DNA from: Flavobacteriales bacterium
GTDB lineage: Bacteria; Bacteroidota; Bacteroidia; Flavobacteriales_F; PHOS-HE28
Direction: 5' to 3'
DNA: 64,000 nucleotides
NCBI GenBank assembly: GCA_030584065.1
Contig: CP129489.1
Span: forward strand, 1,140,640-1,204,639
The notes beneath the pieces were generated by a model. That model worked only from the letters and a program-made list of their open reading frames with translations. It had not been told where the DNA came from and ran no database searches. The translations under genes and the position numbers were made by a program. This document shows, in pieces, positions 1-64,000 of the stretch (position 1 is the stretch's first letter; the number at the start of each line of letters is the position of its first letter).

Positions 1-1
1 G

Positions 2-1852
2 GAGGAGGTGGTGGCCTTGGCGGAGATCGGCGTGGTGTTCCTGCTCTTCGTCATCGGAATGGAGTTCAGCCTGAAGAAACTCGCCAACCTGGGAAAGACG
101 GTGTTCGTGGGCGGCGCCCTTCAGGTGGCGCTCACCATCACGGGCATCGGCGGCGTGCTGCATGCCTTCGGCATGCGCACCGAGAGCGGCATCTTCATCG
201 GCTTCCTGGTCTGCCTGTCGAGTACGGCCATCGTCCTGCGGGCGCTCCAGGAGCGCGGGCGCACGGACAGCGCGCCGGGACGGGTGGCCACCGCGATCCT
301 CATCTTCCAGGACATCGTGGTGGTGCCCATGATGCTGCTGACGCCGCTGCTAGCCGGCCAAAGCGACGATATCGGGAACGACCTCCTCTGGCTGCTTGGC
401 AAGATGGCCATCCTCCTGGTGGCCGTTTTCGTTAGCGGGCGCTACCTGGTGCCCCGGCTGCTGCGTGTGGCGCTCAAAGGGCGGGGCAATGAGCTGTTCA
501 TCATCACCATCGTGGTGATCTGCTTCGCTGCGGCCTACACCACGCAGGCCATGGGCCTATCCCTGGCATTGGGCGCCTTCTTCGCCGGGCTGGTGATCAG
601 CGAGACGGAGCACGCTTACCATGCAACCGGCATCGTGCAGCCGTTCCATGAGCTCTTCCTCAGTTTCTTCTTCGTCTCCATCGGCATGCTGGTGGATGGA
701 GGGCTCTTCCTGCGCTCGCCGCTGACCATCCTTGCGCTGTTCATCGGCGCCACCCTTGTGAAGGTGCTCGCAGCCACCATCGCCGTATGGGTGCTGCGCT
801 ATCCGCTCCGCACGGCACTGCACACTGCGCTTTCCCTGTTCCAGCTCGGCGAATTCGGATTCGTGCTGGCCATCCCCGGCCTCAAACTCGGCCTGCTCTC
901 CAGCGACCACTACCAGCTCTTCCTGGCCGTTTCCATCCTGGGCATGGCCACAACACCGCTCATGCTGGACAGGTCGGAGCGCATCGTCCGACGGGTGTTC
1001 ATGCAGTTCGTACCGGCTGCGGTCAGCGAGCGCCTCGACCGGGTGATGCGTGTGAAGCTGGAGCAGGTACGCAAGCACGCCTCCGTCCTCAAGGGCCACC
1101 TGGTGGTGATCGGATACGGGCTCAATGGACAGAACGTGGCCAGGGCAGCGCTGAATGCAGGGGTGCGCTGCGCTGTCATCGAGGAGGACCCCGATCAGGC
1201 CGCACTGGCCCGTTCCGCCGGGTTGCCCGTGCTGCACGGGGATGCATGCAACACACACATGCTGGAACAGGCCCACGTGGAGAGCGCACGCGTCATCGTG
1301 GTGGCCATCAGCGATTCGGAGCAGACCGTGAAGATCGTGGCGGCCATCCGCAGCATCACCTCCACCGCCTACATCATCGTGCGCACGCGGTACGTGCGCG
1401 ACATGGAGCGCTATCTGGACGTGGGTGCGAATGAGGTGATACCGGAGGAATTCGAGACCAGCATCGAGATCTTCTACCGCGTGCTGCGCAAGTACCTGAT
1501 TCCGGAGGACCGGATCCAGGGATTGGTGGCGCAATGCCGCTCCCAGCACTACGGTATGCTCCGAGGGGCGCCATCCCTGCCCCGTGCCGCACAGGCCAAG
1601 CAGGATACGCTGACGATACCAGGGCTCGAGATCGCCACCCTGCCGGTGACCCAGGGCCGGGGAAAGGTGGTCGGCCGCAGCATCGGCGAAGCCGGGCTCC
1701 GGGAGAAGTACGGCGTAACGGTGCTCGCCATCAACCGGGGCGGCCGGTACATCACCAACATGAGGGGCGACACCCGCATCCTTACCGATGATGTGCTCTA
1801 CCTGCTGGGCAGCCCGGAGAGCATCGTTCGCCTCGACCAGGACCTGCGCTGA
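2..1852 (+). CDS. CPA2-family cation:proton antiporter (KefB/KefC-like), 5' truncated
   Basis: Inner-membrane monovalent cation/proton antiporter with a cytoplasmic nucleotide-binding regulatory part. The reading frame is already open at base 2 and the first visible residues lie inside a transmembrane helix (LLFVIGMEF). About the first 50-60 residues of the usual protein, with the true start, therefore lie upstream of the window. Visible residues 1 to about 330 are hydrophobic helices typical of Na_H_Exchanger. Residues about 355-480 form a TrkA_N Rossmann domain (GHLVVIGYGLNGQNVA, then acidic VIEEDPDQ). The last 80 residues resemble TrkA_C. Family knowledge suggests K+/H+ or Na+/H+ exchange gated by NAD(H) or a related ligand; the ion cannot be read from sequence. 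Confidence 0.88.
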   Translation, partial: EEVVALAEIGVVFLLFVIGMEFSLKKLANLGKTVFVGGALQVALTITGIGGVLHAFGMRTESGIFIGFLVCLSSTAIVLRALQERGRTDSAPGRVATAILIFQDIVVVPMMLLTPLLAGQSDDIGNDLLWLLGKMAILLVAVFVSGRYLVPRLLRVALKGRGNELFIITIVVICFAAAYTTQAMGLSLALGAFFAGLVISETEHAYHATGIVQPFHELFLSFFFVSIGMLVDGGLFLRSPLTILALFIGATLVKVLAATIAVWVLRYPLRTALHTALSLFQLGEFGFVLAIPGLKLGLLSSDHYQLFLAVSILGMATTPLMLDRSERIVRRVFMQFVPAAVSERLDRVMRVKLEQVRKHASVLKGHLVVIGYGLNGQNVARAALNAGVRCAVIEEDPDQAALARSAGLPVLHGDACNTHMLEQAHVESARVIVVAISDSEQTVKIVAAIRSITSTAYIIVRTRYVRDMERYLDVGANEVIPEEFETSIEIFYRVLRKYLIPEDRIQGLVAQCRSQHYGMLRGAPSLPRAAQAKQDTLTIPGLEIATLPVTQGRGKVVGRSIGEAGLREKYGVTVLAINRGGRYITNMRGDTRILTDDVLYLLGSPESIVRLDQDLR

Positions 1853-1995
1853 AGATCCGCTTGCCTTGCATCGGGCGAGCGCCGTCCGATTGATCACCAG
1901 TCGGCAGGCCCTTCGGCTGCCGATGGCACGGCCGCCCGAACCTTACAGGGCCGGCTTCCGTTCAACGCGCCCGCCAACCGCTTGAACCGCGACGC

Positions 1996-2418
1996 ATGCC
2001 CCAAGCCACGCTCCAGCACACAGAGGTCCTGCACATCCTGATCATCGATGATGAGGAGGACTGCAACTTCGTTACCAAGCTGGTGCTGAAGAAGGCGGGC
2101 TATACGGGGCGGGTGACCTGCTACACCAGTGCTGCGGAGGCGCTCGAGCACATGCGCAAGGGCATGGACCTGCCGGACCTCATGTTCGTGGACATAAACA
2201 TGCCTGCCGTGAGCGGGTTCGAGTTCCTCGCCACCTGCGAAGCGGAAGCTCTGCTGCCGAACGGACTCACGAGCGTAGTGATGTTCAGCAGCAGCAACCG
2301 CCCGAGCGATCTGGAGCGGGCCCTCTCCTTCCGGTCCGTGATGGGCTACGTGGAGAAAGCCCTCTCCGTGGAAAGCTTCGAGCGCGTGCTCGCCGATCGC
2401 GCCGGCCGACGTCTATGA
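1996..2418 (+). CDS. single-domain response regulator (CheY-like)
   Basis: A 140-residue receiver domain with no output domain. The acidic pocket is in LIIDDEEDCN, the phosphoacceptor Asp is in FVDINMPAVSG, the conserved Ser/Thr is in VVMFSSSNR, and the conserved Lys is in YVEKAL, so all phosphotransfer residues are present. It begins the cluster receiver, receiver, histidine kinase (1996-3504). With no DNA-binding domain it probably acts by protein contact or within a phosphorelay. The ATG at 1996 gives a normal receiver start, with about ten extra residues before the first strand. The 143 bp upstream shows no clear promoter box. Confidence 0.85.
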   Translation: MPQATLQHTEVLHILIIDDEEDCNFVTKLVLKKAGYTGRVTCYTSAAEALEHMRKGMDLPDLMFVDINMPAVSGFEFLATCEAEALLPNGLTSVVMFSSSNRPSDLERALSFRSVMGYVEKALSVESFERVLADRAGRRL

Positions 2419-2446
2419 CCCCAACCTCAAACCCATCATTGATAAG

Positions 2447-2809
2447 ATGAAGAAGATCCTGATCATCGAGGATGAGACGATCATTTCGTTCAGCTACCAG
2501 CTCCAGTTGGAGCGCATGGGCTTCGAGGTGATCGGTACGGCGCGAAGCTCGGAGGAAGCCGAGGAGCATATGCGGCGGGACCGGCCGGACCTGATCATCA
2601 TGGACATCTACCTCAAGGGGCCCAAGACGGGGCTCGAACTGGCCCAGGAGATCCATGCGAAGGACCCGATCCCCATCCTGTTCCTCACCGCCAGCACCAA
2701 GGCCGATGTCATAGAGGCCATCCGTGGACTGAAGGACGCGCACTACCTGCCCAAGCCCATCAATTCGGACAACCTCGAGGACATGCTGCAGCGATTCGCG
2801 CGCGCCTGA
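2447..2809 (+). CDS. single-domain response regulator
   Basis: A 120-residue receiver domain beginning KKILIIEDETIISF. The phosphorylatable Asp is in IIMDIYLKGPKTGLEL, the Thr is in LFLTASTK, and the conserved Lys-Pro is in LPKPI. The GPKTGLEL turn after the Asp resembles receivers that work with HisKA_2 or HWE kinases. A HisKA_2 kinase lies 2.3 kb downstream (5110-6429), which makes it a possible partner by inference. It follows the first receiver by 28 bp, and its stop overlaps the start of the next kinase by one base (TGATG), indicating translational coupling. Confidence 0.86.
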   Translation: MKKILIIEDETIISFSYQLQLERMGFEVIGTARSSEEAEEHMRRDRPDLIIMDIYLKGPKTGLELAQEIHAKDPIPILFLTASTKADVIEAIRGLKDAHYLPKPINSDNLEDMLQRFARA

Positions 2810-3504
2810 TGCCAGCCATGAAGGCCACCCCCGATCAATCGGACCGCCTCCACCGGTTCGCGCATGACCTGCGCAACCGGCTTGCAGCCATCCAGCAGGC
2901 GATCATGCAGCTGCACGAAGCGCCTGAAGCGGATCGCGGCGAGCTCATCCACTTCGCCGAGCAGCAGTACTTCAAGGCCATGCGCAGCACGGAAGAGCTG
3001 CTGGATGACTTTGGCATCGACCGCGTAATGTGCAGCCTGAAGCTCGGTCCCGTCGACCTGAGCGGCCTCGTTTCCGAGGCCATCGGGCGGCAGCGCCACC
3101 GGATCGAGCGGAAGGGCCAATCCATCCAGCTCGACATGGAGCCCGGCGTGCGTGTACTGGGCGACCCTCATTGGCTAGACCAGCTCGTGACCGCCCTCGT
3201 GAGCAATGCCTCGAAGTTCAGCGCGCACGGATCCCGCATCAGGGTATCGTTGCGGTGCGAGGCCGGGTCGGCCATCCTGAACGTGGAGGATGAAGGCATC
3301 GGCATGGATGCGGAGGACCTGGAGCAGGTCTTCACGCGCTATGCCTTGCTGAAAGGTCGGAGCACCGCCGGAGAGGCCCAGGGCCGTTCAACACTTGCCC
3401 GCGCCCAGCAATGGGCCGAGGCCCATGGCGGCAGCCTCAGGGCCTTCAGCAGCGGAACCGGACAGGGCAGCAGCTTCGCACTCAGCATCCCCCTTCTGCG
3501 CTGA
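2809..3504 (+). CDS. soluble sensor histidine kinase with an altered ATP lid
   Basis: A 231-residue cytoplasmic kinase with no membrane segment or sensory domain. The HisKA-like helix holds FAHDLRNRLAAIQ near residues 18-30, with the presumed phospho-His. The ATPase part has an N box (ALVSNASKF) near residue 127 and a G1 box (VEDEGIGMDAED). The usual second glycine box (GxGL) is replaced by EAQGRSTLARAQQWAEAHGG, so the ATP lid is degenerate while the following AEAHGG helix is kept. It could be a weak kinase, a phosphatase or a phosphotransfer scaffold. Start ATG 2809 overlaps the upstream stop; ATG 2818 is an alternative. It converges with the gene ending at 3512. Confidence 0.78.
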   Translation: MPAMKATPDQSDRLHRFAHDLRNRLAAIQQAIMQLHEAPEADRGELIHFAEQQYFKAMRSTEELLDDFGIDRVMCSLKLGPVDLSGLVSEAIGRQRHRIERKGQSIQLDMEPGVRVLGDPHWLDQLVTALVSNASKFSAHGSRIRVSLRCEAGSAILNVEDEGIGMDAEDLEQVFTRYALLKGRSTAGEAQGRSTLARAQQWAEAHGGSLRAFSSGTGQGSSFALSIPLLR

Positions 3505-3511
3505 CCATCGG

Positions 3512-4435
3512 TCAAGCCGGACGGGTGATGCGCTTGGCCACTCGCTGGCCGCGGTGGTTTACGGCCACGTTGAATTCCACCTCATCATTCACGGTGAGAT
3601 CCTCGAAGGCAAGACCCTCCAGGTCATCGTGCCTGAAGAAGAGGTTGTTGTCCGGGTACCGGATGAAGCCATACCCGTTCATCAGGCTCATGACGGTGCT
3701 GCGGTGGCGCTCATCATCGACCAGGGCCGCCGCGGGCCGCTCCCCCTCCCCTTCGTAGTCCCGGGACGGGTCGCGCATCACGAACATGTCGCGGACCACC
3801 TCATCATCCTCCTTCAGGCCCTCCTCGATGAGGTCATGCATGGGCAGCGGGTAGCTCACCTCATTCCACAGGTCCGTGCTGGTCCGGGTGGTCTGCTGCT
3901 CCCCTTGCTCATCGGTGAACTCGAAGTCCCACCCCATCAGCATGGTCTTGCAGCCGAGCGCGTGGAGCTTGCGCACCAAGGGTACGTGGTCACCGTCGCT
4001 GGCGATCAGCACGGCCACATCGAACCGTTTCAGCATGCACAGCTCATAGGTCTCCAGCGCCATGAGCACATCGATGCCCTTCTCACGCTTCCGACCGAGC
4101 AGGTCCTTCACGGGCAGGTAGTGGGTCTGGACCCCGTTGTACATCAGCACATCATCGAAGACACGGTCATAGTAGAGCTGGTTGGGCTTCTCGTTCGCAT
4201 CGCGCGCGCTGAACCGGCCGCGGAAGAAGTGGGCATCGATGATGTGGCAGAGGCTCGGGCGCGTGCCTTCCCGCTCGGCCAGCGTGTGCTTGATGAAATC
4301 ATGCACGCCGCCGATATGGAGACGCCGGCGGTGCGGATGCACATAGTTGTAGTAGTTGCTGACGTGGGTGAAGTAGCTACCGTCGTAGAACACCCCCACC
4401 TTGAGGGCTGCAGTGCCCTTGCTGCGATGATCCAT
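3512..4435 (-). CDS. NYN (PIN-like) domain protein with C-terminal cold-shock-like domain
   Basis: A 307-residue predicted RNA-acting protein. An NYN/LabA-type nuclease fold spans about residues 8-190: first Asp in VGVFYDGSYF, then GIDVLMALETYE, then the acidic core IASDGDHVPLVRKL. The C-terminal 65 residues resemble a cold-shock/OB domain, with MNGYGFIRY and NLFFRHDDLEGL at the positions of the two RNA-binding strands, ending RVAKRITRPA. NYN proteins are known or predicted metal-dependent RNases, so fusion to a cold-shock domain suggests an RNA nuclease or RNA-binding regulator. ATG 4435 was chosen because the 55-residue upstream extension is low quality and overlaps the divergent gene. Confidence 0.78.
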   Translation of the reverse strand: MDHRSKGTAALKVGVFYDGSYFTHVSNYYNYVHPHRRRLHIGGVHDFIKHTLAEREGTRPSLCHIIDAHFFRGRFSARDANEKPNQLYYDRVFDDVLMYNGVQTHYLPVKDLLGRKREKGIDVLMALETYELCMLKRFDVAVLIASDGDHVPLVRKLHALGCKTMLMGWDFEFTDEQGEQQTTRTSTDLWNEVSYPLPMHDLIEEGLKEDDEVVRDMFVMRDPSRDYEGEGERPAAALVDDERHRSTVMSLMNGYGFIRYPDNNLFFRHDDLEGLAFEDLTVNDEVEFNVAVNHRGQRVAKRITRPA

Positions 4436-4462
4436 AGTCGACACAGGTATTAGTGAAGGAGG

Positions 4463-4470
4463 CGAATGTA
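4463..4470 (-). promoter_or_regulatory. candidate -7 promoter box (TACATTCG) for the NYN gene
   Basis: On the minus strand TACATTCG lies 27 bp before the ATG at 4435. It matches the Bacteroidota box TAnnTTTG with one change, at a spacing like that of the perfect boxes elsewhere in this window. Confidence 0.4.
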
Positions 4471-4499
4471 GGCCGACACTGACCCACCATGCAGCTAAC

Positions 4500-5069
4500 T
4501 TGCGGTCCGTGCGGACCGTGCTCCTGATCATCCTCGCAGCCCTGCTCGGCCCGGTAGCCGAGTGCCAGCCCCTGGGGGCGGATGCCGCAGGCGCCATCAC
4601 CTACAGCCGCAGCATCACCGCGCCGCTCAATGCCGTGCTCCTATTCGACCGGGCACATGAAGCCTGGACATGGACCTTCGGGAAGGAACCCGGGGCCAGG
4701 GCGCTGCGGACGGACCGGGACGGCGGGATGCTCGAGGGCGTGGCCCGGGTCAATTACCGTTCGGCCCATCTGAGCATGCGCGACGAGACGATGGGGACCA
4801 TCCAGTACCGGGTCACCATCCATGTGAAGGCGGGCGAGTGCCGGATAACGGTCTCGGAGCTGACCCATTCCGGGAATCGGACAACGCCTCGGGGCGGTAT
4901 CCATTTCGGCCTGCTGCTGCGAGGGGATGAACCGGCAGGCCGCGTCCGCGGGGTGGGTGCAAGCAACAGCCGCCGCATCTATGCGGAAGTGAAGGCTGTG
5001 GCGGACGCACGCATCTCCACGGTGCTCCAGGCCTTCGAGGCCCGCCTGAGGGCAAATACGCAGCCCTGA
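4500..5069 (+). CDS. secreted DUF4468-like protein
   Basis: A 189-residue protein with an N-terminal signal peptide (TVLLIILAALLGPVAEC). The mature part resembles the Bacteroidota DUF4468 (TBP-like fold) family: a RAHEAWTWTF helix after the first strand, a variable loop ending DRDGGMLEGVARV, then alternating strands ending at ITVSELTHSG. Its function is unknown. No ATG is in frame, so initiation must be at TTG 4500 or GTG 4509/4518. Cys 22 after VAE is not a strong lipobox. The gene is divergent from the NYN gene and 41 bp before the kinase at 5110. Confidence 0.6.
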   Translation: MRSVRTVLLIILAALLGPVAECQPLGADAAGAITYSRSITAPLNAVLLFDRAHEAWTWTFGKEPGARALRTDRDGGMLEGVARVNYRSAHLSMRDETMGTIQYRVTIHVKAGECRITVSELTHSGNRTTPRGGIHFGLLLRGDEPAGRVRGVGASNSRRIYAEVKAVADARISTVLQAFEARLRANTQP

Positions 5070-5109
5070 GCGCAACCCTGCGAGGCCATGGCCGTTCAAG
5101 GTCGCGCAC

Positions 5110-6429
5110 ATGCTCCGTTCCATCGCTCGAAAGTGGTCACGCTGGCCGGCGGCCGCCGCCTTGGTGGCGCTGCTGTTCATCGCCTACGGAATCAATCTGA
5201 TGTCCCGCTCACGGGTGCTCCAGGCCAGCATCCAACGAGAGGTGATGCTGCTGGACGAACTCAGCCGCATGAACGACGAGCTGCACCGCGTCTCCCTGGT
5301 GCACCGGGTGGATATCTCCGCCCAGCAGCATCAATGGCCCCGGGAATCGGGCAAGCTGAGGCAGCTGGCCGCAGGGATCAGCGAGCGGTATGCGGGACTG
5401 CCGGGCATGGACCGCCTCCAGCAGGACCTGGGCCGAGTCATCCATCAAGCCGATTCGCTGCACGCCCTAGCGATGGCCAAAGGCGGCCATGTCTCCGACC
5501 CGAGGGCCTTGGAGGCCATCTTCCACATCATGATGCAGCGCGCCCAGAAGGTGATCGACGGAACCGCCCGCGAGGTGCACGAGAAAGGGCTGAGCAGCCA
5601 CACGGCATCGCTCAACGACAGATGGAACGAGGCGCAGTTCCTACTGGTGACCGCCTGCCTGCTCGCCATCGTCCTGGCCTGGCTGGTGGCCATGCGCAGC
5701 GACCTGCTCCGCGAGAGCCGCCTGCGGAGCGAGCAGCTCGCCCAGGCCAAGTCCACCCTGGAACGCACCAATCGCGAGCTGCGCGAGACCATGCTCAGCA
5801 AGGAGGAGAAGGAGGTGATGATCAAGGAGATCCACCATCGCGTGAAGAATAACCTCCAGATCGTGAAGAGCCTGATCCGCTTCCAGATGGACCAGGTGAA
5901 GGACGCGCGGACGCTGGAGCTCTTCAATGAATGCGTGAACCGCGTGAGCGCCATGGCCCTGGTGCATGAGCAGACCTACCTGAGCAAGGACCTCGCGAAC
6001 ATCGACGTGGGCACCTACCTGGCGCAGCTTACGCGCGACCTCTGTCAAGCCTACGCCATTGACATCCGCCTCGAGCACGATATCCGCATCCAGGTGCCGA
6101 CGCTTGGCGTGGATACGTTGATTCCCATGGGGCTCCTGATCAACGAGGTGATCTCCAACTCGCTCAAGTACGCCTTCAGGGGCCGCGATCGCGGCACCAT
6201 CATCGTGCACATCGATGGCAGCGATGGCGGCCTCCACCTGCGCATCGGCGACGATGGCGTGGGCCTTCCCGACCGCAGCCGCTGGGAGCGTCCGAACAGC
6301 CTAGGCATGGACCTCATCCATACCCTCGCCGATCAGCTGGATACCACGGTGCACCTGATGCCCGGCCAGGGAACCGTCTATGAACTCCGGCCCAAGCAGT
6401 CGGCTCTTGCGCGCAAGAGAAGGGCCTGA
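5110..6429 (+). CDS. membrane sensor histidine kinase, HisKA_2 type
   Basis: A 439-residue inner-membrane kinase. A first TM helix lies at about residues 13-31, an extracytoplasmic helical region at about 32-177, and a second TM helix at about 178-196 (LLVTACLLAIVLAWLVAM). A coiled linker leads to HisKA_2 with the phospho-His motif EIHHRVKNNLQIVKSL near residue 243. The ATPase domain has an N box (NEVISNSLKYAF), G1 (IGDDGVGLPD) and a short SLGMDLI segment as G2. HisKA_2 kinases usually signal to single receivers; the receiver at 2447 is a plausible partner but not adjacent. The extracytoplasmic region resembles no sensor I recognise. Confidence 0.85.
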   Translation: MLRSIARKWSRWPAAAALVALLFIAYGINLMSRSRVLQASIQREVMLLDELSRMNDELHRVSLVHRVDISAQQHQWPRESGKLRQLAAGISERYAGLPGMDRLQQDLGRVIHQADSLHALAMAKGGHVSDPRALEAIFHIMMQRAQKVIDGTAREVHEKGLSSHTASLNDRWNEAQFLLVTACLLAIVLAWLVAMRSDLLRESRLRSEQLAQAKSTLERTNRELRETMLSKEEKEVMIKEIHHRVKNNLQIVKSLIRFQMDQVKDARTLELFNECVNRVSAMALVHEQTYLSKDLANIDVGTYLAQLTRDLCQAYAIDIRLEHDIRIQVPTLGVDTLIPMGLLINEVISNSLKYAFRGRDRGTIIVHIDGSDGGLHLRIGDDGVGLPDRSRWERPNSLGMDLIHTLADQLDTTVHLMPGQGTVYELRPKQSALARKRRA

Positions 6430-6486
6430 CCGGGCAACGGTCCATCCCACACCTGTCAAGGCCATGGATGGCTCTGCGGCCCCGCA

Positions 6487-6494
6487 TACATTTG
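6487..6494 (+). promoter_or_regulatory. promoter -7 box (TACATTTG)
   Basis: A perfect Bacteroidota TAnnTTTG box, 24 bp before the ATG at 6519. It supports that start over an upstream in-frame start at 6468, which would be encoded across the promoter. No clear TTG -33 element is present. Confidence 0.6.
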
Positions 6495-6518
6495 GCGCGG
6501 ACCATCCAGCGCCTCACC

Positions 6519-8687
6519 ATGAAACCAACCGCTCCCATTGCCCTATCCCTTGCCGTGATGAGCGCCTGCGGGTCACCAGAGCAACCCATGGCGGAGAAGA
6601 TCGAGTACCCGGCGACGCGCCGGGATAGCGCAGCCGGCGACAGCCTGCATGGCACCTGGATCGCCGACCCCTACCGCTGGCTGGAGAACGACACCAGCGC
6701 CGAAACGGCTGAGTGGGTGAAGGCCCAGAACGCGGTTACCAACGCCTTCCTGGCCAAGATCCCCTTCCGTGACAGCCTCGCGAAACGCTACGAGGAGCTG
6801 TACAACTTCCCCAAGGTGGGTGGCCCCATGCGGGTGGGAGACCTCTTCTTCATCTGGAAGAACAGCGGACTGCAGAACCAGAGCGTGATCCATGTGCGCA
6901 AGGGCCTCGAGGGCGAGGACCGGGTATTCATCGACCCCAATCAACTTGACCCGGCCGGCACAACCACGTACAACCCCATGGGCCACAGCAAGGACAATCG
7001 CTACATGGCCGTAGGCGTCCAGAAGGCCGGCAGCGACTGGCAGGAGATCATGGTGTACGACCTCACCACCCTGCAGCCCACCACCGACCTGCTGAAGTGG
7101 AGCAAGTTCAGCGGGGCCTCGTGGTACAAGGACGGCTTCTTCTACAGCCGCTACCCCACCCCCGCCAAGGGCACCGAGCTGAGCGCCGCCAGCAAGTTCC
7201 AGAAGGTGTACTACCACAAGCTGGGCGATCCGCAGGAGAAGGACGTGCTCGTGTGGGAGAACACCCAGAACGGCGATCTCTACGTGGGCGTCGGCGTCAC
7301 CGAGGGTGAAGAGTTCGCCACCCTGTACGTGAGCACCGGCACCGACGGCTACGAGATGCATTTCCACGACCTGCGGAGCGGTGGCATCCCCTCCCCGGCC
7401 ACCACCTGGGTGCCCCTGCAGACCGGCTTCGACCACAAGACCAGTATCGTGGACTTCGTGCCCGGCACCGGCAAGTTCCTGGTGATGACCGAGGTGGACG
7501 CGCCCAACTACCGCCTGGTGGAGGTGGACCCGAAGAACCCCGCCAAGGAGAACTGGAAGGACATCATCCCTCAGGCCCCGGAACTGCTGCAGGGCGTGAG
7601 CACCGGCGGCGGACTGCTCTTCGCGGAATACCTGAAGGATGCCACCAGCCGCTTCTACCGCATGAAGCTCGATGGCACCGACAAGCAGGAGATCGCGCTG
7701 CCCGACATCGGAAGCGCGGGCGGCTTCGGCGGCAAGCGCGGCGACACGTTCAGCTTCTACAGCTTCACCAGCTTCACCGACCCCGGCAGCATCTACAAGT
7801 ACGACTACGCCACCGGCAAGAGCGAGGTGTGGTTCCGTCCCGAGCTGAAGTTCGACCCAAGCGACTTCGTCACCGAGCAGGTGTTCTACACCAGCAAGGA
7901 CGGCACAAAGGTGCCCATGTTCATCGTGCACAGGAAGGGCGTGGAGAAGAACGGCAAGAACCCCACGCTGCTCTATGCCTATGGTGGGTTCAATGTGAGC
8001 CTGACGCCTAGCTTCAGCACCAGCCGCATGCTGCTGCTGGAACAGGGCGGCGTGTTCGCGCTGGCCAACCTGCGCGGCGGTGGCGAGTACGGCGAGGACT
8101 GGCACAGGGCCGGCATGAAGGAGAAGAAGCAGAACGTGTTCGATGACTTCATCGCGGCGGCGGAATACCTGATCGCCGAGAAGTGGACCGACACCCCGCA
8201 CCTGGGCATCAACGGTGGCAGCAACGGCGGTCTGCTCGTGGGCGCGGTGATGACGCAGCGTCCCGACCTGTTCGGCGTGTGCTTCCCCGAGGTGGGCGTG
8301 CTGGACATGCTCCGCTTCCAGAAGTTCACCGCCGGCTTCGGCTGGGTGCCCGAGTACGGCAATGCCGAGAACAGCCCGGAGGAGTTCGCCTACCTGAAGG
8401 CCTACAGCCCGCTGCACAACGTGAAGCCCGCGAAGTACCCGGCCACGATGGTGATGACCGCCGACCACGACGACCGCGTGGTGCCCGCGCACAGCTTCAA
8501 GTTCATCAGCGCGCTGCAGCCGGCCCAGCAGGGCGATGCACCGGTGCTGATCCGCGTGGAGACCCAGGCCGGCCACGGCGCTGGCAAGCCCACCAGCAAG
8601 ATCATCGAGGAACAAGCGGATAAGTACGCCTTCTTCTTCAAGAGCGTGGGATTCACGCCATCCTTCTCCGGCGGATCGAAGCATTGA
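6519..8687 (+). CDS. prolyl oligopeptidase family (S9A) lipoprotein
   Basis: A serine peptidase cleaving after proline in peptides, predicted to be anchored as a lipoprotein. The start at 6519 gives a signal ending LSLAVMSAC|GS, a lipobox. The 722-residue protein keeps the family order: an N-terminal segment with DPYRWLEN, a beta-propeller at about 70-430, then the alpha/beta hydrolase domain. The triad is visible: Ser in GGSNGGLLVG near residue 567, Asp in DHDDRVVP near 650, His in AGHGAGKP near 686. Its length is normal for S9A. It is a single-gene unit with its own promoter and a hairpin 18 bp after the stop. Confidence 0.95.
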   Translation: MKPTAPIALSLAVMSACGSPEQPMAEKIEYPATRRDSAAGDSLHGTWIADPYRWLENDTSAETAEWVKAQNAVTNAFLAKIPFRDSLAKRYEELYNFPKVGGPMRVGDLFFIWKNSGLQNQSVIHVRKGLEGEDRVFIDPNQLDPAGTTTYNPMGHSKDNRYMAVGVQKAGSDWQEIMVYDLTTLQPTTDLLKWSKFSGASWYKDGFFYSRYPTPAKGTELSAASKFQKVYYHKLGDPQEKDVLVWENTQNGDLYVGVGVTEGEEFATLYVSTGTDGYEMHFHDLRSGGIPSPATTWVPLQTGFDHKTSIVDFVPGTGKFLVMTEVDAPNYRLVEVDPKNPAKENWKDIIPQAPELLQGVSTGGGLLFAEYLKDATSRFYRMKLDGTDKQEIALPDIGSAGGFGGKRGDTFSFYSFTSFTDPGSIYKYDYATGKSEVWFRPELKFDPSDFVTEQVFYTSKDGTKVPMFIVHRKGVEKNGKNPTLLYAYGGFNVSLTPSFSTSRMLLLEQGGVFALANLRGGGEYGEDWHRAGMKEKKQNVFDDFIAAAEYLIAEKWTDTPHLGINGGSNGGLLVGAVMTQRPDLFGVCFPEVGVLDMLRFQKFTAGFGWVPEYGNAENSPEEFAYLKAYSPLHNVKPAKYPATMVMTADHDDRVVPAHSFKFISALQPAQQGDAPVLIRVETQAGHGAGKPTSKIIEEQADKYAFFFKSVGFTPSFSGGSKH

Positions 8688-8704
8688 TCCAATCGGCGCT
8701 TGCG

Positions 8705-8736
8705 GAACGCCCGTGCCACCGCTGGTCCGGGCGTTC
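8705..8736 (+). terminator. hairpin terminator after the prolyl oligopeptidase gene
   Basis: Perfect 9-bp arms GAACGCCCG (8705-8713) and CGGGCGTTC (8728-8736) enclose a 14-nt loop, followed by the T-rich but interrupted TACTTTC. It lies between the stop at 8687 and the next ATG at 8749. The T tract is weak, so it could also act in the leader of the OsmC gene. Confidence 0.55.
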
Positions 8737-8748
8737 TACTTTCACCCC

Positions 8749-9213
8749 ATGGCCGACCATCATGTGTACGCGCTCGACCTGCTCTGGCGAGGCACCCACA
8801 CCCGCTCTTACGAGAGCTACGCACGCGAACATGTGATCCGCATAGCCGGCAAGCCCGATCTGCGGGGCACAGCGGACCCGATGTTCCGCGGCGATGCCTC
8901 TTTGCACAACCCCGAGGACCTGCTGCTCACGGCGCTGAGCCAATGCCACCTGCTTACCTACTTGGCCCTCTGCGCGCGTGCCCGCATCAACGTGATCGGC
9001 TACCGCGATCGGGCCGAGGGCACGCTGGCACTCACACGGGATGGCGGCGGACATTTCACCGAGGCCGTGCTTCACCCACAGGTGGCGGTGGCCGAGGCAT
9101 CGATGCTCGAAAAGGCACGCCACTTCCACGGCGAGGTCCACAAGTACTGTTTCATCGCGCGCAGCGTGAGATTCCCGGTGCGGTGCGAGGCGGTGGTACG
9201 CGCAGGGGATTGA
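8749..9213 (+). CDS. OsmC/Ohr-family protein
   Basis: A 154-residue predicted thiol-dependent peroxide-reducing protein. The two OsmC cysteine motifs are present: the first in LSQCHLLTYL and the second in HKYCFIARSVRFPV, with the intervening sheet (VAVAEASMLEKARHFHGEVH). The order and spacing fit the YhfA/OsmC branch, which reduces organic hydroperoxides in the cytoplasm; the substrate here is not known. ATG 8749 was chosen over an upstream in-frame start at 8713, which would lie inside the hairpin before the gene. It converges with the gene ending at 9221, seven bases away. Confidence 0.85.
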   Translation: MADHHVYALDLLWRGTHTRSYESYAREHVIRIAGKPDLRGTADPMFRGDASLHNPEDLLLTALSQCHLLTYLALCARARINVIGYRDRAEGTLALTRDGGGHFTEAVLHPQVAVAEASMLEKARHFHGEVHKYCFIARSVRFPVRCEAVVRAGD

Positions 9214-9220
9214 CCTCCGC

Positions 9221-10555
9221 TCAACGCAGCGGCTCACGGTAGAGCGTCCGCTTCTGGGTGGATCCGTGCGGCCGGTATACGTAGTAGGCATGCCCTCCAT
9301 GCACTTGCACCTCCTCGGGATACGGGTGCAGCAGGCCCTGCTCCGGTCCCAAGGCCCCGGTGGACGGATCCACGCTGCGCAACGCCACCCAAGGGCCTCG
9401 CTGGAACACCGCGTAGATCCGCTCTTCAGCGGCATCCTGCAGCAGCAGGCGCCTGTAGGCCCGGTCGCCGAGATGGACCATTCCGACCTCGTCGACCGCC
9501 TCCCCTTCGGCCGTGAATCGCCTGATGCTGGCTCTGGCGTGGTCGAAGACATGGAGGGTGTCGCGCACCCTGAACAGCGGCGCATACGGAACCTTGAAGT
9601 AGAGTTGCTTGTGGAACCCGGTCATGAAGCCGGCGATCACCTCCCGATCGATGCCCAGTTCACGCTCAAGGTCCATGGCCACCACCTTGCTGCGCCCATC
9701 CATGTATTTGTACTGGCTGCGGAAGAGCTCCATCATGAAATCATCCTGCACAGAGCAGAGCAGCGCGGTTCGGCCGGCCTCGATCCGGTGCAGGTAATGA
9801 TCGAACGCGGGAAAGGCCTCGCTCCGGTTATTGCCCACGAGGCTCCCGGCGATGCTGTCCGTCCACGGGAGCACCCGTTCACGCAGGGTTTCCACGCTGA
9901 TGCGCTGGAGGGCCAGCTCCCCATCGATGAGCGCAGGCAGCCAGGATTCCTCGACTCCTTCAACGATCACGCGGCGGGCGTGGTCGCGAACCAGACGCCT
10001 GGCCGGGGCGGGCAGGTGAACGGAAGCCAACTCCCGGAAGGCTGCATCCAGCAGGATGAGCCGGGAGGAGAGCAGCACCTGTTCACCGGCATGTTCCTCA
10101 CGGTGCCAGAGCCGGGGCTTGTCGTAAGCCAGCACCCACAAGCCCTGCTCGTTCACTGCGAATGCCCCTACGTGCAGGTCGGTACGCCGGTAGATCTCCT
10201 CCGGTGCCACCCGCGCCCTGACCTCGACCAGCCCAAGCTCCACCGGCTTCGGGGCGAGGGCGATGACAACCGGCGACCCACCGATCAAAGCCGTTTCGAA
10301 CAACCGTCGCTCGGTGGAGAAACCCGTGTGGCTCACCACGAGGCAGGCCTTCTCCGCCAAGGGCAGCGGCAGGCTGAAACCAGCCCCGGCATCGCTTATG
10401 GCCAATGCCTTGGCACCCTCCCACCGCACATGGGCGCCCGCAAGCGGCCGCAGGGTGCCCGCCTCCACCACCCGGCCGGTGAGCACGGCTTGGCTCCAAG
10501 CGGCCGCCGGGGCCAGGAGCAGCACGAACGCCAAGGCAAGGATCGAAGGGTGCAT
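9221..10555 (-). CDS. secreted protein with CarboxypepD_reg-like domain and beta-propeller-like region
   Basis: A 444-residue exported protein with signal peptide ILALAFVLLLAPAAAWSQA. Residues about 24-105 look like a carboxypeptidase regulatory (CarboxypepD_reg-like) domain: LTGRVVEAGTLRPLAGAHV, later SHTGFSTERR. No TonB-dependent barrel follows. The remainder (about 115-444) has repeated short strand blocks such as LWVLAYDKPRLW, IYAVFQRGPWVAL and VQVHGGHAYYVYR, suggesting a propeller-like periplasmic or surface domain. I do not recognise a precise family and assign no function. The ATG at 10555 gives a clean signal peptide and the 38 residues upstream do not look like protein. It is divergent from the J-domain gene. 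Confidence 0.65.
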   Translation of the reverse strand: MHPSILALAFVLLLAPAAAWSQAVLTGRVVEAGTLRPLAGAHVRWEGAKALAISDAGAGFSLPLPLAEKACLVVSHTGFSTERRLFETALIGGSPVVIALAPKPVELGLVEVRARVAPEEIYRRTDLHVGAFAVNEQGLWVLAYDKPRLWHREEHAGEQVLLSSRLILLDAAFRELASVHLPAPARRLVRDHARRVIVEGVEESWLPALIDGELALQRISVETLRERVLPWTDSIAGSLVGNNRSEAFPAFDHYLHRIEAGRTALLCSVQDDFMMELFRSQYKYMDGRSKVVAMDLERELGIDREVIAGFMTGFHKQLYFKVPYAPLFRVRDTLHVFDHARASIRRFTAEGEAVDEVGMVHLGDRAYRRLLLQDAAEERIYAVFQRGPWVALRSVDPSTGALGPEQGLLHPYPEEVQVHGGHAYYVYRPHGSTQKRTLYREPLR

Positions 10556-10602
10556 GCGTTGCTTGCTGGTAAGATAACTTCGGACAGCCGATCGCATATG
10601 CC

Positions 10603-10627
10603 GCGGAACGAGGAGCGTGCGTTCCGC
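10603..10627. repeat. 8-bp inverted repeat in the divergent intergenic region
   Basis: Arms GCGGAACG (10603-10610) and CGTTCCGC (10620-10627) with a 9-nt spacer lie between the genes starting at 10555 (minus) and 10659 (plus). This could be an operator or a leader hairpin. A one-mismatch promoter box, TAACTTCG at 10575-10582 on the plus strand, lies just before it. Confidence 0.4.
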
Positions 10628-10658
10628 CCCAGGGAGCACCCCATTCAACCAGCCAACG

Positions 10659-11189
10659 ATGGAGCGCACGCTACGCTACGACCACTACAAGGTGCTGGGA
10701 GTGCCGCGCGATGCCACCACGAGCGAGATCAAGCGCGCCTACCGTGAGCGCGTGAAGCGCTGGCATCCCGACCGAAATGATTCCGTGAAGGCCAGCGAGG
10801 TCTTCCATGCACTTCATGAGGCCTACGTCACCCTGCGTGACCAGGGCCTGCGATCGGCCTACGACGAGCGGTTGCGCCACTACCGCAGCGCCTGTGACCA
10901 GCCCAAGTCACCGGGCGCTGCGATGTGCAATGCGCCCACCGGCCGGCCTGCTTCCCCACCCTCCCGGTTCGATCGGCTCGCTTTCCGGGCGTTGCACCTC
11001 ACCGGGCTCGTCTTCGGGGCTGGCGTTGTCGGTGGCGTGCTGCTCGGGATCGCTGCGCTGGACTGGCCGGCGCACATGGCCTTCTTCACGCTGCCGGGCC
11101 TCGCCATCCTTCCTGACAGCCTGCGCGGTCTGGTCTCAGGAACGAGAAAGGCCCCCTCACGGAGGCCCTCCTCAGGTAATCAGGCCTAG
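10659..11189 (+). CDS. membrane-anchored J-domain protein
   Basis: A 176-residue DnaJ-type co-chaperone. The J domain spans residues about 6-75: DHYKVLGVPRDATTSEIKRA, the diagnostic HPD in KRWHPDRND, then AYVTLRDQGLRSAYDERL. After a proline/serine-rich linker, residues about 118-160 are hydrophobic (LTGLVFGAGVVGGVLLGIAA), suggesting one or two membrane helices. There is no G/F region and no zinc-finger or substrate-binding domain, so it is a type III J protein that would recruit DnaK to the membrane. ATG 10659 starts just before the domain. It converges with ilvE. Confidence 0.82.
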   Translation: MERTLRYDHYKVLGVPRDATTSEIKRAYRERVKRWHPDRNDSVKASEVFHALHEAYVTLRDQGLRSAYDERLRHYRSACDQPKSPGAAMCNAPTGRPASPPSRFDRLAFRALHLTGLVFGAGVVGGVLLGIAALDWPAHMAFFTLPGLAILPDSLRGLVSGTRKAPSRRPSSGNQA

Positions 11190-11192
11190 CCC

Positions 11193-12269
11193 TCAGCTTA
11201 CCGGCACCATCCATCCGAAGGGATCATCGATCCTGCCCCGGCGGATATCGTCAAGCCGGTCGCCGATGCGGTTGGCCAACTCCCGGGTGGCGACATCGGG
11301 AAGCTCGAAGACCTCATCCCCGAAAGCGATGCTCTGGATGTGCGCGATGGTGGCGGCAGTGCCTGCCCCGAATGCGGACCGGAGCTTGCCACTCCGTGCG
11401 GCCTGCTGGATCTCCTCCACCGAGACCTTGCGCTCCTCCACCTTCACCCCCAGGTCATGGGCGATGCGGATCATGCTATCACGGGTGATGCCGCGCAGGA
11501 TGGTGCCATCGAGCGCAGGCGTCACCAAGGTCCCATCCACATTGAAGAAGATGTTCATGGTACCGCTCTCCTCGATGTAGCGATGGGTGAGGCCATCTGT
11601 CCAGACCAACTGATGGAAACCTTGGTCCTGGCCAAGCTTGGCCGGGTACAGGCCCCCGGCATAATTGCCTCCGCACTTGGCCTCGCCCGTTCCGCCCGGG
11701 AAGGCCCTGCTGTAGGTCGTCTCCACCTTCACGCGAACGGGTTCGGTGTAATAAGCGCCCACGGGACAGGTGAAGATGATGAATCGGTAGCCCTCGCTGG
11801 GACGCACGCCGATGTAGGTGTCGCTGGCGTACATGAACGGCCTGATGTAGAGCGAAGCATCCGCCCCCCCCGGGATCCAATCACGGTCAATCCGCACCAG
11901 TTCCGTGAGCGCCTCCAGGAAGAGGTCCTCGGGGATGGCGGGCATGCACATGCGATGGGCGCTGCGATTCATCCGTGCGATGTTCGCCTGCGGCCTGAAG
12001 AGCGCCACTCCGCCATCGGCCTGGCGGTAGGCCTTAAGGCCTTCAAAGATGGTCTGGCTATAGTGCAGCACGAGCGTAGCTGGGCTCATGAGCATATCGG
12101 CGAAAGGCCTGATTACCGGGCGCCCCCATGCGCCATCGGCAAAGTCCATCACGAACATGTGGTCGCTGAAGACGCGGCCGAACTTGACGTTCGAAAGGTC
12201 GGTGGCCGGTAGCCTCGAATCACGGGTGCGCTCGATCGCTATCTTTTGGCCGGTGCTGATGCCTTCCAT
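11193..12269 (-). CDS. ilvE: branched-chain amino acid aminotransferase
   Basis: A PLP enzyme moving the amino group between glutamate and the 2-oxo acids of leucine, isoleucine and valine. At 358 residues it is the long BCAT class. Recognisable blocks are LHYSQTIFEGLKAYR, ASLYIRPFMYASD, the PLP-lysine region AKCGGNYAGGLYPAK, EESGTMNIFF, and the phosphate-binding TILRGITRDSMI. ATG 12269 is supported by a perfect promoter box 19 bp upstream; the longer frame to 12323 would run through that box. It stands alone, not in an ilv operon, and converges with the J-domain gene with 3 bp between them. Confidence 0.94.
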   Translation of the reverse strand: MEGISTGQKIAIERTRDSRLPATDLSNVKFGRVFSDHMFVMDFADGAWGRPVIRPFADMLMSPATLVLHYSQTIFEGLKAYRQADGGVALFRPQANIARMNRSAHRMCMPAIPEDLFLEALTELVRIDRDWIPGGADASLYIRPFMYASDTYIGVRPSEGYRFIIFTCPVGAYYTEPVRVKVETTYSRAFPGGTGEAKCGGNYAGGLYPAKLGQDQGFHQLVWTDGLTHRYIEESGTMNIFFNVDGTLVTPALDGTILRGITRDSMIRIAHDLGVKVEERKVSVEEIQQAARSGKLRSAFGAGTAATIAHIQSIAFGDEVFELPDVATRELANRIGDRLDDIRRGRIDDPFGWMVPVS

Positions 12270-12288
12270 GTGCTTGCTGCGTAAGGAA

Positions 12289-12296
12289 CAAATGTA
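12289..12296 (-). promoter_or_regulatory. promoter -7 box (TACATTTG) for ilvE
   Basis: A perfect TAnnTTTG on the minus strand, 19 bp before the ilvE ATG at 12269. A TTG on the same strand at 12321-12323 is 24 nt further upstream, slightly longer than the usual spacing for a -33 element. Confidence 0.6.
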
Positions 12297-12357
12297 GAAT
12301 GACCGCAATCGTGACCGGCGCAATGTAACGGCCCGAGCGCAGCCGTGTTGTTAACAG

Positions 12358-14196
12358 ATGTCAGCTGTCCTGCCTATTCGTTTCCGGCCCCATGACGTCC
12401 TTCAGCGCCATTGGGGCTATGCTGGATTCAGGCCGGCGCAGGAGTCCATCATCCGGTCCGTGCTCAGCGGGAATGACACGCTCGCGCTCCTGCCAACCGG
12501 CGGAGGCAAGAGCCTATGCTACCAGGTGCCCGCCTTGGCCATGGGCCGGCTATGCCTCGTCGTCTCCCCCTTGATCGCACTGATGAAGGACCAGGTGGAG
12601 GGGCTTCGCAGGCGCGGGGTGAATGCGCGGCAGATCTCATCCGGCATGCGCTGGGCCGAGATCGACAACACCTTGGAAGCCGCAGCCAATGGGAAGCTGG
12701 ACTTCCTCTACGTTTCGCCCGAGCGCTTGGGGACCGAGGTCTTCAAGGCTCGGTTGAAGCGACTCCCCTTGGGGCTGATAGCGGTGGATGAGGCGCACTG
12801 CATCTCGCAATGGGGCTATGACTTCAGGCCCGCCTACCTGCAAGTGGCCGAGTTGCGCGAAGCGGTTCCAGGCGTGCCGGTGATCGCCCTTACAGCAACC
12901 GCCACGGCCGAGGTGGCGCGAGATATCATGGACCGGCTCGGCATCCCCCCCAGGAACCTGATCAGGGGCTCCTTCGCACGGCCTGAGCTGGTGCTCTGGG
13001 TGAGCCGTGGCGAGGACCGCATGGGCCGGCTCTTGCGCATCCTCGATCATGTGGAAGGCAGTTCCATCGTCTACATGCGCGACCGAAAGGGGACCGTGCG
13101 CATCGCACGGTTCCTGCAGCAGCAAGGGCATTCGGCCGTGGCGTACCACGCAGGGCTACCGCCCCGCGAGCGCGATGCAATCCAGCAGGATTGGACGGCC
13201 GGCGCCGTGCGCTGCGTGGTCGCCACCAATGCCTTCGGCATGGGCATCGACAAAGCCGACGTGCGCAGCGTGATTCACCTCGAACCGCCCCCTGACCTGG
13301 AGAGCTACTACCAGGAGGCGGGGCGGGGCGGGCGCGATGGGCGAACGGCTTATGCCTTTCTCCTCACGGGTCCTGGAGATGAGGACCGCGCATGGGAGCG
13401 GCTGCGCGGCAGCTACCCCACGCTGCCCGAGGTTCGCCGCACCTATCAGGCTGTCGCCGACCTGCACGGGATCGCATTGGGCTCTGGCCTCGGGGAATCA
13501 TACGAAATCGACCTCACGGCTCTCGCAGCACGCACGAAACTCCGGCCTGCGGTGGTGCTGAACGCCCTGAAGGCGATCGAGCTGAGCGGATTGCTGGCGC
13601 TGAGCGACGGCGCTCACTCCCCTTCGCGGGTCTTGATGCGGGCTGCGCCGGCAGACGTCTATCGCCTCCGCTTGCAAGACGTTCGGCTGGGACCGCTGGT
13701 GGAGGCGCTGCTCCGACTGCATGGCGGCCTCTTCGAGGAGGCCGCGATCATCGATGAGGCGCGCATCGGGCGCCTCACCGGGATGGTACCGGAGCGCGTG
13801 GAGCGAGGCCTCGAAGAGCTCGAGCGGATGGGCATCCTCTCCTACAGGAAGCGCTCGGATGCGCCATCCGCCACCTTGCTCGCGCCGCGGCTGGATGCCG
13901 ATCGGCTGACGCTCGACCCGCAAGCCCTCCGCCTCCGGCAGGAGCGTGCCGAGCAACGGCTGCAAGCGATGCTGGCCTATGTGCGCGGCAGCGAGGGGTG
14001 CCGGATGGTCAGGCTGCTCACCTATTTCGATGAGCCGTCCCCGCAGCCCTGCGGGCGCTGCGATGCGTGCGTAGCAGATACCCGCCGCCGCGGCCTCCGC
14101 AACGACGATCGCGCCGCCGAGCCATTGGCTGCCTACGATCGCGATGTCGAAGCCGAGCGGTACGACGAGGATGAGCGCAATGGCTTGCGACCATGA
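12358..14196 (+). CDS. recQ: RecQ-family ATP-dependent DNA helicase
   Basis: A 612-residue SF2 3'-5' DNA helicase for repair and restart of damaged forks. Walker A is in LLPTGGGKSLCYQVPA near residue 50, the DEAH box in AVDEAHCISQWGYDF near 144, motif V/VI in ATNAFGMGIDKADVR and QEAGRGGRDGR near 290-325. A RecQ-Zn/winged-helix region follows, with cysteines at GCRMVRLLTYF and CGRCDACV (about 547-570) that should bind zinc. The usual C-terminal HRDC domain is absent, as in other short RecQ proteins. Its stop overlaps the next start by ATGA, so it is coupled to the DNA glycosylase gene. Confidence 0.95.
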   Translation: MSAVLPIRFRPHDVLQRHWGYAGFRPAQESIIRSVLSGNDTLALLPTGGGKSLCYQVPALAMGRLCLVVSPLIALMKDQVEGLRRRGVNARQISSGMRWAEIDNTLEAAANGKLDFLYVSPERLGTEVFKARLKRLPLGLIAVDEAHCISQWGYDFRPAYLQVAELREAVPGVPVIALTATATAEVARDIMDRLGIPPRNLIRGSFARPELVLWVSRGEDRMGRLLRILDHVEGSSIVYMRDRKGTVRIARFLQQQGHSAVAYHAGLPPRERDAIQQDWTAGAVRCVVATNAFGMGIDKADVRSVIHLEPPPDLESYYQEAGRGGRDGRTAYAFLLTGPGDEDRAWERLRGSYPTLPEVRRTYQAVADLHGIALGSGLGESYEIDLTALAARTKLRPAVVLNALKAIELSGLLALSDGAHSPSRVLMRAAPADVYRLRLQDVRLGPLVEALLRLHGGLFEEAAIIDEARIGRLTGMVPERVERGLEELERMGILSYRKRSDAPSATLLAPRLDADRLTLDPQALRLRQERAEQRLQAMLAYVRGSEGCRMVRLLTYFDEPSPQPCGRCDACVADTRRRGLRNDDRAAEPLAAYDRDVEAERYDEDERNGLRP

Positions 14197-14792
14197 GCTC
14201 ACGCCTGCCGCGGGCCTTCTTCCTGCGCGCCGATGTGGTGCGCATCGCCCAGGACCTGCTGGGCAAGGTGCTGGCAACGGAATTCCAAGGCGTGCGCACC
14301 AGCGGAATCATCATCGAGACGGAGGCCTATGCGGGTGCGACGGACCGTGCCTCCCATGCCTTCGGCAACCGGATTACAGAACGGACGAGAGCGATGTACC
14401 TCGAGGGCGGACACGCCTACGTCTACCTGTGCTATGGGATGCATCACCTGTTCAACGTGGTCACCCATCGTAGCGGTGTGCCGCACGCCGTCCTCATCAG
14501 AGCAGTGGCGCCATTCGAGGGCGTGGACCAGATGCAGCGGCGTAGGGGCGGGAGCCCCTTGCGCACCGGAGGGCCAGCATTGCTCACCACGGCCTTGGGC
14601 ATCACCACCCGGCACACAGGACTCGACCTCTGCACCGGCCCCATCAGCCTAGAGGACCATGGCTTCCGCATCGCGCGCAAGGGAATCCAATCCAGTCCAC
14701 GGGTGGGCGTTGATTACGCGGGGGAGGATGCCATGCTCCCCTACCGGTTCCGCATCCCACCTTCGCACCTCCAATCATGGAGGATTCCTTAG
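14193..14792 (+). CDS. mpg: DNA-3-methyladenine glycosylase (AAG/MPG type)
   Basis: A base-excision repair enzyme removing alkylated purines from DNA. The 199-residue protein has the family blocks FLRADVVRIAQDLLGKVL, IIETEAYAG (holding the general-base Glu), TMYLE-like RAMYLEGGHAYVYLCYGM, HHLFNVVT, VLIRAVAPFEG, and LTTALGIT before the C-terminal strand. It overlaps recQ by ATGA and fmt by 16 bp. The tight packing of helicase, glycosylase and fmt indicates a shared transcript; recQ and mpg are both DNA repair genes. Confidence 0.92.
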   Translation: MSSRLPRAFFLRADVVRIAQDLLGKVLATEFQGVRTSGIIIETEAYAGATDRASHAFGNRITERTRAMYLEGGHAYVYLCYGMHHLFNVVTHRSGVPHAVLIRAVAPFEGVDQMQRRRGGSPLRTGGPALLTTALGITTRHTGLDLCTGPISLEDHGFRIARKGIQSSPRVGVDYAGEDAMLPYRFRIPPSHLQSWRIP

Positions 14793-15745
14793 CGCAGAAG
14801 CGCATCATCTTCATGGGCACGCCCGAATTCGCGGTGGGCAGCCTCGATGCGCTGCTGCGTGCGGGCATCCGCGTATCAGCAGTGGTCACGGCACCCGACA
14901 GGCCGGCGGGCCGTGGCAGGCAATTACGAATGAGTGCGGTCAAGCGCTATGCGATCGAGCATGGCCTGCCGGTGCTCCAGCCGGAGAAGCTTCGCGACCC
15001 TGTCTTCTTGGAGGCTCTCGACGGCTATGCGGCGGACCTGTTCGTAGTGGTGGCCTTCCGGATGCTTCCGGCGGCGGTCTGGCAGCGGCCCAGGCTCGGA
15101 ACGATCAACCTTCACGCCTCCCTGCTCCCTTCCTATCGCGGGGCTGCTCCCATCAATTGGGCCATCATCAACGGAGAGCGCATCACCGGCGCCACCACCT
15201 TCTTCATCCGCGAGGAGGTCGATACCGGTGACATCATCGACCAGGTGCAGGTGGAGATCGGGCCCGAGGAGAATGCCGGTCAACTGCATGACCGCCTGAT
15301 GACGGCAGGAGCAGCATTGCTGGTGCGCACCATTCAGCACGTGCTCCGCGGAACGCACAGCAGCCGTCCCCAGACCGCCGGGACCTTGCCGCTGCCGACC
15401 GCACCCAAGCTCTCCTCCGAGGGCTGCCGCATTGATTGGACTGAAGCGGCCGCCAAGGTGCATGACCAGATCCGCGGACTTTCACCGCACCCTGGTGCAT
15501 GGACACAGTTGCGGTTCGGCGATGGGAGGACCATCCACTTCAAAGTCCTGGCGGGGCGCCCGGCCGATGCAACCGTGCCGGTTCGCCCCCCCGGATCGGT
15601 CCACGCCCCGGAAGGCAGGCTACTGATCCATTGCCGCGACGGATGCCTTGAAGCCCTCGATGTTCAACCCGAGGGGAAGCGAAGGATGACCGCAGCGGAG
15701 TTCCTGCGCGGTGCCGGGCACCTGGAAGGTGCCTGCTGCCTTTGA
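14777..15745 (+). CDS. fmt: methionyl-tRNA formyltransferase
   Basis: Formylates initiator Met-tRNA using 10-formyl-tetrahydrofolate. The 322-residue protein starts IIFMGTPEFAVGSLDALL and contains PDRPAGRGRQL, the catalytic/folate motif NLHASLLPSYRGAAPINWA, and TGATTFFIREEVDTGDII, followed by the C-terminal OB-like tRNA-binding domain (from about residue 205). The start at 14777 overlaps mpg by 16 bp; no later ATG precedes the first strand except in FMG, which would remove it. It is last in the recQ-mpg-fmt unit, and a long gene-free stretch follows. Confidence 0.95.
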   Translation: MEDSLAQKRIIFMGTPEFAVGSLDALLRAGIRVSAVVTAPDRPAGRGRQLRMSAVKRYAIEHGLPVLQPEKLRDPVFLEALDGYAADLFVVVAFRMLPAAVWQRPRLGTINLHASLLPSYRGAAPINWAIINGERITGATTFFIREEVDTGDIIDQVQVEIGPEENAGQLHDRLMTAGAALLVRTIQHVLRGTHSSRPQTAGTLPLPTAPKLSSEGCRIDWTEAAAKVHDQIRGLSPHPGAWTQLRFGDGRTIHFKVLAGRPADATVPVRPPGSVHAPEGRLLIHCRDGCLEALDVQPEGKRRMTAAEFLRGAGHLEGACCL

Positions 15746-16256
15746 TCGGCCAGGAGCCAGCGTCATCCTCTCCCCCGTGGCTGTGCCCAACTCCCACGGC
15801 AGCATCGTGCAGCGGTGCATCTCCGGTGATTCGCGGCTCCAGCGTGCATCGACCTCACGACCCAGTCGCTGCGGGTGTCGCACCCCAATGCCCCTGCCCA
15901 TCCCCACCATCCTGGACAGGGCCCTCCATAGGCATCCGCAGTGCGCACCGTGGGACTGGCCGGCTGCAACCGCGACATCCCAGCTGCATGGTCGCACTAT
16001 GCGGCGCAGCACGATGCCGGGTGCGTGACTGACGGCGTGCCGACACCCCGACATGATTCTGTGCATGCGCAGCATGCCGATGCCAGGCTCAGAGGACGGG
16101 CCCCGTTTCCTTACCAGGAATCGGCCCAAGCCTTCATGCATCCGGACTCCGACGAGGCACGACCTCCGGAAACCCTTGCTGGGGGCGGCTTCCAGGAGCA
16201 GTTATGAACAAACCCCCTGTTTTTTCAACATTCATAGAGCGGACCGCCGGAAACCC
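15746..16256. other. gene-free region between fmt and hup
   Basis: About 510 bp with no convincing gene on either strand. Short open frames exist on both strands, but they lack family signatures and none looks translated. Two features stand out. A 13-bp direct repeat, CCGGAAACCCTTG, occurs at 16166-16178 and again at 16247-16259, where it contains the hup -33 element. A GGGGG at 16181-16185 could pair with CCCCC at 16213-16217 just before six Ts, a weak terminator candidate. It may be decayed sequence or hold a small RNA; neither is shown. Confidence 0.5.
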
Positions 16257-16286
16257 TTGACAGACGCGGGTCTGCGGATACATTTG
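16257..16286 (+). promoter_or_regulatory. hup promoter (TTG-N19-TACATTTG)
   Basis: A -33 TTG (16257-16259), 19 nt, then a perfect -7 box TACATTTG (16279-16286). The best-formed promoter in the window, it gives an A-rich leader of roughly 35 nt before the ATG at 16326. Confidence 0.75.
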
Positions 16287-16325
16287 TCCGCGAGTTCTCA
16301 AACCACAACTCAAACACAAAACACC

Positions 16326-16604
16326 ATGGGTCTGAACAAAGCTGAACTGATCGAGAGCATCGCGAACGAAGCGAAGATCTCCAAGGCCGATGCCAAGCGC
16401 GCGTTGGATGCCTTCGTGAACAACACCACCAAGGCCCTGAAGAAGGGCGAGCGCGTGGCCCTCGTGGGCTTCGGCACCTTCAGCATCTCCAAGCGCGCAG
16501 CTCGCAAGGGCCGCAACCCCCAAACGGGCAAGGAGATCAAGATCGCTGCCAAGAAGGTGGTTAAGTTCAAGGCCGGCGCCGACCTCTCCAACAAGGTGAA
16601 GTAA
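16326..16604 (+). CDS. hup: DNA-binding protein HU
   Basis: A 92-residue nucleoid protein that bends and compacts DNA as a dimer. It starts [20 protein letters not shown] and contains the core [20 protein letters not shown], then [10 protein letters not shown] for the DNA-inserting arm tip, and [18 protein letters not shown]. Length and sequence fit HU rather than IHF. It has its own strong promoter (16257-16286) and a terminator 20 bp after the stop, so it is a single-gene transcript. Its lysine-rich codon use differs little from the neighbouring genes. Confidence 0.97.
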
Positions 16605-16624
16605 GCACCCCTTGCGATCCTCGG

Positions 16625-16657
16625 AAAGCCCCTCGCCTCGGCGGGGGGCTTTTCTTT
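16625..16657 (+). terminator. intrinsic terminator after hup
   Basis: AAAGCCCC (16625-16632) pairs with GGGGCTTT (16645-16652) around a GC-rich loop and is followed by the T-rich TCTTT. It lies between the hup stop and trmH. Confidence 0.75.
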
Positions 16658-16675
16658 GCGGCTCATCACTCAACC

Positions 16676-17353
16676 ATGACCGACCAGCAGCTCTATGACC
16701 GGCTCTGCGCGTTCATCACCGACAACAAGCGGGCGCTCTTCGAACGCATCGCGCCGCTGCGCACACGCCATGTCACCTGCGTGCTCGAGGATATCTACCA
16801 GGCGCACAATGCCAGCGCGGTGGTGCGGACCTGTGACCTGCTCGGGGTCCAGGATCTTCACATCATCGAGAACAGGAACAAGTACACCGTGAACCCGGAC
16901 GTGACGCTTGGTTCATCGAAGTGGGTGGATATGCACCGGTGGCGCGGCCAAGACGACAACACCGCCCGCTGCATCGCCCATCTGAAGGCACTTGGATACG
17001 CCGTCGTCACCACATCGCCGCACGCGGACCATGTCACTCCTCACACCATACCGCTGGACCGGCCGCTCGCCTTCTGCTTCGGCACGGAACTCACCGGGGC
17101 CAGCGATGCCCTGATCGCGCAATCGGACCTCACGCTACGCATCCCCATGTACGGTTTCACGGAGAGCTACAACATCTCCGTGTCGGCCGCCATCACCCTG
17201 TACACGGTGATGGAACGCCTCCGCACATCAGCCATCGATTGGCGTTTGAGCGAGGTTGAGCTTGCCCGCCTCAAGCTCTCCTGGGCGCGCAAAGTGGTAC
17301 ATAGCGCCGCCCACCTGGAGGAGCGCATAAAGGCGGAAGGAGCAGCAGGCTGA
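16676..17353 (+). CDS. trmH: tRNA (guanosine-2'-O-)-methyltransferase, SpoU/TrmH type
   Basis: A SPOUT-fold methyltransferase using S-adenosylmethionine, probably for Gm18 of tRNA. The 225-residue protein has the substrate loop DIYQAHNASAVVRTCDLLGV, the knot strands AFCFGTELTGASDALIAQ and RIPMYGFTESYNISVSAA, and the long C-terminal helix typical of TrmH (WRLSEVELARLKLSWARKVV). Assignment to Gm18 rather than another SpoU target rests on that helix and on length. It begins 19 bp after the hup terminator, with no clear promoter box. Confidence 0.88.
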   Translation: MTDQQLYDRLCAFITDNKRALFERIAPLRTRHVTCVLEDIYQAHNASAVVRTCDLLGVQDLHIIENRNKYTVNPDVTLGSSKWVDMHRWRGQDDNTARCIAHLKALGYAVVTTSPHADHVTPHTIPLDRPLAFCFGTELTGASDALIAQSDLTLRIPMYGFTESYNISVSAAITLYTVMERLRTSAIDWRLSEVELARLKLSWARKVVHSAAHLEERIKAEGAAG

Positions 17354-17443
17354 CGGCCTCGCCTCCCGGGGGAACGGGCCCTTTTCGACACATGCGGGTT
17401 GACAATGGGCAAGCCTAAGGCCGAGAGGTAGGCGGCGGCCCGG

Positions 17444-17451
17444 TAGCTTCG
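17444..17451 (+). promoter_or_regulatory. candidate -7 box (TAGCTTCG) before the THX-like gene
   Basis: A one-mismatch match to TAnnTTTG, 25 bp before ATG 17477. A TTGACA at 17399-17404 is too far upstream (about 40 nt) to be its -33 partner. Confidence 0.35.
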
Positions 17452-17476
17452 CGGCACATCAACAACTCATCCGACC

Positions 17477-17686
17477 ATGGGTAAAGGCGACAAGAAGACC
17501 AAGAAGGGCAAGCGCCGCCTAGGCAGCGCAGGCAAGACCCGCCCCAGCAAGCGCAATGCGCTGCGTGCGGCGCGCAAGGCCGCCGGCAAGAAAGCGGCGC
17601 CCAAGAAGGCAGCCGCCAAGAAGGCCGCGCCCAAGAAGGCAGCTGCCAAGAAGGCCGCGCCCAAGAAGGCAGCCAAGAAGGACTGA
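17477..17686 (+). CDS. 30S ribosomal protein THX-like, with histone H1-like Lys/Ala tail
   Basis: A 69-residue, extremely basic protein. Residues 1-25 (MGKGDKKTKKGK, then GSAGKTRPSK) match the pattern of ribosomal protein THX (MGKGD..T..GK...G..GK.RP.K), a small peptide in the 30S head of Thermus and also annotated in Bacteroidota. Residues about 33-69 are a tail of repeated AAPKK and AAAKK blocks like histone H1 or chlamydial Hc1. The dual nature is read directly; ribosome association is inferred from the N-terminus. Annotation from the tail alone would wrongly call it a histone. It is a single-gene unit with a strong hairpin 22 bp after the stop. Confidence 0.75.
   Translation: MGKGDKKTKKGKRRLGSAGKTRPSKRNALRAARKAAGKKAAPKKAAAKKAAPKKAAAKKAAPKKAAKKD
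17597..17686 (+). repeat. 30-bp coding tandem repeat (AAPKKAAAKK)
   Basis: About three copies of a 30-bp unit beginning GCGCCCAAGAAGGCAGC encode the H1-like tail of the THX-like protein. Copies at 17597 and 17627 differ by one silent base; the third, at 17657, is shortened. This suggests recent slippage or duplication in the tail. Confidence 0.8.
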
Positions 17687-17708
17687 CCGGGCCATCGCCC
17701 ATGAAGCC

Positions 17709-17736
17709 AAGGCCCCTGGCGACAGGGGCCTTCTTC
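17709..17736. terminator. intrinsic terminator between the THX-like gene and pdxH
   Basis: A perfect 10-bp stem, AAGGCCCCTG (17709-17718) and CAGGGGCCTT (17723-17732), with a GCGA tetraloop and TTCTTC after it. The symmetric stem lies between two convergent genes and could stop transcription from both. Confidence 0.8.
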
Positions 17737-17747
17737 ATTCAAGTGAC

Positions 17748-18392
17748 TCAGGGCTGCAGCCTCACGCGCAGCCATTCGCCTGTGCTGAGCTGCTCGAAGG
17801 CGATCCGGTCATGCAGGCGGTTGGGCCTGCCCTGCCAGAACTCGATCCGCACGGGCCGCACCCGGTATCCGCCCCAATGCAAAGGCCTGGGCACCTCGGC
17901 ATCCTTGAACCGTTCCGCCCACCGACCGTAGCGATCCTCCAAGGATTGGCGATCGGGCACCGGACGGCTCTGGTCGCTGCTCCAGGCGCCGATCTTGCTA
18001 TCGCGGGGGCGTGATGCGAAATAGGCATCGCTCTCCCCGGGGCCAACCGGTTCGGCACGGCCCTCGATGCGGACCTGCCGCTCCTGCTGGGGCCAGAAGA
18101 AGGAGAGCGCGGCGCGCGGGTCGCGCTCAAGGTCCATCGCTTTCCGGCTATTGTGGTTGGTGTAGAAGACGAAGCCGCGCGCGTCGAACGAACGGAGCAG
18201 CACCACACGGCAGCTGATGGTCAGTGATCCCATCGTGGCGAGCGTCATGGCATGATGCTCAGGCACGCCGTCCGCCTCGGCATCATCCATCCAGCGCGCG
18301 AAGAGCGCGATGGGGTCCATGCCCGCCGCCTCCTCCGTGAGCGATGCGCGGCCGTACTCGATCCTATGGTGCAAGTGCCTTTCCTGGCTCAT
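17748..18392 (-). CDS. pdxH: pyridoxamine 5'-phosphate oxidase
   Basis: An FMN enzyme making pyridoxal 5'-phosphate, the last step of vitamin B6 synthesis and salvage. The 214-residue protein has IEYGRASLTEEAAGMDPIAL, FMN contacts in VVLLRSFDARGFVFYTN and SRKAMDLE, then ALSFFWPQQERQVRIEG, YFASRPRDSKIGAW, and the C-terminal WGGYRVRPVRIEFWQGRPNR with the substrate loop. ATG 18392 was chosen because it starts a normal PdxH N-terminus; the extra 16 residues of the longer frame do not fit. It is divergent from yqgE and convergent with the THX-like gene. Confidence 0.95.
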   Translation of the reverse strand: MSQERHLHHRIEYGRASLTEEAAGMDPIALFARWMDDAEADGVPEHHAMTLATMGSLTISCRVVLLRSFDARGFVFYTNHNSRKAMDLERDPRAALSFFWPQQERQVRIEGRAEPVGPGESDAYFASRPRDSKIGAWSSDQSRPVPDRQSLEDRYGRWAERFKDAEVPRPLHWGGYRVRPVRIEFWQGRPNRLHDRIAFEQLSTGEWLRVRLQP

Positions 18393-18492
18393 GAGTGGAA
18401 CTTCGAGCGCGCAAGTTATCCGCCGGAACGCCGCCCTCATCGGTAAATGCCCCTTGCCACAGCAACCAATGGGCTGCTACCTTCAGCACCGC

Positions 18493-19077
18493 ATGCCAGA
18501 CCTGCTCGACTTCCAGCCGGAGAATCGCCACCAGCCAGCGCGCGGCAGGCTGCTGGTGAGCGAGCCTTACCTGCCGGACCCTTACTTCCGCAGGACCGTG
18601 GTACTGCTATGCGACCACAGTGCGGAAGGCTCATTCGGCTTCGTGCTGAACCGGCGGATGGACCTGACGGTGAACGACCTCATGCAGGACCTGCCGCCTA
18701 TCGCCTCGCAGGTGGGCATCGGCGGGCCCGTGCAGAGCGGGGAACTCTACTACCTGCACACCTTGGGGGCGCACATACCCGGTAGCGTAGAGGTGGTCGA
18801 TGGGGTTCACATGGGTGGCGACTACGAGCAGCTGCGGTCCGTCCTGGCCACCGACCCGCGGCTTTCCCGGCACGTGCGCTTCTTCGTGGGCTACAGCGGC
18901 TGGGGCCCGGACCAGCTGAGGAAGGAACTGGATGACCGCTCATGGCTGGTCGCCCCGGCCAGCAAACGGAGCGTGATGTCGCCGGCCGTGGATGAGCTCT
19001 GGCGGAACACGCTCCGCTCCATGGGGCGGGCGTTCGCCCCGCTCGCAGATTTCCCCGAGGACCCCTCGCTCAACTGA
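18493..19077 (+). CDS. YqgE/AlgH (UPF0301) family protein
   Basis: A 194-residue member of the YqgE/AlgH family, a conserved cytoplasmic fold of unsettled function. Characteristic segments are ARGRLLVSEPYLPDPYFRRT, VVLLCDHSAEGSFGFVLNR, IGGPVQSGELYYLHTL, and FFVGYSGWGPDQLRKEL near residues 135-150. ATG 18493 gives the canonical start; the longer frame from 18310 lies opposite the start of pdxH. Its 3' end overlaps the convergent aminotransferase gene by 8 bp. Confidence 0.9.
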   Translation: MPDLLDFQPENRHQPARGRLLVSEPYLPDPYFRRTVVLLCDHSAEGSFGFVLNRRMDLTVNDLMQDLPPIASQVGIGGPVQSGELYYLHTLGAHIPGSVEVVDGVHMGGDYEQLRSVLATDPRLSRHVRFFVGYSGWGPDQLRKELDDRSWLVAPASKRSVMSPAVDELWRNTLRSMGRAFAPLADFPEDPSLN

Positions 19078-19912
19078 GCGTCGATGATACGATCAGCCCG
19101 GTGAGCATTCCCGAGAGCTTGTGCGCGTAGCGCTTCGTGCGGTAGCCACCCACCCATCGAATGCCTTGGATGGCATTGGTGAAGAACAGCTCATCAGCAG
19201 CGAGCAGGTTCTGCGGATTCAGGGAGCACTCGTACACCTTCACACCATTGGCCAGCGCCAGGTTGATGACCTGGGCGCGCATCACGCCACCGATGCAGCC
19301 ATCGGTGAGCGAGGGGGTGTAGAGCACCCCGTTGCTGACGATGAAGAGGTTGCCCGCACTGCTTTCGATGATGTTGCCACGGTCGTTCTGCAGGAGGCAG
19401 TCATCGAGGCCACGGGCCCTGGCCCACAGCGCCGCCATGATATAGTACTGGCAGTTGAGGGTCTTGTGCCTCGAAAGCTCATTCACCGGTTTCCGTATCT
19501 CCGGCCAGATGTCGACCTGCAGACCGGTGGGGTTGAGCACATGGTGCGGATCGGGCAGCGCATTCAGTTCGATGGCGTACCGGCCGGCGTCCTGCTCCGG
19601 CCTGTAGTAGCCGCCCCCGCCGCGGTAGAGGGTGAACCGCGCTCGGCCGCTGCTGATGCCCGAACGCTCGACCACCGCAGCAATGGCTTCACCGAAACGC
19701 TGGCGGTCGAATCCGTCAGGGAGCGTTATGCGCAGCAGCTCGGCACCCGTGGTGAGGCGGGCCCAATGCGCATCCAGGAAGCAGGCCCTGCCGCCCACCA
19801 CACGGATGCTCTCGAAGAGGCCATCGCCGAAATGGAAGGCGCGATTGTCCAGCCGCAGTACCGGCTCATCCGCCGGGAACAGCGTGCCATTGTGGTCTAC
19901 CCAAGCGCTCAT
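19070..19912 (-). CDS. class IV aminotransferase (PabC/IlvE-like fold)
   Basis: A 280-residue PLP fold-type IV enzyme. Blocks seen are LRLDNRAFHFGDGLFESIRV, ARFTLYRGGGGYYRPE, the PLP-lysine segment LSRHKTLNCQYYIMA near residue 150, IIESSAGNLFIVSNG, and LTDGCIGGVMRAQVI. Candidates are 4-amino-4-deoxychorismate lyase (folate pathway), a branched-chain or a D-amino acid aminotransferase. Sequence alone does not decide; the compact 280-residue size slightly favours PabC-like, since a long BCAT is encoded at 11193. It is last in a three-gene unit with ATGA overlaps (rhomboid, HAD phosphatase, this gene). Confidence 0.82.
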   Translation of the reverse strand: MSAWVDHNGTLFPADEPVLRLDNRAFHFGDGLFESIRVVGGRACFLDAHWARLTTGAELLRITLPDGFDRQRFGEAIAAVVERSGISSGRARFTLYRGGGGYYRPEQDAGRYAIELNALPDPHHVLNPTGLQVDIWPEIRKPVNELSRHKTLNCQYYIMAALWARARGLDDCLLQNDRGNIIESSAGNLFIVSNGVLYTPSLTDGCIGGVMRAQVINLALANGVKVYECSLNPQNLLAADELFFTNAIQGIRWVGGYRTKRYAHKLSGMLTGLIVSSTLS

Positions 19913-20415
19913 CGGGTGCGAAGTTCGTTCTTCAGGGCGAGCCGCAAAGACCCGTTGGGCTCCATCAGCACCCCGCGCACACCGGCACCGGCAGCGGCCT
20001 CCATGTCACGCTCGCGGTCGCCCACCATGAGTGAGTCCTGCGGGTCGATGCCATGGCGGGCGATGGCGCGCTCCAGCAGGAGGGACCCGGGCTTCCTGCA
20101 AAGGCAGCGGCCCTTGGAGGGATGGTGCGGGCAGAACAGGATATCCGCAAGGAACACGCCCTCCGCCGCCAGATGGGCCACGAGGTGGTCGTGCACGACG
20201 TTCACCTCTGAGATGCCGTACAGACCCAGGCCGACCCCGCTTTGATTGGTGATGACCACCAGGAGGTAGCCCTGCGCTGCCGCCTGCCGCAGCACATCCG
20301 CCACATCCGGCAGCACCTCGAAATCCTCCAGCCTCCAGGTATGCTGACCGCGCTCGCGGTTGAGCACGCCATCGCGATCAAGGAAGAGGGCACGGCAGGA
20401 ACCCCGTTCGCTCAT
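19909..20415 (-). CDS. HAD-IIIA phosphatase, GmhB-like
   Basis: A 168-residue HAD-superfamily phosphatase. The nucleophile motif ALFLDRDGVLN is near residues 8-18, motif II is in VVITNQSGVGLG, and the Asp pair is in LMVGDRERDMEAA. The zinc loop CPHHPSKGRCLCRKP is typical of D-glycero-D-manno-heptose 1,7-bisphosphate phosphatase (GmhB), which acts in heptose synthesis for LPS core. Related histidinol-phosphatases share the loop, so the substrate is inferred. ATG 20415 overlaps the rhomboid stop by ATGA, and its own stop overlaps the next start in the same way. Confidence 0.82.
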   Translation of the reverse strand: MSERGSCRALFLDRDGVLNRERGQHTWRLEDFEVLPDVADVLRQAAAQGYLLVVITNQSGVGLGLYGISEVNVVHDHLVAHLAAEGVFLADILFCPHHPSKGRCLCRKPGSLLLERAIARHGIDPQDSLMVGDRERDMEAAAGAGVRGVLMEPNGSLRLALKNELRTR

Positions 20416-21047
20416 GGTAGGACCTGATTGAAGAACCAAGGCACCAAAGCCGGCTCCACGACGATCATGAAGGCCACACCGAAGAGGGCGCCATAGAAGT
20501 GCGCATCGTGCGCCACGTTGTCGTCGGCTCGCTTATCCATGTACCATGAGTAGGCGAGGTACAGGAGACCGAAGGCCCAGGCCGGTAACTCCATCGGGAG
20601 CAAGAACAAGGCGATTCGATTGGTGGGGGTCATCAGGATGTAGGCGAAGAGCACCGCGGAGACCGCACCGCTCGCTCCAACGGCCCTATAGTTCGGATCG
20701 CGGAGATGCCGCCCATAGGCGGGCAGCGAGGAGAACAGGATGCCGCCCGCGTAGAGCGCCGCGAACGGCAGGGCCGGAGGCGCAGCCGTGAGTTGGGCAA
20801 GCCTCGGCTCCAGGTCATGGCCGAACATGAAGAGCACGAGCATGTTCACCAGGAGGTGCGGGCCATTGGCGTGGATGAAAGCGTGGGTGAGGAATCGGTG
20901 CCACTGGCCGCGTGCCTTGATGACGAAGGGCTCGAATAACAGATCGTTGAAGAGCCGGGAATCAGCGAAAGCGGCCAAGGACAGGGCCACCGACAGGACA
21001 ATCGCCGTAAGGGTGACAGGGCTCAGGATGAAAAGCGTCTCCAGCAC
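20412..21047 (-). CDS. rhomboid-family intramembrane serine protease
   Basis: A 211-residue, six-helix membrane protein. The catalytic Ser is in VGASGAVSAVLF near residue 125, and the catalytic His is in the last-helix segment AHDAHFYGALFGVAF near 180. HRFLTHAFIHANGPHLLVNM supplies the oxyanion-hole His and Asn side of the fold. Rhomboids cleave membrane helices within the bilayer; the substrate is unknown. It is first in an ATGA-overlapped operon with the GmhB-like phosphatase and the class IV aminotransferase. There are 9 bp between it and the upstream lipoprotein gene's stop, so it may share that transcript. Confidence 0.9.
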   Translation of the reverse strand: MLETLFILSPVTLTAIVLSVALSLAAFADSRLFNDLLFEPFVIKARGQWHRFLTHAFIHANGPHLLVNMLVLFMFGHDLEPRLAQLTAAPPALPFAALYAGGILFSSLPAYGRHLRDPNYRAVGASGAVSAVLFAYILMTPTNRIALFLLPMELPAWAFGLLYLAYSWYMDKRADDNVAHDAHFYGALFGVAFMIVVEPALVPWFFNQVLP

Positions 21048-21056
21048 GGCGACGGT

Positions 21057-21470
21057 TCAATAGGTGAAGTCCCTGGCGATGCGCCATCCCTGGGCCGTGC
21101 GGACCCAGAGCAGCGCGAATCCCCCCCGGAGGGTATCCGCCTCCCGGTGCAGCGTCCATGTGCCCGTGACCCAGGCATGATGGCCGCCAGCAGGGACCAC
21201 CTCAGCGATGCCGAAGCCCAGGTCTCCCATGGAGGCCTTGTCCGGGTAAGCCCGGCGGTAGTCAGACGTCACCCGGTCCCTTCCGCAGGTAAGCCGTTTA
21301 GGGCTACGGAAGCAGACCGTATCGGAATAGGCCGCCATGAAGGCGTCAATGTCGCCCCGGTCCCATGCCGCCTCCTGCTCCACCATGGCCTGGCGTATGG
21401 CCTGTTCATCCGCGGCACCGTGCGGAGCGGAACAGGCTGCGATCAAGGGGAGCATCAACCAACGACGCAT
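21057..21470 (-). CDS. NTF2-like (SnoaL/DUF4440) lipoprotein
   Basis: A 137-residue lipoprotein with signal MRRWLMLPLIAAC|SA, followed by a single NTF2-like cone fold: helix EQAIRQAMVEQEAAWDRGD, IDAFMAAYSDTVCFRSPK, then strands AWVTGTWTLHREADTL, GGFALLWVRTAQGWRIARDF. The order fits SnoaL-like/DUF4440 domains, which bind small ligands or are catalytic; no active site is evident. ATG 21470 gives the clear lipobox. The start lies only 16 bp past the tRNA-Met terminator, so it may depend on readthrough or on a promoter I cannot see. Confidence 0.78.
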   Translation of the reverse strand: MRRWLMLPLIAACSAPHGAADEQAIRQAMVEQEAAWDRGDIDAFMAAYSDTVCFRSPKRLTCGRDRVTSDYRRAYPDKASMGDLGFGIAEVVPAGGHHAWVTGTWTLHREADTLRGGFALLWVRTAQGWRIARDFTY

Positions 21471-21485
21471 GGCAGCGAAGGAAAC

Positions 21486-21514
21486 GAAAAAGGCCACCCG
21501 TAACGGTGGCCTTC
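21486..21514 (-). terminator. intrinsic terminator after tRNA-Met
   Basis: On the minus strand AAGGCCACC and GGTGGCCTT pair around a short loop and are followed by an unbroken run of Ts ending at 21487. It begins two bases past the tRNA 3' end and ends 16 bp before the lipoprotein ATG at 21470. Confidence 0.75.
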
Positions 21515-21515
21515 G

Positions 21516-21589
21516 TAGCGCGGGGGAGACTTGAACTCCCGACCTCAGGATTATGAATCATGCGCTCTAACCAGCTGAGCTACCGCGCC
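21516..21589 (-). tRNA. tRNA-Met (CAT anticodon)
   Basis: A 74-nt cloverleaf on the minus strand: acceptor GGCGCGG/CCGCGCT with a G-U first pair, D stem GCTC/GAGC, T arm GGGAG-TTCAAGT-CTCCC, discriminator A, CCA not encoded. The anticodon loop TTCATAA gives CAT, most likely elongator Met, though a lysidine-modified Ile tRNA is possible. The anticodon stem (CATGA/TCCTG) has a U-C mismatch at its centre. A perfect promoter box lies 31 bp upstream. Confidence 0.88.
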
Positions 21590-21620
21590 ATGCTCCCCAA
21601 AGGCTTCCGCCAAGGGGCGG

Positions 21621-21628
21621 CAAATATA
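21621..21628 (-). promoter_or_regulatory. promoter -7 box (TATATTTG) for tRNA-Met
   Basis: A perfect TAnnTTTG on the minus strand, 31 bp before the tRNA 5' end. A small inverted repeat CCGCC/GGCGG lies between the box and the tRNA, in the transcript leader. Confidence 0.55.
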
Positions 21629-21662
21629 ATCATCTCCTAAAGGCATCGTGTCCATGGCCTGC

Positions 21663-21692
21663 TTGCAGAGGAAATCGATCTCTCTACCTTTA
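21663..21692 (+). promoter_or_regulatory. promoter (TTG-N19-TACCTTTA) for the START-like gene
   Basis: A TTG at 21663-21665, 19 nt, then TACCTTTA at 21685-21692, one mismatch from TAnnTTTG. The box is 29 bp before ATG 21722 and diverges from the tRNA-Met promoter. Confidence 0.5.
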
Positions 21693-21721
21693 GCCGCAAC
21701 CCTACCTCTCCCTTATTCCTC

Positions 21722-22609
21722 ATGGCTCAGAAGAAGAAGACCGCCCCCAGGAAGCCGGTGCGCAAGCCGGCTCGGAACAAGAAGGCGGTTCCTGCGAAAC
21801 CGAAAGCGAAGGCCGGTCCCCGCAGTGCATCGGCCAAGCCCAGACCCAAACCGGCATCCAAGAAGCCGAAACCCGTCGGGAAGGGCGGAGCCACGGTAAA
21901 GAAGCCAACCAAGGCCAAGCAGCCCCCCAAGGCTGCAGCGAAGAAACCGGTGCGCGCCGCGAACCCGGTTGCGAAGCGCGGGAGCGCGGCTCCTGCCAAA
22001 CCGAAGCGCATGGCCCCAGCCAAGAAGAATGCGTCTGCTGCTGCGAAGGGGCGCACACCCTCGGCCAAAGCGCTGCCCCCCCCACCCCGTCCCACTGCCG
22101 CGGCTCAGCGACCCAAGGCCAAGCCGTCGCAGGCCGCGCCGGCACAGGCAGCCCCCAAACCGGCGGCAATCGCCCAGAAGCCTGCCCCTCCCCGCACTGG
22201 AGCACAGCCGAGGCCCGCAGAGCGCAGGGCGGCAAAGGAGCGCGTGGTGATGGAGTTCCAGGTGAACAGCGCACCGAACGTCCTCTACGAGCTCATCTCC
22301 ACCCCCAGCGGATTCAGTGAATGGTACTGCGACGATGTCAACGTGCGCGGAGACCAATACGTCTTCATCTGGAACGGCGAGGAGGAGGCCGTCACGCTCA
22401 TCGGCAGGAAAGCCCCTGAAGTGATCCGCTTCCATCGCAATGACGACGATGACCACGCGGCATTCTTCGAATTACGGATCCGGATCGATGCCATGACCAA
22501 TGAAGTGGCGCTGATCGTCACGGACCATGCCTGGCCTAATGAGGTAGAGGCCACCCGCAACCTCTGGGCGTCGCAGATCGCCAATCTCGTGCGCGTCCTG
22601 GGCGCCTGA
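21722..22609 (+). CDS. START-like domain protein with long histone H1-like N-terminal tail
   Basis: A 295-residue protein in two unlike halves. Residues 1 to about 172 are almost only Lys, Ala, Pro and Arg (KPVRKPARNKKAVPAKPKAK and similar) and should be disordered and nucleic-acid or polyanion binding. Residues about 173-295 are the small Bacteroidota START-like domain: VMEFQVNSAPNVLYELISTP, SGFSEWYCDDVNVRGD, VFIWNGEEEAVTLIG, NLWASQIANLVRVLGA. To my knowledge the family is usually only about 130 residues, so the tail is an addition. The domain is presumed to bind a hydrophobic ligand, function unknown. It lies 34 bp before LptF/G, a neighbour I recall for this family. Confidence 0.75.
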   Translation: MAQKKKTAPRKPVRKPARNKKAVPAKPKAKAGPRSASAKPRPKPASKKPKPVGKGGATVKKPTKAKQPPKAAAKKPVRAANPVAKRGSAAPAKPKRMAPAKKNASAAAKGRTPSAKALPPPPRPTAAAQRPKAKPSQAAPAQAAPKPAAIAQKPAPPRTGAQPRPAERRAAKERVVMEFQVNSAPNVLYELISTPSGFSEWYCDDVNVRGDQYVFIWNGEEEAVTLIGRKAPEVIRFHRNDDDDHAAFFELRIRIDAMTNEVALIVTDHAWPNEVEATRNLWASQIANLVRVLGA

Positions 22610-22643
22610 GGCGCCAGGCGACCGACCTTTGCCCGGTCGGCGA

Positions 22644-24095
22644 ATGAAGAAGCTGCATGCGATGATCATCCGGGCCTTCCTGGGCCCGTTGGCGGTGACC
22701 TTCCTCATCGTGGTGTTCATCCTGGTGATGCAGTTCCTCTGGAAGTATGTGGATGACTTGATGGGCAAGGGGCTGGAGTGGCACGTGATGCTCGAGCTCC
22801 TCACCTATGCTGGCGCGAGCTTCGTGCCGCTGGCTCTCCCCCTCGCCATCCTGCTCTCCTCCCTGATGACCATGGGCGGGCTGGGCGAGAACTCGGAGCT
22901 GGTGCCCATGCGATCGGCGGGCCTCGGGCTCGGCCGCATCCTTCACCCTTTGATCGCCTTCACGGCGTTCCTCGCGATAGGCTCGCTCCTGTTCAGCAAT
23001 CATGCGCTTCCCCGGGCCAACCTCAAGTTCCAATCGCTCCTCTGGGACCTGCGCGAGAAGAAGCCTGCGCTCAGCATCACCCCGGGCGTCTTCTACAACG
23101 GCATCGAGGGCTTCGCGATCCGTGTGATGGACAAGGACCCCGACACGGGCCGGCTTTCCGACGTGCTCATCTACGACCACCGGGACCAGCGTCGCGGCAA
23201 TGGAACGGTGATCCGGGCTAGGCAGGGTACCATGCAGCGGAGCGCGGACGGCTTGTTCCTGCTGCTCACCCTGGAGGACGGCCGGTTCTACGACGAGGGC
23301 GGCCCGGGCGGTGAACGGGAGGGCTATCGTCCCATGATGCGTGGCACCTTCGCCAAGGATGTCATCACCATGGACCTGAGCGGCCTTGGGCTCCGCCGAA
23401 CGGACGAGGACCTTTTCAAGGACAACTACAAGATGCTCGCGCTCGACCAGCTGCAGCAAGGGGAGGACAGCCTGCGTGTGCAGGCTGCGCTCCGGCGGAA
23501 CGAGCAGCAGGCGCACTTGAGGAACAGCCTCTTCCTGCTTCGGGGCAGCCACCCGGCGCTCAAGCGCGACACCACCGCCTACGTGGGCATGACCCGGTGG
23601 ATCGCCTCGCGGCCCCCTCCGGCGCGCCAAGAGCTCTTCGACCTGGCCATGAACATGGCGCGCAACAATGCCGGCTACTGCGAACGCAGCGCCGCGGAAC
23701 TGGATGGCCGCCGGGAGCAGGTGGCCCGCTTCGCAGCGGAGTGGCACCGCAAGCCGATGCTCGCGGCCGCCTGCATGGTCTTCTTCCTGATCGGCGCACC
23801 GCTCGGCGCCATCATCCGGCGCGGCGGCATGGGGCTGCCCGTGGTGCTGGCCATCGTCTTCTTCCTCGTCTTCCACATCGTCTCCTTCGCTATGGAGAAG
23901 CTGGTCATCGCAGGCGGGATCACGGCATGGGCCGGCATGTGGATGGGCATCCTGGTGCTGCTGCCCGTCGGCCTCTTCATCACCTGGAAGGCTGCGATGG
24001 ACAGCCCCCTCCTCGACCGTGATGCGTATTATCGCGGCTGGGAGCGCGTGCGCTCCATTTGGCGCCGACATGCGCATCCTCCAGCTGTGCAATAA
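22644..24095 (+). CDS. LptF/LptG-family permease (YjgP/YjgQ)
   Basis: A 483-residue inner-membrane subunit of the LPS transport ABC complex, which extracts LPS from the inner membrane with LptB. N-terminal helices (MIIRAFLGPLAVTFLIVVF, then LPLAILLSSLMTMGGLGENS) precede a periplasmic beta-jellyroll at about 105-350. C-terminal helices follow (PMLAAACMVFFLIGAPLGAI, AIVFFLVFHIVSFAMEKL). F versus G cannot be decided. ATG 22644 was preferred to a TTG at 22629, which sits inside a CCGACC/GGTCGG inverted repeat. It overlaps the glycosyltransferase start by 26 bp. Confidence 0.9.
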   Translation: MKKLHAMIIRAFLGPLAVTFLIVVFILVMQFLWKYVDDLMGKGLEWHVMLELLTYAGASFVPLALPLAILLSSLMTMGGLGENSELVPMRSAGLGLGRILHPLIAFTAFLAIGSLLFSNHALPRANLKFQSLLWDLREKKPALSITPGVFYNGIEGFAIRVMDKDPDTGRLSDVLIYDHRDQRRGNGTVIRARQGTMQRSADGLFLLLTLEDGRFYDEGGPGGEREGYRPMMRGTFAKDVITMDLSGLGLRRTDEDLFKDNYKMLALDQLQQGEDSLRVQAALRRNEQQAHLRNSLFLLRGSHPALKRDTTAYVGMTRWIASRPPPARQELFDLAMNMARNNAGYCERSAAELDGRREQVARFAAEWHRKPMLAAACMVFFLIGAPLGAIIRRGGMGLPVVLAIVFFLVFHIVSFAMEKLVIAGGITAWAGMWMGILVLLPVGLFITWKAAMDSPLLDRDAYYRGWERVRSIWRRHAHPPAVQ

Positions 24096-25275
24096 GCCTC
24101 CATGGCCGCCCATCGATGGCGGTAGCAAGGCCATGCACAACCTCACGCGTGGGCTGCTTCGCGCGGGCCATGTGGTGAAGGTCTTGTGCATCACCACACC
24201 GAAGCACGGGCTTGACCCCTCGGAGGTCCCGGGCGACCTGGCCTCCGCAACACGGATGGAGGGCGTGTACGTGGATACGAGCCTGAATATCGTGGATGCC
24301 TTCACGGACCTGGTAACGGCCGACAACTACAACATCAGCCGCTTCTTCTCCCCGGACATGGACATCAGGCTTATCCGACTGCTCACCGAGGAGCAGTTCG
24401 ACGTGGTGCAGTTGGAGAGCCTGTTCATGACACCGTACATCCCCACGCTGCGCCGCTACTCCAAGGCCCGCATCGTCCTGCGGTCGCACAACCTCGAGTA
24501 CGTCATCCAGGACCGCATCGCGCAAGGCGAACGGAACCCCTTGAAGCGGCCCTACAGGAGGTTCCTCGCAAGGCAGCTGCAGCGCTACGAGATGGACGTG
24601 CTCGACCGGGTGGATGGCGTTGCAGCGATCAGCCCCAGCGATGCCGAGCACTTCGCTGCGCATGGCACGCACACGCCAATCGCGACCATACCCTTCGGCG
24701 TGGACCCGGAGGAGTACCCTGCGGACCCGCACCCGGAAGGCAAGCCGCCGGTCTTCTTCCACTTGGGCAGCATGGACTGGCTGCCGAATGAGGAGGGCAT
24801 CCGGTGGCTCTTGGACTCGGTCTGGCCCAAGGTGCTTCGGAAGCGCCCGGATGCCCGGCTCGACCTCGCGGGGAACAGGATGCCCGCAGACCTTATCCAG
24901 CGCGAATTGCCCGGCGTTGAGGTGAAGGGACGCGTGAAGAACGCGGTGGCCTACATGCGGCGCCGGCAAGTAATGGTGGTGCCGCTTTTCAGCGCCGGCG
25001 GGATGCGGGTGAAGATCGTGGAGGGCATGGCCATGGGCAAGGCCGTCATCTCCACCCCCATCGGCGCGGAGGGCATCTCCTGCACCCATGGCAAGGACAT
25101 CCTGCTGGCCAGTACGGCCACCGCCTTCGCGGACCAGATGATCGCCCTGCATGGAGACCCCGCCCAGGCATCGGCACTGGGTACTGCCGCGCGGCGGTTG
25201 ATCGAACGTTCCTATTCGGACGCCCCTATCGTGCAGGAACTGGAGGCCTTCTACAAGCTCCTGCTGAAAGGATGA
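24070..25275 (+). CDS. GT4-type glycosyltransferase
   Basis: A 401-residue GT-B fold enzyme. The N-terminal Rossmann half starts ILQLCNKPPWPPIDGGSKAM, with a glycine loop. The C-terminal donor domain shows FHLGSMDWLPNEEGIRWLLD, VKGRVKNAVAYMRRRQVMVV, and the family motif PLFSAGGMRVKIVEGMAMGK, whose Glu contacts the nucleotide sugar. Acceptor and sugar are unknown. It overlaps LptF/G by 26 bp and the next glycosyltransferase by ATGA, so glycan assembly is co-expressed with LPS transport. Confidence 0.85.
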   Translation: MRILQLCNKPPWPPIDGGSKAMHNLTRGLLRAGHVVKVLCITTPKHGLDPSEVPGDLASATRMEGVYVDTSLNIVDAFTDLVTADNYNISRFFSPDMDIRLIRLLTEEQFDVVQLESLFMTPYIPTLRRYSKARIVLRSHNLEYVIQDRIAQGERNPLKRPYRRFLARQLQRYEMDVLDRVDGVAAISPSDAEHFAAHGTHTPIATIPFGVDPEEYPADPHPEGKPPVFFHLGSMDWLPNEEGIRWLLDSVWPKVLRKRPDARLDLAGNRMPADLIQRELPGVEVKGRVKNAVAYMRRRQVMVVPLFSAGGMRVKIVEGMAMGKAVISTPIGAEGISCTHGKDILLASTATAFADQMIALHGDPAQASALGTAARRLIERSYSDAPIVQELEAFYKLLLKG

Positions 25276-26456
25276 GGCTCCTTGTGCTCCTCTCCCGCGT
25301 GCCCTATCCCTTGGAGAAGGGGGACAAGCTCAGGGCCTATCACCTGATCGCCCGGCTCGCCCGGCGCCATGAGGTCCACCTCGTATGCCTCAGCGACATG
25401 CGGACGGTGCAGGCCCATATCGATCACCTGGCCGGAATCTGCGCCAGCATCGAGGTCATCCGCATCCCGCGCTGGCGGGTCGTGATGAAGCTCATCACCG
25501 CCGTGTTCACCCGCCTGCCGGTGCAGGTGGTGTACTTCTACCACCGTCATGCGCAGCGCCGGATCGACGAAGCCATCGACCGCATCCGGCCCGACCATGT
25601 GCTGTGCCAGCTGGTGCGCACCACCGAATACGTCCGCCGGCGCTATGGCCTGCACAAGACGCTCGATTACATGGACACGCTGAGCAAGGGAATGGAGCGG
25701 CGCACGGAAACGGCCCCCTTCTACCTGAAGCCCATCTTCAGGCTGGAGACCCGGCGCCTCATCCGCTACGAGAACCTCATGCTCGACCAGTTCGACAATG
25801 CCGTCATCATCAGCTCCCAGGACCGCGACTACATCTATCATCCGTTGCGGAACCGGATGGCGGTGGTCCCCAACGGGGTGGACACCGCCCATTTCATGCC
25901 CCAATCCGAAGCACCCCGGTACGACCTGCTATTCACGGGCAATATGAACTACCCGCCCAACATCGACAGTGTGCTCTACCTGGTGCACAAGGTGCTGCCG
26001 ATCGTACGGCGCGAGCGCCCCGGAGCGACATTGCTGATCAGCGGCGTGGACCCCAGCGCCAGCGTGCGCGAGCTTGCCCGCACCGATCACCGCATCGCGG
26101 TCACCGGCTGGGTGAAGGATATCCGCAGCTCTTACGCCGCCGCGCGACTCTTCGTGGCGCCGATGCAGATCGGGACCGGCCTGCAGAACAAGTTGCTGGA
26201 GGCCATGGCCATGCGCGTTCCCTGCATCACCAGCGCCTTGGCGAACAACGCCGTTGGAGCGCCCGCCGGCGAGGCCATCCTCATCGGCGACACCCCTGAG
26301 GAGTACGCGGCGCTCATCCTACGGCTGCTCAGCGATGACCACGAGCGCGAGCGGATCGCGGCCAACGGATACGCCTTCGTGAGGGCCCATTTCGACTGGG
26401 ACAGAAGCGCCGAGGCGCTCGATGCCCTTATCGCACGCACACCCTCGGCCCCTTAG
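25272..26456 (+). CDS. GT4-type glycosyltransferase (second of a pair)
   Basis: A 394-residue GT-B glycosyltransferase starting [20 protein letters not shown], with a KGD loop as in family members linked to exopolysaccharide export. Donor-domain blocks are [54 protein letters not shown] and [20 protein letters not shown], which holds the conserved Glu. The enzyme probably adds a sugar to a lipid-linked or exported glycan. Start and stop ATGA overlap couples it to the preceding gene. The three-gene unit LptF/G-GT-GT ends 17 bp before the ribBA promoter box. Confidence 0.85.
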
Positions 26457-26472
26457 CCCTGCGCAGCGCCCC

Positions 26473-26480
26473 TACCTTTG
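26473..26480 (+). promoter_or_regulatory. promoter -7 box (TACCTTTG) for ribBA
   Basis: A perfect TAnnTTTG in the 56-bp gap after the glycosyltransferase stop, 32 bp before ATG 26513. No FMN riboswitch-like structure is visible in this short gap. Confidence 0.6.
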
Positions 26481-26512
26481 CGCCATCGGCCGCATCCGTG
26501 CCGGAAGCCCCC

Positions 26513-27733
26513 ATGAGCCCCCAATTCGACTCCATCGAGGACGCCATCGCTGACCTCCGGGCCGGGAAGGCCATCATCGTGGTGGACGACGAAGACCGCG
26601 AGAACGAAGGCGACTTCGTAACCGCGGCCCGCAATGCCACCCCGGAGATGATCAACTTCATGGCTACCCATGGTCGCGGACTCATCTGCGCCCCGCTCAC
26701 CGAGGAGCGGTGCGATGAACTGGGGCTCGAGCTGATGGTGCGGGACAACACGGCGCTTCACGAGACACCCTTCACAGTGAGCGTCGACCTGAAAGGGCAT
26801 GGCACCACCACCGGCATCAGCGCCAGCGATCGCAGCAAGACTATGCTGGCGCTGATCGACCCCGCCATGAAGGCCGGTGACTTCGCCCGGCCCGGCCACA
26901 TCTTCCCGCTCAAGGCACGGAAGGGCGGCGTGCTGCGGCGAACCGGCCATACGGAGGCCGCGGTAGACCTTGCCAGGCTGGCCGGGTTCGAGCCGGCGGG
27001 TCTGATCGTGGAAATCATGAATGAGGACGGCAGCATGGCCCGGCTGCCCGAGCTGCGCGAGATCGCGAAGCGCTTCAGCCTCAGGCTCATCAGCATCGAA
27101 GCCCTGGTGGCCTACCGCATGCGGACGGAGCGCTTGGTGGAACGGCAGGTGGATGTGAAGCTGCCCACCGCTTACGGCGACTTCGACCTGATCGCCTATC
27201 GGCAGACCACCACCGGGGAGGAGCACCTGGCCCTGGTGAAGGGCACTTGGGCCACCGGTGAACCGGTGCTTGTCCGCGTGCACAGCAGCTGCGTAACGGG
27301 CGACATCTTCGGGAGCTGCCGCTGCGACTGCGGACCGCAGCTGCACAAGGCCATGGAGATGATCGACGAGGCCGGCAAGGGCGTGATCGTGTACATGCAG
27401 CAGGAAGGGCGCGGCATCGGGCTGCTGAACAAGCTGAAGGCCTACAAGCTGCAGGAGCAGGGCGCCGACACCGTAGAGGCGAACCTGATGCTCGGTTTCG
27501 ACATGGATGCACGGGATTACGGCGTGGGCGCCCAGATCCTCCACGACCTCGGCGTTCGCAAGATGCGGCTGCTCACCAACAATCCGAGGAAGCGCACCGG
27601 CCTGGTGGGATATGGACTCGAGATCGTCGAGAATGTTCCCATCGAGATCGCACCGAACGCCCACAACGAACGCTACCTGCGCACCAAGAAAGAGAAGCTG
27701 GGGCACAGCCTCAGGCTCGGCGGCCAACCATAG
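26513..27733 (+). CDS. ribBA: bifunctional 3,4-dihydroxy-2-butanone-4-phosphate synthase / GTP cyclohydrolase II
   Basis: Catalyses two entry steps of riboflavin synthesis. The N-terminal half (to about residue 200) is Rib[15 protein letters not shown] with metal-binding acids, [12 protein letters not shown] and [20 protein letters not shown]. The C-terminal half is RibA: zinc cysteines in [15 protein letters not shown] and the GTP motif [14 protein letters not shown]. Both active sites look intact in the 406-residue protein. ATG 26513 was preferred to GTG 26498 because RibBA proteins start close to the first helix. It converges with tamB. Confidence 0.97.
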
Positions 27734-27755
27734 GCCCGCAGCGCCGGCAACGCAT

Positions 27756-30700
27756 TCAGGGCCGCGCCGCCTTCCTGTTCCTGCGCCGGAACAGCTCGCC
27801 CAAGGTGTCGAAGTCGCGACGAAGCACAACTCCTGCGCCCTGCGTGGTGGGAGCCTGGTCCGCCTGGGTGAGATTACGGTCGTTCGTGATGCTGAAGGCC
27901 CGCATACGGAAGCGCCCTTCGCGCGTGATGAGGTACTCCAACTGGAAATCGCCGATGAGGGCGTTGGACGAGGCCGTGCTCCGGGCCCCGTAGTGAACGC
28001 CCACATTGGTGCTGAATAGCAGGCGCTCATTGAAGAACTGCTTGCTGAAGGCCACCTCCAGCTCGTCCTGGGTGATGTTGTCCCCTGGCCTGTAGTTGAA
28101 ACCGAGGTCGAAGTCGTTGCTGAGGCCGCTGAGCCAGTTGCTCACCTGATTGCTCAGCAACTCGCTGGCCGTGGTGCCGGCGACATTGCCGGTGCCCGAA
28201 CCGCCCAGCGAGGCGCTGGCTCCCGCATACACGGGAGGCTCCAGGAAACGATTGAGCACGATGAGGGCGAACACCTGCCGGCTCATCTCCTGATCGGTGC
28301 TGAGGATGCTCGCCACCTGGGCCTTCACGTTCTCATCGACTGAGCTGAGCCGCACATCGAACCCGATCTCCGGGTTCATCAGCTTCTCACGGAGGCGCAT
28401 CACCACCTCTACCGGCACGCGCTGGCGGTAGGCCTCCGTGCGCTCCGCCGGGGGCACGATATCGTAGAGCGGCGCTTTCAGGCGATAAATGGCCTGGAGG
28501 TCGAGCTGGGCATCGAAAGGGTCGCCGTACCAGATGATGCGCCCCCCGGGCTGCACCTGGAAGCGCTTGTTCACCACATTCCTCAGCGTGAAGAGGTAGT
28601 CGCCCTCCACGAGTTCCACCTGCCCCGTCATGCTCAGGTCGCCCATGGGCGTAACCGCCATCTCGATGCTTCCCGTTCCGCGTCCGCTCATGATGTCGCC
28701 TACGGTGGGGTCGAAGATGAGCTCGAAGCGGGCGTCGGGGGTGACCGTGATGTCCATGTCGAGCGTGACGCCGCTCAGGTCAACGTCCTCCTCTGCGCCT
28801 GTGGTGTCCTGGGCATTGAAGCGGACGAAGGAGATCGGGGAGACCTCGGTGCTCCCTCCTACCGGCAGATGCACATCAGTGCCCGGCGCCGTGGTGGCCT
28901 GGACGCTCACGTCGAGCCGGCCCCGTGATCCGCTCACGCCGAAGTCGCCGGACCCATAGGCCTTCCCGTAATAGAGGCTGTTCATGGCCGGTGTGGTATT
29001 CAGGACCAGCGTACGGTCCAGCGTTCCCCAGATGTCATAGCTCCAGTCGCGCAGCCCGCGGTGGGCGATCGTGGCACCGATGCGCGCAGCATTGCCCTCC
29101 TCATCACGCATGACGGCGCGGTCGCAGGCGAACATCTCATCACCGATGTGCACCTGGGCATCGCCGGTGTAGCGCGTGTTGAGGTAGTCGATCCGCAGGC
29201 CGGCGCCAGCGAGGTCGATGGTGCCGACGAGCTCGGGGCCGGCCAGGGTGCCGGTCAGCGCCACCTGTCCCGAGGCGAGCCCATGCAGGTCGCTCAGGCC
29301 CTCTGGGAGATAGGGATTCGCCAGGCTGAGCTCGAACCGGTCTAGCAACAGGAGCAGGTCCAGCTCGCTGCCATCGCGCACGCCGATCCGGCCCGTGAAA
29401 TCAAGCGCTTTGATCGGCCCGCGGTTGAGGGTGCCTGAAACATCGATGGCACCTTGACCTTCCAGCCATGCCAAGGCAAGCCCGATGTCGCCCACAGGCA
29501 GTCCGCTCACCGCCACGCTATCGGCTTGCGCTGTGCTCACCACATGGGGAGCGCCATACAGGTCGAACAAGCGGCCATCGGCGTTCAAGCGGCCGCTGAT
29601 CGGCGGACCATCGAGAAGAGGAACGAAATTGGCGAGTTCCACCCCCGAGAGGCTGAAGGCCATGGCCTCCTGAGGGTCTCGTGCAATGGCCCCGTTGAAG
29701 GCGATCCGCTGATCGGCGTTGATGAGCTCGAGCCCGCTCACGCGAACCGTGGAGGAGTCGATCTCGAAGTGCGCGCGTGAAGGATTCGTCCAGGTGCCAC
29801 GGCCGAAGAACAGCCGAGACGGGAGCAGTTCAAGGGTGATCGACCGCAGCCCGCGGACCTCACCGTACAAGTCAAGGTCGCCGTTGGTCCCGCCGCTGCT
29901 GCCATCCCATCCAAGGTTCAGCTCCAGTTCATCCTGATAAGCCTTGCCGGTGGCCCCCATGCCGGTGAACCAGAGGCTGTCGCCCACTTGCTGGCGGGCG
30001 CTCTCCACCGAAAAGGCCAGCAGGTCGAGGGTCTTCTCCGCGATGACCTCGACACTATCGAACCGGATGCCCTTGTAGTCGGCCCGGGGAATGCGCCCTG
30101 TGAGGTCAAGGTCGAAGGTGCGCGTGTCGAACGAGCCGGTGATGACTGAGCCGGGGGCAACCACGGCGCCCGGCAGGAAGAGCCGCAGCACGGGTTCGGT
30201 ATCCCGCGTACGGACGGAGAACCTGAAGCGCTGCTCGTCCTGGTCGTACCGCACGGCATCGGAGAGCGAAGGGAACACGCTGTAGACCACATGGGCCAGT
30301 GCCGCCGGGAGCTTCGTCGGGAGGAAGGCCCCCGCCACCTCCGCCTCCGCGAAAGATGCATCGAGCAGCAACAGGTTCTCACCGGCCCTCCGCTCGCTGC
30401 GCAGGTGGATATCGCCCAGGGCATACTCATCCTCGCCTTGGCAGTAGGAAATGCCGAGGATATGGAGATCGCCGAGGAGGCTGTCCGGCGAGAGCCGGCC
30501 ATGCACCGCTGCGTCCAGGCTCAGCGCATTGAATCCGGCTGCATCGGTGAAGCCGAGCGCCTCCAGATCCGCATGGTGCAGGCGTGCCGTGAAGTCCACC
30601 TGCGGCCACCGGCCGCGGAAATCCGCCAGCCCCTTGAAGTCGAGTTCGAGGCGCTCGTCTTCGGCGCGGAGCTCTCCGTTGAACAGGTTGCGCGCCAGAT

Positions 30701-32171
30701 GCCCCTTGGCGGTGATGCCCCCGATGGTGCGGCCGTTGATGGTGAACATGGGGAAATCACCCTCTACGTCCAGTTCCATGGTCCTGATCGACCGACCATA
30801 GGCCTTGAGCCGGACATTGGCCGCCAGCGGGCCGATGGCGCTGGTGCCCAGCAAAGGGCCCAGCCTGAAGGCCTCGGTGGCGGCGCGGCCGTAGAGCACG
30901 GCCCGGTCACTTACGGTGTCCCGCTCATAGGTGATGTCGGTCCGGAGCGACCCGAGCGCGGTGCTTGCGCGCCCAGTGGCGGTGAAGGCCCGCAGGAAGC
31001 CCGTGAAGCGTCCTTTCAGGTCGATGTCGCCGAGCTGCGCCGCCTCATCGGGAAGGTGCAGCAGCCCGCCGCTGGTGAACGGGGGCACTGGCACGCGCGC
31101 CAGGTCCTCCCGTCGGACGTGCATATCGTCGATGTCGATGAGCATGAAGGTCTCCGCGATGGTGGGCAGGCCGCTTAGCTCCGCGCTGCCCGTGAACCAG
31201 GAGCCATCGCCGAATCCGATGCGCAGCCCGCGCCCCTTCAGGTCGTCGATGGTGCCGCGGACCTTTCCGCTCACCGTCAGGGGAAAGCGGATGCCCTCGA
31301 GATCCGGAGCGAACCAGGCGATATCCGCCATCTCCAAGCGGGAGCTGTCGAGGTCGACCCGCATGGCGACGTTTGAGGTGAATGCGCTGAAATCGGCCCA
31401 CCCTTCGGATAGCATGCGCAATTGCCCCTTCAGGGCGGTCCCCGGGGTCCGGAGATCCATGCCTTCCACCACGATTCCATGGCGGCTCACGCGCGCCGCG
31501 CCGGCCAGGCCATCGATCCTCAGTCCGCTGCGCTCGGTGAAGGCCACACGCTCAAGGTCCGCCGCGATGGAATCCCCGATGACCTCAAGGCGCACTCCGG
31601 CGATCTCCGCATCAGGCACATCGATATGCTCGAAATCGACGCCGAACGGCGAGATCGCCGCATTCGCATCGTGGAAGCTGAAATGGAAGCCCTCGATGCG
31701 GAAGCGCGCGCAGCGGATGGTCCAATCGCCGCCGCCGGAGGTGGTATCGGCCGATGAGATCCGCTCGAGCAGGTTGGTCAGGTTGCTGTGCGCATCGCCC
31801 TCCGCGGTCGCCAGCCTGAACCGGGCTCCGGTGAGGCGGAGCGCGCTCACATCGACCGTCCGACGCTCGGTGCTGACGCGCAGTCCGCGTACGCTCAGCT
31901 CGGGCACGAGGAACAGCGTGTCGCCATGCAGGTCGCTCACGAAGACCTGCCGCAGGCGCACCGACCCGTCCGAACCGAGCGCCACTGCGCCGATGGAAAT
32001 GGTCGCACCCGTGCGCTCGCTCAACTCACCGGCAAGCCATCGTGCCACTGCGCTCTGCACGGCAGGGATCACCATCAAACCGGCACCGACGATCAGCAGC
32101 AGCAGCGCGGAGAGCACCGCCCCACCGAACCAGCGGAAGAGCCGGTCGCGCCAGACCTGATATGTGCGCAC
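27756..32171 (-). CDS. tamB: TamB-like translocation/assembly module protein
   Basis: A 1,471-residue envelope protein. An N-terminal signal-anchor helix (AVLSALLLLIVGAGLMVI) is followed by a very long run of repeating beta-strand units, as in AsmA/TamB bridges that span the periplasm. The last 300 residues match the TamB C-terminal domain: GRIIWYGDPFDAQLDLQAIY, VPVEVVMRLREKLMNPEIGF, QVASILSTDQEMSRQVFALI. Known members assist outer-membrane protein assembly or carry phospholipid. No ATG fits, so GTG 32171 is the start. Promoter box TACTTTTG lies 56 bp upstream. Confidence 0.93.
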   Translation of the reverse strand: MRTYQVWRDRLFRWFGGAVLSALLLLIVGAGLMVIPAVQSAVARWLAGELSERTGATISIGAVALGSDGSVRLRQVFVSDLHGDTLFLVPELSVRGLRVSTERRTVDVSALRLTGARFRLATAEGDAHSNLTNLLERISSADTTSGGGDWTIRCARFRIEGFHFSFHDANAAISPFGVDFEHIDVPDAEIAGVRLEVIGDSIAADLERVAFTERSGLRIDGLAGAARVSRHGIVVEGMDLRTPGTALKGQLRMLSEGWADFSAFTSNVAMRVDLDSSRLEMADIAWFAPDLEGIRFPLTVSGKVRGTIDDLKGRGLRIGFGDGSWFTGSAELSGLPTIAETFMLIDIDDMHVRREDLARVPVPPFTSGGLLHLPDEAAQLGDIDLKGRFTGFLRAFTATGRASTALGSLRTDITYERDTVSDRAVLYGRAATEAFRLGPLLGTSAIGPLAANVRLKAYGRSIRTMELDVEGDFPMFTINGRTIGGITAKGHLARNLFNGELRAEDERLELDFKGLADFRGRWPQVDFTARLHHADLEALGFTDAAGFNALSLDAAVHGRLSPDSLLGDLHILGISYCQGEDEYALGDIHLRSERRAGENLLLLDASFAEAEVAGAFLPTKLPAALAHVVYSVFPSLSDAVRYDQDEQRFRFSVRTRDTEPVLRLFLPGAVVAPGSVITGSFDTRTFDLDLTGRIPRADYKGIRFDSVEVIAEKTLDLLAFSVESARQQVGDSLWFTGMGATGKAYQDELELNLGWDGSSGGTNGDLDLYGEVRGLRSITLELLPSRLFFGRGTWTNPSRAHFEIDSSTVRVSGLELINADQRIAFNGAIARDPQEAMAFSLSGVELANFVPLLDGPPISGRLNADGRLFDLYGAPHVVSTAQADSVAVSGLPVGDIGLALAWLEGQGAIDVSGTLNRGPIKALDFTGRIGVRDGSELDLLLLLDRFELSLANPYLPEGLSDLHGLASGQVALTGTLAGPELVGTIDLAGAGLRIDYLNTRYTGDAQVHIGDEMFACDRAVMRDEEGNAARIGATIAHRGLRDWSYDIWGTLDRTLVLNTTPAMNSLYYGKAYGSGDFGVSGSRGRLDVSVQATTAPGTDVHLPVGGSTEVSPISFVRFNAQDTTGAEEDVDLSGVTLDMDITVTPDARFELIFDPTVGDIMSGRGTGSIEMAVTPMGDLSMTGQVELVEGDYLFTLRNVVNKRFQVQPGGRIIWYGDPFDAQLDLQAIYRLKAPLYDIVPPAERTEAYRQRVPVEVVMRLREKLMNPEIGFDVRLSSVDENVKAQVASILSTDQEMSRQVFALIVLNRFLEPPVYAGASASLGGSGTGNVAGTTASELLSNQVSNWLSGLSNDFDLGFNYRPGDNITQDELEVAFSKQFFNERLLFSTNVGVHYGARSTASSNALIGDFQLEYLITREGRFRMRAFSITNDRNLTQADQAPTTQGAGVVLRRDFDTLGELFRRRNRKAARP

Positions 32172-32186
32172 ACGCGCCAGCGGACG

Positions 32187-32194
32187 TAGCTTTG
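32187..32194 (+). promoter_or_regulatory. promoter -7 box (TAGCTTTG) for tsaD
   Basis: A perfect TAnnTTTG on the plus strand, 52 bp before the tsaD ATG at 32247. It faces the tamB box at 32227-32234 inside the same 75-bp gap, so the two transcripts should overlap at their 5' ends. Confidence 0.6.
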
Positions 32195-32226
32195 ACTGCC
32201 CTTAGCCAACACCGGGCCGTATCCGC

Positions 32227-32234
32227 CAAAAGTA
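32227..32234 (-). promoter_or_regulatory. promoter -7 box (TACTTTTG) for tamB
   Basis: A perfect TAnnTTTG on the minus strand, 55 bp before the tamB GTG at 32171. A minus-strand TTG at 32258-32260, 23 nt upstream, could be its -33 element. Confidence 0.6.
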
Positions 32235-32246
32235 GCCCGGTCCAGC

Positions 32247-33269
32247 ATGCGTGAAGGCAAGCCCCTCTTCATCCTCGGCATCGAGAGCAGCTGCGACGAG
32301 ACAGCGGCGGCGGTCCTCGCCGATGGCCGTGTGCTGAGCAACGTCATTGCCGGCCAGGAGGCGCACCGGCAATGGGGCGGAGTGGTGCCCGAACTGGCCA
32401 GTCGGGCCCACCAGGAGAGCATCGTTCCGGTGGTGCATGAGGCGCTGCGCCAGGCCGGCATCGGCGTGGCCGACCTGGGGGCCGTGGCCGTCACGCAAGG
32501 CCCGGGGCTCATTGGCGCGCTGCTCGTGGGCTTCTGCTACGCCCGTTCCCTGAGTCAGGCCTTGGGCATACCGCTCATCCCGGTCGACCACCTCAGCGCC
32601 CATGCGCTTGCGCATTTCATTCAGGACGGCGCACCGCGTTCGGTGCCCCGGTTCCCGTTCCTCAACCTCACTGTGAGCGGCGGGCACACGCAATTGGCGG
32701 TGGTGCACGGGTACGACCGGATGGACATCATCGGCTCCACACGCGATGATGCGGCCGGAGAGGCCTTCGACAAGGGTGCAAAGGCGCTGGGACTCCCCTA
32801 TCCCGGCGGTCCGCTCATCGACCTGCATGCCGCCTCCGGCGATCCAACCCGGTTTCCGCTCCCTGTACCGCAGGTGGCCGGACTCGATATGAGCTTCAGC
32901 GGCATCAAGACAGCCTTCGCGCAAACGGTCCGGGCCGGCATGGCAGGTGACCCTTCCTTCGTGGAGCGCGAGCTGCCGCACCTCTGCGCCTCGCTCCAGC
33001 GCTGCATCGTGGATGAACTGCTGAGGAAGCTGCGCATGGCCGCCCGTGCGCAGGGGCTTTTCGAGGTCGCCATCAGCGGCGGCGTGAGCGCGAACTCCGC
33101 CTTGCGGTCAGGGGCGAAGGCACTGGCAAATGCAGAGGGCTGGGCGCTGCACCTGCCCCCATTCGCCTATTGCACGGATAACGCCGCCATGGTGGCCATG
33201 GCGGGCCACTTCGGTCACCTTGCAGGCCGGCATGCACCGTTGAACGCCGTACCCTTCGCCCGGGGCTGA
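32247..33269 (+). CDS. tsaD: tRNA N6-adenosine threonylcarbamoyltransferase
   Basis: Catalytic subunit for t6A37 in tRNAs reading ANN codons; it moves threonylcarbamoyl from TC-AMP to A37. The 340-residue protein has GIESSCDETAAAVL, SRAHQESIVPVVHEAL, VAVTQGPGLIGALLVGF, the metal-binding His pair in VDHLSAHALAH, LTVSGGHTQLAVV, DDAAGEAFDKGAKALGLPYP and, near the end, ISGGVSANSALR and YCTDNAAMVAMAG. All ligand motifs are present and the length is normal. It is divergent from tamB. Confidence 0.97.
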   Translation: MREGKPLFILGIESSCDETAAAVLADGRVLSNVIAGQEAHRQWGGVVPELASRAHQESIVPVVHEALRQAGIGVADLGAVAVTQGPGLIGALLVGFCYARSLSQALGIPLIPVDHLSAHALAHFIQDGAPRSVPRFPFLNLTVSGGHTQLAVVHGYDRMDIIGSTRDDAAGEAFDKGAKALGLPYPGGPLIDLHAASGDPTRFPLPVPQVAGLDMSFSGIKTAFAQTVRAGMAGDPSFVERELPHLCASLQRCIVDELLRKLRMAARAQGLFEVAISGGVSANSALRSGAKALANAEGWALHLPPFAYCTDNAAMVAMAGHFGHLAGRHAPLNAVPFARG

Positions 33270-33292
33270 GCATCGGGCCTTCCGACACTGCT

Positions 33293-33300
33293 TATTTTCG
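33293..33300 (+). promoter_or_regulatory. candidate -7 box (TATTTTCG) before clpS
   Basis: A one-mismatch TAnnTTTG, 7 bp before the clpS ATG at 33308. Similar short spacing occurs before the TPR gene (box 43416-43423), implying a nearly leaderless message. Confidence 0.4.
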
Positions 33301-33307
33301 GCCAGTC

Positions 33308-33589
33308 ATGAGCATCCAGCATCATCTTGAGGAAGCGCTACTGGAGGAGATCCAGAGCGAGACCGGTCCGATGCGCGAGATCATCCTGCACAACGATGAC
33401 GTGAATACCTTCGACCATGTCATCGCCTGCCTGGTGGAGATCTGCGGCCACGATCCGATACAGGCCGAGCAATGCGCCTGGATCGTGCACTACAACGGGA
33501 AGTGCAGCGTGAAGCGAGGCACCTTCGACCAGCTGGAACCGCAGTGCACCGCACTGCTCGATCGCGGCTTATCCGCCGACATCCAATGA
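33308..33589 (+). CDS. clpS: ATP-dependent Clp protease adaptor ClpS
   Basis: A 93-residue N-recognin that delivers N-degron substrates to ClpAP-type proteases. Key segments are REIILHNDDVNTFDHVIACL, whose NDDVNTFDHV forms the N-end binding pocket, and EQCAWIVHYNGKCSVKRGTF, equivalent to the conserved helix (A..V...G.A.v..g) contacting the ATPase. The Bacteroidota variant is shorter than the 106-residue E. coli protein at the N-terminus. Its stop overlaps the M48 gene start by ATGA. Confidence 0.93.
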   Translation: MSIQHHLEEALLEEIQSETGPMREIILHNDDVNTFDHVIACLVEICGHDPIQAEQCAWIVHYNGKCSVKRGTFDQLEPQCTALLDRGLSADIQ

Positions 33590-34392
33590 AGCAGACCATC
33601 CTCCGCGGAACAGCGATACTGGCGGCGGTCATCCTGGCCGAAGCCTGCGCCAAGGTGCCCATCACGGGCCGTCGCCAGCTCAACCTGGCCAATGAGAGCC
33701 AGCTGATGGCCATGTCGGTCACGGAGTACGACTCCTTCCTGAATGAGCATCCCGTGCTGGCCGACAACGACCCGAGGGCCCAATTGGTGAGCCGGGTAGG
33801 CCAGCGCCTGGCCGATGCCGCGACGAGGTTCCTGAATGAGAGCAACGCGGGCAACCGCGTGGAGGGATTCACCTGGTCCTTCAAGACGGTGGACGACCCC
33901 ACGGTGAACGCTTGGTGCATGCCGGGCGGCAAAGTGGTCGTGTACACCGGCATTCTTCCCGTGACGCAAGATGAGATCGGACTAGCCGTAGTGATGGGGC
34001 ATGAGGTCTCGCATGCCATTGCGCGCCACGGGAACGAGCGCATGAGCCAGGCCATCGCCATTCAAGGCGCGGGAATGACCTTGGAGGTCCTCACAGGAGA
34101 GAAGCCTTCGCTGGCGCGCGACCTCTTCCTGCAGAGCTTCGGCATCGGCAGCGCCTTGGGCATGCTCGCCTTCAGCCGCAAGCATGAGACGGAGGCTGAC
34201 AAGATGGGCTTGGTGTTCATGGCCATGGCCGGTTACGACCCGCGCGAGGCGCCCGGATTCTGGCAACGCATGAGCCAGCAGTCCGGAGGCCAGGCGCCTC
34301 CTGAATTCCTGAGCACGCACCCGAGCGATGCCACGCGCATGCGCGACCTGGAGGCCTACATGCCTGAGGCCCTCAAGTACTACAAGCCCTGA
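33586..34392 (+). CDS. M48-family zinc metalloprotease lipoprotein
   Basis: A 268-residue membrane-anchored peptidase of the Ste24/LoiP type. The signal LAAVILAEAC|AK is a lipobox. Residues 20-40 hold PITGRRQLNLANESQLM, typical of periplasmic M48 lipoproteins. VNAWCMPGGKVVVYTGIL is followed by the zinc site VMGHEVSHAIARH (HExxH) near residue 145, and by the third ligand Glu in SRKHETEADKMG. The C-terminal STHPSDATRMRDLEAYMP is also diagnostic. It probably degrades misfolded outer-membrane or periplasmic proteins. Its start is coupled to clpS, so two proteolysis genes share a transcript. Confidence 0.93.
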   Translation: MKQTILRGTAILAAVILAEACAKVPITGRRQLNLANESQLMAMSVTEYDSFLNEHPVLADNDPRAQLVSRVGQRLADAATRFLNESNAGNRVEGFTWSFKTVDDPTVNAWCMPGGKVVVYTGILPVTQDEIGLAVVMGHEVSHAIARHGNERMSQAIAIQGAGMTLEVLTGEKPSLARDLFLQSFGIGSALGMLAFSRKHETEADKMGLVFMAMAGYDPREAPGFWQRMSQQSGGQAPPEFLSTHPSDATRMRDLEAYMPEALKYYKP

Positions 34393-34420
34393 CCGCAGGG
34401 GCTTGGCATCGGCGGACGCC

Positions 34421-35155
34421 ATGAAGCGCTGGCGGGAAGCCATCACAACAGCTGGGATGCTGCTGGGCTTACTGTCGCATTCCCTGCATCCCTGGTTCAG
34501 CAGGCTCGTTTTGGCCAGCGGTTCCTTGCTCCTGCTGGGCATCGCGCTCGCCTTCACGCGGATACCCTACGATGCGCACCGATGGCTCGGGGAGGCGGCC
34601 GGGACCTGTGCGAGCGAGCCGTCGACGATCGTGGTGCTGGGCGGGAGCGGCATGCCTTCCGGGCCGGAACTGCTGCGACTGCAGCATGCAGCCATGCTCT
34701 CCAACACGTGGCCATCGGCCAGACTGCTGGTGATCCACCCCGGGAATGGCGAGGTGCTGCGTGCGATGCGCGAGGAACTTCTGGTACGCGGGGTCCTCTC
34801 CACCCGCATCGATACGCTGAATCAAGGGGAGAACACGCGCGACCAGGCGCTCGCGGCTTCCCGTCTGGCGCAGGGCCCAGTGGCCGTCGTAACGGCCCCG
34901 GAGAACATGTACCGGAGCATCCGGGCATTCCGGAAGGCCGGTATCACAGGGGCCTGCGGAGCGCCGGCTTGGGATCATGCCATGGCGCACGATTTCGACT
35001 ACGGGCACACCCAGATCGGCGGCAAGCCGTGGGTTCCTGATGTGTCGGGCCACCCCAGGCTCCGCTACACGTTCTGGAACTACCTCAAACTGGAGGTGAC
35101 CTGCCTCCGTGAAGGCCTGGCAATCGCTTACTACCGGCTCAACGGCTGGATTTGA
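34421..35155 (+). CDS. YdcF-family (DUF218) protein with N-terminal membrane segment
   Basis: A 244-residue protein with one or two hydrophobic helices at about residues 10-50 (GMLLGLLSHSLHP and LVLASGSLLLLGIALAF), then a DUF218-like Rossmann domain: STIVVLGGSGMPSGPE, LLVIHPGNGEVLRAM, LNQGENTRDQALAAS and VAVVTAPENMYRSIRAFRKA. Relatives are SanA, ElyC and YdcF, tied to envelope integrity or binding of nucleotide-like ligands. Mechanism is unknown. ATG 34421 is 28 bp after the M48 stop, probably the last gene of clpS-M48-YdcF before tRNA-Arg. Confidence 0.78.
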   Translation: MKRWREAITTAGMLLGLLSHSLHPWFSRLVLASGSLLLLGIALAFTRIPYDAHRWLGEAAGTCASEPSTIVVLGGSGMPSGPELLRLQHAAMLSNTWPSARLLVIHPGNGEVLRAMREELLVRGVLSTRIDTLNQGENTRDQALAASRLAQGPVAVVTAPENMYRSIRAFRKAGITGACGAPAWDHAMAHDFDYGHTQIGGKPWVPDVSGHPRLRYTFWNYLKLEVTCLREGLAIAYYRLNGWI

Positions 35156-35186
35156 ACCATTCAATCCGAACGGTTGTCTATCTTCG
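35151..35186 (+). promoter_or_regulatory. candidate promoter (TTTG-N24-TATCTTCG) for tRNA-Arg
   Basis: TTTG at 35151-35154 and TATCTTCG at 35179-35186 (one mismatch). The box ends 13 bp before the tRNA 5' end, so transcription would begin almost at the tRNA. The spacer is slightly longer than usual. Confidence 0.45.
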
Positions 35187-35199
35187 CCCCCGCTTTTCA

Positions 35200-35273
35200 G
35201 GACCCGTAGCTCAATTGGATAGAGCATCTGACTACGGATCAGAAGGTTTGGGGTTCGAATCCCTACGGGTCCG
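35200..35273 (+). tRNA. tRNA-Arg (ACG anticodon)
   Basis: A 74-nt cloverleaf: acceptor GGACCCG/CGGGTCC, D stem GCTC/GAGC, anticodon stem TCTGA/TCAGA with loop CTACGGA (anticodon ACG, presumably inosine-modified to read CGN), T loop TTCGAAT, discriminator G, CCA not encoded. All stems pair well. It is followed eight bases later by a perfect terminator hairpin. Confidence 0.95.
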
Positions 35274-35280
35274 CAGAACG

Positions 35281-35306
35281 AACGAGGCGCCTTTGGGCGC
35301 CTCGTT
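35281..35306. terminator. intrinsic terminator after tRNA-Arg
   Basis: An 11-bp perfect stem, AACGAGGCGCC (35281-35291) and GGCGCCTCGTT (35296-35306), with a TTTG loop. It lies between the tRNA and the convergent DGQHR gene and is symmetric enough to serve both. Confidence 0.8.
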
Positions 35307-35326
35307 GCATTTCCACCGGCTGCCGG

Positions 35327-36430
35327 TCAAAGACCGAGCCGGCCGCTGAGGTACTTATGGACCTTCCCTACCCGCTCCACCTGGCCCTTGGCCGCGAAGC
35401 GCTCGTAGAACCCTTCATCGCGGAATTCGCGCAGCGCATCGCCCCAAGCGGCGGTGAGGCGTTGTGCCCATCGGGCCTCGCGGGTTTCCTCATCCCCCCG
35501 GTCACGGGCATTCAGGTCGGCGCAAACGCGCACCAGCGCCTTCAGGGTGACGGGCTTGGTGACGTGGTATCGGGCATCGCCCCAGGTATCACCGAAGGCC
35601 GCCCGGGCTGCCCGGAAGAACTGCTGCAGCACCCGGTACCGGCGCTCCACTGCCGCCGCATTCACCTTCTCGTCCTTGCTGAAGGAGCGCAGGATCCAGC
35701 GGTGCACCTCATTGAAGAGCTCGGCCTGCATGATCCATTTCTCCTGCTTGCTCCGGTTGCCGAGCCGGTTGATGCGGTACTGAAGCGGGCTGTCGCCGCT
35801 GCTGTAGAGCCGCTCGATCACCTTGGCGGCCAGCCGCTTGTCCGGTCGTTCCCAGCTCACGCGCTCGTAGAGGTCGATGAGGTGGCTCTTGTTGATGCGC
35901 GTTGGCGTGCTGTTGATGATCACGAACATCTCGGCCGCGAAATCCTCGCTCTCCCCATCGAAGATGATGCATGGCACATGGATGCTCCGGGCCTCCTCGG
36001 GATGGGAGCGCATGTAGAACTCCAGCGCTGCCAAGCGATGCTGGCCATCGATGATGAGGTACTTCTCCCGCGGCTCCTTGAGGTCGCCCACGTTCTGCAT
36101 GCCGCCGAGCGGCGAGAATTCGAGGATATCGCTGCTGAAGAGCAGGACCGTTCCCGGAATGGGTGGCTGCGCTACGGCGGTCTCGTAGAAATTCCTGATC
36201 GCCTTGATCTTGCCGTGTGACATGGTGCGCTGGAAGGCGGCATCGCTGCGCTCGATGCGCTGGATGAATGAAGCCACCTCATCGCCCTTTGCCGCCTCAT
36301 CCGCCGCTATCGGCTTCTCGCCATCGGCGTAGAAGCGGCTGATGAACCTGACACGGCGCAGGATGTCCTCGCACGGGTAGGAAACGAAGTAGAAGCGGGC
36401 GTCTTTCTGACGGATCTGTGTGGCGATCAT
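35327..36430 (-). CDS. DGQHR-domain protein (DndB-like), solitary
   Basis: A 367-residue protein with the signature KYLIIDGQHRLAALEFY (DGQHR at residues 128-132), followed by VPCIIFDGE, FVIINSTPTRINKSHLIDLY and a helical C-terminal half. DGQHR proteins share a ParB/Srx-like fold. The best-known member, DndB, regulates or assists DNA phosphorothioation; others sit in defence clusters. No dndACDE, dpd, restriction or methylase gene is near, so the role here is open. ATG 36430 is supported by a good promoter 24 bp upstream. It lies next to tRNA-Arg, a common integration spot, but without an integrase. Base composition is like its neighbours. Confidence 0.75.
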   Translation of the reverse strand: MIATQIRQKDARFYFVSYPCEDILRRVRFISRFYADGEKPIAADEAAKGDEVASFIQRIERSDAAFQRTMSHGKIKAIRNFYETAVAQPPIPGTVLLFSSDILEFSPLGGMQNVGDLKEPREKYLIIDGQHRLAALEFYMRSHPEEARSIHVPCIIFDGESEDFAAEMFVIINSTPTRINKSHLIDLYERVSWERPDKRLAAKVIERLYSSGDSPLQYRINRLGNRSKQEKWIMQAELFNEVHRWILRSFSKDEKVNAAAVERRYRVLQQFFRAARAAFGDTWGDARYHVTKPVTLKALVRVCADLNARDRGDEETREARWAQRLTAAWGDALREFRDEGFYERFAAKGQVERVGKVHKYLSGRLGL

Positions 36431-36453
36431 GGGTGGGCGGGTTGTCGCGCCCT

Positions 36454-36484
36454 CGAATGTACGCGGCTGAACGCGCTGCGACAA
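36454..36484 (-). promoter_or_regulatory. promoter (TTG-N20-TACATTCG) for the DGQHR gene
   Basis: On the minus strand TTG (36482-36484), 20 nt, then TACATTCG (36454-36461), one mismatch from TAnnTTTG, 23 bp before ATG 36430. It overlaps the 5' part of a longer in-frame reading, arguing against the upstream start. Confidence 0.55.
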
Positions 36485-36506
36485 GCGGCCCCCAGGGCCG
36501 CCTCCC

Positions 36507-39041
36507 CTATTCCTTCAGCGCCCTGAACAGGCGCACGCCTCCATCCTGGAGGGTCAGCCGCACCGTATAGGCGCCGGCGCGCACACTGGCCATGGGAAGC
36601 ACCACCAATTGACCGGCGGGCTGCGGACCGGTAGTCAGCACCAAACGTCCGGCTGCATCGAGAACGTCGATTGCGGCAGCGCCCGAGGCGCCCACTTCAA
36701 GGTTGAGCTGATGGTCGAACGGCACCGGCCAGACCCGTGCTTCGAGGCGGTCGGTCTCACCCAACCCGGTGCAGATCAGCACCTCCGCCGTGAACGCATC
36801 GTTCACCAGCGTGCAGCCGTTGGCGCCCGACCAGGTGTAAACCACCGGGTAGGTCCCGGCCGCCAAGACTGAAGGGTCGAACACCCCATCCGCGCTGACC
36901 GGGGCGGACCAAAGCCCTCCCTCCGGATTCGCGGTGAACACCACGGGGCCATCGCTTGGGCAAAGTCCCAGATCCTCGGATGAGGCCGTGACCAGGACCT
37001 CCTCGATCAGCTTGAGCGCCAAGGCCTCGGAAGCACCGCAACCCTGCTCGAATACCGTGTAGGTGACCAGGTACGACCCTTCCCCGACAGCCATGGGGTC
37101 GAAGCTCGAACCGGTGACGCCGGGACCGCTCCAGGTGCCCCCGCCAGGTGTCGCGAAGGCCGCCAGGTCAATGGCCTCACCAACTGCGCAGAGCACGGGA
37201 ACCGGCTGCAGTTCGATCTCAGGCACGGAATCGCTCACCACCACGATGAGCGTATCGGAGGCGCTGCAGACATTGGGGGCCGAAGCTTCAGCAAGCAGCA
37301 CGACCATGAATGTACCGGCCTGCTGGGGGATGAATGTTGCTCCTGCGCTGTTCCATCCGGCGATATCACCGGTCCAGCTCACACCCTCCGGGGGTGCGGC
37401 GGAGGCCGCAATCAATTGAGGTCCGCTGTTGATGCAGAAGGGGCCTGCCGGGGCGATCTGCGCAGGGACGGAAGGAAGCACGGCAATCGGACCAATATCA
37501 GTTGCGCATTCCACTCCTGTGGCATCGGTGAACACGGCCACCACGACTCCGCCTTCGAAATCCGATGGATCCAGGATGCCGGTAGGCCCGGCGTTCACCC
37601 ATGCGGTTGCGGGCGGAACGGAGGTCAATTGAATCGGAGCCTGGCCGCTGCACAGTTCCCCTGACAACGGGGGCTCCACCAGCGGCTGCTCCACCACCAG
37701 GATGCTGGTGGTACCGCCGATTGCGCAGCCTTCAACCGCATATGCCGCATGCGAGAGCGGATAGGCCCCGCTGCCATCGATTGACGACCGCAGCAACTGA
37801 TTCTCGAAGACGGCCAGTGCCGTCCACCTTCCGCCGGCAGGCACGGCATCCGGCAAGTTGAATTCGGGTCCGTACTTGCAGAGCGCAGGAAGTTCGGGCA
37901 GCACAAGGGGCTCAACCGAAGGCTGCAGGGCGTTGATGAACAGGCGCCGATCTCCCTCCACGAGGAGCACAAGGTCATCGTGCCCGTCGCCATTGAAGTC
38001 AGCCAGCAACGGGAAGTCGCCACGCGGGAAAGCAAGCATGGCCTTGCTGAACGCGAAGGCCCCGATCTCCGTGAGCCAATGCGCATAGCGCACCGGCTCA
38101 TCGGGATTCAGCGGAAAGGCCACGAAACCAGCGCCTTCGCCACAGCCGAGTTGGCCGAAGGAACCCGGCCCAGCGGTTGTCCATGGTTCCAGGACATGCT
38201 CCACCCAATCGGTCCATGCGCCGCCTTCGGAAAGGGTATTCTCGATCCACCTCACTGCAGGGAACTGCGCTTCGGCCAAGTCGAGGTCACCATCCCCATC
38301 CACGTCCATGAAAGAGGGGGCCTGAAGGGTTATCCCACTCGGTTGGAAGACGGTGTCAGGCTCCCAGATGGTACCATCGCCGGCCGCGTTACGCACCACC
38401 ACCACTTGGCCATCTCCATCCACGATCAGGAGGTCGATTCCGCCGGCGAGGTCCATGTTGCCCGTGCGGATGAACCCCGGTGCTGCACCCGCGATTGCGG
38501 GCCCGAAGGCCTCGCACGGACCGAACCCGGAGCCAAGGTTCGCGCACATGATCAGACGGGCGCCAAGCATGGAGTCCCAAACGGAAATCACGACCTCCCT
38601 CGCCCCATCACCGGTGAGGTCGGCCAATGCCAAGGCCCCAACACCTTCCGGGAACTGCCCCAGGAGCACCGGCGCCTCGAAGGTCGGGCCCGCATTCAAC
38701 GACCACCGCACCTCTCCTGTTATCGGGTCCGCATAGGCCAGATCAGGCAGGCCATCACCGGAAAGGTCCTCCAGCTCCCATGCCGTCGGGGACTCCAGGA
38801 TAGCCAGCAGCAAGGCCTCAGCATTGAATCCACCCGCACCATCAGCATTCTCGAGCCAGGCAAGGCCTTCACCCGGCTGCATCCGCACCAGGTCCGGATC
38901 CCCATCCGCATCCACATCACATGCCCGCAGAGCACCCGGCACGTCACCCTGCGCGATGGTAAGGCCGGGACCGAACTGGGCTTGTATGGTCAGGCTGAGA
39001 CAGCCGGCCAAGGAGAAGAGAATCAGCGCTGTGGGCCTCAT
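36507..39041 (-). CDS. secreted FG-GAP/VCBS repeat protein with T9SS type A sorting domain
   Basis: An 844-residue surface or secreted protein. The signal peptide (TALILFSLAGCLSLTIQAQ) is followed by FG-GAP/VCBS-like calcium-binding repeats: DVDADGDPDLVRM, DLSGDGLPDLAYADP, DLTGDGAREVVIS, DVDGDGDLDLAEAQ, DFNGDGHDDLVLL. Residues about 400-760 are Ig/PKD-like blocks with paired cysteines. The last 80 residues are a T9SS type A tail (VWPVPFDHQLNLEV, DAAGRLVLTT, GAYTVRLTLQDG). Ligand unknown. ATG 39041 gives the signal peptide directly. It lies 23 bp before the upstream DGQHR gene's promoter and probably has its own. Confidence 0.85.
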   Translation of the reverse strand: MRPTALILFSLAGCLSLTIQAQFGPGLTIAQGDVPGALRACDVDADGDPDLVRMQPGEGLAWLENADGAGGFNAEALLLAILESPTAWELEDLSGDGLPDLAYADPITGEVRWSLNAGPTFEAPVLLGQFPEGVGALALADLTGDGAREVVISVWDSMLGARLIMCANLGSGFGPCEAFGPAIAGAAPGFIRTGNMDLAGGIDLLIVDGDGQVVVVRNAAGDGTIWEPDTVFQPSGITLQAPSFMDVDGDGDLDLAEAQFPAVRWIENTLSEGGAWTDWVEHVLEPWTTAGPGSFGQLGCGEGAGFVAFPLNPDEPVRYAHWLTEIGAFAFSKAMLAFPRGDFPLLADFNGDGHDDLVLLVEGDRRLFINALQPSVEPLVLPELPALCKYGPEFNLPDAVPAGGRWTALAVFENQLLRSSIDGSGAYPLSHAAYAVEGCAIGGTTSILVVEQPLVEPPLSGELCSGQAPIQLTSVPPATAWVNAGPTGILDPSDFEGGVVVAVFTDATGVECATDIGPIAVLPSVPAQIAPAGPFCINSGPQLIAASAAPPEGVSWTGDIAGWNSAGATFIPQQAGTFMVVLLAEASAPNVCSASDTLIVVVSDSVPEIELQPVPVLCAVGEAIDLAAFATPGGGTWSGPGVTGSSFDPMAVGEGSYLVTYTVFEQGCGASEALALKLIEEVLVTASSEDLGLCPSDGPVVFTANPEGGLWSAPVSADGVFDPSVLAAGTYPVVYTWSGANGCTLVNDAFTAEVLICTGLGETDRLEARVWPVPFDHQLNLEVGASGAAAIDVLDAAGRLVLTTGPQPAGQLVVLPMASVRAGAYTVRLTLQDGGVRLFRALKE

Positions 39042-39125
39042 GACGTTGCCTTGGCCAATTCCGGCAAAGGATGGCGAAGATACCGAAACGCAGCCTCTGG
39101 CAGCTGCCAACCGTCAGCTTGAGGG

Positions 39126-39908
39126 TCAGGCGCAGAGCACCGGAATAGCAGCCGGATTCGACAGGATGCGCTCCTTCTCGGCATCGGCGATGTAGCGATA
39201 CTCATCGGAGGCATGGGCCATGATGGCGATGCAACCGGCCCCGATGCGCTGCGCATAGTCGATGGTAGCCTTGGCGAAACCCATGCTGAACGAATTCATG
39301 GGCTCATTGGCCTCCACCTGGCGAATCCCCTCCTCTTCAAGCCGCTCGAACATGCGCACCTTATTCGCCAGGAGGACATCGCTGGGGGCCTCACCGGGCC
39401 GCATGAGCTGGAAGACATGCACTTCAGCAGCACAGGCCCGCGCCAACAGGCATACCGCATCCAGGAGCCTTCCGATGTCCTGGTGGCCCGCCACGGGGAG
39501 CACGATCCGGCAAAGCTCCCGGTCGACGGGGGAGCCTTCCTGGACCACGAAACAAGGCGTGGCGGCCTTTCTCACGAGCTTGAGGATGTCCGCGCCGAAC
39601 AGCTTCTGGCGAAGTCCGTGGGCGCCGTGGGTGCCCATCACCAACAAGCGATGCCCACGTGCGCTCTCCGCCACGATCTCCTCCATGAAATCACCCTCCG
39701 GCATGAGCAGCCGTACGGCCGCCCCCCCCAAGGCATCCACGGTTTGCTCGATGCTCTTCCGCACCTCATCCACGGAGCGCCGCTCTTCCTTGCCCACCAC
39801 ATGGAGCAGGCTCACGCGGGCGCCCAGGCGATCGCCCAAGGCCATGGCATGCTGAATGGCCACGGTGGAAGCGGCCGTTAGATCGGTGGTGCAGAGCAGA
39901 TCGGCCAT
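39126..39908 (-). CDS. universal stress protein with two tandem Usp domains
   Basis: A 260-residue cytoplasmic protein with two Usp folds. The first (residues 1-140) begins LLCTTDLTAASTVAIQHAMA and ends GHRLLVMGTHGAHGLRQKLF with a nucleotide-type glycine loop. The second (about 145-260) is more divergent: RIVLPVAGHQDIGRLLDAVC, GAGCIAIMAHASDEYRYIA, with no clear ATP motif. Tandem Usp proteins are typical of Bacteroidota. ATG 39908 begins right before the first strand; an ATG at 39950 would add 14 residues. It diverges from the choice-of-anchor B gene across a 148-bp gap with no perfect promoter box. Confidence 0.85.
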   Translation of the reverse strand: MADLLCTTDLTAASTVAIQHAMALGDRLGARVSLLHVVGKEERRSVDEVRKSIEQTVDALGGAAVRLLMPEGDFMEEIVAESARGHRLLVMGTHGAHGLRQKLFGADILKLVRKAATPCFVVQEGSPVDRELCRIVLPVAGHQDIGRLLDAVCLLARACAAEVHVFQLMRPGEAPSDVLLANKVRMFERLEEEGIRQVEANEPMNSFSMGFAKATIDYAQRIGAGCIAIMAHASDEYRYIADAEKERILSNPAAIPVLCA

Positions 39909-40056
39909 GGCGGACGGATTGGCCGGCAAGATACCGGGCAGGACCGTCATCCGCTCGTCGAACGGCTGCAAGCATTCATCGACTGGCTGGAATCGTGCCG
40001 CGGCATCCCGCCATGCGAAGGGCCTGCATGGTCTAATTTGGCCGGGTTCATCAACC

Positions 40057-42432
40057 ATGCGCAAAGCACTTCTCGCCCTTGCCCTTCTCTGCGGCCTAGG
40101 CCTTTCCGCCCAACTCAACGTCTCCTTCGTCGGCCGGTTGGATTACCAGGCTCTACGGGGCAGCAACCTGGCCAATCTCTGGGGCTATACGGACGAGTCC
40201 GGCAACGAGTACGCCCTCATGGGCGTTTGCGGGACAGATGAGGACAATCCCGGTGGCTTGTCAGTGGTCAGCCTCGCCGACCCCTCCGCCCCCCAGGAGG
40301 TCTTCTTCTTCCCTGGCCCGGCATCCATCTGGCGGGAGATCAAGGTCTGGGGCGACTATGCCTATGCGACCACCGAGGCCGAGAACGGCGGCCTGGTCAT
40401 TGTTGACCTGAGCCCATTGCCCCAGTCGACAGACCTCCCCGCCACGGTCTGGCTCGCACCGGATTGGCATACCTCCCACTCGCTCTTCATCGATGAGCAA
40501 GGCCGGTTATACATCCACGGAGCGAATCGCGGCAATGGAGGAGTCATCATGTACGACCTCACGCAGGACCCGATGAATCCGGTGGAGGTGGGCGAATTCG
40601 ATACGTGGTATTGCCACGACAGCTACGCCCGCGGCGATACCCTCTATGCGGCGCACATCTATGACGGCTTCTTTTCCATCGTGGACGTGTCCGATCCCGC
40701 GGCCCCCGTTCTGCTGGGCACGAAATCGACGCCGAACGACTTCACGCACAACACGTGGCTCGACGATAGCGGGAATTACCTCTTCACCACCGATGAGCGC
40801 ACCAACTCCTACGTGGGCGCATACGATGTGAGCGATCCCTCGGACATCACCGAAGTGGACCGCCTGCGCAGCGACAACGGTTCCGGCGCCATTCCCCACA
40901 ATACCTATTGGCTGAACGACTATGTGGTGACCTCCTACTATACCTATGGTGTGTCCATCTACGATGCCTCGGATCCGCACAACATGGTGGAGGTCGGGCA
41001 CTATGACACCTCGCCATTCACTGGCGACGGCTTCAACGGGGCTTGGGGCGTATATCCCTTCTTCGCATCGGGGAACCTCATCATCTCGGACATGGAGGAG
41101 GGCCTGTTCGTGCTTGCCCCCGAATACACACAAGCCTGCCGGCTGGAAGGCATGGTGCGCAATGCACAGACCAGCGCACCGGTCGGTGGTGCCTCCATCA
41201 CCCTGATCGGCACCCCCATTTCCGCGCTCACGCCCATTGGCGGCACGTATGCCACGGGCTACCACACCGCAGGCATCTACAGCGTTACAGTCAGCGCTCC
41301 AGGCTACTATCCATCCACGATCGATGGCGTGGTCCTCGAGAACGGGGAGGTCACTGTATTGGACGTCGACCTGGAACCCATGGTCGCATTCAGCGTCGAG
41401 GGGCTGGTCATCACGGAAGGGACGGGGGAACCGGTCCCTGGAGCGCAGGTGCTCCTGAGGAACGAGGAATTCACCTACGAGGGCACCACGGACGGTGCTG
41501 GCTCCTACAGCCTCAGCGGAATCTTCGCCGATGAGTTCGCCACCCTTGCCGGGCGGTGGGGCTGGCGCACAAGGTGCCTGCCCGTGCAGGCGGTCGCGGA
41601 GGGCGCACCGCCGCCACCGATCGAGCTGCCGCGGGTCTATGCGGATGATTTCGCGCTCGACCTGGGATGGACGGTCACGGGTACGGCAACCTCGGGACAG
41701 TGGCAGCGGGGCATCCCGCAAGGCACCACCCTTGGCAATGCGCAGAGCAACCCGGGAGCGGATGCGCCGGGGGATTGCGGTGATGAGGCCTACGTGACCG
41801 GATTGACCGGCGGTGGCGCAGGTGATGACGACGTGGACGGCGGCAATACCGTGCTGACCTCTCCCGCTTTCGATGCCACCGGGGCGGGCGAGGCCCATGT
41901 GCGCTACCGGCGGTGGTTCTTCAACGGCGGGGGCAGCGGCAACCCGAATGATGCGCTCGTCATTTCACTCAGCGATGGCAGCACCACGGTGGTGCTTGAA
42001 ACGGTGACGGCTGCCACGGCGGGTGCTTCCTCCTGGATCCAGCGTGACTTCCGGATCTCGGATTTCATGACCCCGACCTCGACGATGCGGCTGCTCGCTT
42101 CGGTGGCCGATGATGCGCCGGGCCATGTGGTGGAGGCCGGCCTCGATGTCTTTGAGCTCGTGCACGAGGATGCCAATGGCTTGGCGGATGCCGCTACACC
42201 CGCCTTGGTCCTCTACCCCAATCCCACCGATGGCCCGGTTCGCCTGCTAGCCGATGGCGCTGCGGGCACGGTGCGCATCGTGGATGCGGTGGGGCGCACC
42301 CTGTTGACGGACCGTATGCCCCCGTCCGGGATGCTCGACCTGATTCTGGATGCCTCGAATGGCACCTATGCGGTGGAGTTGTGCCTTACGGATGGGCGCT
42401 GCATGCGTCAGAGGCTCATCCTCGCCCGATGA
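40057..42432 (+). CDS. choice-of-anchor B family T9SS cargo protein
   Basis: A 791-residue exported protein. The signal peptide (ALLALALLCGLGLSAQ) precedes an LVIVD-repeat propeller (GGLSVVSLADPSAPQEVFFF, GGLVIVDLSPLPQ, FSIVDVSDPAAPVLLG, VGAYDVSDPSDITEVD), the choice-of-anchor B arrangement. Two CarboxypepD_reg-like domains follow near 365-510 (LEGMVRNAQTSAPVGGASI and VEGLVITEGTGEPVPGAQV), then a jelly-roll-like region. The C-terminal T9SS type A tail is LVLYPNPTDGPVRLL with GTYAVELCLTDG. ATG 40057 gives the clean signal peptide. It converges with the TPR gene, three bases apart. Confidence 0.87.
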   Translation: MRKALLALALLCGLGLSAQLNVSFVGRLDYQALRGSNLANLWGYTDESGNEYALMGVCGTDEDNPGGLSVVSLADPSAPQEVFFFPGPASIWREIKVWGDYAYATTEAENGGLVIVDLSPLPQSTDLPATVWLAPDWHTSHSLFIDEQGRLYIHGANRGNGGVIMYDLTQDPMNPVEVGEFDTWYCHDSYARGDTLYAAHIYDGFFSIVDVSDPAAPVLLGTKSTPNDFTHNTWLDDSGNYLFTTDERTNSYVGAYDVSDPSDITEVDRLRSDNGSGAIPHNTYWLNDYVVTSYYTYGVSIYDASDPHNMVEVGHYDTSPFTGDGFNGAWGVYPFFASGNLIISDMEEGLFVLAPEYTQACRLEGMVRNAQTSAPVGGASITLIGTPISALTPIGGTYATGYHTAGIYSVTVSAPGYYPSTIDGVVLENGEVTVLDVDLEPMVAFSVEGLVITEGTGEPVPGAQVLLRNEEFTYEGTTDGAGSYSLSGIFADEFATLAGRWGWRTRCLPVQAVAEGAPPPPIELPRVYADDFALDLGWTVTGTATSGQWQRGIPQGTTLGNAQSNPGADAPGDCGDEAYVTGLTGGGAGDDDVDGGNTVLTSPAFDATGAGEAHVRYRRWFFNGGGSGNPNDALVISLSDGSTTVVLETVTAATAGASSWIQRDFRISDFMTPTSTMRLLASVADDAPGHVVEAGLDVFELVHEDANGLADAATPALVLYPNPTDGPVRLLADGAAGTVRIVDAVGRTLLTDRMPPSGMLDLILDASNGTYAVELCLTDGRCMRQRLILAR

Positions 42433-42435
42433 GCA

Positions 42436-43407
42436 TCAGCGCTTCCGCGTGCCCTGCGAGGCGCAGTGCTCCTGCGCCAACCGGTCCACTTCGGGGATAT
42501 CCGCAAGTGCCCTCGCCAAGCTGAGGTCGTCGCAGGCCTTGGCACGGTCGCCCCTCCGGAGACGCAGGATTGCGCGAGTGCGCAGCGCATAGGGGTTGCT
42601 GGGGTAATTGCGCAGGCTGCGCTCAACGGTGGTCCACGCTTCATCGTCGCGCTCCAGCTTGGCCAATGCATACGCCTTGTGGCTCAAGGCCACCGGCTCG
42701 TCCGCATCGTAGCCCAAGGCCCGCTCCGTAATGGGCAATGCATCCTCGAATCGGCCCAGCATGTTCAATTCATGCGCCCTATTGGTCCAGTTGCCCAGGT
42801 CGGAGGGATCCATCTCGCACAGGCGCTCAAGCACCCGGAGCGCCTCCTCGTGCCGGCCCTCAACGTCATAGAGCTGCGCGAGGGTGCGCATAGCGGTCAC
42901 CTCCTCCAGCCCGCCGGCCCATGCAGCGGCCAGGTCCTCGATCGCAGCGGCGAACTGCTTGCGCTCCGCTCTCGCCTCGCCGCGCAGGTTGTGCGCCCTG
43001 GCCTTGGCCCGTGCGTCCCGGGCGAAGAGGATTGCCCGCGTGCCATGGAACTCGGCCCGATCCGAATCATTCACGCGCAATGCATATGCGCCACGCTGGT
43101 AATGCGCCTCTCCGGCGGTGCTATCGAGCCGGAGAGCCTTGTCGATATCCTCCACGAAACGGTCGTTGCGCTTGAGAGCGGAATAGGCGCGCGCCCTGGA
43201 GAGCAGGGTCCGAACGGATGTTTCCTTGCGGACCGCTTCGTCGAAAACGACCAGCGCCCGCTGGGGCTTGTCGGCGTCGAGAAGCGAATCGCCGCGCACC
43301 AGCAGGAGCTGTACGCTCTGGGCCCCTCCGTAGCCCGGCAGCAGCCACAGCAAGGCTGCGAACAATCCGCACATCATCGCCCCGCCAAGGCCGGCTTCCC
43401 TTTTCAT
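42436..43407 (-). CDS. exported TPR-repeat protein
   Basis: A 323-residue periplasmic protein. The signal segment (MMCGLFAALLWLLPGYGGAQS) is followed by about seven or eight TPR units, for example ALVVFDEAVRKETSVRTLLS, EAHYQRGAYALRVND and NPYALRTRAILRLRRGDRAK. TPR scaffolds mediate protein contacts; no partner is visible. ATG 43407 is supported by a perfect promoter box only 8 bp upstream, so the message has a very short leader. It stands just downstream of the giant coiled-coil gene, whose stop lies 50 bp before it on the same strand, but is transcribed from its own promoter. Confidence 0.8.
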   Translation of the reverse strand: MKREAGLGGAMMCGLFAALLWLLPGYGGAQSVQLLLVRGDSLLDADKPQRALVVFDEAVRKETSVRTLLSRARAYSALKRNDRFVEDIDKALRLDSTAGEAHYQRGAYALRVNDSDRAEFHGTRAILFARDARAKARAHNLRGEARAERKQFAAAIEDLAAAWAGGLEEVTAMRTLAQLYDVEGRHEEALRVLERLCEMDPSDLGNWTNRAHELNMLGRFEDALPITERALGYDADEPVALSHKAYALAKLERDDEAWTTVERSLRNYPSNPYALRTRAILRLRRGDRAKACDDLSLARALADIPEVDRLAQEHCASQGTRKR

Positions 43408-43415
43408 GCTGGCTC

Positions 43416-43423
43416 CAAAGGTA
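43416..43423 (-). promoter_or_regulatory. promoter -7 box (TACCTTTG) for the TPR gene
   Basis: A perfect TAnnTTTG on the minus strand, 8 bp before ATG 43407. No TTG lies at the proper -33 distance. Confidence 0.5.
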
Positions 43424-43457
43424 ACCGCGCGGCAAGACGGGGCCGAACCTGTCCTTG

Positions 43458-46400
43458 TCAAGGCTGCGCCAGGATGGAGGGCCCGAATCGCTCCAGGAGC
43501 AGCAACCCATCGCGTACCGGGATGCGCTTGCCGTTGAGGTAGGCGGTGACGAAGGCGTCCTTCACCCCCCGCGCAACAGCTTCGTCCTTGCGCTTGCGGG
43601 CCGACTCGTTATCCGGGTAGCGGCCGGTGGTGTACCGCACCTTCGCGGTCTCCGTCAGCTCGCTGTTGAGCGGCGTGATGTTGAACAAGCGATCGAGCGC
43701 GACGGGTTTGCTGTATACCCCCACCTGCACGGTGAAGAAGAGGCCCTTGATGGACTCCACCTGCGCGGCGGGCGCAGCACCGGGCACAGCATAATAGGCC
43801 CCAGCCTCGGCAGCGGGCGCAAAGCGGCCGATGAGCTCCTCCGCGGTGGCGGGATACTTGGAAAGGATGGTTGCAGCATCTGGCTCAGCGGCCGCAACAA
43901 TGGGCTGAACGGGGCGCTGAATGACCGCGGCCTGCGGAGGCTGCACCTGGGCAGGATCCGCCCGGCGGGGCTCCGGCTCCTCGGATGCGCGCGCTTGCGC
44001 CGTGGCGGCGTTAGGCGGCGCTGCGGCGGCGCGCATGGCTTCACCAAGGGGCACCCGTACGCCGTCCTTGTACGCGACGACAAATGCATCGCGGTATCCG
44101 CGTTCGCGAACGAGGTCCTTGGCGGCGGCGGCCCCATCGAAGCCCGTGAAGAGGCCAGCCGTGTAGCGCACGAGCCCGTTGCCGACCGACTCGCCCATCA
44201 CCGGGCTCATATCGGAGAAGGCCTCCTGCGGCACCGGCTTCCGGAAGGCGCCGATCTGCACCTTGAAGACGATTCCAGCAGGGAGCTCAGCATCGATCGG
44301 GATGGGTGCTTCCCGGCGCACGGGAGCCGGCTGTATCAGGAAGATGTCCTCCGCGAGCTCATCGGGCATCCGGAAGGGCAGCTCGGCCGTGGCGGTCGAT
44401 CGCGTCGCGGCAAGGGACGCCCGGTCATCGGCTCGCCCGGCGGCCCGTTCCGCGATAGCGGTTGTGTCCGCTGCCGCAACGCGGTCGGCGGAGGTCCTGT
44501 CGGGCTGCTGCACCACGCGCTCCGGGGCCACGGGGCGCTGCATGCGCAGGTCGCCCGCCGGCCGCTGGGGAGCTGCCTCGTTGCGCGACTCGGCCAGCAG
44601 GGGCTCCGTGCGCCGAACGCGCTGCTCGATCGCCATCAGTTCGCTGCTGCGCTGCGGCGGCATGCCCTGGAGCATCACCCCGGCCTGGCTCTCGTTGATG
44701 CCGGCAGCACCGCGCAGCCGTGAAGCGATGGTCTCCAGCGAATCGGCCTTCTGCTCCAAGGCAGCGGCCCGGAGATCCAGCTTGGCAGCCCGGTCGACCG
44801 CCTCGGTGGCGGTGAGCCGTCCGTCTCGTGCCTCCTGCTCGGCGGCGCGCGCCTGATTGCGGAGCACACCGGCCACATCGCGGTTGCTGCGAGCGGATAG
44901 CGAGGCGGCATCCGCGGCTTCATACTGTTCGAGTGCCCGCGCTTTGGCTTGGAAGTAGCGGCTGGCATCACCTTCCATCAGCACCATCTCCTGCTCCTCC
45001 GGCGTGAGGTAGTAGAACTTGACCAACCGCTCTCGCAAGGCTTTCGCGACCAGGGTCTCATCGCGCAGGCGCTCCAGCTCCTGCACCTGATCCACCAAGC
45101 GGTCCTTGGTTGACCGCAGCGAATCGGATAGCGCACGCTCACGCATGGCCAAGCGCTCGAGACGCTCCCGGTCGCGCTTGCGGGCCCCGGCAGCGCTGTC
45201 TGCGAACGCCGTGGCGCGGTCGGCGGCTTCCACGGAGCGCCGGTCCGCATCGACGGCTTCGCCCCTGGTGCGATCCACGCGGATGCTGAGCAGGTCAGTG
45301 TCCAATTCGGCGTCCTTGGCCGGAGCGGACAGAACGACCGGCTCGCTGGCGAGGTATCGCTCATACAGCTGCGCAGGCACCCGGGCCTCCGGCGTCAGCC
45401 TGCGTTCGGCCTGCTCAATCGCATCCTGAGCGCTGGCGGCTGGTGAAGACGGCGCCTTGTCCGCAGGGGTCGCGGCCTGGTCGGCGTTGCGGAAGTTGCC
45501 GGATCGGTCAGGCTCCTGTTCCTGGCCACCGCCTTCCCCACCGGGCGCTTCGCTGCGGGCCACCGCGCTATCCGTGCGCGCTGCACCATCGGGTGCCGGC
45601 GCATCCGGTTGAGCTCGCTGAGCCGCCCCCCCCTCGCCCCTCGCAACGGCCGATTGCGCCTCCAGCTGAACCCCGTCGGCTTGGCGCTCGCTTGATTCGG
45701 ATGGGCGCGCCGGCTCGTTTCCCGTGGCCAATACCATGGAAGGCGAGGCAGGTTCCTGGATGCCGAGCACGCGGGCTGCCACCTCTTCATAGGTCAGGCG
45801 CTCGCCCCGCTGATGGTCAGCGCCGGCCAGGTAGTTCTGTACCGTGATGGCCTTGTCCATGGCCAGCAGGGCCGCGAGCTCATCCCTGTATGCGCGCCGG
45901 TAGAGGCTGTCGCGCTGCACGATATCCTCGCTGCGGTCGGCGCGCTTGCGCAGCTGCTGGGCCGATTCGTACTGCTGGCGCGCTTCGATACCAAGCTCCT
46001 TGGCCATCTGGAGCAGGGGTTCATCCATCGGCAGCCCCCGGCCCGCCGCGGTCCCCTCCACCCGCTTCAGGCTGTCGTTGGCGGTCTTCCACTCCTCACG
46101 CATGAGGAAAGCGCTGCGCTGGCCCAGGTCGGTTCGGATGATGTAGCGTTCATCGATGAGCGCATCGGTCTTGCGGCGGAGCCGGTCGCTTTCCTTGCCC
46201 AGCGGCATGCCCGCCAGCAGGCCCTCCATGGAGTCAATGCGGCTGGTCAGATCCTCCATCCGGGCCAGGTCGGCATCGCGGAACGCAATCGCCTCGCTCA
46301 CTCCTTTGGCTGCGGAGCGATGCTCCACCTTGCTCGCGTAGACGTTGCGCGCATATCGGTCGATGACGATGAACCGATCGGAGGCCGATGCCCGCTGCAC

Positions 46401-49400
46401 GGGAGCGCTTTCGACCGTCGCCACGACGGGCGGCTGTTGCGGTCCGGCGCTCATGTCCCCGGAAGCGGCAATTTCCTGCTGCCGCTGGGCCAGCGCCTGT
46501 TCGCCAAGGGTCTGATGAGCCTCGCGGAGGCGACGCAGGCGATCCACCCGGGGCAGCACGGTCTCCGCTTGCTGGGGCGAGAGCTGCAGCACGGCTACCT
46601 GTCGTTGCATCTCGGCCCGCAGGCTGTCCGCAAGCATGGACTCCACACCGTTGATCGCATCGGCACGGGCATCGGCATCGGCAAGGCGCGCGGCCCGGTC
46701 CAAATCAGCGGAATAGGCGGGGTACACCAGGGCGATGACCTCCTGATCCGATGCGGAGCCGCTGAAAGCAATCGCCGGCTTGCTCAGATCGACCTCTCCC
46801 ACCGCCTCGAGGGCATCGGCAGTGAGGGTATCCCGCTCGGCCGCGTCCCTAGCGCGGTCGATGGCCAGGATGCGCTCATCGACGGCGCGCATGCGCGCTT
46901 GCAGGCTGTCCTTCCGCAGCCGACTGCGCTCCGCCTGTTCCAGTTGAGCGAGTTCCGCCCGTTCGTTCTCGAGCACGAACCGCTCCTTCTCCTCATCCGG
47001 GGCGGCCGCGTTCACCCGCTGCTCAGCAACCATGGTACGGCCTTGACCCGCTGCTTCGATACGGCCTGCAGCCTGCTCGGGAATGCCCGCACGCTCCTGC
47101 TCCACCCGTGCGGCCGGTTGCGCAACCGCTTGGTCGAATTGCGCGGCCGTCCGAACCTCCGGAGACACCTCCTCCCGTCCGCCGGACATCGGCGCCTGAG
47201 CCACCTCCGCCCGCTCCGTGGTGCGCACCCCCACGGCGGGTGCTTGGATGGCTATCGGGCGTGCATCGGCCTGCTGCGGGGACGGCTCGTCGCCGCTCTC
47301 CATGGCGCGCGTAACGCTGCGGGCACCGCCGATCGCCTGTGCTGCGGAGGCGAGGTCCCAGTCGAAGCTGCGGGCCTCCATTCGCTCGGCCTCAACGGCC
47401 AGCTGGGCATCGTAACGCTCATCTATGGCCAGCGCATTGAGGCGCTGATCGGTGCCGGAGATGCGAAGGCCGAGCTCCTGCGCCTGATCGGCACTGAGTT
47501 CGGTGCCGGCGCCGCGGTCCGTGACCTGGGCGAGGTGCCGTGTAAGGGAGGCCTGCCCGCGCAGCACAGCCGTCTGGCGCTCTGCGGCCGTGGCCTTGTT
47601 CACCGCGGCTTCCGTCTCCTTGCGCTGGTAGGCCAGCTGCTGCTCCAGCTCGGTGATCTCGCGAACGATCTCGTCCTTGCGGCTGCGGGCGCGCGTTTCG
47701 TCGCGCTCGCGCTTCAAGCGGGCGATGCGGTCGGCCAGCTCGCCCTCCTCCTCCCGCTTTGACCGCGCGATGCCCATCAGGCGCGATGCATCCTTCTCCT
47801 GCTCGGCCAGCGCCCTGCGGGCCTGCTCCACCGGATCGCTCGCGGCATCGGGCTTGCTCTTCTCGTCGAGGCGCTGCCGAAGGGTGCGCAAGTGACCCAG
47901 GGCAGCCTCATCCTGCCGGGCAGCAAGGGTCGCTGAAAGGTCATCGGCCAGCTTGGCCGCCGCCAAGGACTTCTGCCGGGTATTCATGGCCATGGTGCTG
48001 AGCGATTGCCCGGCATTGAATGCTGCCCGCGCGCGCAATGTGGCTTCTCGCGAGCGCTGGCGCTCACGGGCCGCCTCCGTCATCCGCTCATTGCGCGCCC
48101 CCTCGTCCAAGCCCGCGCCTGTGGCCGCCTTCACGAGCCGATCGGCCTGTTCTGCGGCCCGCTCCGCCTCGTTGGCCGCATCCACCGACAAGGCGAAGGC
48201 CTCGGCCGCCTGCGCTTCCTGGTCGAGCGCCTCCGCTTCCAGCTCCTTGGCGTCCTCCTTGGCCAGCCGCTGGGCCGCAGCCTGGTCGATGTCGCCCGTG
48301 AAGCCGGCGCGGGTCATGATGTCACGGGCCGGCTCCTGGGCAGTTTCGGCCTCGGCCACGAGCGGCTCGCGGCTGCTGACGTCGAGCCGGGCGCGCCGCT
48401 TGATCTCCTCCAGCGAGAGGGCCACCAGATCATCGTTGAGCGGCTCATCGAAGTAGTTGCGGATCGTCAGCTGCTCAAGGTCGCCCTTCCGGTCAAGGAC
48501 GAGTTCCTGGCGATAGGCGCGCGGCCCGTCCGTCTTGGGTACTTCCACGATGCCGCCATGCGTCTTGCCGGATGGGCCGCATTCCACGCGGTAGCGGTAC
48601 TTGCCGGCGCGCGGAACGCTCAGCACATAGCTGCCGTTGATGTCCGTTACGGCCTCAGCTACGCGCTCTTGGGTGAGTGCGTCCTCCACAGTGATGCTCG
48701 CCTTGCGGTCCTGAGGGTCGATGGTGCTGGCGAAGGTGCCCTTGAAGACGCTGATGACCACCGGCAGCTGGGCCGTGGACACGCGGTAAACATGGAGCAT
48801 GCCCTGCTTGCTGTTGCGTCCGCTGGCGAAGCAGGCCTCCTTCTGCTCCCCGTCAACGATGTAGAAGATGTCATCGTCGGGCGTGCTCACCGCGAAGTCG
48901 AGGTTCTCGGGCCTTCCGAAGGCATCGAGCCCCCGGTCGTAGCTGGCGCGGAACACATCGTACCCCCCCATGCTGTTATGGCCTTTGCTGCTGAAGTAGA
49001 AGGTCTTCCCGTTCGGATGCATGAAGGGGAAGTCCTCATCCTGGTCGGTGTTGATGTATCCGGCCAGTTTCACAGGCGTGGCGAAGGTGCCGTCAGGAAG
49101 GAGCTCGGTGCGGTAGATGTCGCGGCCCGTGGCGCCATCCTTGCCATAGCTGCTGAAATAGATGGGGCCCGGCCGTTCGGGCAGGTAGATTACGGAGCGC
49201 TCCTTGCGCTTCTTGTCCAGCGAGGACTTCAGCTCCTCCGGGAGCACCACGATCTTGCCTCCGATATCGGCCAGGTCATAGAACCGGAAGAAGTCGGCAT
49301 CGGCCACCTCCACCTTGCTGCGCACGGTGATCTCCTTGAGGCTGCTGAGCAGGCGTTCGCCATTGCGGCATTGCTTCTGAAGGGCCTCCACGGGCCATGC

Positions 49401-49784
49401 CGCGATGGCCTTCTTCTCGGCGGTGCCGAGGAAGCGCTGGTAGGCAACTTGGGCCTCCTTGAACCGGTAGTTGAGGTGGTAGGCCCGCCCCAGCCAGTAC
49501 CAGGCCATGGGGTCGGTACCAGGCGCCTCGGTGGCGAACTTCAGGTGGCCTACGGCCTGCTCCTTGTCAGCGCTGCCGTGCAGCAGGCATGCGCCGAAGC
49601 GGAAGTTGAGGTCGCGGTCGGACGGCCGCAGGCTGACGAGCTGGGAATAATGCGGCATGGCCTCGGCGAACCGCTGCTCGGCGAAGAGCTGGTCGGCCTT
49701 GGCACGCAGCTGCTGGTCGCCGCCCTGGCCAAGGGCCAGGAGCGGGAGGAGCAAGCCGGTAAATATGCCCGTGGAACGGGTCAT
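43458..49784 (-). CDS. giant TPR-PD40-CarboxypepD_reg-like coiled-coil envelope protein with two SPOR-like domains
   Basis: A 2,108-residue exported protein. The signal peptide (STGIFTGLLLPLLALGQ) is followed by TPRs at about 22-160, a PD40/WD40-like propeller near 215-345 (IYFSSYGKDGATGRDIY, GKTFYFSSKGHNSMGGYDVF), and a CarboxypepD_reg-like domain at about 355-430. This order resembles PorE, a T9SS-associated protein that ends in an OmpA domain. Here OmpA is missing. Instead about 1,350 residues (roughly 460-1,800) are Ala/Glu/Arg/Gln-rich coiled coil. Two SPOR-like domains follow, near 1,835-1,915 (FKVQIGAFRKPVPQEAF) and 2,012-2,108 (FTVQVGVYSKPVALDRLF). SPOR domains bind denuded peptidoglycan, so a wall-bound periplasmic filament or spacer is inferred. 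ATG 49784 gives a clean signal peptide. Confidence 0.75.
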   Translation of the reverse strand: MTRSTGIFTGLLLPLLALGQGGDQQLRAKADQLFAEQRFAEAMPHYSQLVSLRPSDRDLNFRFGACLLHGSADKEQAVGHLKFATEAPGTDPMAWYWLGRAYHLNYRFKEAQVAYQRFLGTAEKKAIAAWPVEALQKQCRNGERLLSSLKEITVRSKVEVADADFFRFYDLADIGGKIVVLPEELKSSLDKKRKERSVIYLPERPGPIYFSSYGKDGATGRDIYRTELLPDGTFATPVKLAGYINTDQDEDFPFMHPNGKTFYFSSKGHNSMGGYDVFRASYDRGLDAFGRPENLDFAVSTPDDDIFYIVDGEQKEACFASGRNSKQGMLHVYRVSTAQLPVVISVFKGTFASTIDPQDRKASITVEDALTQERVAEAVTDINGSYVLSVPRAGKYRYRVECGPSGKTHGGIVEVPKTDGPRAYRQELVLDRKGDLEQLTIRNYFDEPLNDDLVALSLEEIKRRARLDVSSREPLVAEAETAQEPARDIMTRAGFTGDIDQAAAQRLAKEDAKELEAEALDQEAQAAEAFALSVDAANEAERAAEQADRLVKAATGAGLDEGARNERMTEAARERQRSREATLRARAAFNAGQSLSTMAMNTRQKSLAAAKLADDLSATLAARQDEAALGHLRTLRQRLDEKSKPDAASDPVEQARRALAEQEKDASRLMGIARSKREEEGELADRIARLKRERDETRARSRKDEIVREITELEQQLAYQRKETEAAVNKATAAERQTAVLRGQASLTRHLAQVTDRGAGTELSADQAQELGLRISGTDQRLNALAIDERYDAQLAVEAERMEARSFDWDLASAAQAIGGARSVTRAMESGDEPSPQQADARPIAIQAPAVGVRTTERAEVAQAPMSGGREEVSPEVRTAAQFDQAVAQPAARVEQERAGIPEQAAGRIEAAGQGRTMVAEQRVNAAAPDEEKERFVLENERAELAQLEQAERSRLRKDSLQARMRAVDERILAIDRARDAAERDTLTADALEAVGEVDLSKPAIAFSGSASDQEVIALVYPAYSADLDRAARLADADARADAINGVESMLADSLRAEMQRQVAVLQLSPQQAETVLPRVDRLRRLREAHQTLGEQALAQRQQEIAASGDMSAGPQQPPVVATVESAPVQRASASDRFIVIDRYARNVYASKVEHRSAAKGVSEAIAFRDADLARMEDLTSRIDSMEGLLAGMPLGKESDRLRRKTDALIDERYIIRTDLGQRSAFLMREEWKTANDSLKRVEGTAAGRGLPMDEPLLQMAKELGIEARQQYESAQQLRKRADRSEDIVQRDSLYRRAYRDELAALLAMDKAITVQNYLAGADHQRGERLTYEEVAARVLGIQEPASPSMVLATGNEPARPSESSERQADGVQLEAQSAVARGEGGAAQRAQPDAPAPDGAARTDSAVARSEAPGGEGGGQEQEPDRSGNFRNADQAATPADKAPSSPAASAQDAIEQAERRLTPEARVPAQLYERYLASEPVVLSAPAKDAELDTDLLSIRVDRTRGEAVDADRRSVEAADRATAFADSAAGARKRDRERLERLAMRERALSDSLRSTKDRLVDQVQELERLRDETLVAKALRERLVKFYYLTPEEQEMVLMEGDASRYFQAKARALEQYEAADAASLSARSNRDVAGVLRNQARAAEQEARDGRLTATEAVDRAAKLDLRAAALEQKADSLETIASRLRGAAGINESQAGVMLQGMPPQRSSELMAIEQRVRRTEPLLAESRNEAAPQRPAGDLRMQRPVAPERVVQQPDRTSADRVAAADTTAIAERAAGRADDRASLAATRSTATAELPFRMPDELAEDIFLIQPAPVRREAPIPIDAELPAGIVFKVQIGAFRKPVPQEAFSDMSPVMGESVGNGLVRYTAGLFTGFDGAAAAKDLVRERGYRDAFVVAYKDGVRVPLGEAMRAAAAPPNAATAQARASEEPEPRRADPAQVQPPQAAVIQRPVQPIVAAAEPDAATILSKYPATAEELIGRFAPAAEAGAYYAVPGAAPAAQVESIKGLFFTVQVGVYSKPVALDRLFNITPLNSELTETAKVRYTTGRYPDNESARKRKDEAVARGVKDAFVTAYLNGKRIPVRDGLLLLERFGPSILAQP

Positions 49785-49828
49785 CGTCCGAGAGTGGGCG
49801 CTTGTACCGGGATACGGGCCGTGGGGTT

Positions 49829-50479
49829 TCACCGGGGTCTGCCGCTCCTGCCGGCGAGGCTAAGGCGATTCTCCTCGCCTCGCAGGAGCCGCCCGATGTT
49901 CTCACGGTGCGTGTAGAAGACCAGCACGCAGAGCACGATGGCGAACCCGACCTTGATGGGGCTGGGCTCGCGGAATACGACGGCCACCGCCAGGGGGAAC
50001 GCCGCGGCCGCCGCCAGCGAGCTGAGCGAGACGTACCGCGACAGCAGGAATACGACCGCGAAAACGGCCACGCAGATGCCTGCCGCGCCGGGATGCACGG
50101 CCAGCACACCTCCCAATGAGGTGGCCACGCCCTTACCACCTCTGAAGCCGGCCAGCACTGGATACAGGTGCCCGACCACCGCCGCTAGCACCAAGGCCAC
50201 CCGGAACCACATCCAAGGCGCGGTATCGGGCTGAAGGTCAGTGAGGTTGGGCAGCAGGCGTACCGGCAGGAAGCCCTTGAGCACGTCGATAAGCAGCACC
50301 GGGATGGCCGCCTGGGGGCCGAGTACGCGGAAGGTGTTGGTGGCGCCTGCGTTACGGCTCCCATGCTCACGCACGTCGACACCGAAGAGGGCCTTGCCCC
50401 ACCACACGCTGGTGGGCACGCTGCCGCAGAGGTAGGCGATGACCATCGCGAAGCTGCCGTACACCCAAGGGAAGTCCAT
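49829..50479 (-). CDS. plsY: glycerol-3-phosphate acyltransferase PlsY
   Basis: A 216-residue inner-membrane enzyme acylating glycerol 3-phosphate from acyl-phosphate, the first step of phospholipid synthesis. Family motifs are IAYLCGSVPTSVWWGKAL, VREHGSRNAGATNTFRVLG, LLIDVLKGFLPV, VGHLYPVLAGFRGGKGVATS and YTHRENIGRLLRGEENRL. Seven hydrophobic segments fit the known topology. It lies between the two very large envelope genes, 3 bp after the stop of the 1,493-residue gene and 44 bp before the giant gene, so lipid synthesis is transcribed with them. Confidence 0.96.
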   Translation of the reverse strand: MDFPWVYGSFAMVIAYLCGSVPTSVWWGKALFGVDVREHGSRNAGATNTFRVLGPQAAIPVLLIDVLKGFLPVRLLPNLTDLQPDTAPWMWFRVALVLAAVVGHLYPVLAGFRGGKGVATSLGGVLAVHPGAAGICVAVFAVVFLLSRYVSLSSLAAAAAFPLAVAVVFREPSPIKVGFAIVLCVLVFYTHRENIGRLLRGEENRLSLAGRSGRPR

Positions 50480-50482
50480 GGT

Positions 50483-53400
50483 TCAGAGCCCGAAGCGGTC
50501 GCGGAAGTCGTCCACCTTCTTCTTGTTGGTGAGGATGTACTGGTAGTCCGCCTCGTCCTTGCCGCCGGCGAGCTTCCGCTTGTCATCCTTCACCTCGGAG
50601 AGCATGGTGTTGAACTGCTGGTCGCTGCTGTAGGCGTAAAGGTAGTTCCGCGCGTACTGGAAGAAGTAGTAGGTCTGGTCGTCGAGTTGGAGGAAGATGG
50701 TCATGATGTCGCCGCTCCGCTTGCGCTCGATGTGGACCTTCCCCTTCACCATGCGGTAGACGGGCTTCTTCATGATGGTGGCGATGCCGATGGGGCCATC
50801 GCTGACCCAGCTCTGTTCCGGGCCATCCCAGCGAAGCTTGACGTCGCCCAGGACGATGGGCTTCACCAGCTCATCCGGCAGCTTCTTGATCTCGCCTTTG
50901 ATGCTGAGCTCGCTGATGAGCTTATCCGAGCGCTCCAGGCCGAGTACCTGGCGCATCATGCGCTCGTAGTAGGTCTTGCCGATGTCGAGGGCCTGCTGGT
51001 CGGGATAAGCAGTGATCTCTGCGGCCATGCGCTCCAAGGCGTTCTCGAGGAAGTGGAAGTCGGCCAGGAGCACGCCGTTGCCGAAGGCCTTCTGGCCGCT
51101 GGTCTCGTAGCGCATGGCGCCGACCTGCGACAGCTTCACGCGGCCGAGGTCGACCCCGAAGGCGATGGGACCATCGGCCATCACCACGCAAGGCTCCACA
51201 GCCAGGCTCACCAGGGCGCCAGGCAGGTCGCGCTGGCGGATCTTGTCCTTGTTGGAGATGACATACTCCTTGCGGCCCTTGTCGAAGAAGAGCAGGCCGC
51301 TGGCAGTGATGATGTTGCGGTCGTCCTTGCTCCGGGTGCGGCTGAGGAAGGTGCCGTAGGTGCTGAACGGATCCTCGTCGGTTAGGTGGATACCGGCGCC
51401 GATGCGCGCTCCCTGATCGTCGAAGAGGGTGTCGCCCACGGGGATGAAGACCTCCAACGGGTCGATGGGGCCGGTGAAGCGCATCCAGTTGCGCGCAAGG
51501 CCCTCGCAGCCGTGCTGGATGCGCGTGCTCCCGGAGAAGCTCAGCTCCTTCACGCTGGCGGTGAGGTGCACATCGCCGAAGAAGTCGAAGGCCGGGCTCA
51601 GCTGGAAGTCCTGCTCCTCGGCGATCCGGCCCACTGCGCGGGTCTGGAAGGCCGTGTCGACGCCGATGCTGAAGAGCTTGATGGGGAAGGCCTTCTTGTT
51701 CTCGTCCACATAATCGATGGTGCCGGTGGCGGAGTAGCTGCGCTTGGCCTTGATGGTGGCCGTGGCATCGTAGATGCGGTGGAAGCGGGTGACGAAGTTG
51801 GCCGTGATGACGGTGCGCTCGAGGGGATCCATGACAGCGTTCTTGCGGATGCGCACGCGCATGCTGTCCGGGGTGATCAGCGCGTCGGCCACCTGGATGT
51901 ACTGGACATCGTTGGCGGTGATCAGATGCTTCTTCAGGTCGTAGCGCGCCTTCGGGGCCATGAAGCTGAGGCTGTCCTGGTCGGGACGGATGCTGATGAA
52001 GTTGGAGCCCGAGAGCTGCAGGTCCTCCGCCCCTTCCGCTGCCGTGCGGTCGCTCTCCAGTTCGAGGTCGCCCTGGTCCATGTACCACTTGAAGCGGTCC
52101 ATGTAGCAGATGTACTGGTTCACGGGGAACTCCACCTTGGTCTCGCTGCCGTTGCTCACGAACTCGCCGACCCGCTCATCGAGCTTCACCGTGGCGTTCA
52201 CGTTGTCGGTCTTGAAGGCGATGCTGGCCGTATCCCCCTCGGTGAGGCGGAAGTCGGAGGTATCGGCATGCAACTGCATGGTCTGGAACTGGAACAGGTC
52301 CGATCGGAGGGTCGCATTTCGGAAATCGATGAGGCCTGCCCCGGTCATACCGGCTGGCGTGAGGTCGGTGCTTCCGTGGAGCAGGGCCTGGTCGTCGTAC
52401 AGCACCATGGGGCGCTTCAGCTTCTGCACGTGCAGCAGGTCCTTGGCGGGCTCCAGGCGCACGAACACGCCGCCTGCGCTGACGTGCGGCACCATGCTGG
52501 GCTTGGTGGCCGCGACGTTCTCCAAGGTGTCCGCTCGCCCAAGGGTGCTGTCAGGGGTGAAGATGAGCTGCTTGCTGCTCAAGCGGGTGGTGAGGTACCC
52601 GAGGTCGCCGTTGCCCTGCAGCCCCCTGCCGTTGAGCGCAATGGTGCTGGTGAACTGGGCCTTGCGGCCGTAGAGCGGCATGCCGGCCTCGCCGGTGGCG
52701 CGCACGAATCCGAGTGCATAGTCGGGCTGAAGGCGGATGGGCTCGCGGATATCCGGGAAGATGCCAGCGCTGACCAGCGTGCCGGTGAAGGTGAGGCCGG
52801 CATTGGTGAAGTTGTCCAGCGAATCGATCTGGAAGGGGTCGCTGCGGTAGTAGAAGCGGTCGCGGCCGTATGCTCCGCGCTGGATGCTGCGCTTGTCGTA
52901 GTACACATAGCTCTCCCGGGCGCTGTTGAACTTGGGGAATTCGGGGTACCGCTCCTGCTGCCGCCCGCTCTTGTTGCTGGGCGCATCGATCTCCAGGGTG
53001 CCGCTCACCTGCTCCAGCACGTTCTTCACCCGCACCAGGGTGTGCTCGCCCCGGTCGTTCGGCTCGAAGCTGGTGGCCATGAACGAGACGCTGTCCACAT
53101 TGATGAGGTCGATGGTGAAGGGGTCGTAGTGGAAGTAGTACTCCTTGCCGTAGTACTGCAGCCGTCCGGCCTTGATGCTTCCGCCGAAGGTGAAGTCGCG
53201 GTTCTTCTTGATGGTGATCGCTCTGCCCGAGGGATAGATCCGCACATCCTGGGAGTCGCTCATGAGGATGGTGCTCACCCCCTGCATGGTGAGGTCGTTG
53301 TTCAGCAGGTTCAGCGTGGCGTTCACCCCGTCGTCCACCGAGCTGTTGAACTGGATGGCATCGTAATCCTGCTTGCCCGCGCTGTTGAGGATGTGCTGGC

Positions 53401-54964
53401 GCAGCCGGGGCTGCACCTCCACCCACTCCGTCTCGGGGTCGTACAGCAGGTAGCCCTTGTTGGCCATGTCGATGAGCAGGGGCACCACGCTCTGCTTCTG
53501 CATGCGGCTGAAGACGGCGAATTCCTGTGCGTAGAAGCGGCCCCCGTTCTGCTTGCTGAAGTCGTTGAGGCGCACGAGCGGATGCACGTTGTCGATCCCC
53601 AGCATGCCCATGTAGCGCTTCTCACGGAAGTAGTCGAAGCTCTCGAAGCTGGCCTTGTTCTGGGTGGTGCCACTGAGGTTGCCGATCTGCAGCACGGGAT
53701 CGCCTTGCTTCCAGGTGAGCACCTCGAAATACATGTCGAGCCGGTGGTAGGTATTGTAGAAGGGGGCCTTGCCCAGGCCTTCGTCCTTCTTGATCAGGGA
53801 GAGCTGCTTCTTGTCGCGTAGGAAGCGCAGGCTGGTGCTCTGGTGGTGGATGGAGTCCTTGTCGAGGCGCACGCGCACGGCCACTTCATCGCTGGTGATC
53901 CGCTCCGGCTCAATGCTGTAGCGCAGGCCGCTGGTGACGATGAAAGGACGCTTGTCCCGGTAGAAGGTGAGGTAGGCCGGCTCGTCCTTGGTGCCGTAGC
54001 CCTGGAGCTTGGCGCCCTGCATGCTGAAACCGCCCTCGAAGTCGATGCCCTCAACGATGTCGCGGATCTTCATGCGGCGATCGTAGCTCTCGAATCGCGG
54101 GTAGGCGGCGCTGCCCTCATCCACGTTCGCCAGCACCTTGTCGCTGAGCTTGCCGAGCAGGGTGCGCTCGAAGTAGGGGTCGTTGAACTGCACGGAGTCG
54201 ACCTCGAAGGCGGCACTCTTCATCCGGACGGTATAGGGGTGCGCCCACTCCGCGAAGGTGGCGGTGGGCTTGAGCCCTGCGCGCTCCCAGGTGACCCGTC
54301 CGCCGTCGCCCAACCAGGTCTCGGTGGTGGGCAGGAAGGTGCCCTTGGTCTGGAGGATCACGGCGCTATCGCCCTTGGCCAGGCAGACCAGGTCGGTGCC
54401 CGGAAAGGAGATCTTGGGCACGCTGTCGAAGGTGAAGGCGAAGACCTTGCTCCGCGCGCGCCAGGTGGTGCTGGGGCTGCTCACCAGGGCACCTTCGCGG
54501 AAAAGACCGGCGCAGGTGGCGATGAAGGCCTGGACACTCTGCTTGCGCGCGCCCTGCACGAGCTTCTCCATCCCTTGCAGCCACGCATCGAACTCCGCCG
54601 GCTGACGGCCTGTGGCGGGGAAGGCCGCCACGCAGGACAGGTAGTCGCGGAACCCCGGGAACGCCTCGAAGCGCTTCTTGAGCATGAAGTTGGCCACCTC
54701 CGTCACCCGCACCCGCTGCCGCTCGCTGTAGTACCCCCCGTTCCAGGCGGGAGCGAAGACCTGCTCGATGAACGGGCGGGCCTCCTTCTTGTCCGCCTCC
54801 GTCAGGAAGGCCGTGACTTCCTGGAGGAAGAGGGCCTGATCGGAGGAGAATGGCTTCTGCTGGGCCTGCGCCGTGCGCGGGAGGAGCACCATGGCCAGCA
54901 CGGGCAGCAGGGAACGCAGGTACCGATGGCCTGCAGAGAGCGTGTTCAGATGGGTGTGCGTCAT
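50483..54964 (-). CDS. large exported protein of unknown function (1,493 residues)
   Basis: A secreted or periplasmic protein with a signal peptide (SLLPVLAMVLLPRTAQA, about residue 38). I do not recognise its family. It opens with a helical region of about 200 residues (SDQALFLQEVTAFLTEADKK). The rest is a long succession of beta strands with recurrent aromatic/charged hairpins, for example YYFHYDPFTIDLINVDSVSF and FYYRSDPFQIDSLDNFTNAG. These recall stacked jelly-roll repeats of LptA/OstA or AsmA-like bridges, but this is only a resemblance. No C-terminal T9SS tail, barrel signature or transmembrane helix is visible. Its start overlaps prmA's stop (ATGA), and plsY follows 3 bp later. Confidence 0.6.
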   Translation of the reverse strand: MTHTHLNTLSAGHRYLRSLLPVLAMVLLPRTAQAQQKPFSSDQALFLQEVTAFLTEADKKEARPFIEQVFAPAWNGGYYSERQRVRVTEVANFMLKKRFEAFPGFRDYLSCVAAFPATGRQPAEFDAWLQGMEKLVQGARKQSVQAFIATCAGLFREGALVSSPSTTWRARSKVFAFTFDSVPKISFPGTDLVCLAKGDSAVILQTKGTFLPTTETWLGDGGRVTWERAGLKPTATFAEWAHPYTVRMKSAAFEVDSVQFNDPYFERTLLGKLSDKVLANVDEGSAAYPRFESYDRRMKIRDIVEGIDFEGGFSMQGAKLQGYGTKDEPAYLTFYRDKRPFIVTSGLRYSIEPERITSDEVAVRVRLDKDSIHHQSTSLRFLRDKKQLSLIKKDEGLGKAPFYNTYHRLDMYFEVLTWKQGDPVLQIGNLSGTTQNKASFESFDYFREKRYMGMLGIDNVHPLVRLNDFSKQNGGRFYAQEFAVFSRMQKQSVVPLLIDMANKGYLLYDPETEWVEVQPRLRQHILNSAGKQDYDAIQFNSSVDDGVNATLNLLNNDLTMQGVSTILMSDSQDVRIYPSGRAITIKKNRDFTFGGSIKAGRLQYYGKEYYFHYDPFTIDLINVDSVSFMATSFEPNDRGEHTLVRVKNVLEQVSGTLEIDAPSNKSGRQQERYPEFPKFNSARESYVYYDKRSIQRGAYGRDRFYYRSDPFQIDSLDNFTNAGLTFTGTLVSAGIFPDIREPIRLQPDYALGFVRATGEAGMPLYGRKAQFTSTIALNGRGLQGNGDLGYLTTRLSSKQLIFTPDSTLGRADTLENVAATKPSMVPHVSAGGVFVRLEPAKDLLHVQKLKRPMVLYDDQALLHGSTDLTPAGMTGAGLIDFRNATLRSDLFQFQTMQLHADTSDFRLTEGDTASIAFKTDNVNATVKLDERVGEFVSNGSETKVEFPVNQYICYMDRFKWYMDQGDLELESDRTAAEGAEDLQLSGSNFISIRPDQDSLSFMAPKARYDLKKHLITANDVQYIQVADALITPDSMRVRIRKNAVMDPLERTVITANFVTRFHRIYDATATIKAKRSYSATGTIDYVDENKKAFPIKLFSIGVDTAFQTRAVGRIAEEQDFQLSPAFDFFGDVHLTASVKELSFSGSTRIQHGCEGLARNWMRFTGPIDPLEVFIPVGDTLFDDQGARIGAGIHLTDEDPFSTYGTFLSRTRSKDDRNIITASGLLFFDKGRKEYVISNKDKIRQRDLPGALVSLAVEPCVVMADGPIAFGVDLGRVKLSQVGAMRYETSGQKAFGNGVLLADFHFLENALERMAAEITAYPDQQALDIGKTYYERMMRQVLGLERSDKLISELSIKGEIKKLPDELVKPIVLGDVKLRWDGPEQSWVSDGPIGIATIMKKPVYRMVKGKVHIERKRSGDIMTIFLQLDDQTYYFFQYARNYLYAYSSDQQFNTMLSEVKDDKRKLAGGKDEADYQYILTNKKKVDDFRDRFGL

Positions 54965-55815
54965 GGCTTGCGGCATCCGAGCAGCGCCCAATCGCCTTCC
55001 TGCAGGCGCTCGGCAAGATCCAAGCCGCAGGCCTTCGCGCGCTGCGCCAGCATGTGCCGGTCGCCGGGCACGAAGCCGCTGAGGAACAGCACCCCACCGG
55101 GATTGAGCGCGGCGGCCATCACCGGCATGGCATCGAGCAGGACGTTGCGTTCGATGTTGGCCAAAATAGCGTCGAAGGCCAGGCCGCGCAGGCTTTCCGC
55201 ATCGCCCTTTTCCACAGTGATGGCATGACAACCATTGAGCACGGCATTGTGGCGCGCATTGTCCACGGCGCCCGGGTCGTTATCGATGGCCAGCACGCGC
55301 TGGGCCCCCATGCGCTCGGCCAGGATGGCGAGCACCCCGGTTCCGCACCCCAGGTCGCAGACCGCCCTGCCGGCCAGGTCGTGATCGAGCATGGCCTGCA
55401 CCATCATGCGCGTGGTGGCATGGTGACCGGTGCCGAAGGCCATGCGAGGCGTGATCACCAGCTCGTGCTCGAATCCGGGGCGGCTGGGGTGGAAATCGGC
55501 GCGGATCCTGACCCGGTCGCCCACTTCCACCGCCTGGAAGCTGCTCTCCCACTCGGCGTTCCAATTGCGGTCGGCGATCTCCTCGGCGCCCCAGGAAATG
55601 GAAGCGTGCGGATCGCGCAGGCTGAGCAGCTCCCGGAGCGCCCGCTCATCGAACCGGTCGCTGCGGATGTAGGCCTTCAGTTCGCCGCTGCCTCCCATCG
55701 GGTCCGTGAAGCCCTCCTCGAAGCTGTCGAATCCGATGTCCGCGAGCTCCGCGGCGAGCAGGTCGCGCCAAGGCGCCACCGGGGCGATGAGGAAAGTGAC
55801 CTGGGTATATGGCAC
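54961..55815 (-). CDS. prmA: ribosomal protein L11 methyltransferase
   Basis: A SAM-dependent methyltransferase trimethylating L11. The 284-residue protein has an N-terminal substrate domain (VTFLIAPVAPWRDLLAAELA, FDSFEEGFTD), a linker with WNAEWESSFQ, then the catalytic Rossmann domain: VITPRMAFGTGHHATTRMMV, VCDLGCGTGVLAILAERMGA, IDNDPGAVDNARHNAVLNG and FDAILANIERNVLLD, which holds the NPPF-like active-site segment. No ATG precedes the first strand, so GTG 55815 is the best start, 30 bp after the ligase-like gene's stop. The longer frame to 56235 overlaps that gene and looks non-coding. Confidence 0.92.
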   Translation of the reverse strand: MPYTQVTFLIAPVAPWRDLLAAELADIGFDSFEEGFTDPMGGSGELKAYIRSDRFDERALRELLSLRDPHASISWGAEEIADRNWNAEWESSFQAVEVGDRVRIRADFHPSRPGFEHELVITPRMAFGTGHHATTRMMVQAMLDHDLAGRAVCDLGCGTGVLAILAERMGAQRVLAIDNDPGAVDNARHNAVLNGCHAITVEKGDAESLRGLAFDAILANIERNVLLDAMPVMAAALNPGGVLFLSGFVPGDRHMLAQRAKACGLDLAERLQEGDWALLGCRKP

Positions 55816-55844
55816 GGCGGTTCGATTCGGTCCGGGGCCAAAGG

Positions 55845-57116
55845 TCAGGCGCGACCGCCGCCTTCCGACGGGACAGAATGCCCCTTCAGCGAGAGCAGGC
55901 CGAGGAAGGCACCCACCAGGGCCACCCCGGCCTGCACCTCCAGCACGGATTCCACCGCAGCCCCGGTGAGCAGCAGGAGTGCGAAGCCGGCCAGCAGCAA
56001 GGACCGCCGCCGGAAGCCCTGTGCCAAGGGCACCAGAGGTATCAGCAGAGCGAGCAGCAGGCCCGGCCAGCCGAGGGCCACTCCCCCCTGCAGGAATTGG
56101 GAATGGCTGTTGAGGCGCCGCTCCATGGCCGGAACCGCTTTCTTCGAAGCATAGCAGGCGACCAGGGCCTCCTTGATGTCGCCCGTGCCGGCGCCGAAAG
56201 GGGCGCCTTGCAGGCATTCCGTGCTGCAGATCCAAGCCACCATCCGCATCTCGCTTCCGCCCTCCGAGGCATAGATCGCGGCATCACCCGACCGTGCCAA
56301 GCGAACCGCGGCCACCGCGCTGAAGGCCCGCTCCGCCAGCGTCCCCCCTCCTATCACCAGCCCACCGCCCATGGCGAGCGCCGCAGCACCGAGGATGGCC
56401 CACCGCATGGCGGACCGCAACGTGAGCACCGCCTGGGTCAACAGGATGAGCGCCACCGCCGCCAGCGCCACGGCACCGCTACGGCTCCCGAGCATGAAGG
56501 CGAAGGCGAGGAGGATCGGCAGGTGCGCCAGTGCGGCTGAGCGGAGCCAGGGCTGCCGCACCCGGCCCGCGATCAGCTCATGGCCCCAATACAGGATGGC
56601 CCAGCTGGCATACCACGCCGCATAGCTCGGGTGCAGCTCGAAGGAGAGGGCGCTCTGCGTGAAGCAGGCGGCATTGCCCGATGCCGCGTAGCATGCGGCT
56701 GCCTTCCAGCTGCTCAGCCCTATGGCAACGGCCAGACCGGCGGAAAAGGCAATCATGCTTTCGCGCAGGGCCCCGGGCCGGCCGGCGCCCAGCACGCCAG
56801 CCGCGAGGGGCAGCAGGATCAGCCCCAGCTTGATCTGAAGGTCGAAGAGCCCGAACTGCCAGTCGGCGGTCCACGCCATGCCAAGCACGTGCAGCGCGTA
56901 GAAGGCGGCCAGCGGCCACGGCAGGCTCCACCGCATGCTTCGCCCGGACCACAGGCCCTGGGCCAGTAGCAGTGCGACAGCAGCCACCAAGGGCACCGGC
57001 ACCAGCCTCCCGCTGATGGGCATCACGAAACAGAGGACCAGCCACGCCCATCGGCCCAGCCCGCCGATCCGGGAAGGCAGGCGGCCTTCGCCAATTGCCG
57101 GGTCCGTCGCGCTCAC
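55845..57116 (-). CDS. O-antigen ligase/polymerase-like membrane protein
   Basis: A 423-residue polytopic membrane protein with about 10-12 hydrophobic helices and a longer extracytoplasmic loop in its second half (GGSEMRMVAWICSTECLQG, MERRLNSHSQFLQGGVALGW). This is the Wzy_C/WaaL arrangement, where RLNSHSQFLQ fits the conserved periplasmic H-x-x-x/Arg region. Such enzymes ligate or polymerise lipid-linked O-antigen repeats. No ATG fits, so GTG 57116 is chosen. It is divergent from the Wzm/Wzt cluster, supporting a shared role in glycan assembly. Its 3' end is 29 bp before prmA. Confidence 0.75.
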   Translation of the reverse strand: MSATDPAIGEGRLPSRIGGLGRWAWLVLCFVMPISGRLVPVPLVAAVALLLAQGLWSGRSMRWSLPWPLAAFYALHVLGMAWTADWQFGLFDLQIKLGLILLPLAAGVLGAGRPGALRESMIAFSAGLAVAIGLSSWKAAACYAASGNAACFTQSALSFELHPSYAAWYASWAILYWGHELIAGRVRQPWLRSAALAHLPILLAFAFMLGSRSGAVALAAVALILLTQAVLTLRSAMRWAILGAAALAMGGGLVIGGGTLAERAFSAVAAVRLARSGDAAIYASEGGSEMRMVAWICSTECLQGAPFGAGTGDIKEALVACYASKKAVPAMERRLNSHSQFLQGGVALGWPGLLLALLIPLVPLAQGFRRRSLLLAGFALLLLTGAAVESVLEVQAGVALVGAFLGLLSLKGHSVPSEGGGRA

Positions 57117-57185
57117 CGCGTGAAGGAACGGATCCCGACCGATACGGCGCGCACGGGGCACCCTCCCCGCCGCTGGTGCGATGGG

Positions 57186-57193
57186 TATGTTTG
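57186..57193 (+). promoter_or_regulatory. promoter -7 box (TATGTTTG) for the polysaccharide cluster
   Basis: A perfect TAnnTTTG, 23 bp before ATG 57217, at the head of the export and transferase genes. The in-frame ATG at 57181 overlaps the box, so 57217 is preferred. Confidence 0.6.
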
Positions 57194-57216
57194 CCGGGCA
57201 CCGCTGCCGCGGAACC

Positions 57217-58059
57217 ATGAGCAAGCACCGAATCGTCCTCGAGCCTGGCTCGTCCGACCGCCGTTATTGGCAGGACCTGTGGACCTACCGCGGGCTATTC
57301 GGCTTCCTAGCCTGGCGCGACATCCTGGTGCGCTACAAGCAGACGGCGATCGGGGTGCTTTGGAGCATCATCCGGCCGCTGCTCACGCTCGGGGTGATGG
57401 CCTTCCTTGGCTGGCTGTTCGAGAGCAGCGTGCCGGGTGACACGCCACGCCTGCTGCTGGTGGGGGCCGCCACGCTCCCATGGACCTTCTTCAGCACGGC
57501 CTTCAGCGAGAGCGCCAACAGCCTCATCGCCAACAGCAATCTGCTCACCAAGGTGTACTTCCCGAGGCTCATCGTACCGGCGAGCACGGTCATCGTCTGC
57601 CTGATCGACTTCCTCATCTCCTTCGCCATCCTGGCCGTGCTCATGGCGGTCTATCGCCATGCTCCGGGCATCGAGATCCTGGCCCTTCCGCTGTTCCTCC
57701 TGCTGGCGCTGGTGACGGCCCTGGGCAGCGGCCTGCTCATCGCCGCGCTCAATGTGCGCTACCGCGATTTCCGCTACATCGTACCCTTCATCGTGCAATT
57801 CGGCCTGTACGTGTCGCCGGTGGCCTTCTCCAGCGCGGACATATTCGGCAGCGCCCGCATCCCGGAGGCCCTGAAGCTGCTGTACGCGATGAACCCCATG
57901 GTGGGCGTGATCGACGGTTTCCGCTGGTGCCTGCTGGGGAGCAGCGTCCAGCTCTACCTGCCCGGCTTCGCGATCAGCGTGGGCATCAGCCTGCTGCTGC
58001 TCGCGGCCGGCATCCGCTACTTCCGGCGCACCGAGCGGGGCTTCGCCGACGTCATCTGA
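57217..58059 (+). CDS. wzm: polysaccharide ABC exporter permease (Wzm-like)
   Basis: A 280-residue ABC-2 type permease with six hydrophobic helices. It starts with a cytoplasmic segment (WQDLWTYRGLFGFLAWRDI, VRYKQTAIGVLWSIIRPL) and contains LLVGAATLPWTFFSTAFSES, NLLTKVYFPRLIVPAST and VRYRDFRYIVPFIVQFGLYV, all typical of Wzm/KpsM/TagG permeases. It exports finished lipid-linked polysaccharide with the ATPase encoded 3 bp downstream. The start follows a perfect promoter box. Confidence 0.93.
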   Translation: MSKHRIVLEPGSSDRRYWQDLWTYRGLFGFLAWRDILVRYKQTAIGVLWSIIRPLLTLGVMAFLGWLFESSVPGDTPRLLLVGAATLPWTFFSTAFSESANSLIANSNLLTKVYFPRLIVPASTVIVCLIDFLISFAILAVLMAVYRHAPGIEILALPLFLLLALVTALGSGLLIAALNVRYRDFRYIVPFIVQFGLYVSPVAFSSADIFGSARIPEALKLLYAMNPMVGVIDGFRWCLLGSSVQLYLPGFAISVGISLLLLAAGIRYFRRTERGFADVI

Positions 58060-58062
58060 TCC

Positions 58063-59301
58063 ATGGCCGCACCGATCATCACCGTCGAGCGCCTCAGCAA
58101 GCACTACCGGCTGCGGACCGAAGCGGGGCCGCGGTACACCGCCCTGCGCGATGTGATCGCGGAGCGGGCGAAGGGGCTCTTCAGCCGCCGCCGCCCGCGG
58201 GCCACCATGGAGGAGTTCAAGGCACTGGATGAGGTGAGCTTCACCGTGGAGGCCGGCGACCGGGTGGGGATCATCGGGCGAAATGGCGCAGGGAAGAGCA
58301 CCCTGCTGAAGGTGCTCAGCCGGATCACGGAGCCCACCAAGGGACGCGTTACCATCGATGGAAGGGTGGCCAGCCTGCTGGAGGTGGGCACGGGCTTCCA
58401 TCCGGAGCTCACCGGGCGCGAGAACATCTTCCTCAACGGGGCCATCCTGGGCATGAGCCGTGCGGAGATCGCGGCGAGGTTCGATGAGATCGTCGCCTTC
58501 GCCGAGGTAGAGCGCTTCCTCGATACGCCCGTGAAGCGCTACAGCAGCGGCATGTACGTACGCCTGGCCTTCGCCGTGGCCGCCCACCTCGAACCCGAGA
58601 TCCTCATCGTGGACGAGGTGCTGGCCGTGGGCGATGCCGCGTTCCAGCGCAAATGCCTGGGCAAGATGGAGAGCGTGGCCGGCGAAGGCCGCACGGTGCT
58701 CTTCGTGAGCCACCAGATGGATGCCGTTCAGCGCCTCTGCAACAAAGGCCTGCTGCTGCACCAGGGCAGGCTGGCGGCGAACGGTCCCATGCAGGAGGTG
58801 ATCAGGCATTACCTGCAGCGCAACGCCGCCGCTGAGGCGGAGTTCCACTTCACGGCCCCTCCGGATGGCCCGGCGGCCCATGCCACGAGCGCGGTCATCG
58901 AGGACGGCAGCGGGCATCCTGCGCCGGAAGTGCCCATCGGCGCTCCGTGGCGCGTGCGCGTGCGCTTCACGGTGAACCGGCCCTTGGAGGGCTTCGTCAT
59001 CGCCCTGGGCGTGAGCACGCTGCTTGACCTGCCGATCCGCACCACCTGGAGCAAGGCCTGCGCCCTGGAGCCTGGCCGCTATGAGGCGCTCTTCACCAGC
59101 GATGGCATCCACCTCACCGATGGCCAATACAAGCTGATCATCGGCCTGTCGGAGCAGGGGCGCACCCTCCACTATCTGCCGGGACCGGCCACCTTGAGCA
59201 TCAGCGATGTCAGCGACCTGGCCGGTGACTCGCGCATCGTGAACAACAGAAGCGGCCTCCTGCTGAACCAGATGGAGACGGCGATACAACGCATCAGCTG
59301 A
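58063..59301 (+). CDS. wzt: polysaccharide ABC exporter ATPase with C-terminal carbohydrate-recognition domain (Wzt-like)
   Basis: A 412-residue ATPase of the Wzt type. The nucleotide-binding domain (1-245) has Walker A GIIGRNGAGKSTLLKVL, the signature RYSSGMYVRLAFAVA, Walker B EILIVDEVLAVGD and the H-loop LFVSHQMD. The C-terminal 165 residues (ASAVIEDGS, VRVRFTVNRPLEGFVIALGV, ALFTSDGIHLTDGQYKLIIG) fit the Wzt_C beta-sandwich that recognises the non-reducing end of the glycan. That domain implies chain-terminal modification, consistent with the methyltransferases next to it. It overlaps the next start by one base (TGATG). Confidence 0.94.
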   Translation: MAAPIITVERLSKHYRLRTEAGPRYTALRDVIAERAKGLFSRRRPRATMEEFKALDEVSFTVEAGDRVGIIGRNGAGKSTLLKVLSRITEPTKGRVTIDGRVASLLEVGTGFHPELTGRENIFLNGAILGMSRAEIAARFDEIVAFAEVERFLDTPVKRYSSGMYVRLAFAVAAHLEPEILIVDEVLAVGDAAFQRKCLGKMESVAGEGRTVLFVSHQMDAVQRLCNKGLLLHQGRLAANGPMQEVIRHYLQRNAAAEAEFHFTAPPDGPAAHATSAVIEDGSGHPAPEVPIGAPWRVRVRFTVNRPLEGFVIALGVSTLLDLPIRTTWSKACALEPGRYEALFTSDGIHLTDGQYKLIIGLSEQGRTLHYLPGPATLSISDVSDLAGDSRIVNNRSGLLLNQMETAIQRIS

Positions 59302-59996
59302 TGTTCTTCCCAGATCGCATCACCGGCATCCGCGAAGGCCATCGCGTGCTCGAGGTCGGCCCCGGCGCCGACCCACATCCCCGCTCGGATGTGCTGCTGG
59401 AGATGGCTTTCGAGGATCCCGAAGCGTACGGAAGGCAGTTCGGGCACGATCGCCCGCTCGTGACGGAAAAGGAGGTGGTGTACTACGATGGTAGCCGCTT
59501 CCCCTTTGCCGACGGGACGTTCGACTACGTGATCTGCTCGCACGTGGTGGAGCATGTGCCCGATGTCGAATCGTTCGTGGGGGAATGCTTCCGGGTCGCT
59601 CGGCGGGGCTACTTCGAGTATCCGCTGTGCTACTATGAGTACCTGTACAACTTCGACGTGCACCTCAACCTGGTCAAGCATACGGACGGGGTGCTGCGCT
59701 ACATGAAGAAGAGCGAAACGGCCATCGACAGCTTCAGGCCGGTGCAGGCGCTGCTCCAGGAATCCCTCACCAAGGGCTACATCGGCACGTTGAACGAGCT
59801 GCTGCCCTGGCTCATGGAAGGCTTTCAGTGGGAGGCCCCATTCCCCGTGCAGCGCGTGCACGACCTGGCTTCCGTCTGCCATGCCGGCGCCCTGCTGCCG
59901 ATGAGAACAGAACCGCCCGTGCATGCCCTGGGCCCGCGTCGCCTGCTCCGCGAGCTGGCCGCTTCCATCCGCATGCGCATCCTGCCACCGTCATGA
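59301..59996 (+). CDS. SAM-dependent methyltransferase-like protein
   Basis: A 231-residue class I methyltransferase. The SAM site is in HRVLEVGPGADPHPRSDVLL, with a VVYYDGSRFPFADGTFDY post-II region and SHVVEHVPDVESFVGE after motif III. The last 70 residues hold no recognised domain. In this cluster it may methylate a sugar, perhaps capping the chain sensed by Wzt, but that is inference. It overlaps both neighbours by one to four bases. Confidence 0.8.
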   Translation: MFFPDRITGIREGHRVLEVGPGADPHPRSDVLLEMAFEDPEAYGRQFGHDRPLVTEKEVVYYDGSRFPFADGTFDYVICSHVVEHVPDVESFVGECFRVARRGYFEYPLCYYEYLYNFDVHLNLVKHTDGVLRYMKKSETAIDSFRPVQALLQESLTKGYIGTLNELLPWLMEGFQWEAPFPVQRVHDLASVCHAGALLPMRTEPPVHALGPRRLLRELAASIRMRILPPS

Positions 59997-60643
59997 TCCG
60001 ACTCCACCTGGGTTGCGGCCAACGCTATTTCGAAGGCTACATCAACATCGATTATCCGCTGAGCGAGCACAGCGTCCAGCAGACCTCCGTGGCCGATGAG
60101 CTGCACGACCTCACCGGGATGAGATACCCCGCAGGCAGCGTGGACGAGGTGCGGCTGCACCACGTCTTCGAGCATTTCGAGCGAGCGAAGGCCGCGGCGC
60201 TGCTGGCCTCCTGGAACTCATGGCTGAAGAGGGACGGAATCCTGCACGTGGAGGTGCCCGACTTCGGGAGGACGGCACGTGCCGTGCTCGGGCGGTTCTC
60301 CAGCGGCCAGGCGCGCATGGTGGGGCTGCGCCACATCTTCGGCTCGCAAGAGGCCCATTGGGCCGTGCACTTCGAGGGCTACACGCGCGTCACGCTCGTG
60401 GAGATGCTCCAGCGATTCGGGTTCGGGGCAGGCGAGGTGAAGCAGGAGCGCTACAAGGACACGTACAACCTCATCGTCATCGCCAGGAAGCAGCGCGACC
60501 TGTCCGGATCGGACCTCGAGGCGGCCGGGCGCTCGCACCTCAGCCAGTACCTCGTGGATGACAGCACGAGCGAGCGCCAACTCCTGGAGGTCTGGATGGA
60601 AGCCTACCGGACGCAGCTCCGCCGCACCTTGGCCAACGGCTGA
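59993..60643 (+). CDS. SAM-dependent methyltransferase-like protein
   Basis: A 216-residue protein beginning IRLHLGCGQRYFEGYINIDY, the LHLGCG motif of class I methyltransferases that act in glycan clusters, then DEVRLHHVFEHFERAKAAAL and GILHVEVPDFGRTARAVLGR. The C-terminal third is helical. ATG 59993 overlaps the preceding stop by ATGA; the longer frame upstream is a shadow of the previous gene. Two adjacent methyltransferases suggest two sugar positions or a capping function. Substrate unknown. Confidence 0.82.
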   Translation: MIRLHLGCGQRYFEGYINIDYPLSEHSVQQTSVADELHDLTGMRYPAGSVDEVRLHHVFEHFERAKAAALLASWNSWLKRDGILHVEVPDFGRTARAVLGRFSSGQARMVGLRHIFGSQEAHWAVHFEGYTRVTLVEMLQRFGFGAGEVKQERYKDTYNLIVIARKQRDLSGSDLEAAGRSHLSQYLVDDSTSERQLLEVWMEAYRTQLRRTLANG

Positions 60644-61443
60644 TGGAGACCGTCAGCGTCATCATCCCCACCTTCAACAGGGCCGCGCTGCTGGAAAGGG
60701 CGGTACGCAGCGCGTTGGAGCAGGGCGATGCCGTGCTGGAGGTGCTCGTCTGCGATGATGGCAGCACGGACGACACGCGCACGCGAACGGCAGCGATCGG
60801 CGACGCGCGGGTGAAGTGGGTCGATGGCCCTCGTGCCGGACGTCCGGCCGTGCCGCGCAACAGGGGCATCAACGCGGCTGCCGGCGAATGGCTGGCCTTC
60901 CTCGACGATGACGACCGCTGGCTCCCCGGCAAGCTGAAGCGCCAATTCGAGGCGATGCGGCGAACCGGCGCCCAAGCCTCCTGCACCAACGCGCAGCGCA
61001 TGGCTCCGGACGGCAAGGACCGGGGCACCTACTTCACGGATGGCGATGCCATTCTCGCCCTGGCCGACCTGCTGCCCGTGAATCGCGTGATCTGCAGCTC
61101 GGTGATCGCACGACGCGACCACGTCCTGCGTTGCGGCGGCTTCCCTGAGGCGCCTGACCTGAGGGCCCTGGAGGACTATGCGCTCTGGCTGCGGCTCAGC
61201 CTCGCTGCGCGCTTCGCCTACTGCGCTGAGCCGCTGGTGGCCTACATGGATGCACCGGAGGGCAGCGTGCGCAGCGACTCGCTTCCGCTCCCCGTTCAGC
61301 GCGACCGGGTGCTCTCCGACCTCTGGCGCTGGGGGCGTGCAGGCCGCTTCGGCCCTGGGCAACGCAGCCTCGTAACGCGCTACCTGCGCGGCGCACGACG
61401 CTCCGCGGGCCGTCCCCTTCATCACTGGTTATTCCTGCGGTGA
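60643..61443 (+). CDS. family 2 (GT-A) glycosyltransferase
   Basis: A 266-residue GT-A enzyme. It begins VSVIIPTFNRAALLERAVRS, with the nucleotide-binding VLVCDDGSTDDTRTR, PAVPRNRGINAAAGEWLAFL and the DxD-type metal site FLDDDDRW. The C-terminal part shows the EDYALWLRL motif with catalytic-base Asp/Glu typical of GT2. Sugar donor and acceptor cannot be read. It starts one base inside the previous stop and sits 2 bp before the fucosyltransferase. Confidence 0.9.
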   Translation: METVSVIIPTFNRAALLERAVRSALEQGDAVLEVLVCDDGSTDDTRTRTAAIGDARVKWVDGPRAGRPAVPRNRGINAAAGEWLAFLDDDDRWLPGKLKRQFEAMRRTGAQASCTNAQRMAPDGKDRGTYFTDGDAILALADLLPVNRVICSSVIARRDHVLRCGGFPEAPDLRALEDYALWLRLSLAARFAYCAEPLVAYMDAPEGSVRSDSLPLPVQRDRVLSDLWRWGRAGRFGPGQRSLVTRYLRGARRSAGRPLHHWLFLR

Positions 61444-61445
61444 AC

Positions 61446-62339
61446 ATGAGCGCTGTGATCGTGCGCCTGATGGGTGGGCTGGGCAACCAGATGTTCCAGT
61501 ACGCCACCGGCCATGCTGCGGCGAAGCGGCTGGGCGTGCCTTTGCTCCTCGACCGCACCTTTCTCGACAGCAGGCCGGCCGGGATGGATTGGACGCCACG
61601 CGACTTCGAGCTCGACGTGTTCGCGGCGCCCATCGCTTTCGCCGACCCCGGGCAAGTGGCCATCCTGCGCCGCCCCATCGACCAGCCGCTCCATCGCCGG
61701 CTCCGCCGGTTGCTGCCCAGCCTCTATCCCTCTGTTATCCTGGAGCGGCACCCGGGCCTCGATGCGGCTGTGCTGCGCTGCAAGGCACCGGTCTACCTCG
61801 AAGGCTTCTGGCAGAACGAAGGCCATTTCATAGCGGTAGCGGAGGAACTGCGCTCTGCGCTCTTCGTACCCCGCGAAGCACCCGATGCCCGCAATCGCGC
61901 CCTGGCGGGGGCCATGCAGGCCAGTGTGAGCGCCAGCGTGCACGTGCGCCGCGGCGATTATGCGACGAATGCCGACACAGCCCGCTACCATGGCGTCTGC
62001 CCGCCGGCTTACTTCCATGGAGCAGCCCGGGAGCTTGCCGAGCGGCACGGCGTGGACCGGTTCTTCGTATTCAGCGATGATCCGGACTGGGTGCAGTCAA
62101 ACCTCTCCTTCCCACGGCCCTCCGAGCACATTGCGCACAATACCGGACGGGCTGCCCACTGGGACCTTTGGCTCATGAAGCAGTGCCGCCACCACATCAT
62201 CGCGAACAGCAGCTTCAGTTGGTGGGGCGCATGGCTCGATCCGCGCCCCGAAAAAGAGGTGATCGCGCCGGCACGCTGGTTCGCCGGTACCGATACCCCG
62301 GCCTCGGCCATCATCCCTTCCGCATGGACCGCCCGTTGA
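61446..62339 (+). CDS. GT11 alpha-1,2-fucosyltransferase-like
   Basis: A 297-residue GT-B fucosyltransferase of family 11. It begins VIVRLMGGLGNQMFQYATGH, with GDP-fucose contacts in ASVHVRRGDYATN (HxRRxDY) and, near the C-terminus, IIANSSFSWWGAWLDP, the family motif. GT11 adds alpha-1,2-fucose to galactose in O-antigens and capsules, so the glycan of this cluster probably carries fucose or a related deoxysugar. No GDP-fucose synthesis genes are in the window. ATG 61446 was preferred to GTG 61440. The gene overlaps the next by 16 bp. Confidence 0.9.
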   Translation: MSAVIVRLMGGLGNQMFQYATGHAAAKRLGVPLLLDRTFLDSRPAGMDWTPRDFELDVFAAPIAFADPGQVAILRRPIDQPLHRRLRRLLPSLYPSVILERHPGLDAAVLRCKAPVYLEGFWQNEGHFIAVAEELRSALFVPREAPDARNRALAGAMQASVSASVHVRRGDYATNADTARYHGVCPPAYFHGAARELAERHGVDRFFVFSDDPDWVQSNLSFPRPSEHIAHNTGRAAHWDLWLMKQCRHHIIANSSFSWWGAWLDPRPEKEVIAPARWFAGTDTPASAIIPSAWTAR

Positions 62340-63511
62340 GCATCGCCCACTGCGTGGAGGCCTATCCGCCATCCATCGGTGGCATGGCCGAGGTGGTGCG
62401 GCAGCTCAGCGAACGCATGGCGCGGCAAGGGCACATGGTCACCGTGCTCACGAGCGCGCATCCCCAGCGCACCTCAGGCATGCTGAACGGCGTCAAGGTC
62501 CGCTCGTTCGCCATCAAGGGCAACGCGGTGGACGGCATCCAAGGCGGATCGGGACCCTATGTGGATGCCTTGCGCCAAGGCGGGTTCGACGTGGTCACAT
62601 TCTTCGCCGCGCAGCAATGGGCCACGGATGCGGCGCTACCCCACCTGGCGGAGATCGGTGCGAGGAAGGTCTTCGTGCCGACAGGCTTCTCGGCATTGCG
62701 CGACCCGCGGTGGGCCGCCTACTACCGCAGCATGCCGGCATGGCTTGCCGCCATGGACCTGAACGTCTTCCATAGCGAAGGTTACCAGGATGCGGCATTC
62801 GCCGCCAGGCTGGGATTGACGAATACGGTGCTCATCCCCAACGGAGCGTCGGAGGAGGAATTCAGCGGCGCGGTCACAGGCGACATCAGAGGCGGATTGA
62901 ACTTGCCGGAAAACGGGCAGCTCGTGCTGCATGTGGGATCCTTCACGGGGATCAAGGGGCACAAGGAGGCGCTGGAACTCTTCATCCGCGCAGAAACGGC
63001 AGATGCGACACTGCTCCTCATCGGCAATGGCGTACATGCCTTGGAGCATGCCTACCGCACGCACCCGCGCTTCCTAGGGCTCCGGCTGCGCGCACGCCTG
63101 CGCCGCAAGCGGATCGCCTTCTACGAGTGGGACCGGCGGAGCACGGTCGCGGCCCTGCGGCAATCAGACCTGTTCCTGTTCCCCAGCAACCTGGAATGCT
63201 CACCCATCGTGCTGTTCGAGGCGATGGCAGCGGGCGTGCCCTTCCTTGCGTCCGATGCGGGCAACGCCGCGGAGATCGCGCGCTGGTCCGATGGCGGCTG
63301 GATAATGCCGGGAAGGCGCGATGAGAAAGGCCTGGTGCGCACGAACATCGCTGCGGGCGCACGGCGGCTCTCCGTGCTGCTAGCCGATCGCAGCCTGCTG
63401 CAGCGCACTGGCGAAGCGGGGCGACGAGCCTGGCGGGAGCGATTCACCTGGGAGCGCATCGCCCACCGCTACCTGGAGGAGTATCAACGGCTCGTGCTTC
63501 GGCAACCATGA
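62324..63511 (+). CDS. GT4-type glycosyltransferase
   Basis: A 395-residue GT-B enzyme. The N-terminal half begins SIAHCVEAYPPSIGGMAEVV with the glycine-rich loop, then MVTVLTSAHPQ. The donor half includes TVLIPNGASEEEFSG, LVLHVGSFTGIKGHKEALEL, LLLIGNG, and FLFPSNLECSPIVLFEAMAA with the two catalytic-site glutamates of GT4. Its role is adding one residue to the repeat unit, inferred from context. The start overlaps the fucosyltransferase end by 16 bp and the stop overlaps the next start by ATGA. Confidence 0.9.
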   Translation: MDRPLSIAHCVEAYPPSIGGMAEVVRQLSERMARQGHMVTVLTSAHPQRTSGMLNGVKVRSFAIKGNAVDGIQGGSGPYVDALRQGGFDVVTFFAAQQWATDAALPHLAEIGARKVFVPTGFSALRDPRWAAYYRSMPAWLAAMDLNVFHSEGYQDAAFAARLGLTNTVLIPNGASEEEFSGAVTGDIRGGLNLPENGQLVLHVGSFTGIKGHKEALELFIRAETADATLLLIGNGVHALEHAYRTHPRFLGLRLRARLRRKRIAFYEWDRRSTVAALRQSDLFLFPSNLECSPIVLFEAMAAGVPFLASDAGNAAEIARWSDGGWIMPGRRDEKGLVRTNIAAGARRLSVLLADRSLLQRTGEAGRRAWRERFTWERIAHRYLEEYQRLVLRQP

Positions 63512-64000
63512 CCCAGGCTGCAGACCGACCACCGCTGGTGACCGTGCTCCTGCCCGTGCACAACGCGAGCGCATACCTCCAGCGGACGATTGACAGCATC
63601 AGCGCGCAGACGCTCGCTGACCATGAGGTCATCGCCATCGACGACGGATCGACGGATGGGAGCGCTGCCATCCTCCAGGCGCACGCCGGCCCGCGCTTCC
63701 GCATCATCCGCCATGCCGCCAATCAAGGCCTCGTGGCATCGCTGAACGAGGGCCTGGCGGAGGCCCGCGGCCGCTACATCGCCCGGATGGACGCCGATGA
63801 CCTCATGCACCCGGAGCGCTTGGAGCGGCAGGCGGCTTGGATGGATGGGCATCCGGAGGTCGCTGTGCTGGCCACATGCGTCGGCCTTATCAATGCCGAT
63901 GGCGAACCCTGCGGCACCTGGGATACGGATCAGAGAGCCGTGACCGAGGCCGATATCGCGGACCTGCTCCCACGCACCAACTGCATCGCCCACCCCACGG
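63508..64000 (+). CDS. family 2 glycosyltransferase, 3' truncated by the window
   Basis: The first 164 residues of a GT-A enzyme that runs off the window. VTVLLPVHNASAYLQRTID is followed by VIAIDDGSTDGSAAILQ, then ANQGLVASLNEGLAEARG and the metal-binding YIARMDADDLMHPERLERQ. It opens at ATG 63508, overlapping the previous stop by ATGA. It shows that the polysaccharide cluster continues beyond 64 kb. Confidence 0.92.
   Translation, partial: MTQAADRPPLVTVLLPVHNASAYLQRTIDSISAQTLADHEVIAIDDGSTDGSAAILQAHAGPRFRIIRHAANQGLVASLNEGLAEARGRYIARMDADDLMHPERLERQAAWMDGHPEVAVLATCVGLINADGEPCGTWDTDQRAVTEADIADLLPRTNCIAHPT

Follow-up and report, generated by a model that had tools for sequence, protein, structure and literature searches.

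The described system closest to the protein reported here is PorE, which bridges the cell wall and the outer-membrane barrel PorP, binding PorP (PMC9143113). A second point of reference is the SPOR domain; in that of RlpA, Q270 and R309 touch the glycan through their side chains (PMC6895207). A gene in a 64,000-nucleotide stretch of a Flavobacteriales genome (contig CP129489.1, positions 1,140,640 to 1,204,639; this whole stretch is referred to as the window) joins a PorE-type head, familiar from type IX secretion, to SPOR domains, familiar from cell division. The resulting protein is very large, and the combination is kept across more than 30 families.

The open reading frame occupies exactly 49784..43458 of the minus strand, where the original prediction had placed the gene, and its start is backed by orthologues. 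It is a real gene, because 32 of the 33 genomes searched within its order carry an orthologue with the full N-terminal region. No curated Pfam or NCBIfam family spans the full length of the 2108-residue product. A hydrophobic stretch followed by a conserved Q points to a signal peptide, and the protein is probably secreted. PorE is classed as an outer-membrane lipoprotein; no lipobox was found in the giant, in 23 of 25 listed sequences or in the genome's own PorE-like protein. The features of the protein, with the evidence for each in brackets, are as follows.

43458..49784, minus strand: giant PorE-like/SPOR protein P0001, 2108 aa (translation and orthologues)
49725..49784, minus strand: putative N-terminal signal peptide, residues 1-20, without a lipobox cysteine (sequence)
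49347..49724, minus strand: TPR domain, residues 21-146 (profiles in orthologues, model, fold match)
48726..49325, minus strand: PD40 beta-propeller-type region, residues 154-353 (profiles, model)
48438..48701, minus strand: CRD (carboxypeptidase-regulatory-like) beta-sandwich, residues 362-449 (profiles, model)
47511..48284, minus strand: helical module 1, residues 501-758 (model, conservation)
46464..47117, minus strand: helical module 2, about residues 890-1107 (conservation and composition only)
45765..46217, minus strand: helical module 3, about residues 1190-1340 (conservation only)
45288..45764, minus strand: variable Pro/Gly-rich linker, residues 1341-1499 (conservation)
44616..45284, minus strand: helical module 4, residues 1501-1723, hairpins (model, structure matches, conservation)
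44022..44291, minus strand: SPOR domain 1, residues 1832-1921, with Q1843, F1847 and R1873 (profiles, model, conserved residues)
43473..43760, minus strand: SPOR domain 2, residues 2009-2104, with Q2020 and R2050 (profiles, model, conserved residues)

The PorE-like order of TPR, PD40 and CarboxypepD_reg-like domains that had been read from the window is borne out by orthologue profiles and by a structure model. Profile searches found PD40 in 22 of 22 orthologues, TPR in most and CarboxypepD_reg in 10 of 22, and AlphaFold places helices at residues 21-146, propeller-type strands at 154-353 and a beta-sandwich at 362-449. The TPR fold aligns with solved TPRs at a Z of about 15 (VIA-align), and a Foldseek search with the N-terminal model gave firm matches for the TPR only; within this domain, Cys66 and Cys139 recur in each of the 25 listed orthologues. 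The NCBIfam PorE model NF052230 matches residues 208-374 at 1.4e-25, with 89.7 bits against a curated cut-off of 600 bits, and the N-terminus matches the genome's own PorE-like protein at 7e-16. Judged by these sequence matches, the N-terminus is homologous to PorE. The OmpA domain is missing, as predicted, with no PF00691 match at E<=1, and the OmpA_C-like peptidoglycan-binding domain of PorE was not found at the C-terminus, an end that is occupied by SPOR domains.

The two C-terminal domains, originally described as SPOR-like, are true SPOR domains by their PF05036 matches, a profile match to CwlC, the AlphaFold model and the conserved Gln and Arg. Of 23 orthologues, 21 give a PF05036 match at E<=1, the best one at 1.8e-15, and 18 of 19 single SPOR domains do so at E<=0.1. 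The window protein alone scores 16-19 bits, under the 21-bit cut-off, which is why simple annotation misses these domains. A profile of the family's SPOR domains finds the solved CwlC SPOR structure 1x60 with an E of 2.3e-5, and in the AlphaFold model both domains have the RNP-like order strand-helix-strand-strand-helix-strand, with pLDDT >90 over most of their length. Helical matches filled the list of a fold search with the C-terminal model, so the SPOR assignment is based on the profiles, the secondary structure and the conserved residues. All 40 first SPOR domains and all 40 second ones have Q and R at the positions matching RlpA Q270 and R309, in orthologues picked for at least two SPOR hits and with the equivalence of R set through profile alignment to CwlC. 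Orthologues usually have three SPOR domains where the window protein has two, and the third domain, found in most other families, keeps the Gln in 20 of 24 cases and the Arg in only one of 24. Furthermore, orthologues from two families (L047:5995-10620 and L049:5475-9023) keep the head and have a degenerate C-terminal domain without VQxGxF, the former also carrying KEA-rich TolA-like repeats; on this comparison of sequences, wall binding is not universal in the family. Four other frames of the source genome match the SPOR profile (G000:C1 2719263, 2646523, 1617942 and 395303), three of them above the cut-off.

Between head and SPOR domains, the original prediction had seen a coiled coil of about 1,350 residues rich in Ala, Glu, Arg and Gln. 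The composition bias stands; the single coiled coil is not supported, the modelled parts being hairpins. There are four helical blocks, set apart by Pro/Gly-rich linkers (residues about 800-890, 1110-1180, 1340-1500 and 1735-1830) that are variable, differing in sequence and length among relatives and being rich in Asn, Ser and Thr in another family. The structure models of this middle region cover residues 501-758 and 1501-1723. In them, helices of ~45-60 residues are joined by turns of 3-8 residues into antiparallel hairpins; for instance, AlphaFold gives module 1 the helices 501-555/561-621 and 651-696/700-758, with short turns between, and two pieces of the modelled middle superpose on solved antiparallel hairpins with an rmsd of 0.9-1.2 A. 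Profiles of the modules compared with one another gave similarity that is weak and marginal only, and for this reason internal duplication is not claimed.

This organization bears on the proposal that a single, very long coiled coil spans a distance or polymerises into a wall-attached periplasmic filament. The protein's length and its Ala/Glu/Arg/Gln bias would suit a filament, as would the KEA-rich repeats of the L047 relative, which could make long single helices, and a longer helix is possible in residues 760-1500, a part outside the models. Against this, no 60-residue window within residues 441-1850 has heptad periodicity beyond that of shuffled sequences (smallest p about 0.1), the modelled helices form hairpins with short turns, and the linkers are variable, with lengths unlike between relatives. 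A filament built from a continuous coiled coil is thus very improbable, and the single-coil reading gives way to one of helical hairpins on variable linkers.

The protein is one of a widespread orthologous family that extends beyond the source genome. Searched across the class with a protein query, the N-terminal region gave matches at 1e-45 or better in 134 of 296 sampled genomes, spanning about 33 families, one or two of which may hold paralogues only; most full matches sit in frames of 1200-2600 aa. An earlier phylum-wide scan, limited to five candidates per genome and to few relevant families, had given at least two genomes and is superseded by the class-wide scan. Within its own order, the giant is present in all 33 genomes searched, the one without the full N-terminal region (G010) giving a partial match only, in an assembly where several frames end at contig ends. 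Some other families, as at L075:2531-5536, have an extra protein of ~1,000 aa with two tandem PorE-like heads (TPR-PD40-CRD) and no recognisable OmpA or SPOR, which at that locus adjoins a putative outer-membrane beta-barrel gene (judged by eye from the translation).

The homology of the head raises the question of type IX secretion, for which PorE is required. The best PorE-like protein of the source genome (529 bits) keeps TPR, PD40, CRD and OmpA, and this genome also encodes several further PD40-OmpA paralogues. Since the genome still has this OmpA-bearing protein, the giant is no substitute for PorE; on sequence grounds it is a PorE paralogue with another C-terminal end. The earlier description of a PorE-like protein with a different wall-binding end therefore holds as regards SPOR in the place of OmpA, with the addition that a separate, OmpA-bearing PorE has been kept. 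SprA, the translocon of the system, is present in 21 of 21 giant-bearing genomes tested, and 17 of the 19 that count as giant-negative at 1e-45 have it as well; for seven of these negatives all candidates were scored, and the best matches lay far under orthologue level. As giant-bearing and giant-negative genomes have SprA about equally often, a role as a core component of secretion is not supported. It is possible that the giant is an accessory of type IX secretion or gliding that uses SPOR, and not OmpA, to anchor a PorP/SprF-like barrel to the wall. Its head is homologous to that of PorE, PorE binds PorP (PMC9143113), and every giant-bearing genome tested has SprA; yet SprA is just as much a feature of the giant-negative genomes, the genome already has an OmpA-bearing PorE-like protein and further PD40-OmpA paralogues, and no porP/sprF-like gene was seen beside the giant, whose neighbours are plsY, M48, nfeD and floA. 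Such an accessory role is unlikely.

The neighbours themselves form a conserved set, represented in the window by four genes.

54961..56235, minus strand: PrmA (ribosomal protein L11 methyltransferase), which opens the conserved run; ORF taken as listed
50483..54964, minus strand: conserved secreted protein P0002, about 1,500 aa, likely start ATG 54964
49829..50479, minus strand: PlsY, glycerol-3-phosphate acyltransferase, conserved neighbour directly upstream of the giant
33472..34392, plus strand: M48 metallopeptidase, which in relatives directly follows the giant and in the window is displaced and inverted

PrmA, the 1,500-aa protein and PlsY are transcribed in the same direction as the giant, with gaps of a few bases or overlaps among the three, and this upstream run is conserved with the giant across families. 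P0002 has a signal peptide and gave no Pfam or NCBIfam match. A frequent order is PrmA, the 1,500-aa protein, PlsY, the giant, the M48 protease, NfeD and the flotillin FloA. Among 28 loci outside the genus, PlsY is next upstream in 12, M48 next downstream in 11, NfeD and FloA are present in 9, and 8 have none of the usual neighbours. The M48 gene lies 9 kb from the giant in the window and is adjacent to it in the 13 other loci of the genus compared. Between the two (34400-43460) are DGQHR/DndB-like, FG-GAP with a type IX secretion tail, Usp, LVIVD/CarboxypepD and TPR genes, which look like a rearrangement or insertion. The DGQHR-domain protein (35327-36484, minus strand; TIGR03187, 8e-36) is near a tRNA-Arg gene (35200-35274), and its family is linked to DNA modification systems. 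Elsewhere in the window, positions 17576-17674 hold a tandem repeat whose units (AAGGCAGCC..) code for Lys and Ala; it may be the Lys/Ala-rich tail of a histone-like protein.

An operon with PlsY, the 1,500-aa protein, M48, NfeD and FloA suggests a link to outer-membrane or envelope assembly. The M48 family includes envelope quality-control proteases, and on one reading of the locus the giant would serve outer-membrane biogenesis or quality control as a scaffold, acting together with the 1,500-aa protein and the M48 protease, while SPOR would only park it on the wall. The conservation of operon order across families, and of the 1,500-aa neighbour along with the giant, is consistent with such a scaffold, to which we give a low probability, as the case is made from operon proximity only and the neighbour has no recognisable family.

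The reading that we favour, with about an even chance of being right, is that the giant is a periplasmic scaffold through which a partner in the outer membrane or in envelope assembly is tethered or recruited to peptidoglycan that is denuded and probably septal. The PorE-like head (TPR, PD40 and CRD) would bind a protein partner as PorE binds PorP, and this partner would probably lie at or near the outer membrane. The helical hairpins, strung on flexible linkers, would act as a spacer and lend the protein reach and flexibility. Glycan strands without their peptide stems would be held by the tandem SPOR domains, two or three in number. Denuded glycan is enriched at the division septum in studied bacteria, and because of this the giant would most likely do its tethering or recruiting at constricting or remodelled wall; a septal localisation would follow by analogy with SPOR biology in Proteobacteria.

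Several observations argue against a tether. The operon includes the housekeeping gene prmA, and the usual neighbours are missing from 8 of the 28 loci outside the genus. Where a third SPOR domain occurs, it is without the Arg in 23 of 24 cases, and the L047 and L049 families keep the N-terminus with a degenerate C-terminal domain. The window protein has no lipobox, which makes direct attachment to the outer membrane putative.

A bolder form of the tether is possible, though rather unlikely. The giant would then act at the division site throughout the class, as a tether not described before, joining the outer membrane or the machinery that assembles it to denuded glycan of the septum. It would share its operon with PlsY (phospholipid synthesis), another giant secreted protein, an M48 protease and flotillin, and would work alongside other outer-membrane constriction systems or replace them. 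In either form, the protein is a concrete candidate for linking the outer membrane or its assembly to the growing or dividing wall, and its conserved operon draws attention to a second large protein without an assigned family, the 1,500-aa P0002.

Literature on SPOR together with PorE-like, PD40 or Bacteroidota proteins yielded no description of this architecture, and the portions consulted of the work on Flavobacterium BAM subunits and gliding tracks contained no match to it. In the literature searched the giant is uncharacterised; it is two familiar modules in a new, conserved arrangement, as comparison with known systems makes clear. With PorE (PG1058; NF052230) it shares the order TPR, beta-propeller, CRD, homology over residues 208-374 and a C-terminal end predicted to bind the wall. 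It differs in having two or three SPOR domains instead of OmpA, a shorter PD40 propeller region, about 1,000-1,300 added residues of helical hairpins and linkers, other gene neighbours and, in the window, no lipobox. The SPOR fold and the conserved glycan-binding Gln and Arg are shared with FtsN, DamX, RlpA and CwlC (PF05036), whereas in the giant the SPOR domains stand in tandem at the end of a very large secreted protein with a PorE-like head and with no recognised transmembrane anchor or enzyme domain. The OmpA-like outer-membrane integrity proteins of the CHU_0125 family (NF053607) have a related PD40 region (6e-23), but are of ordinary size and bind the wall through OmpA. Finally, the SlpA/OmpM connectors of deep-branching bacteria (PMC9388160) also have a periplasmic spacer, long and helical, that links a wall-binding domain to the outer membrane, and would do the same job in principle, homology with the giant not being claimed; they do so with a trimeric coiled coil, an SLH domain and a beta-barrel of their own.
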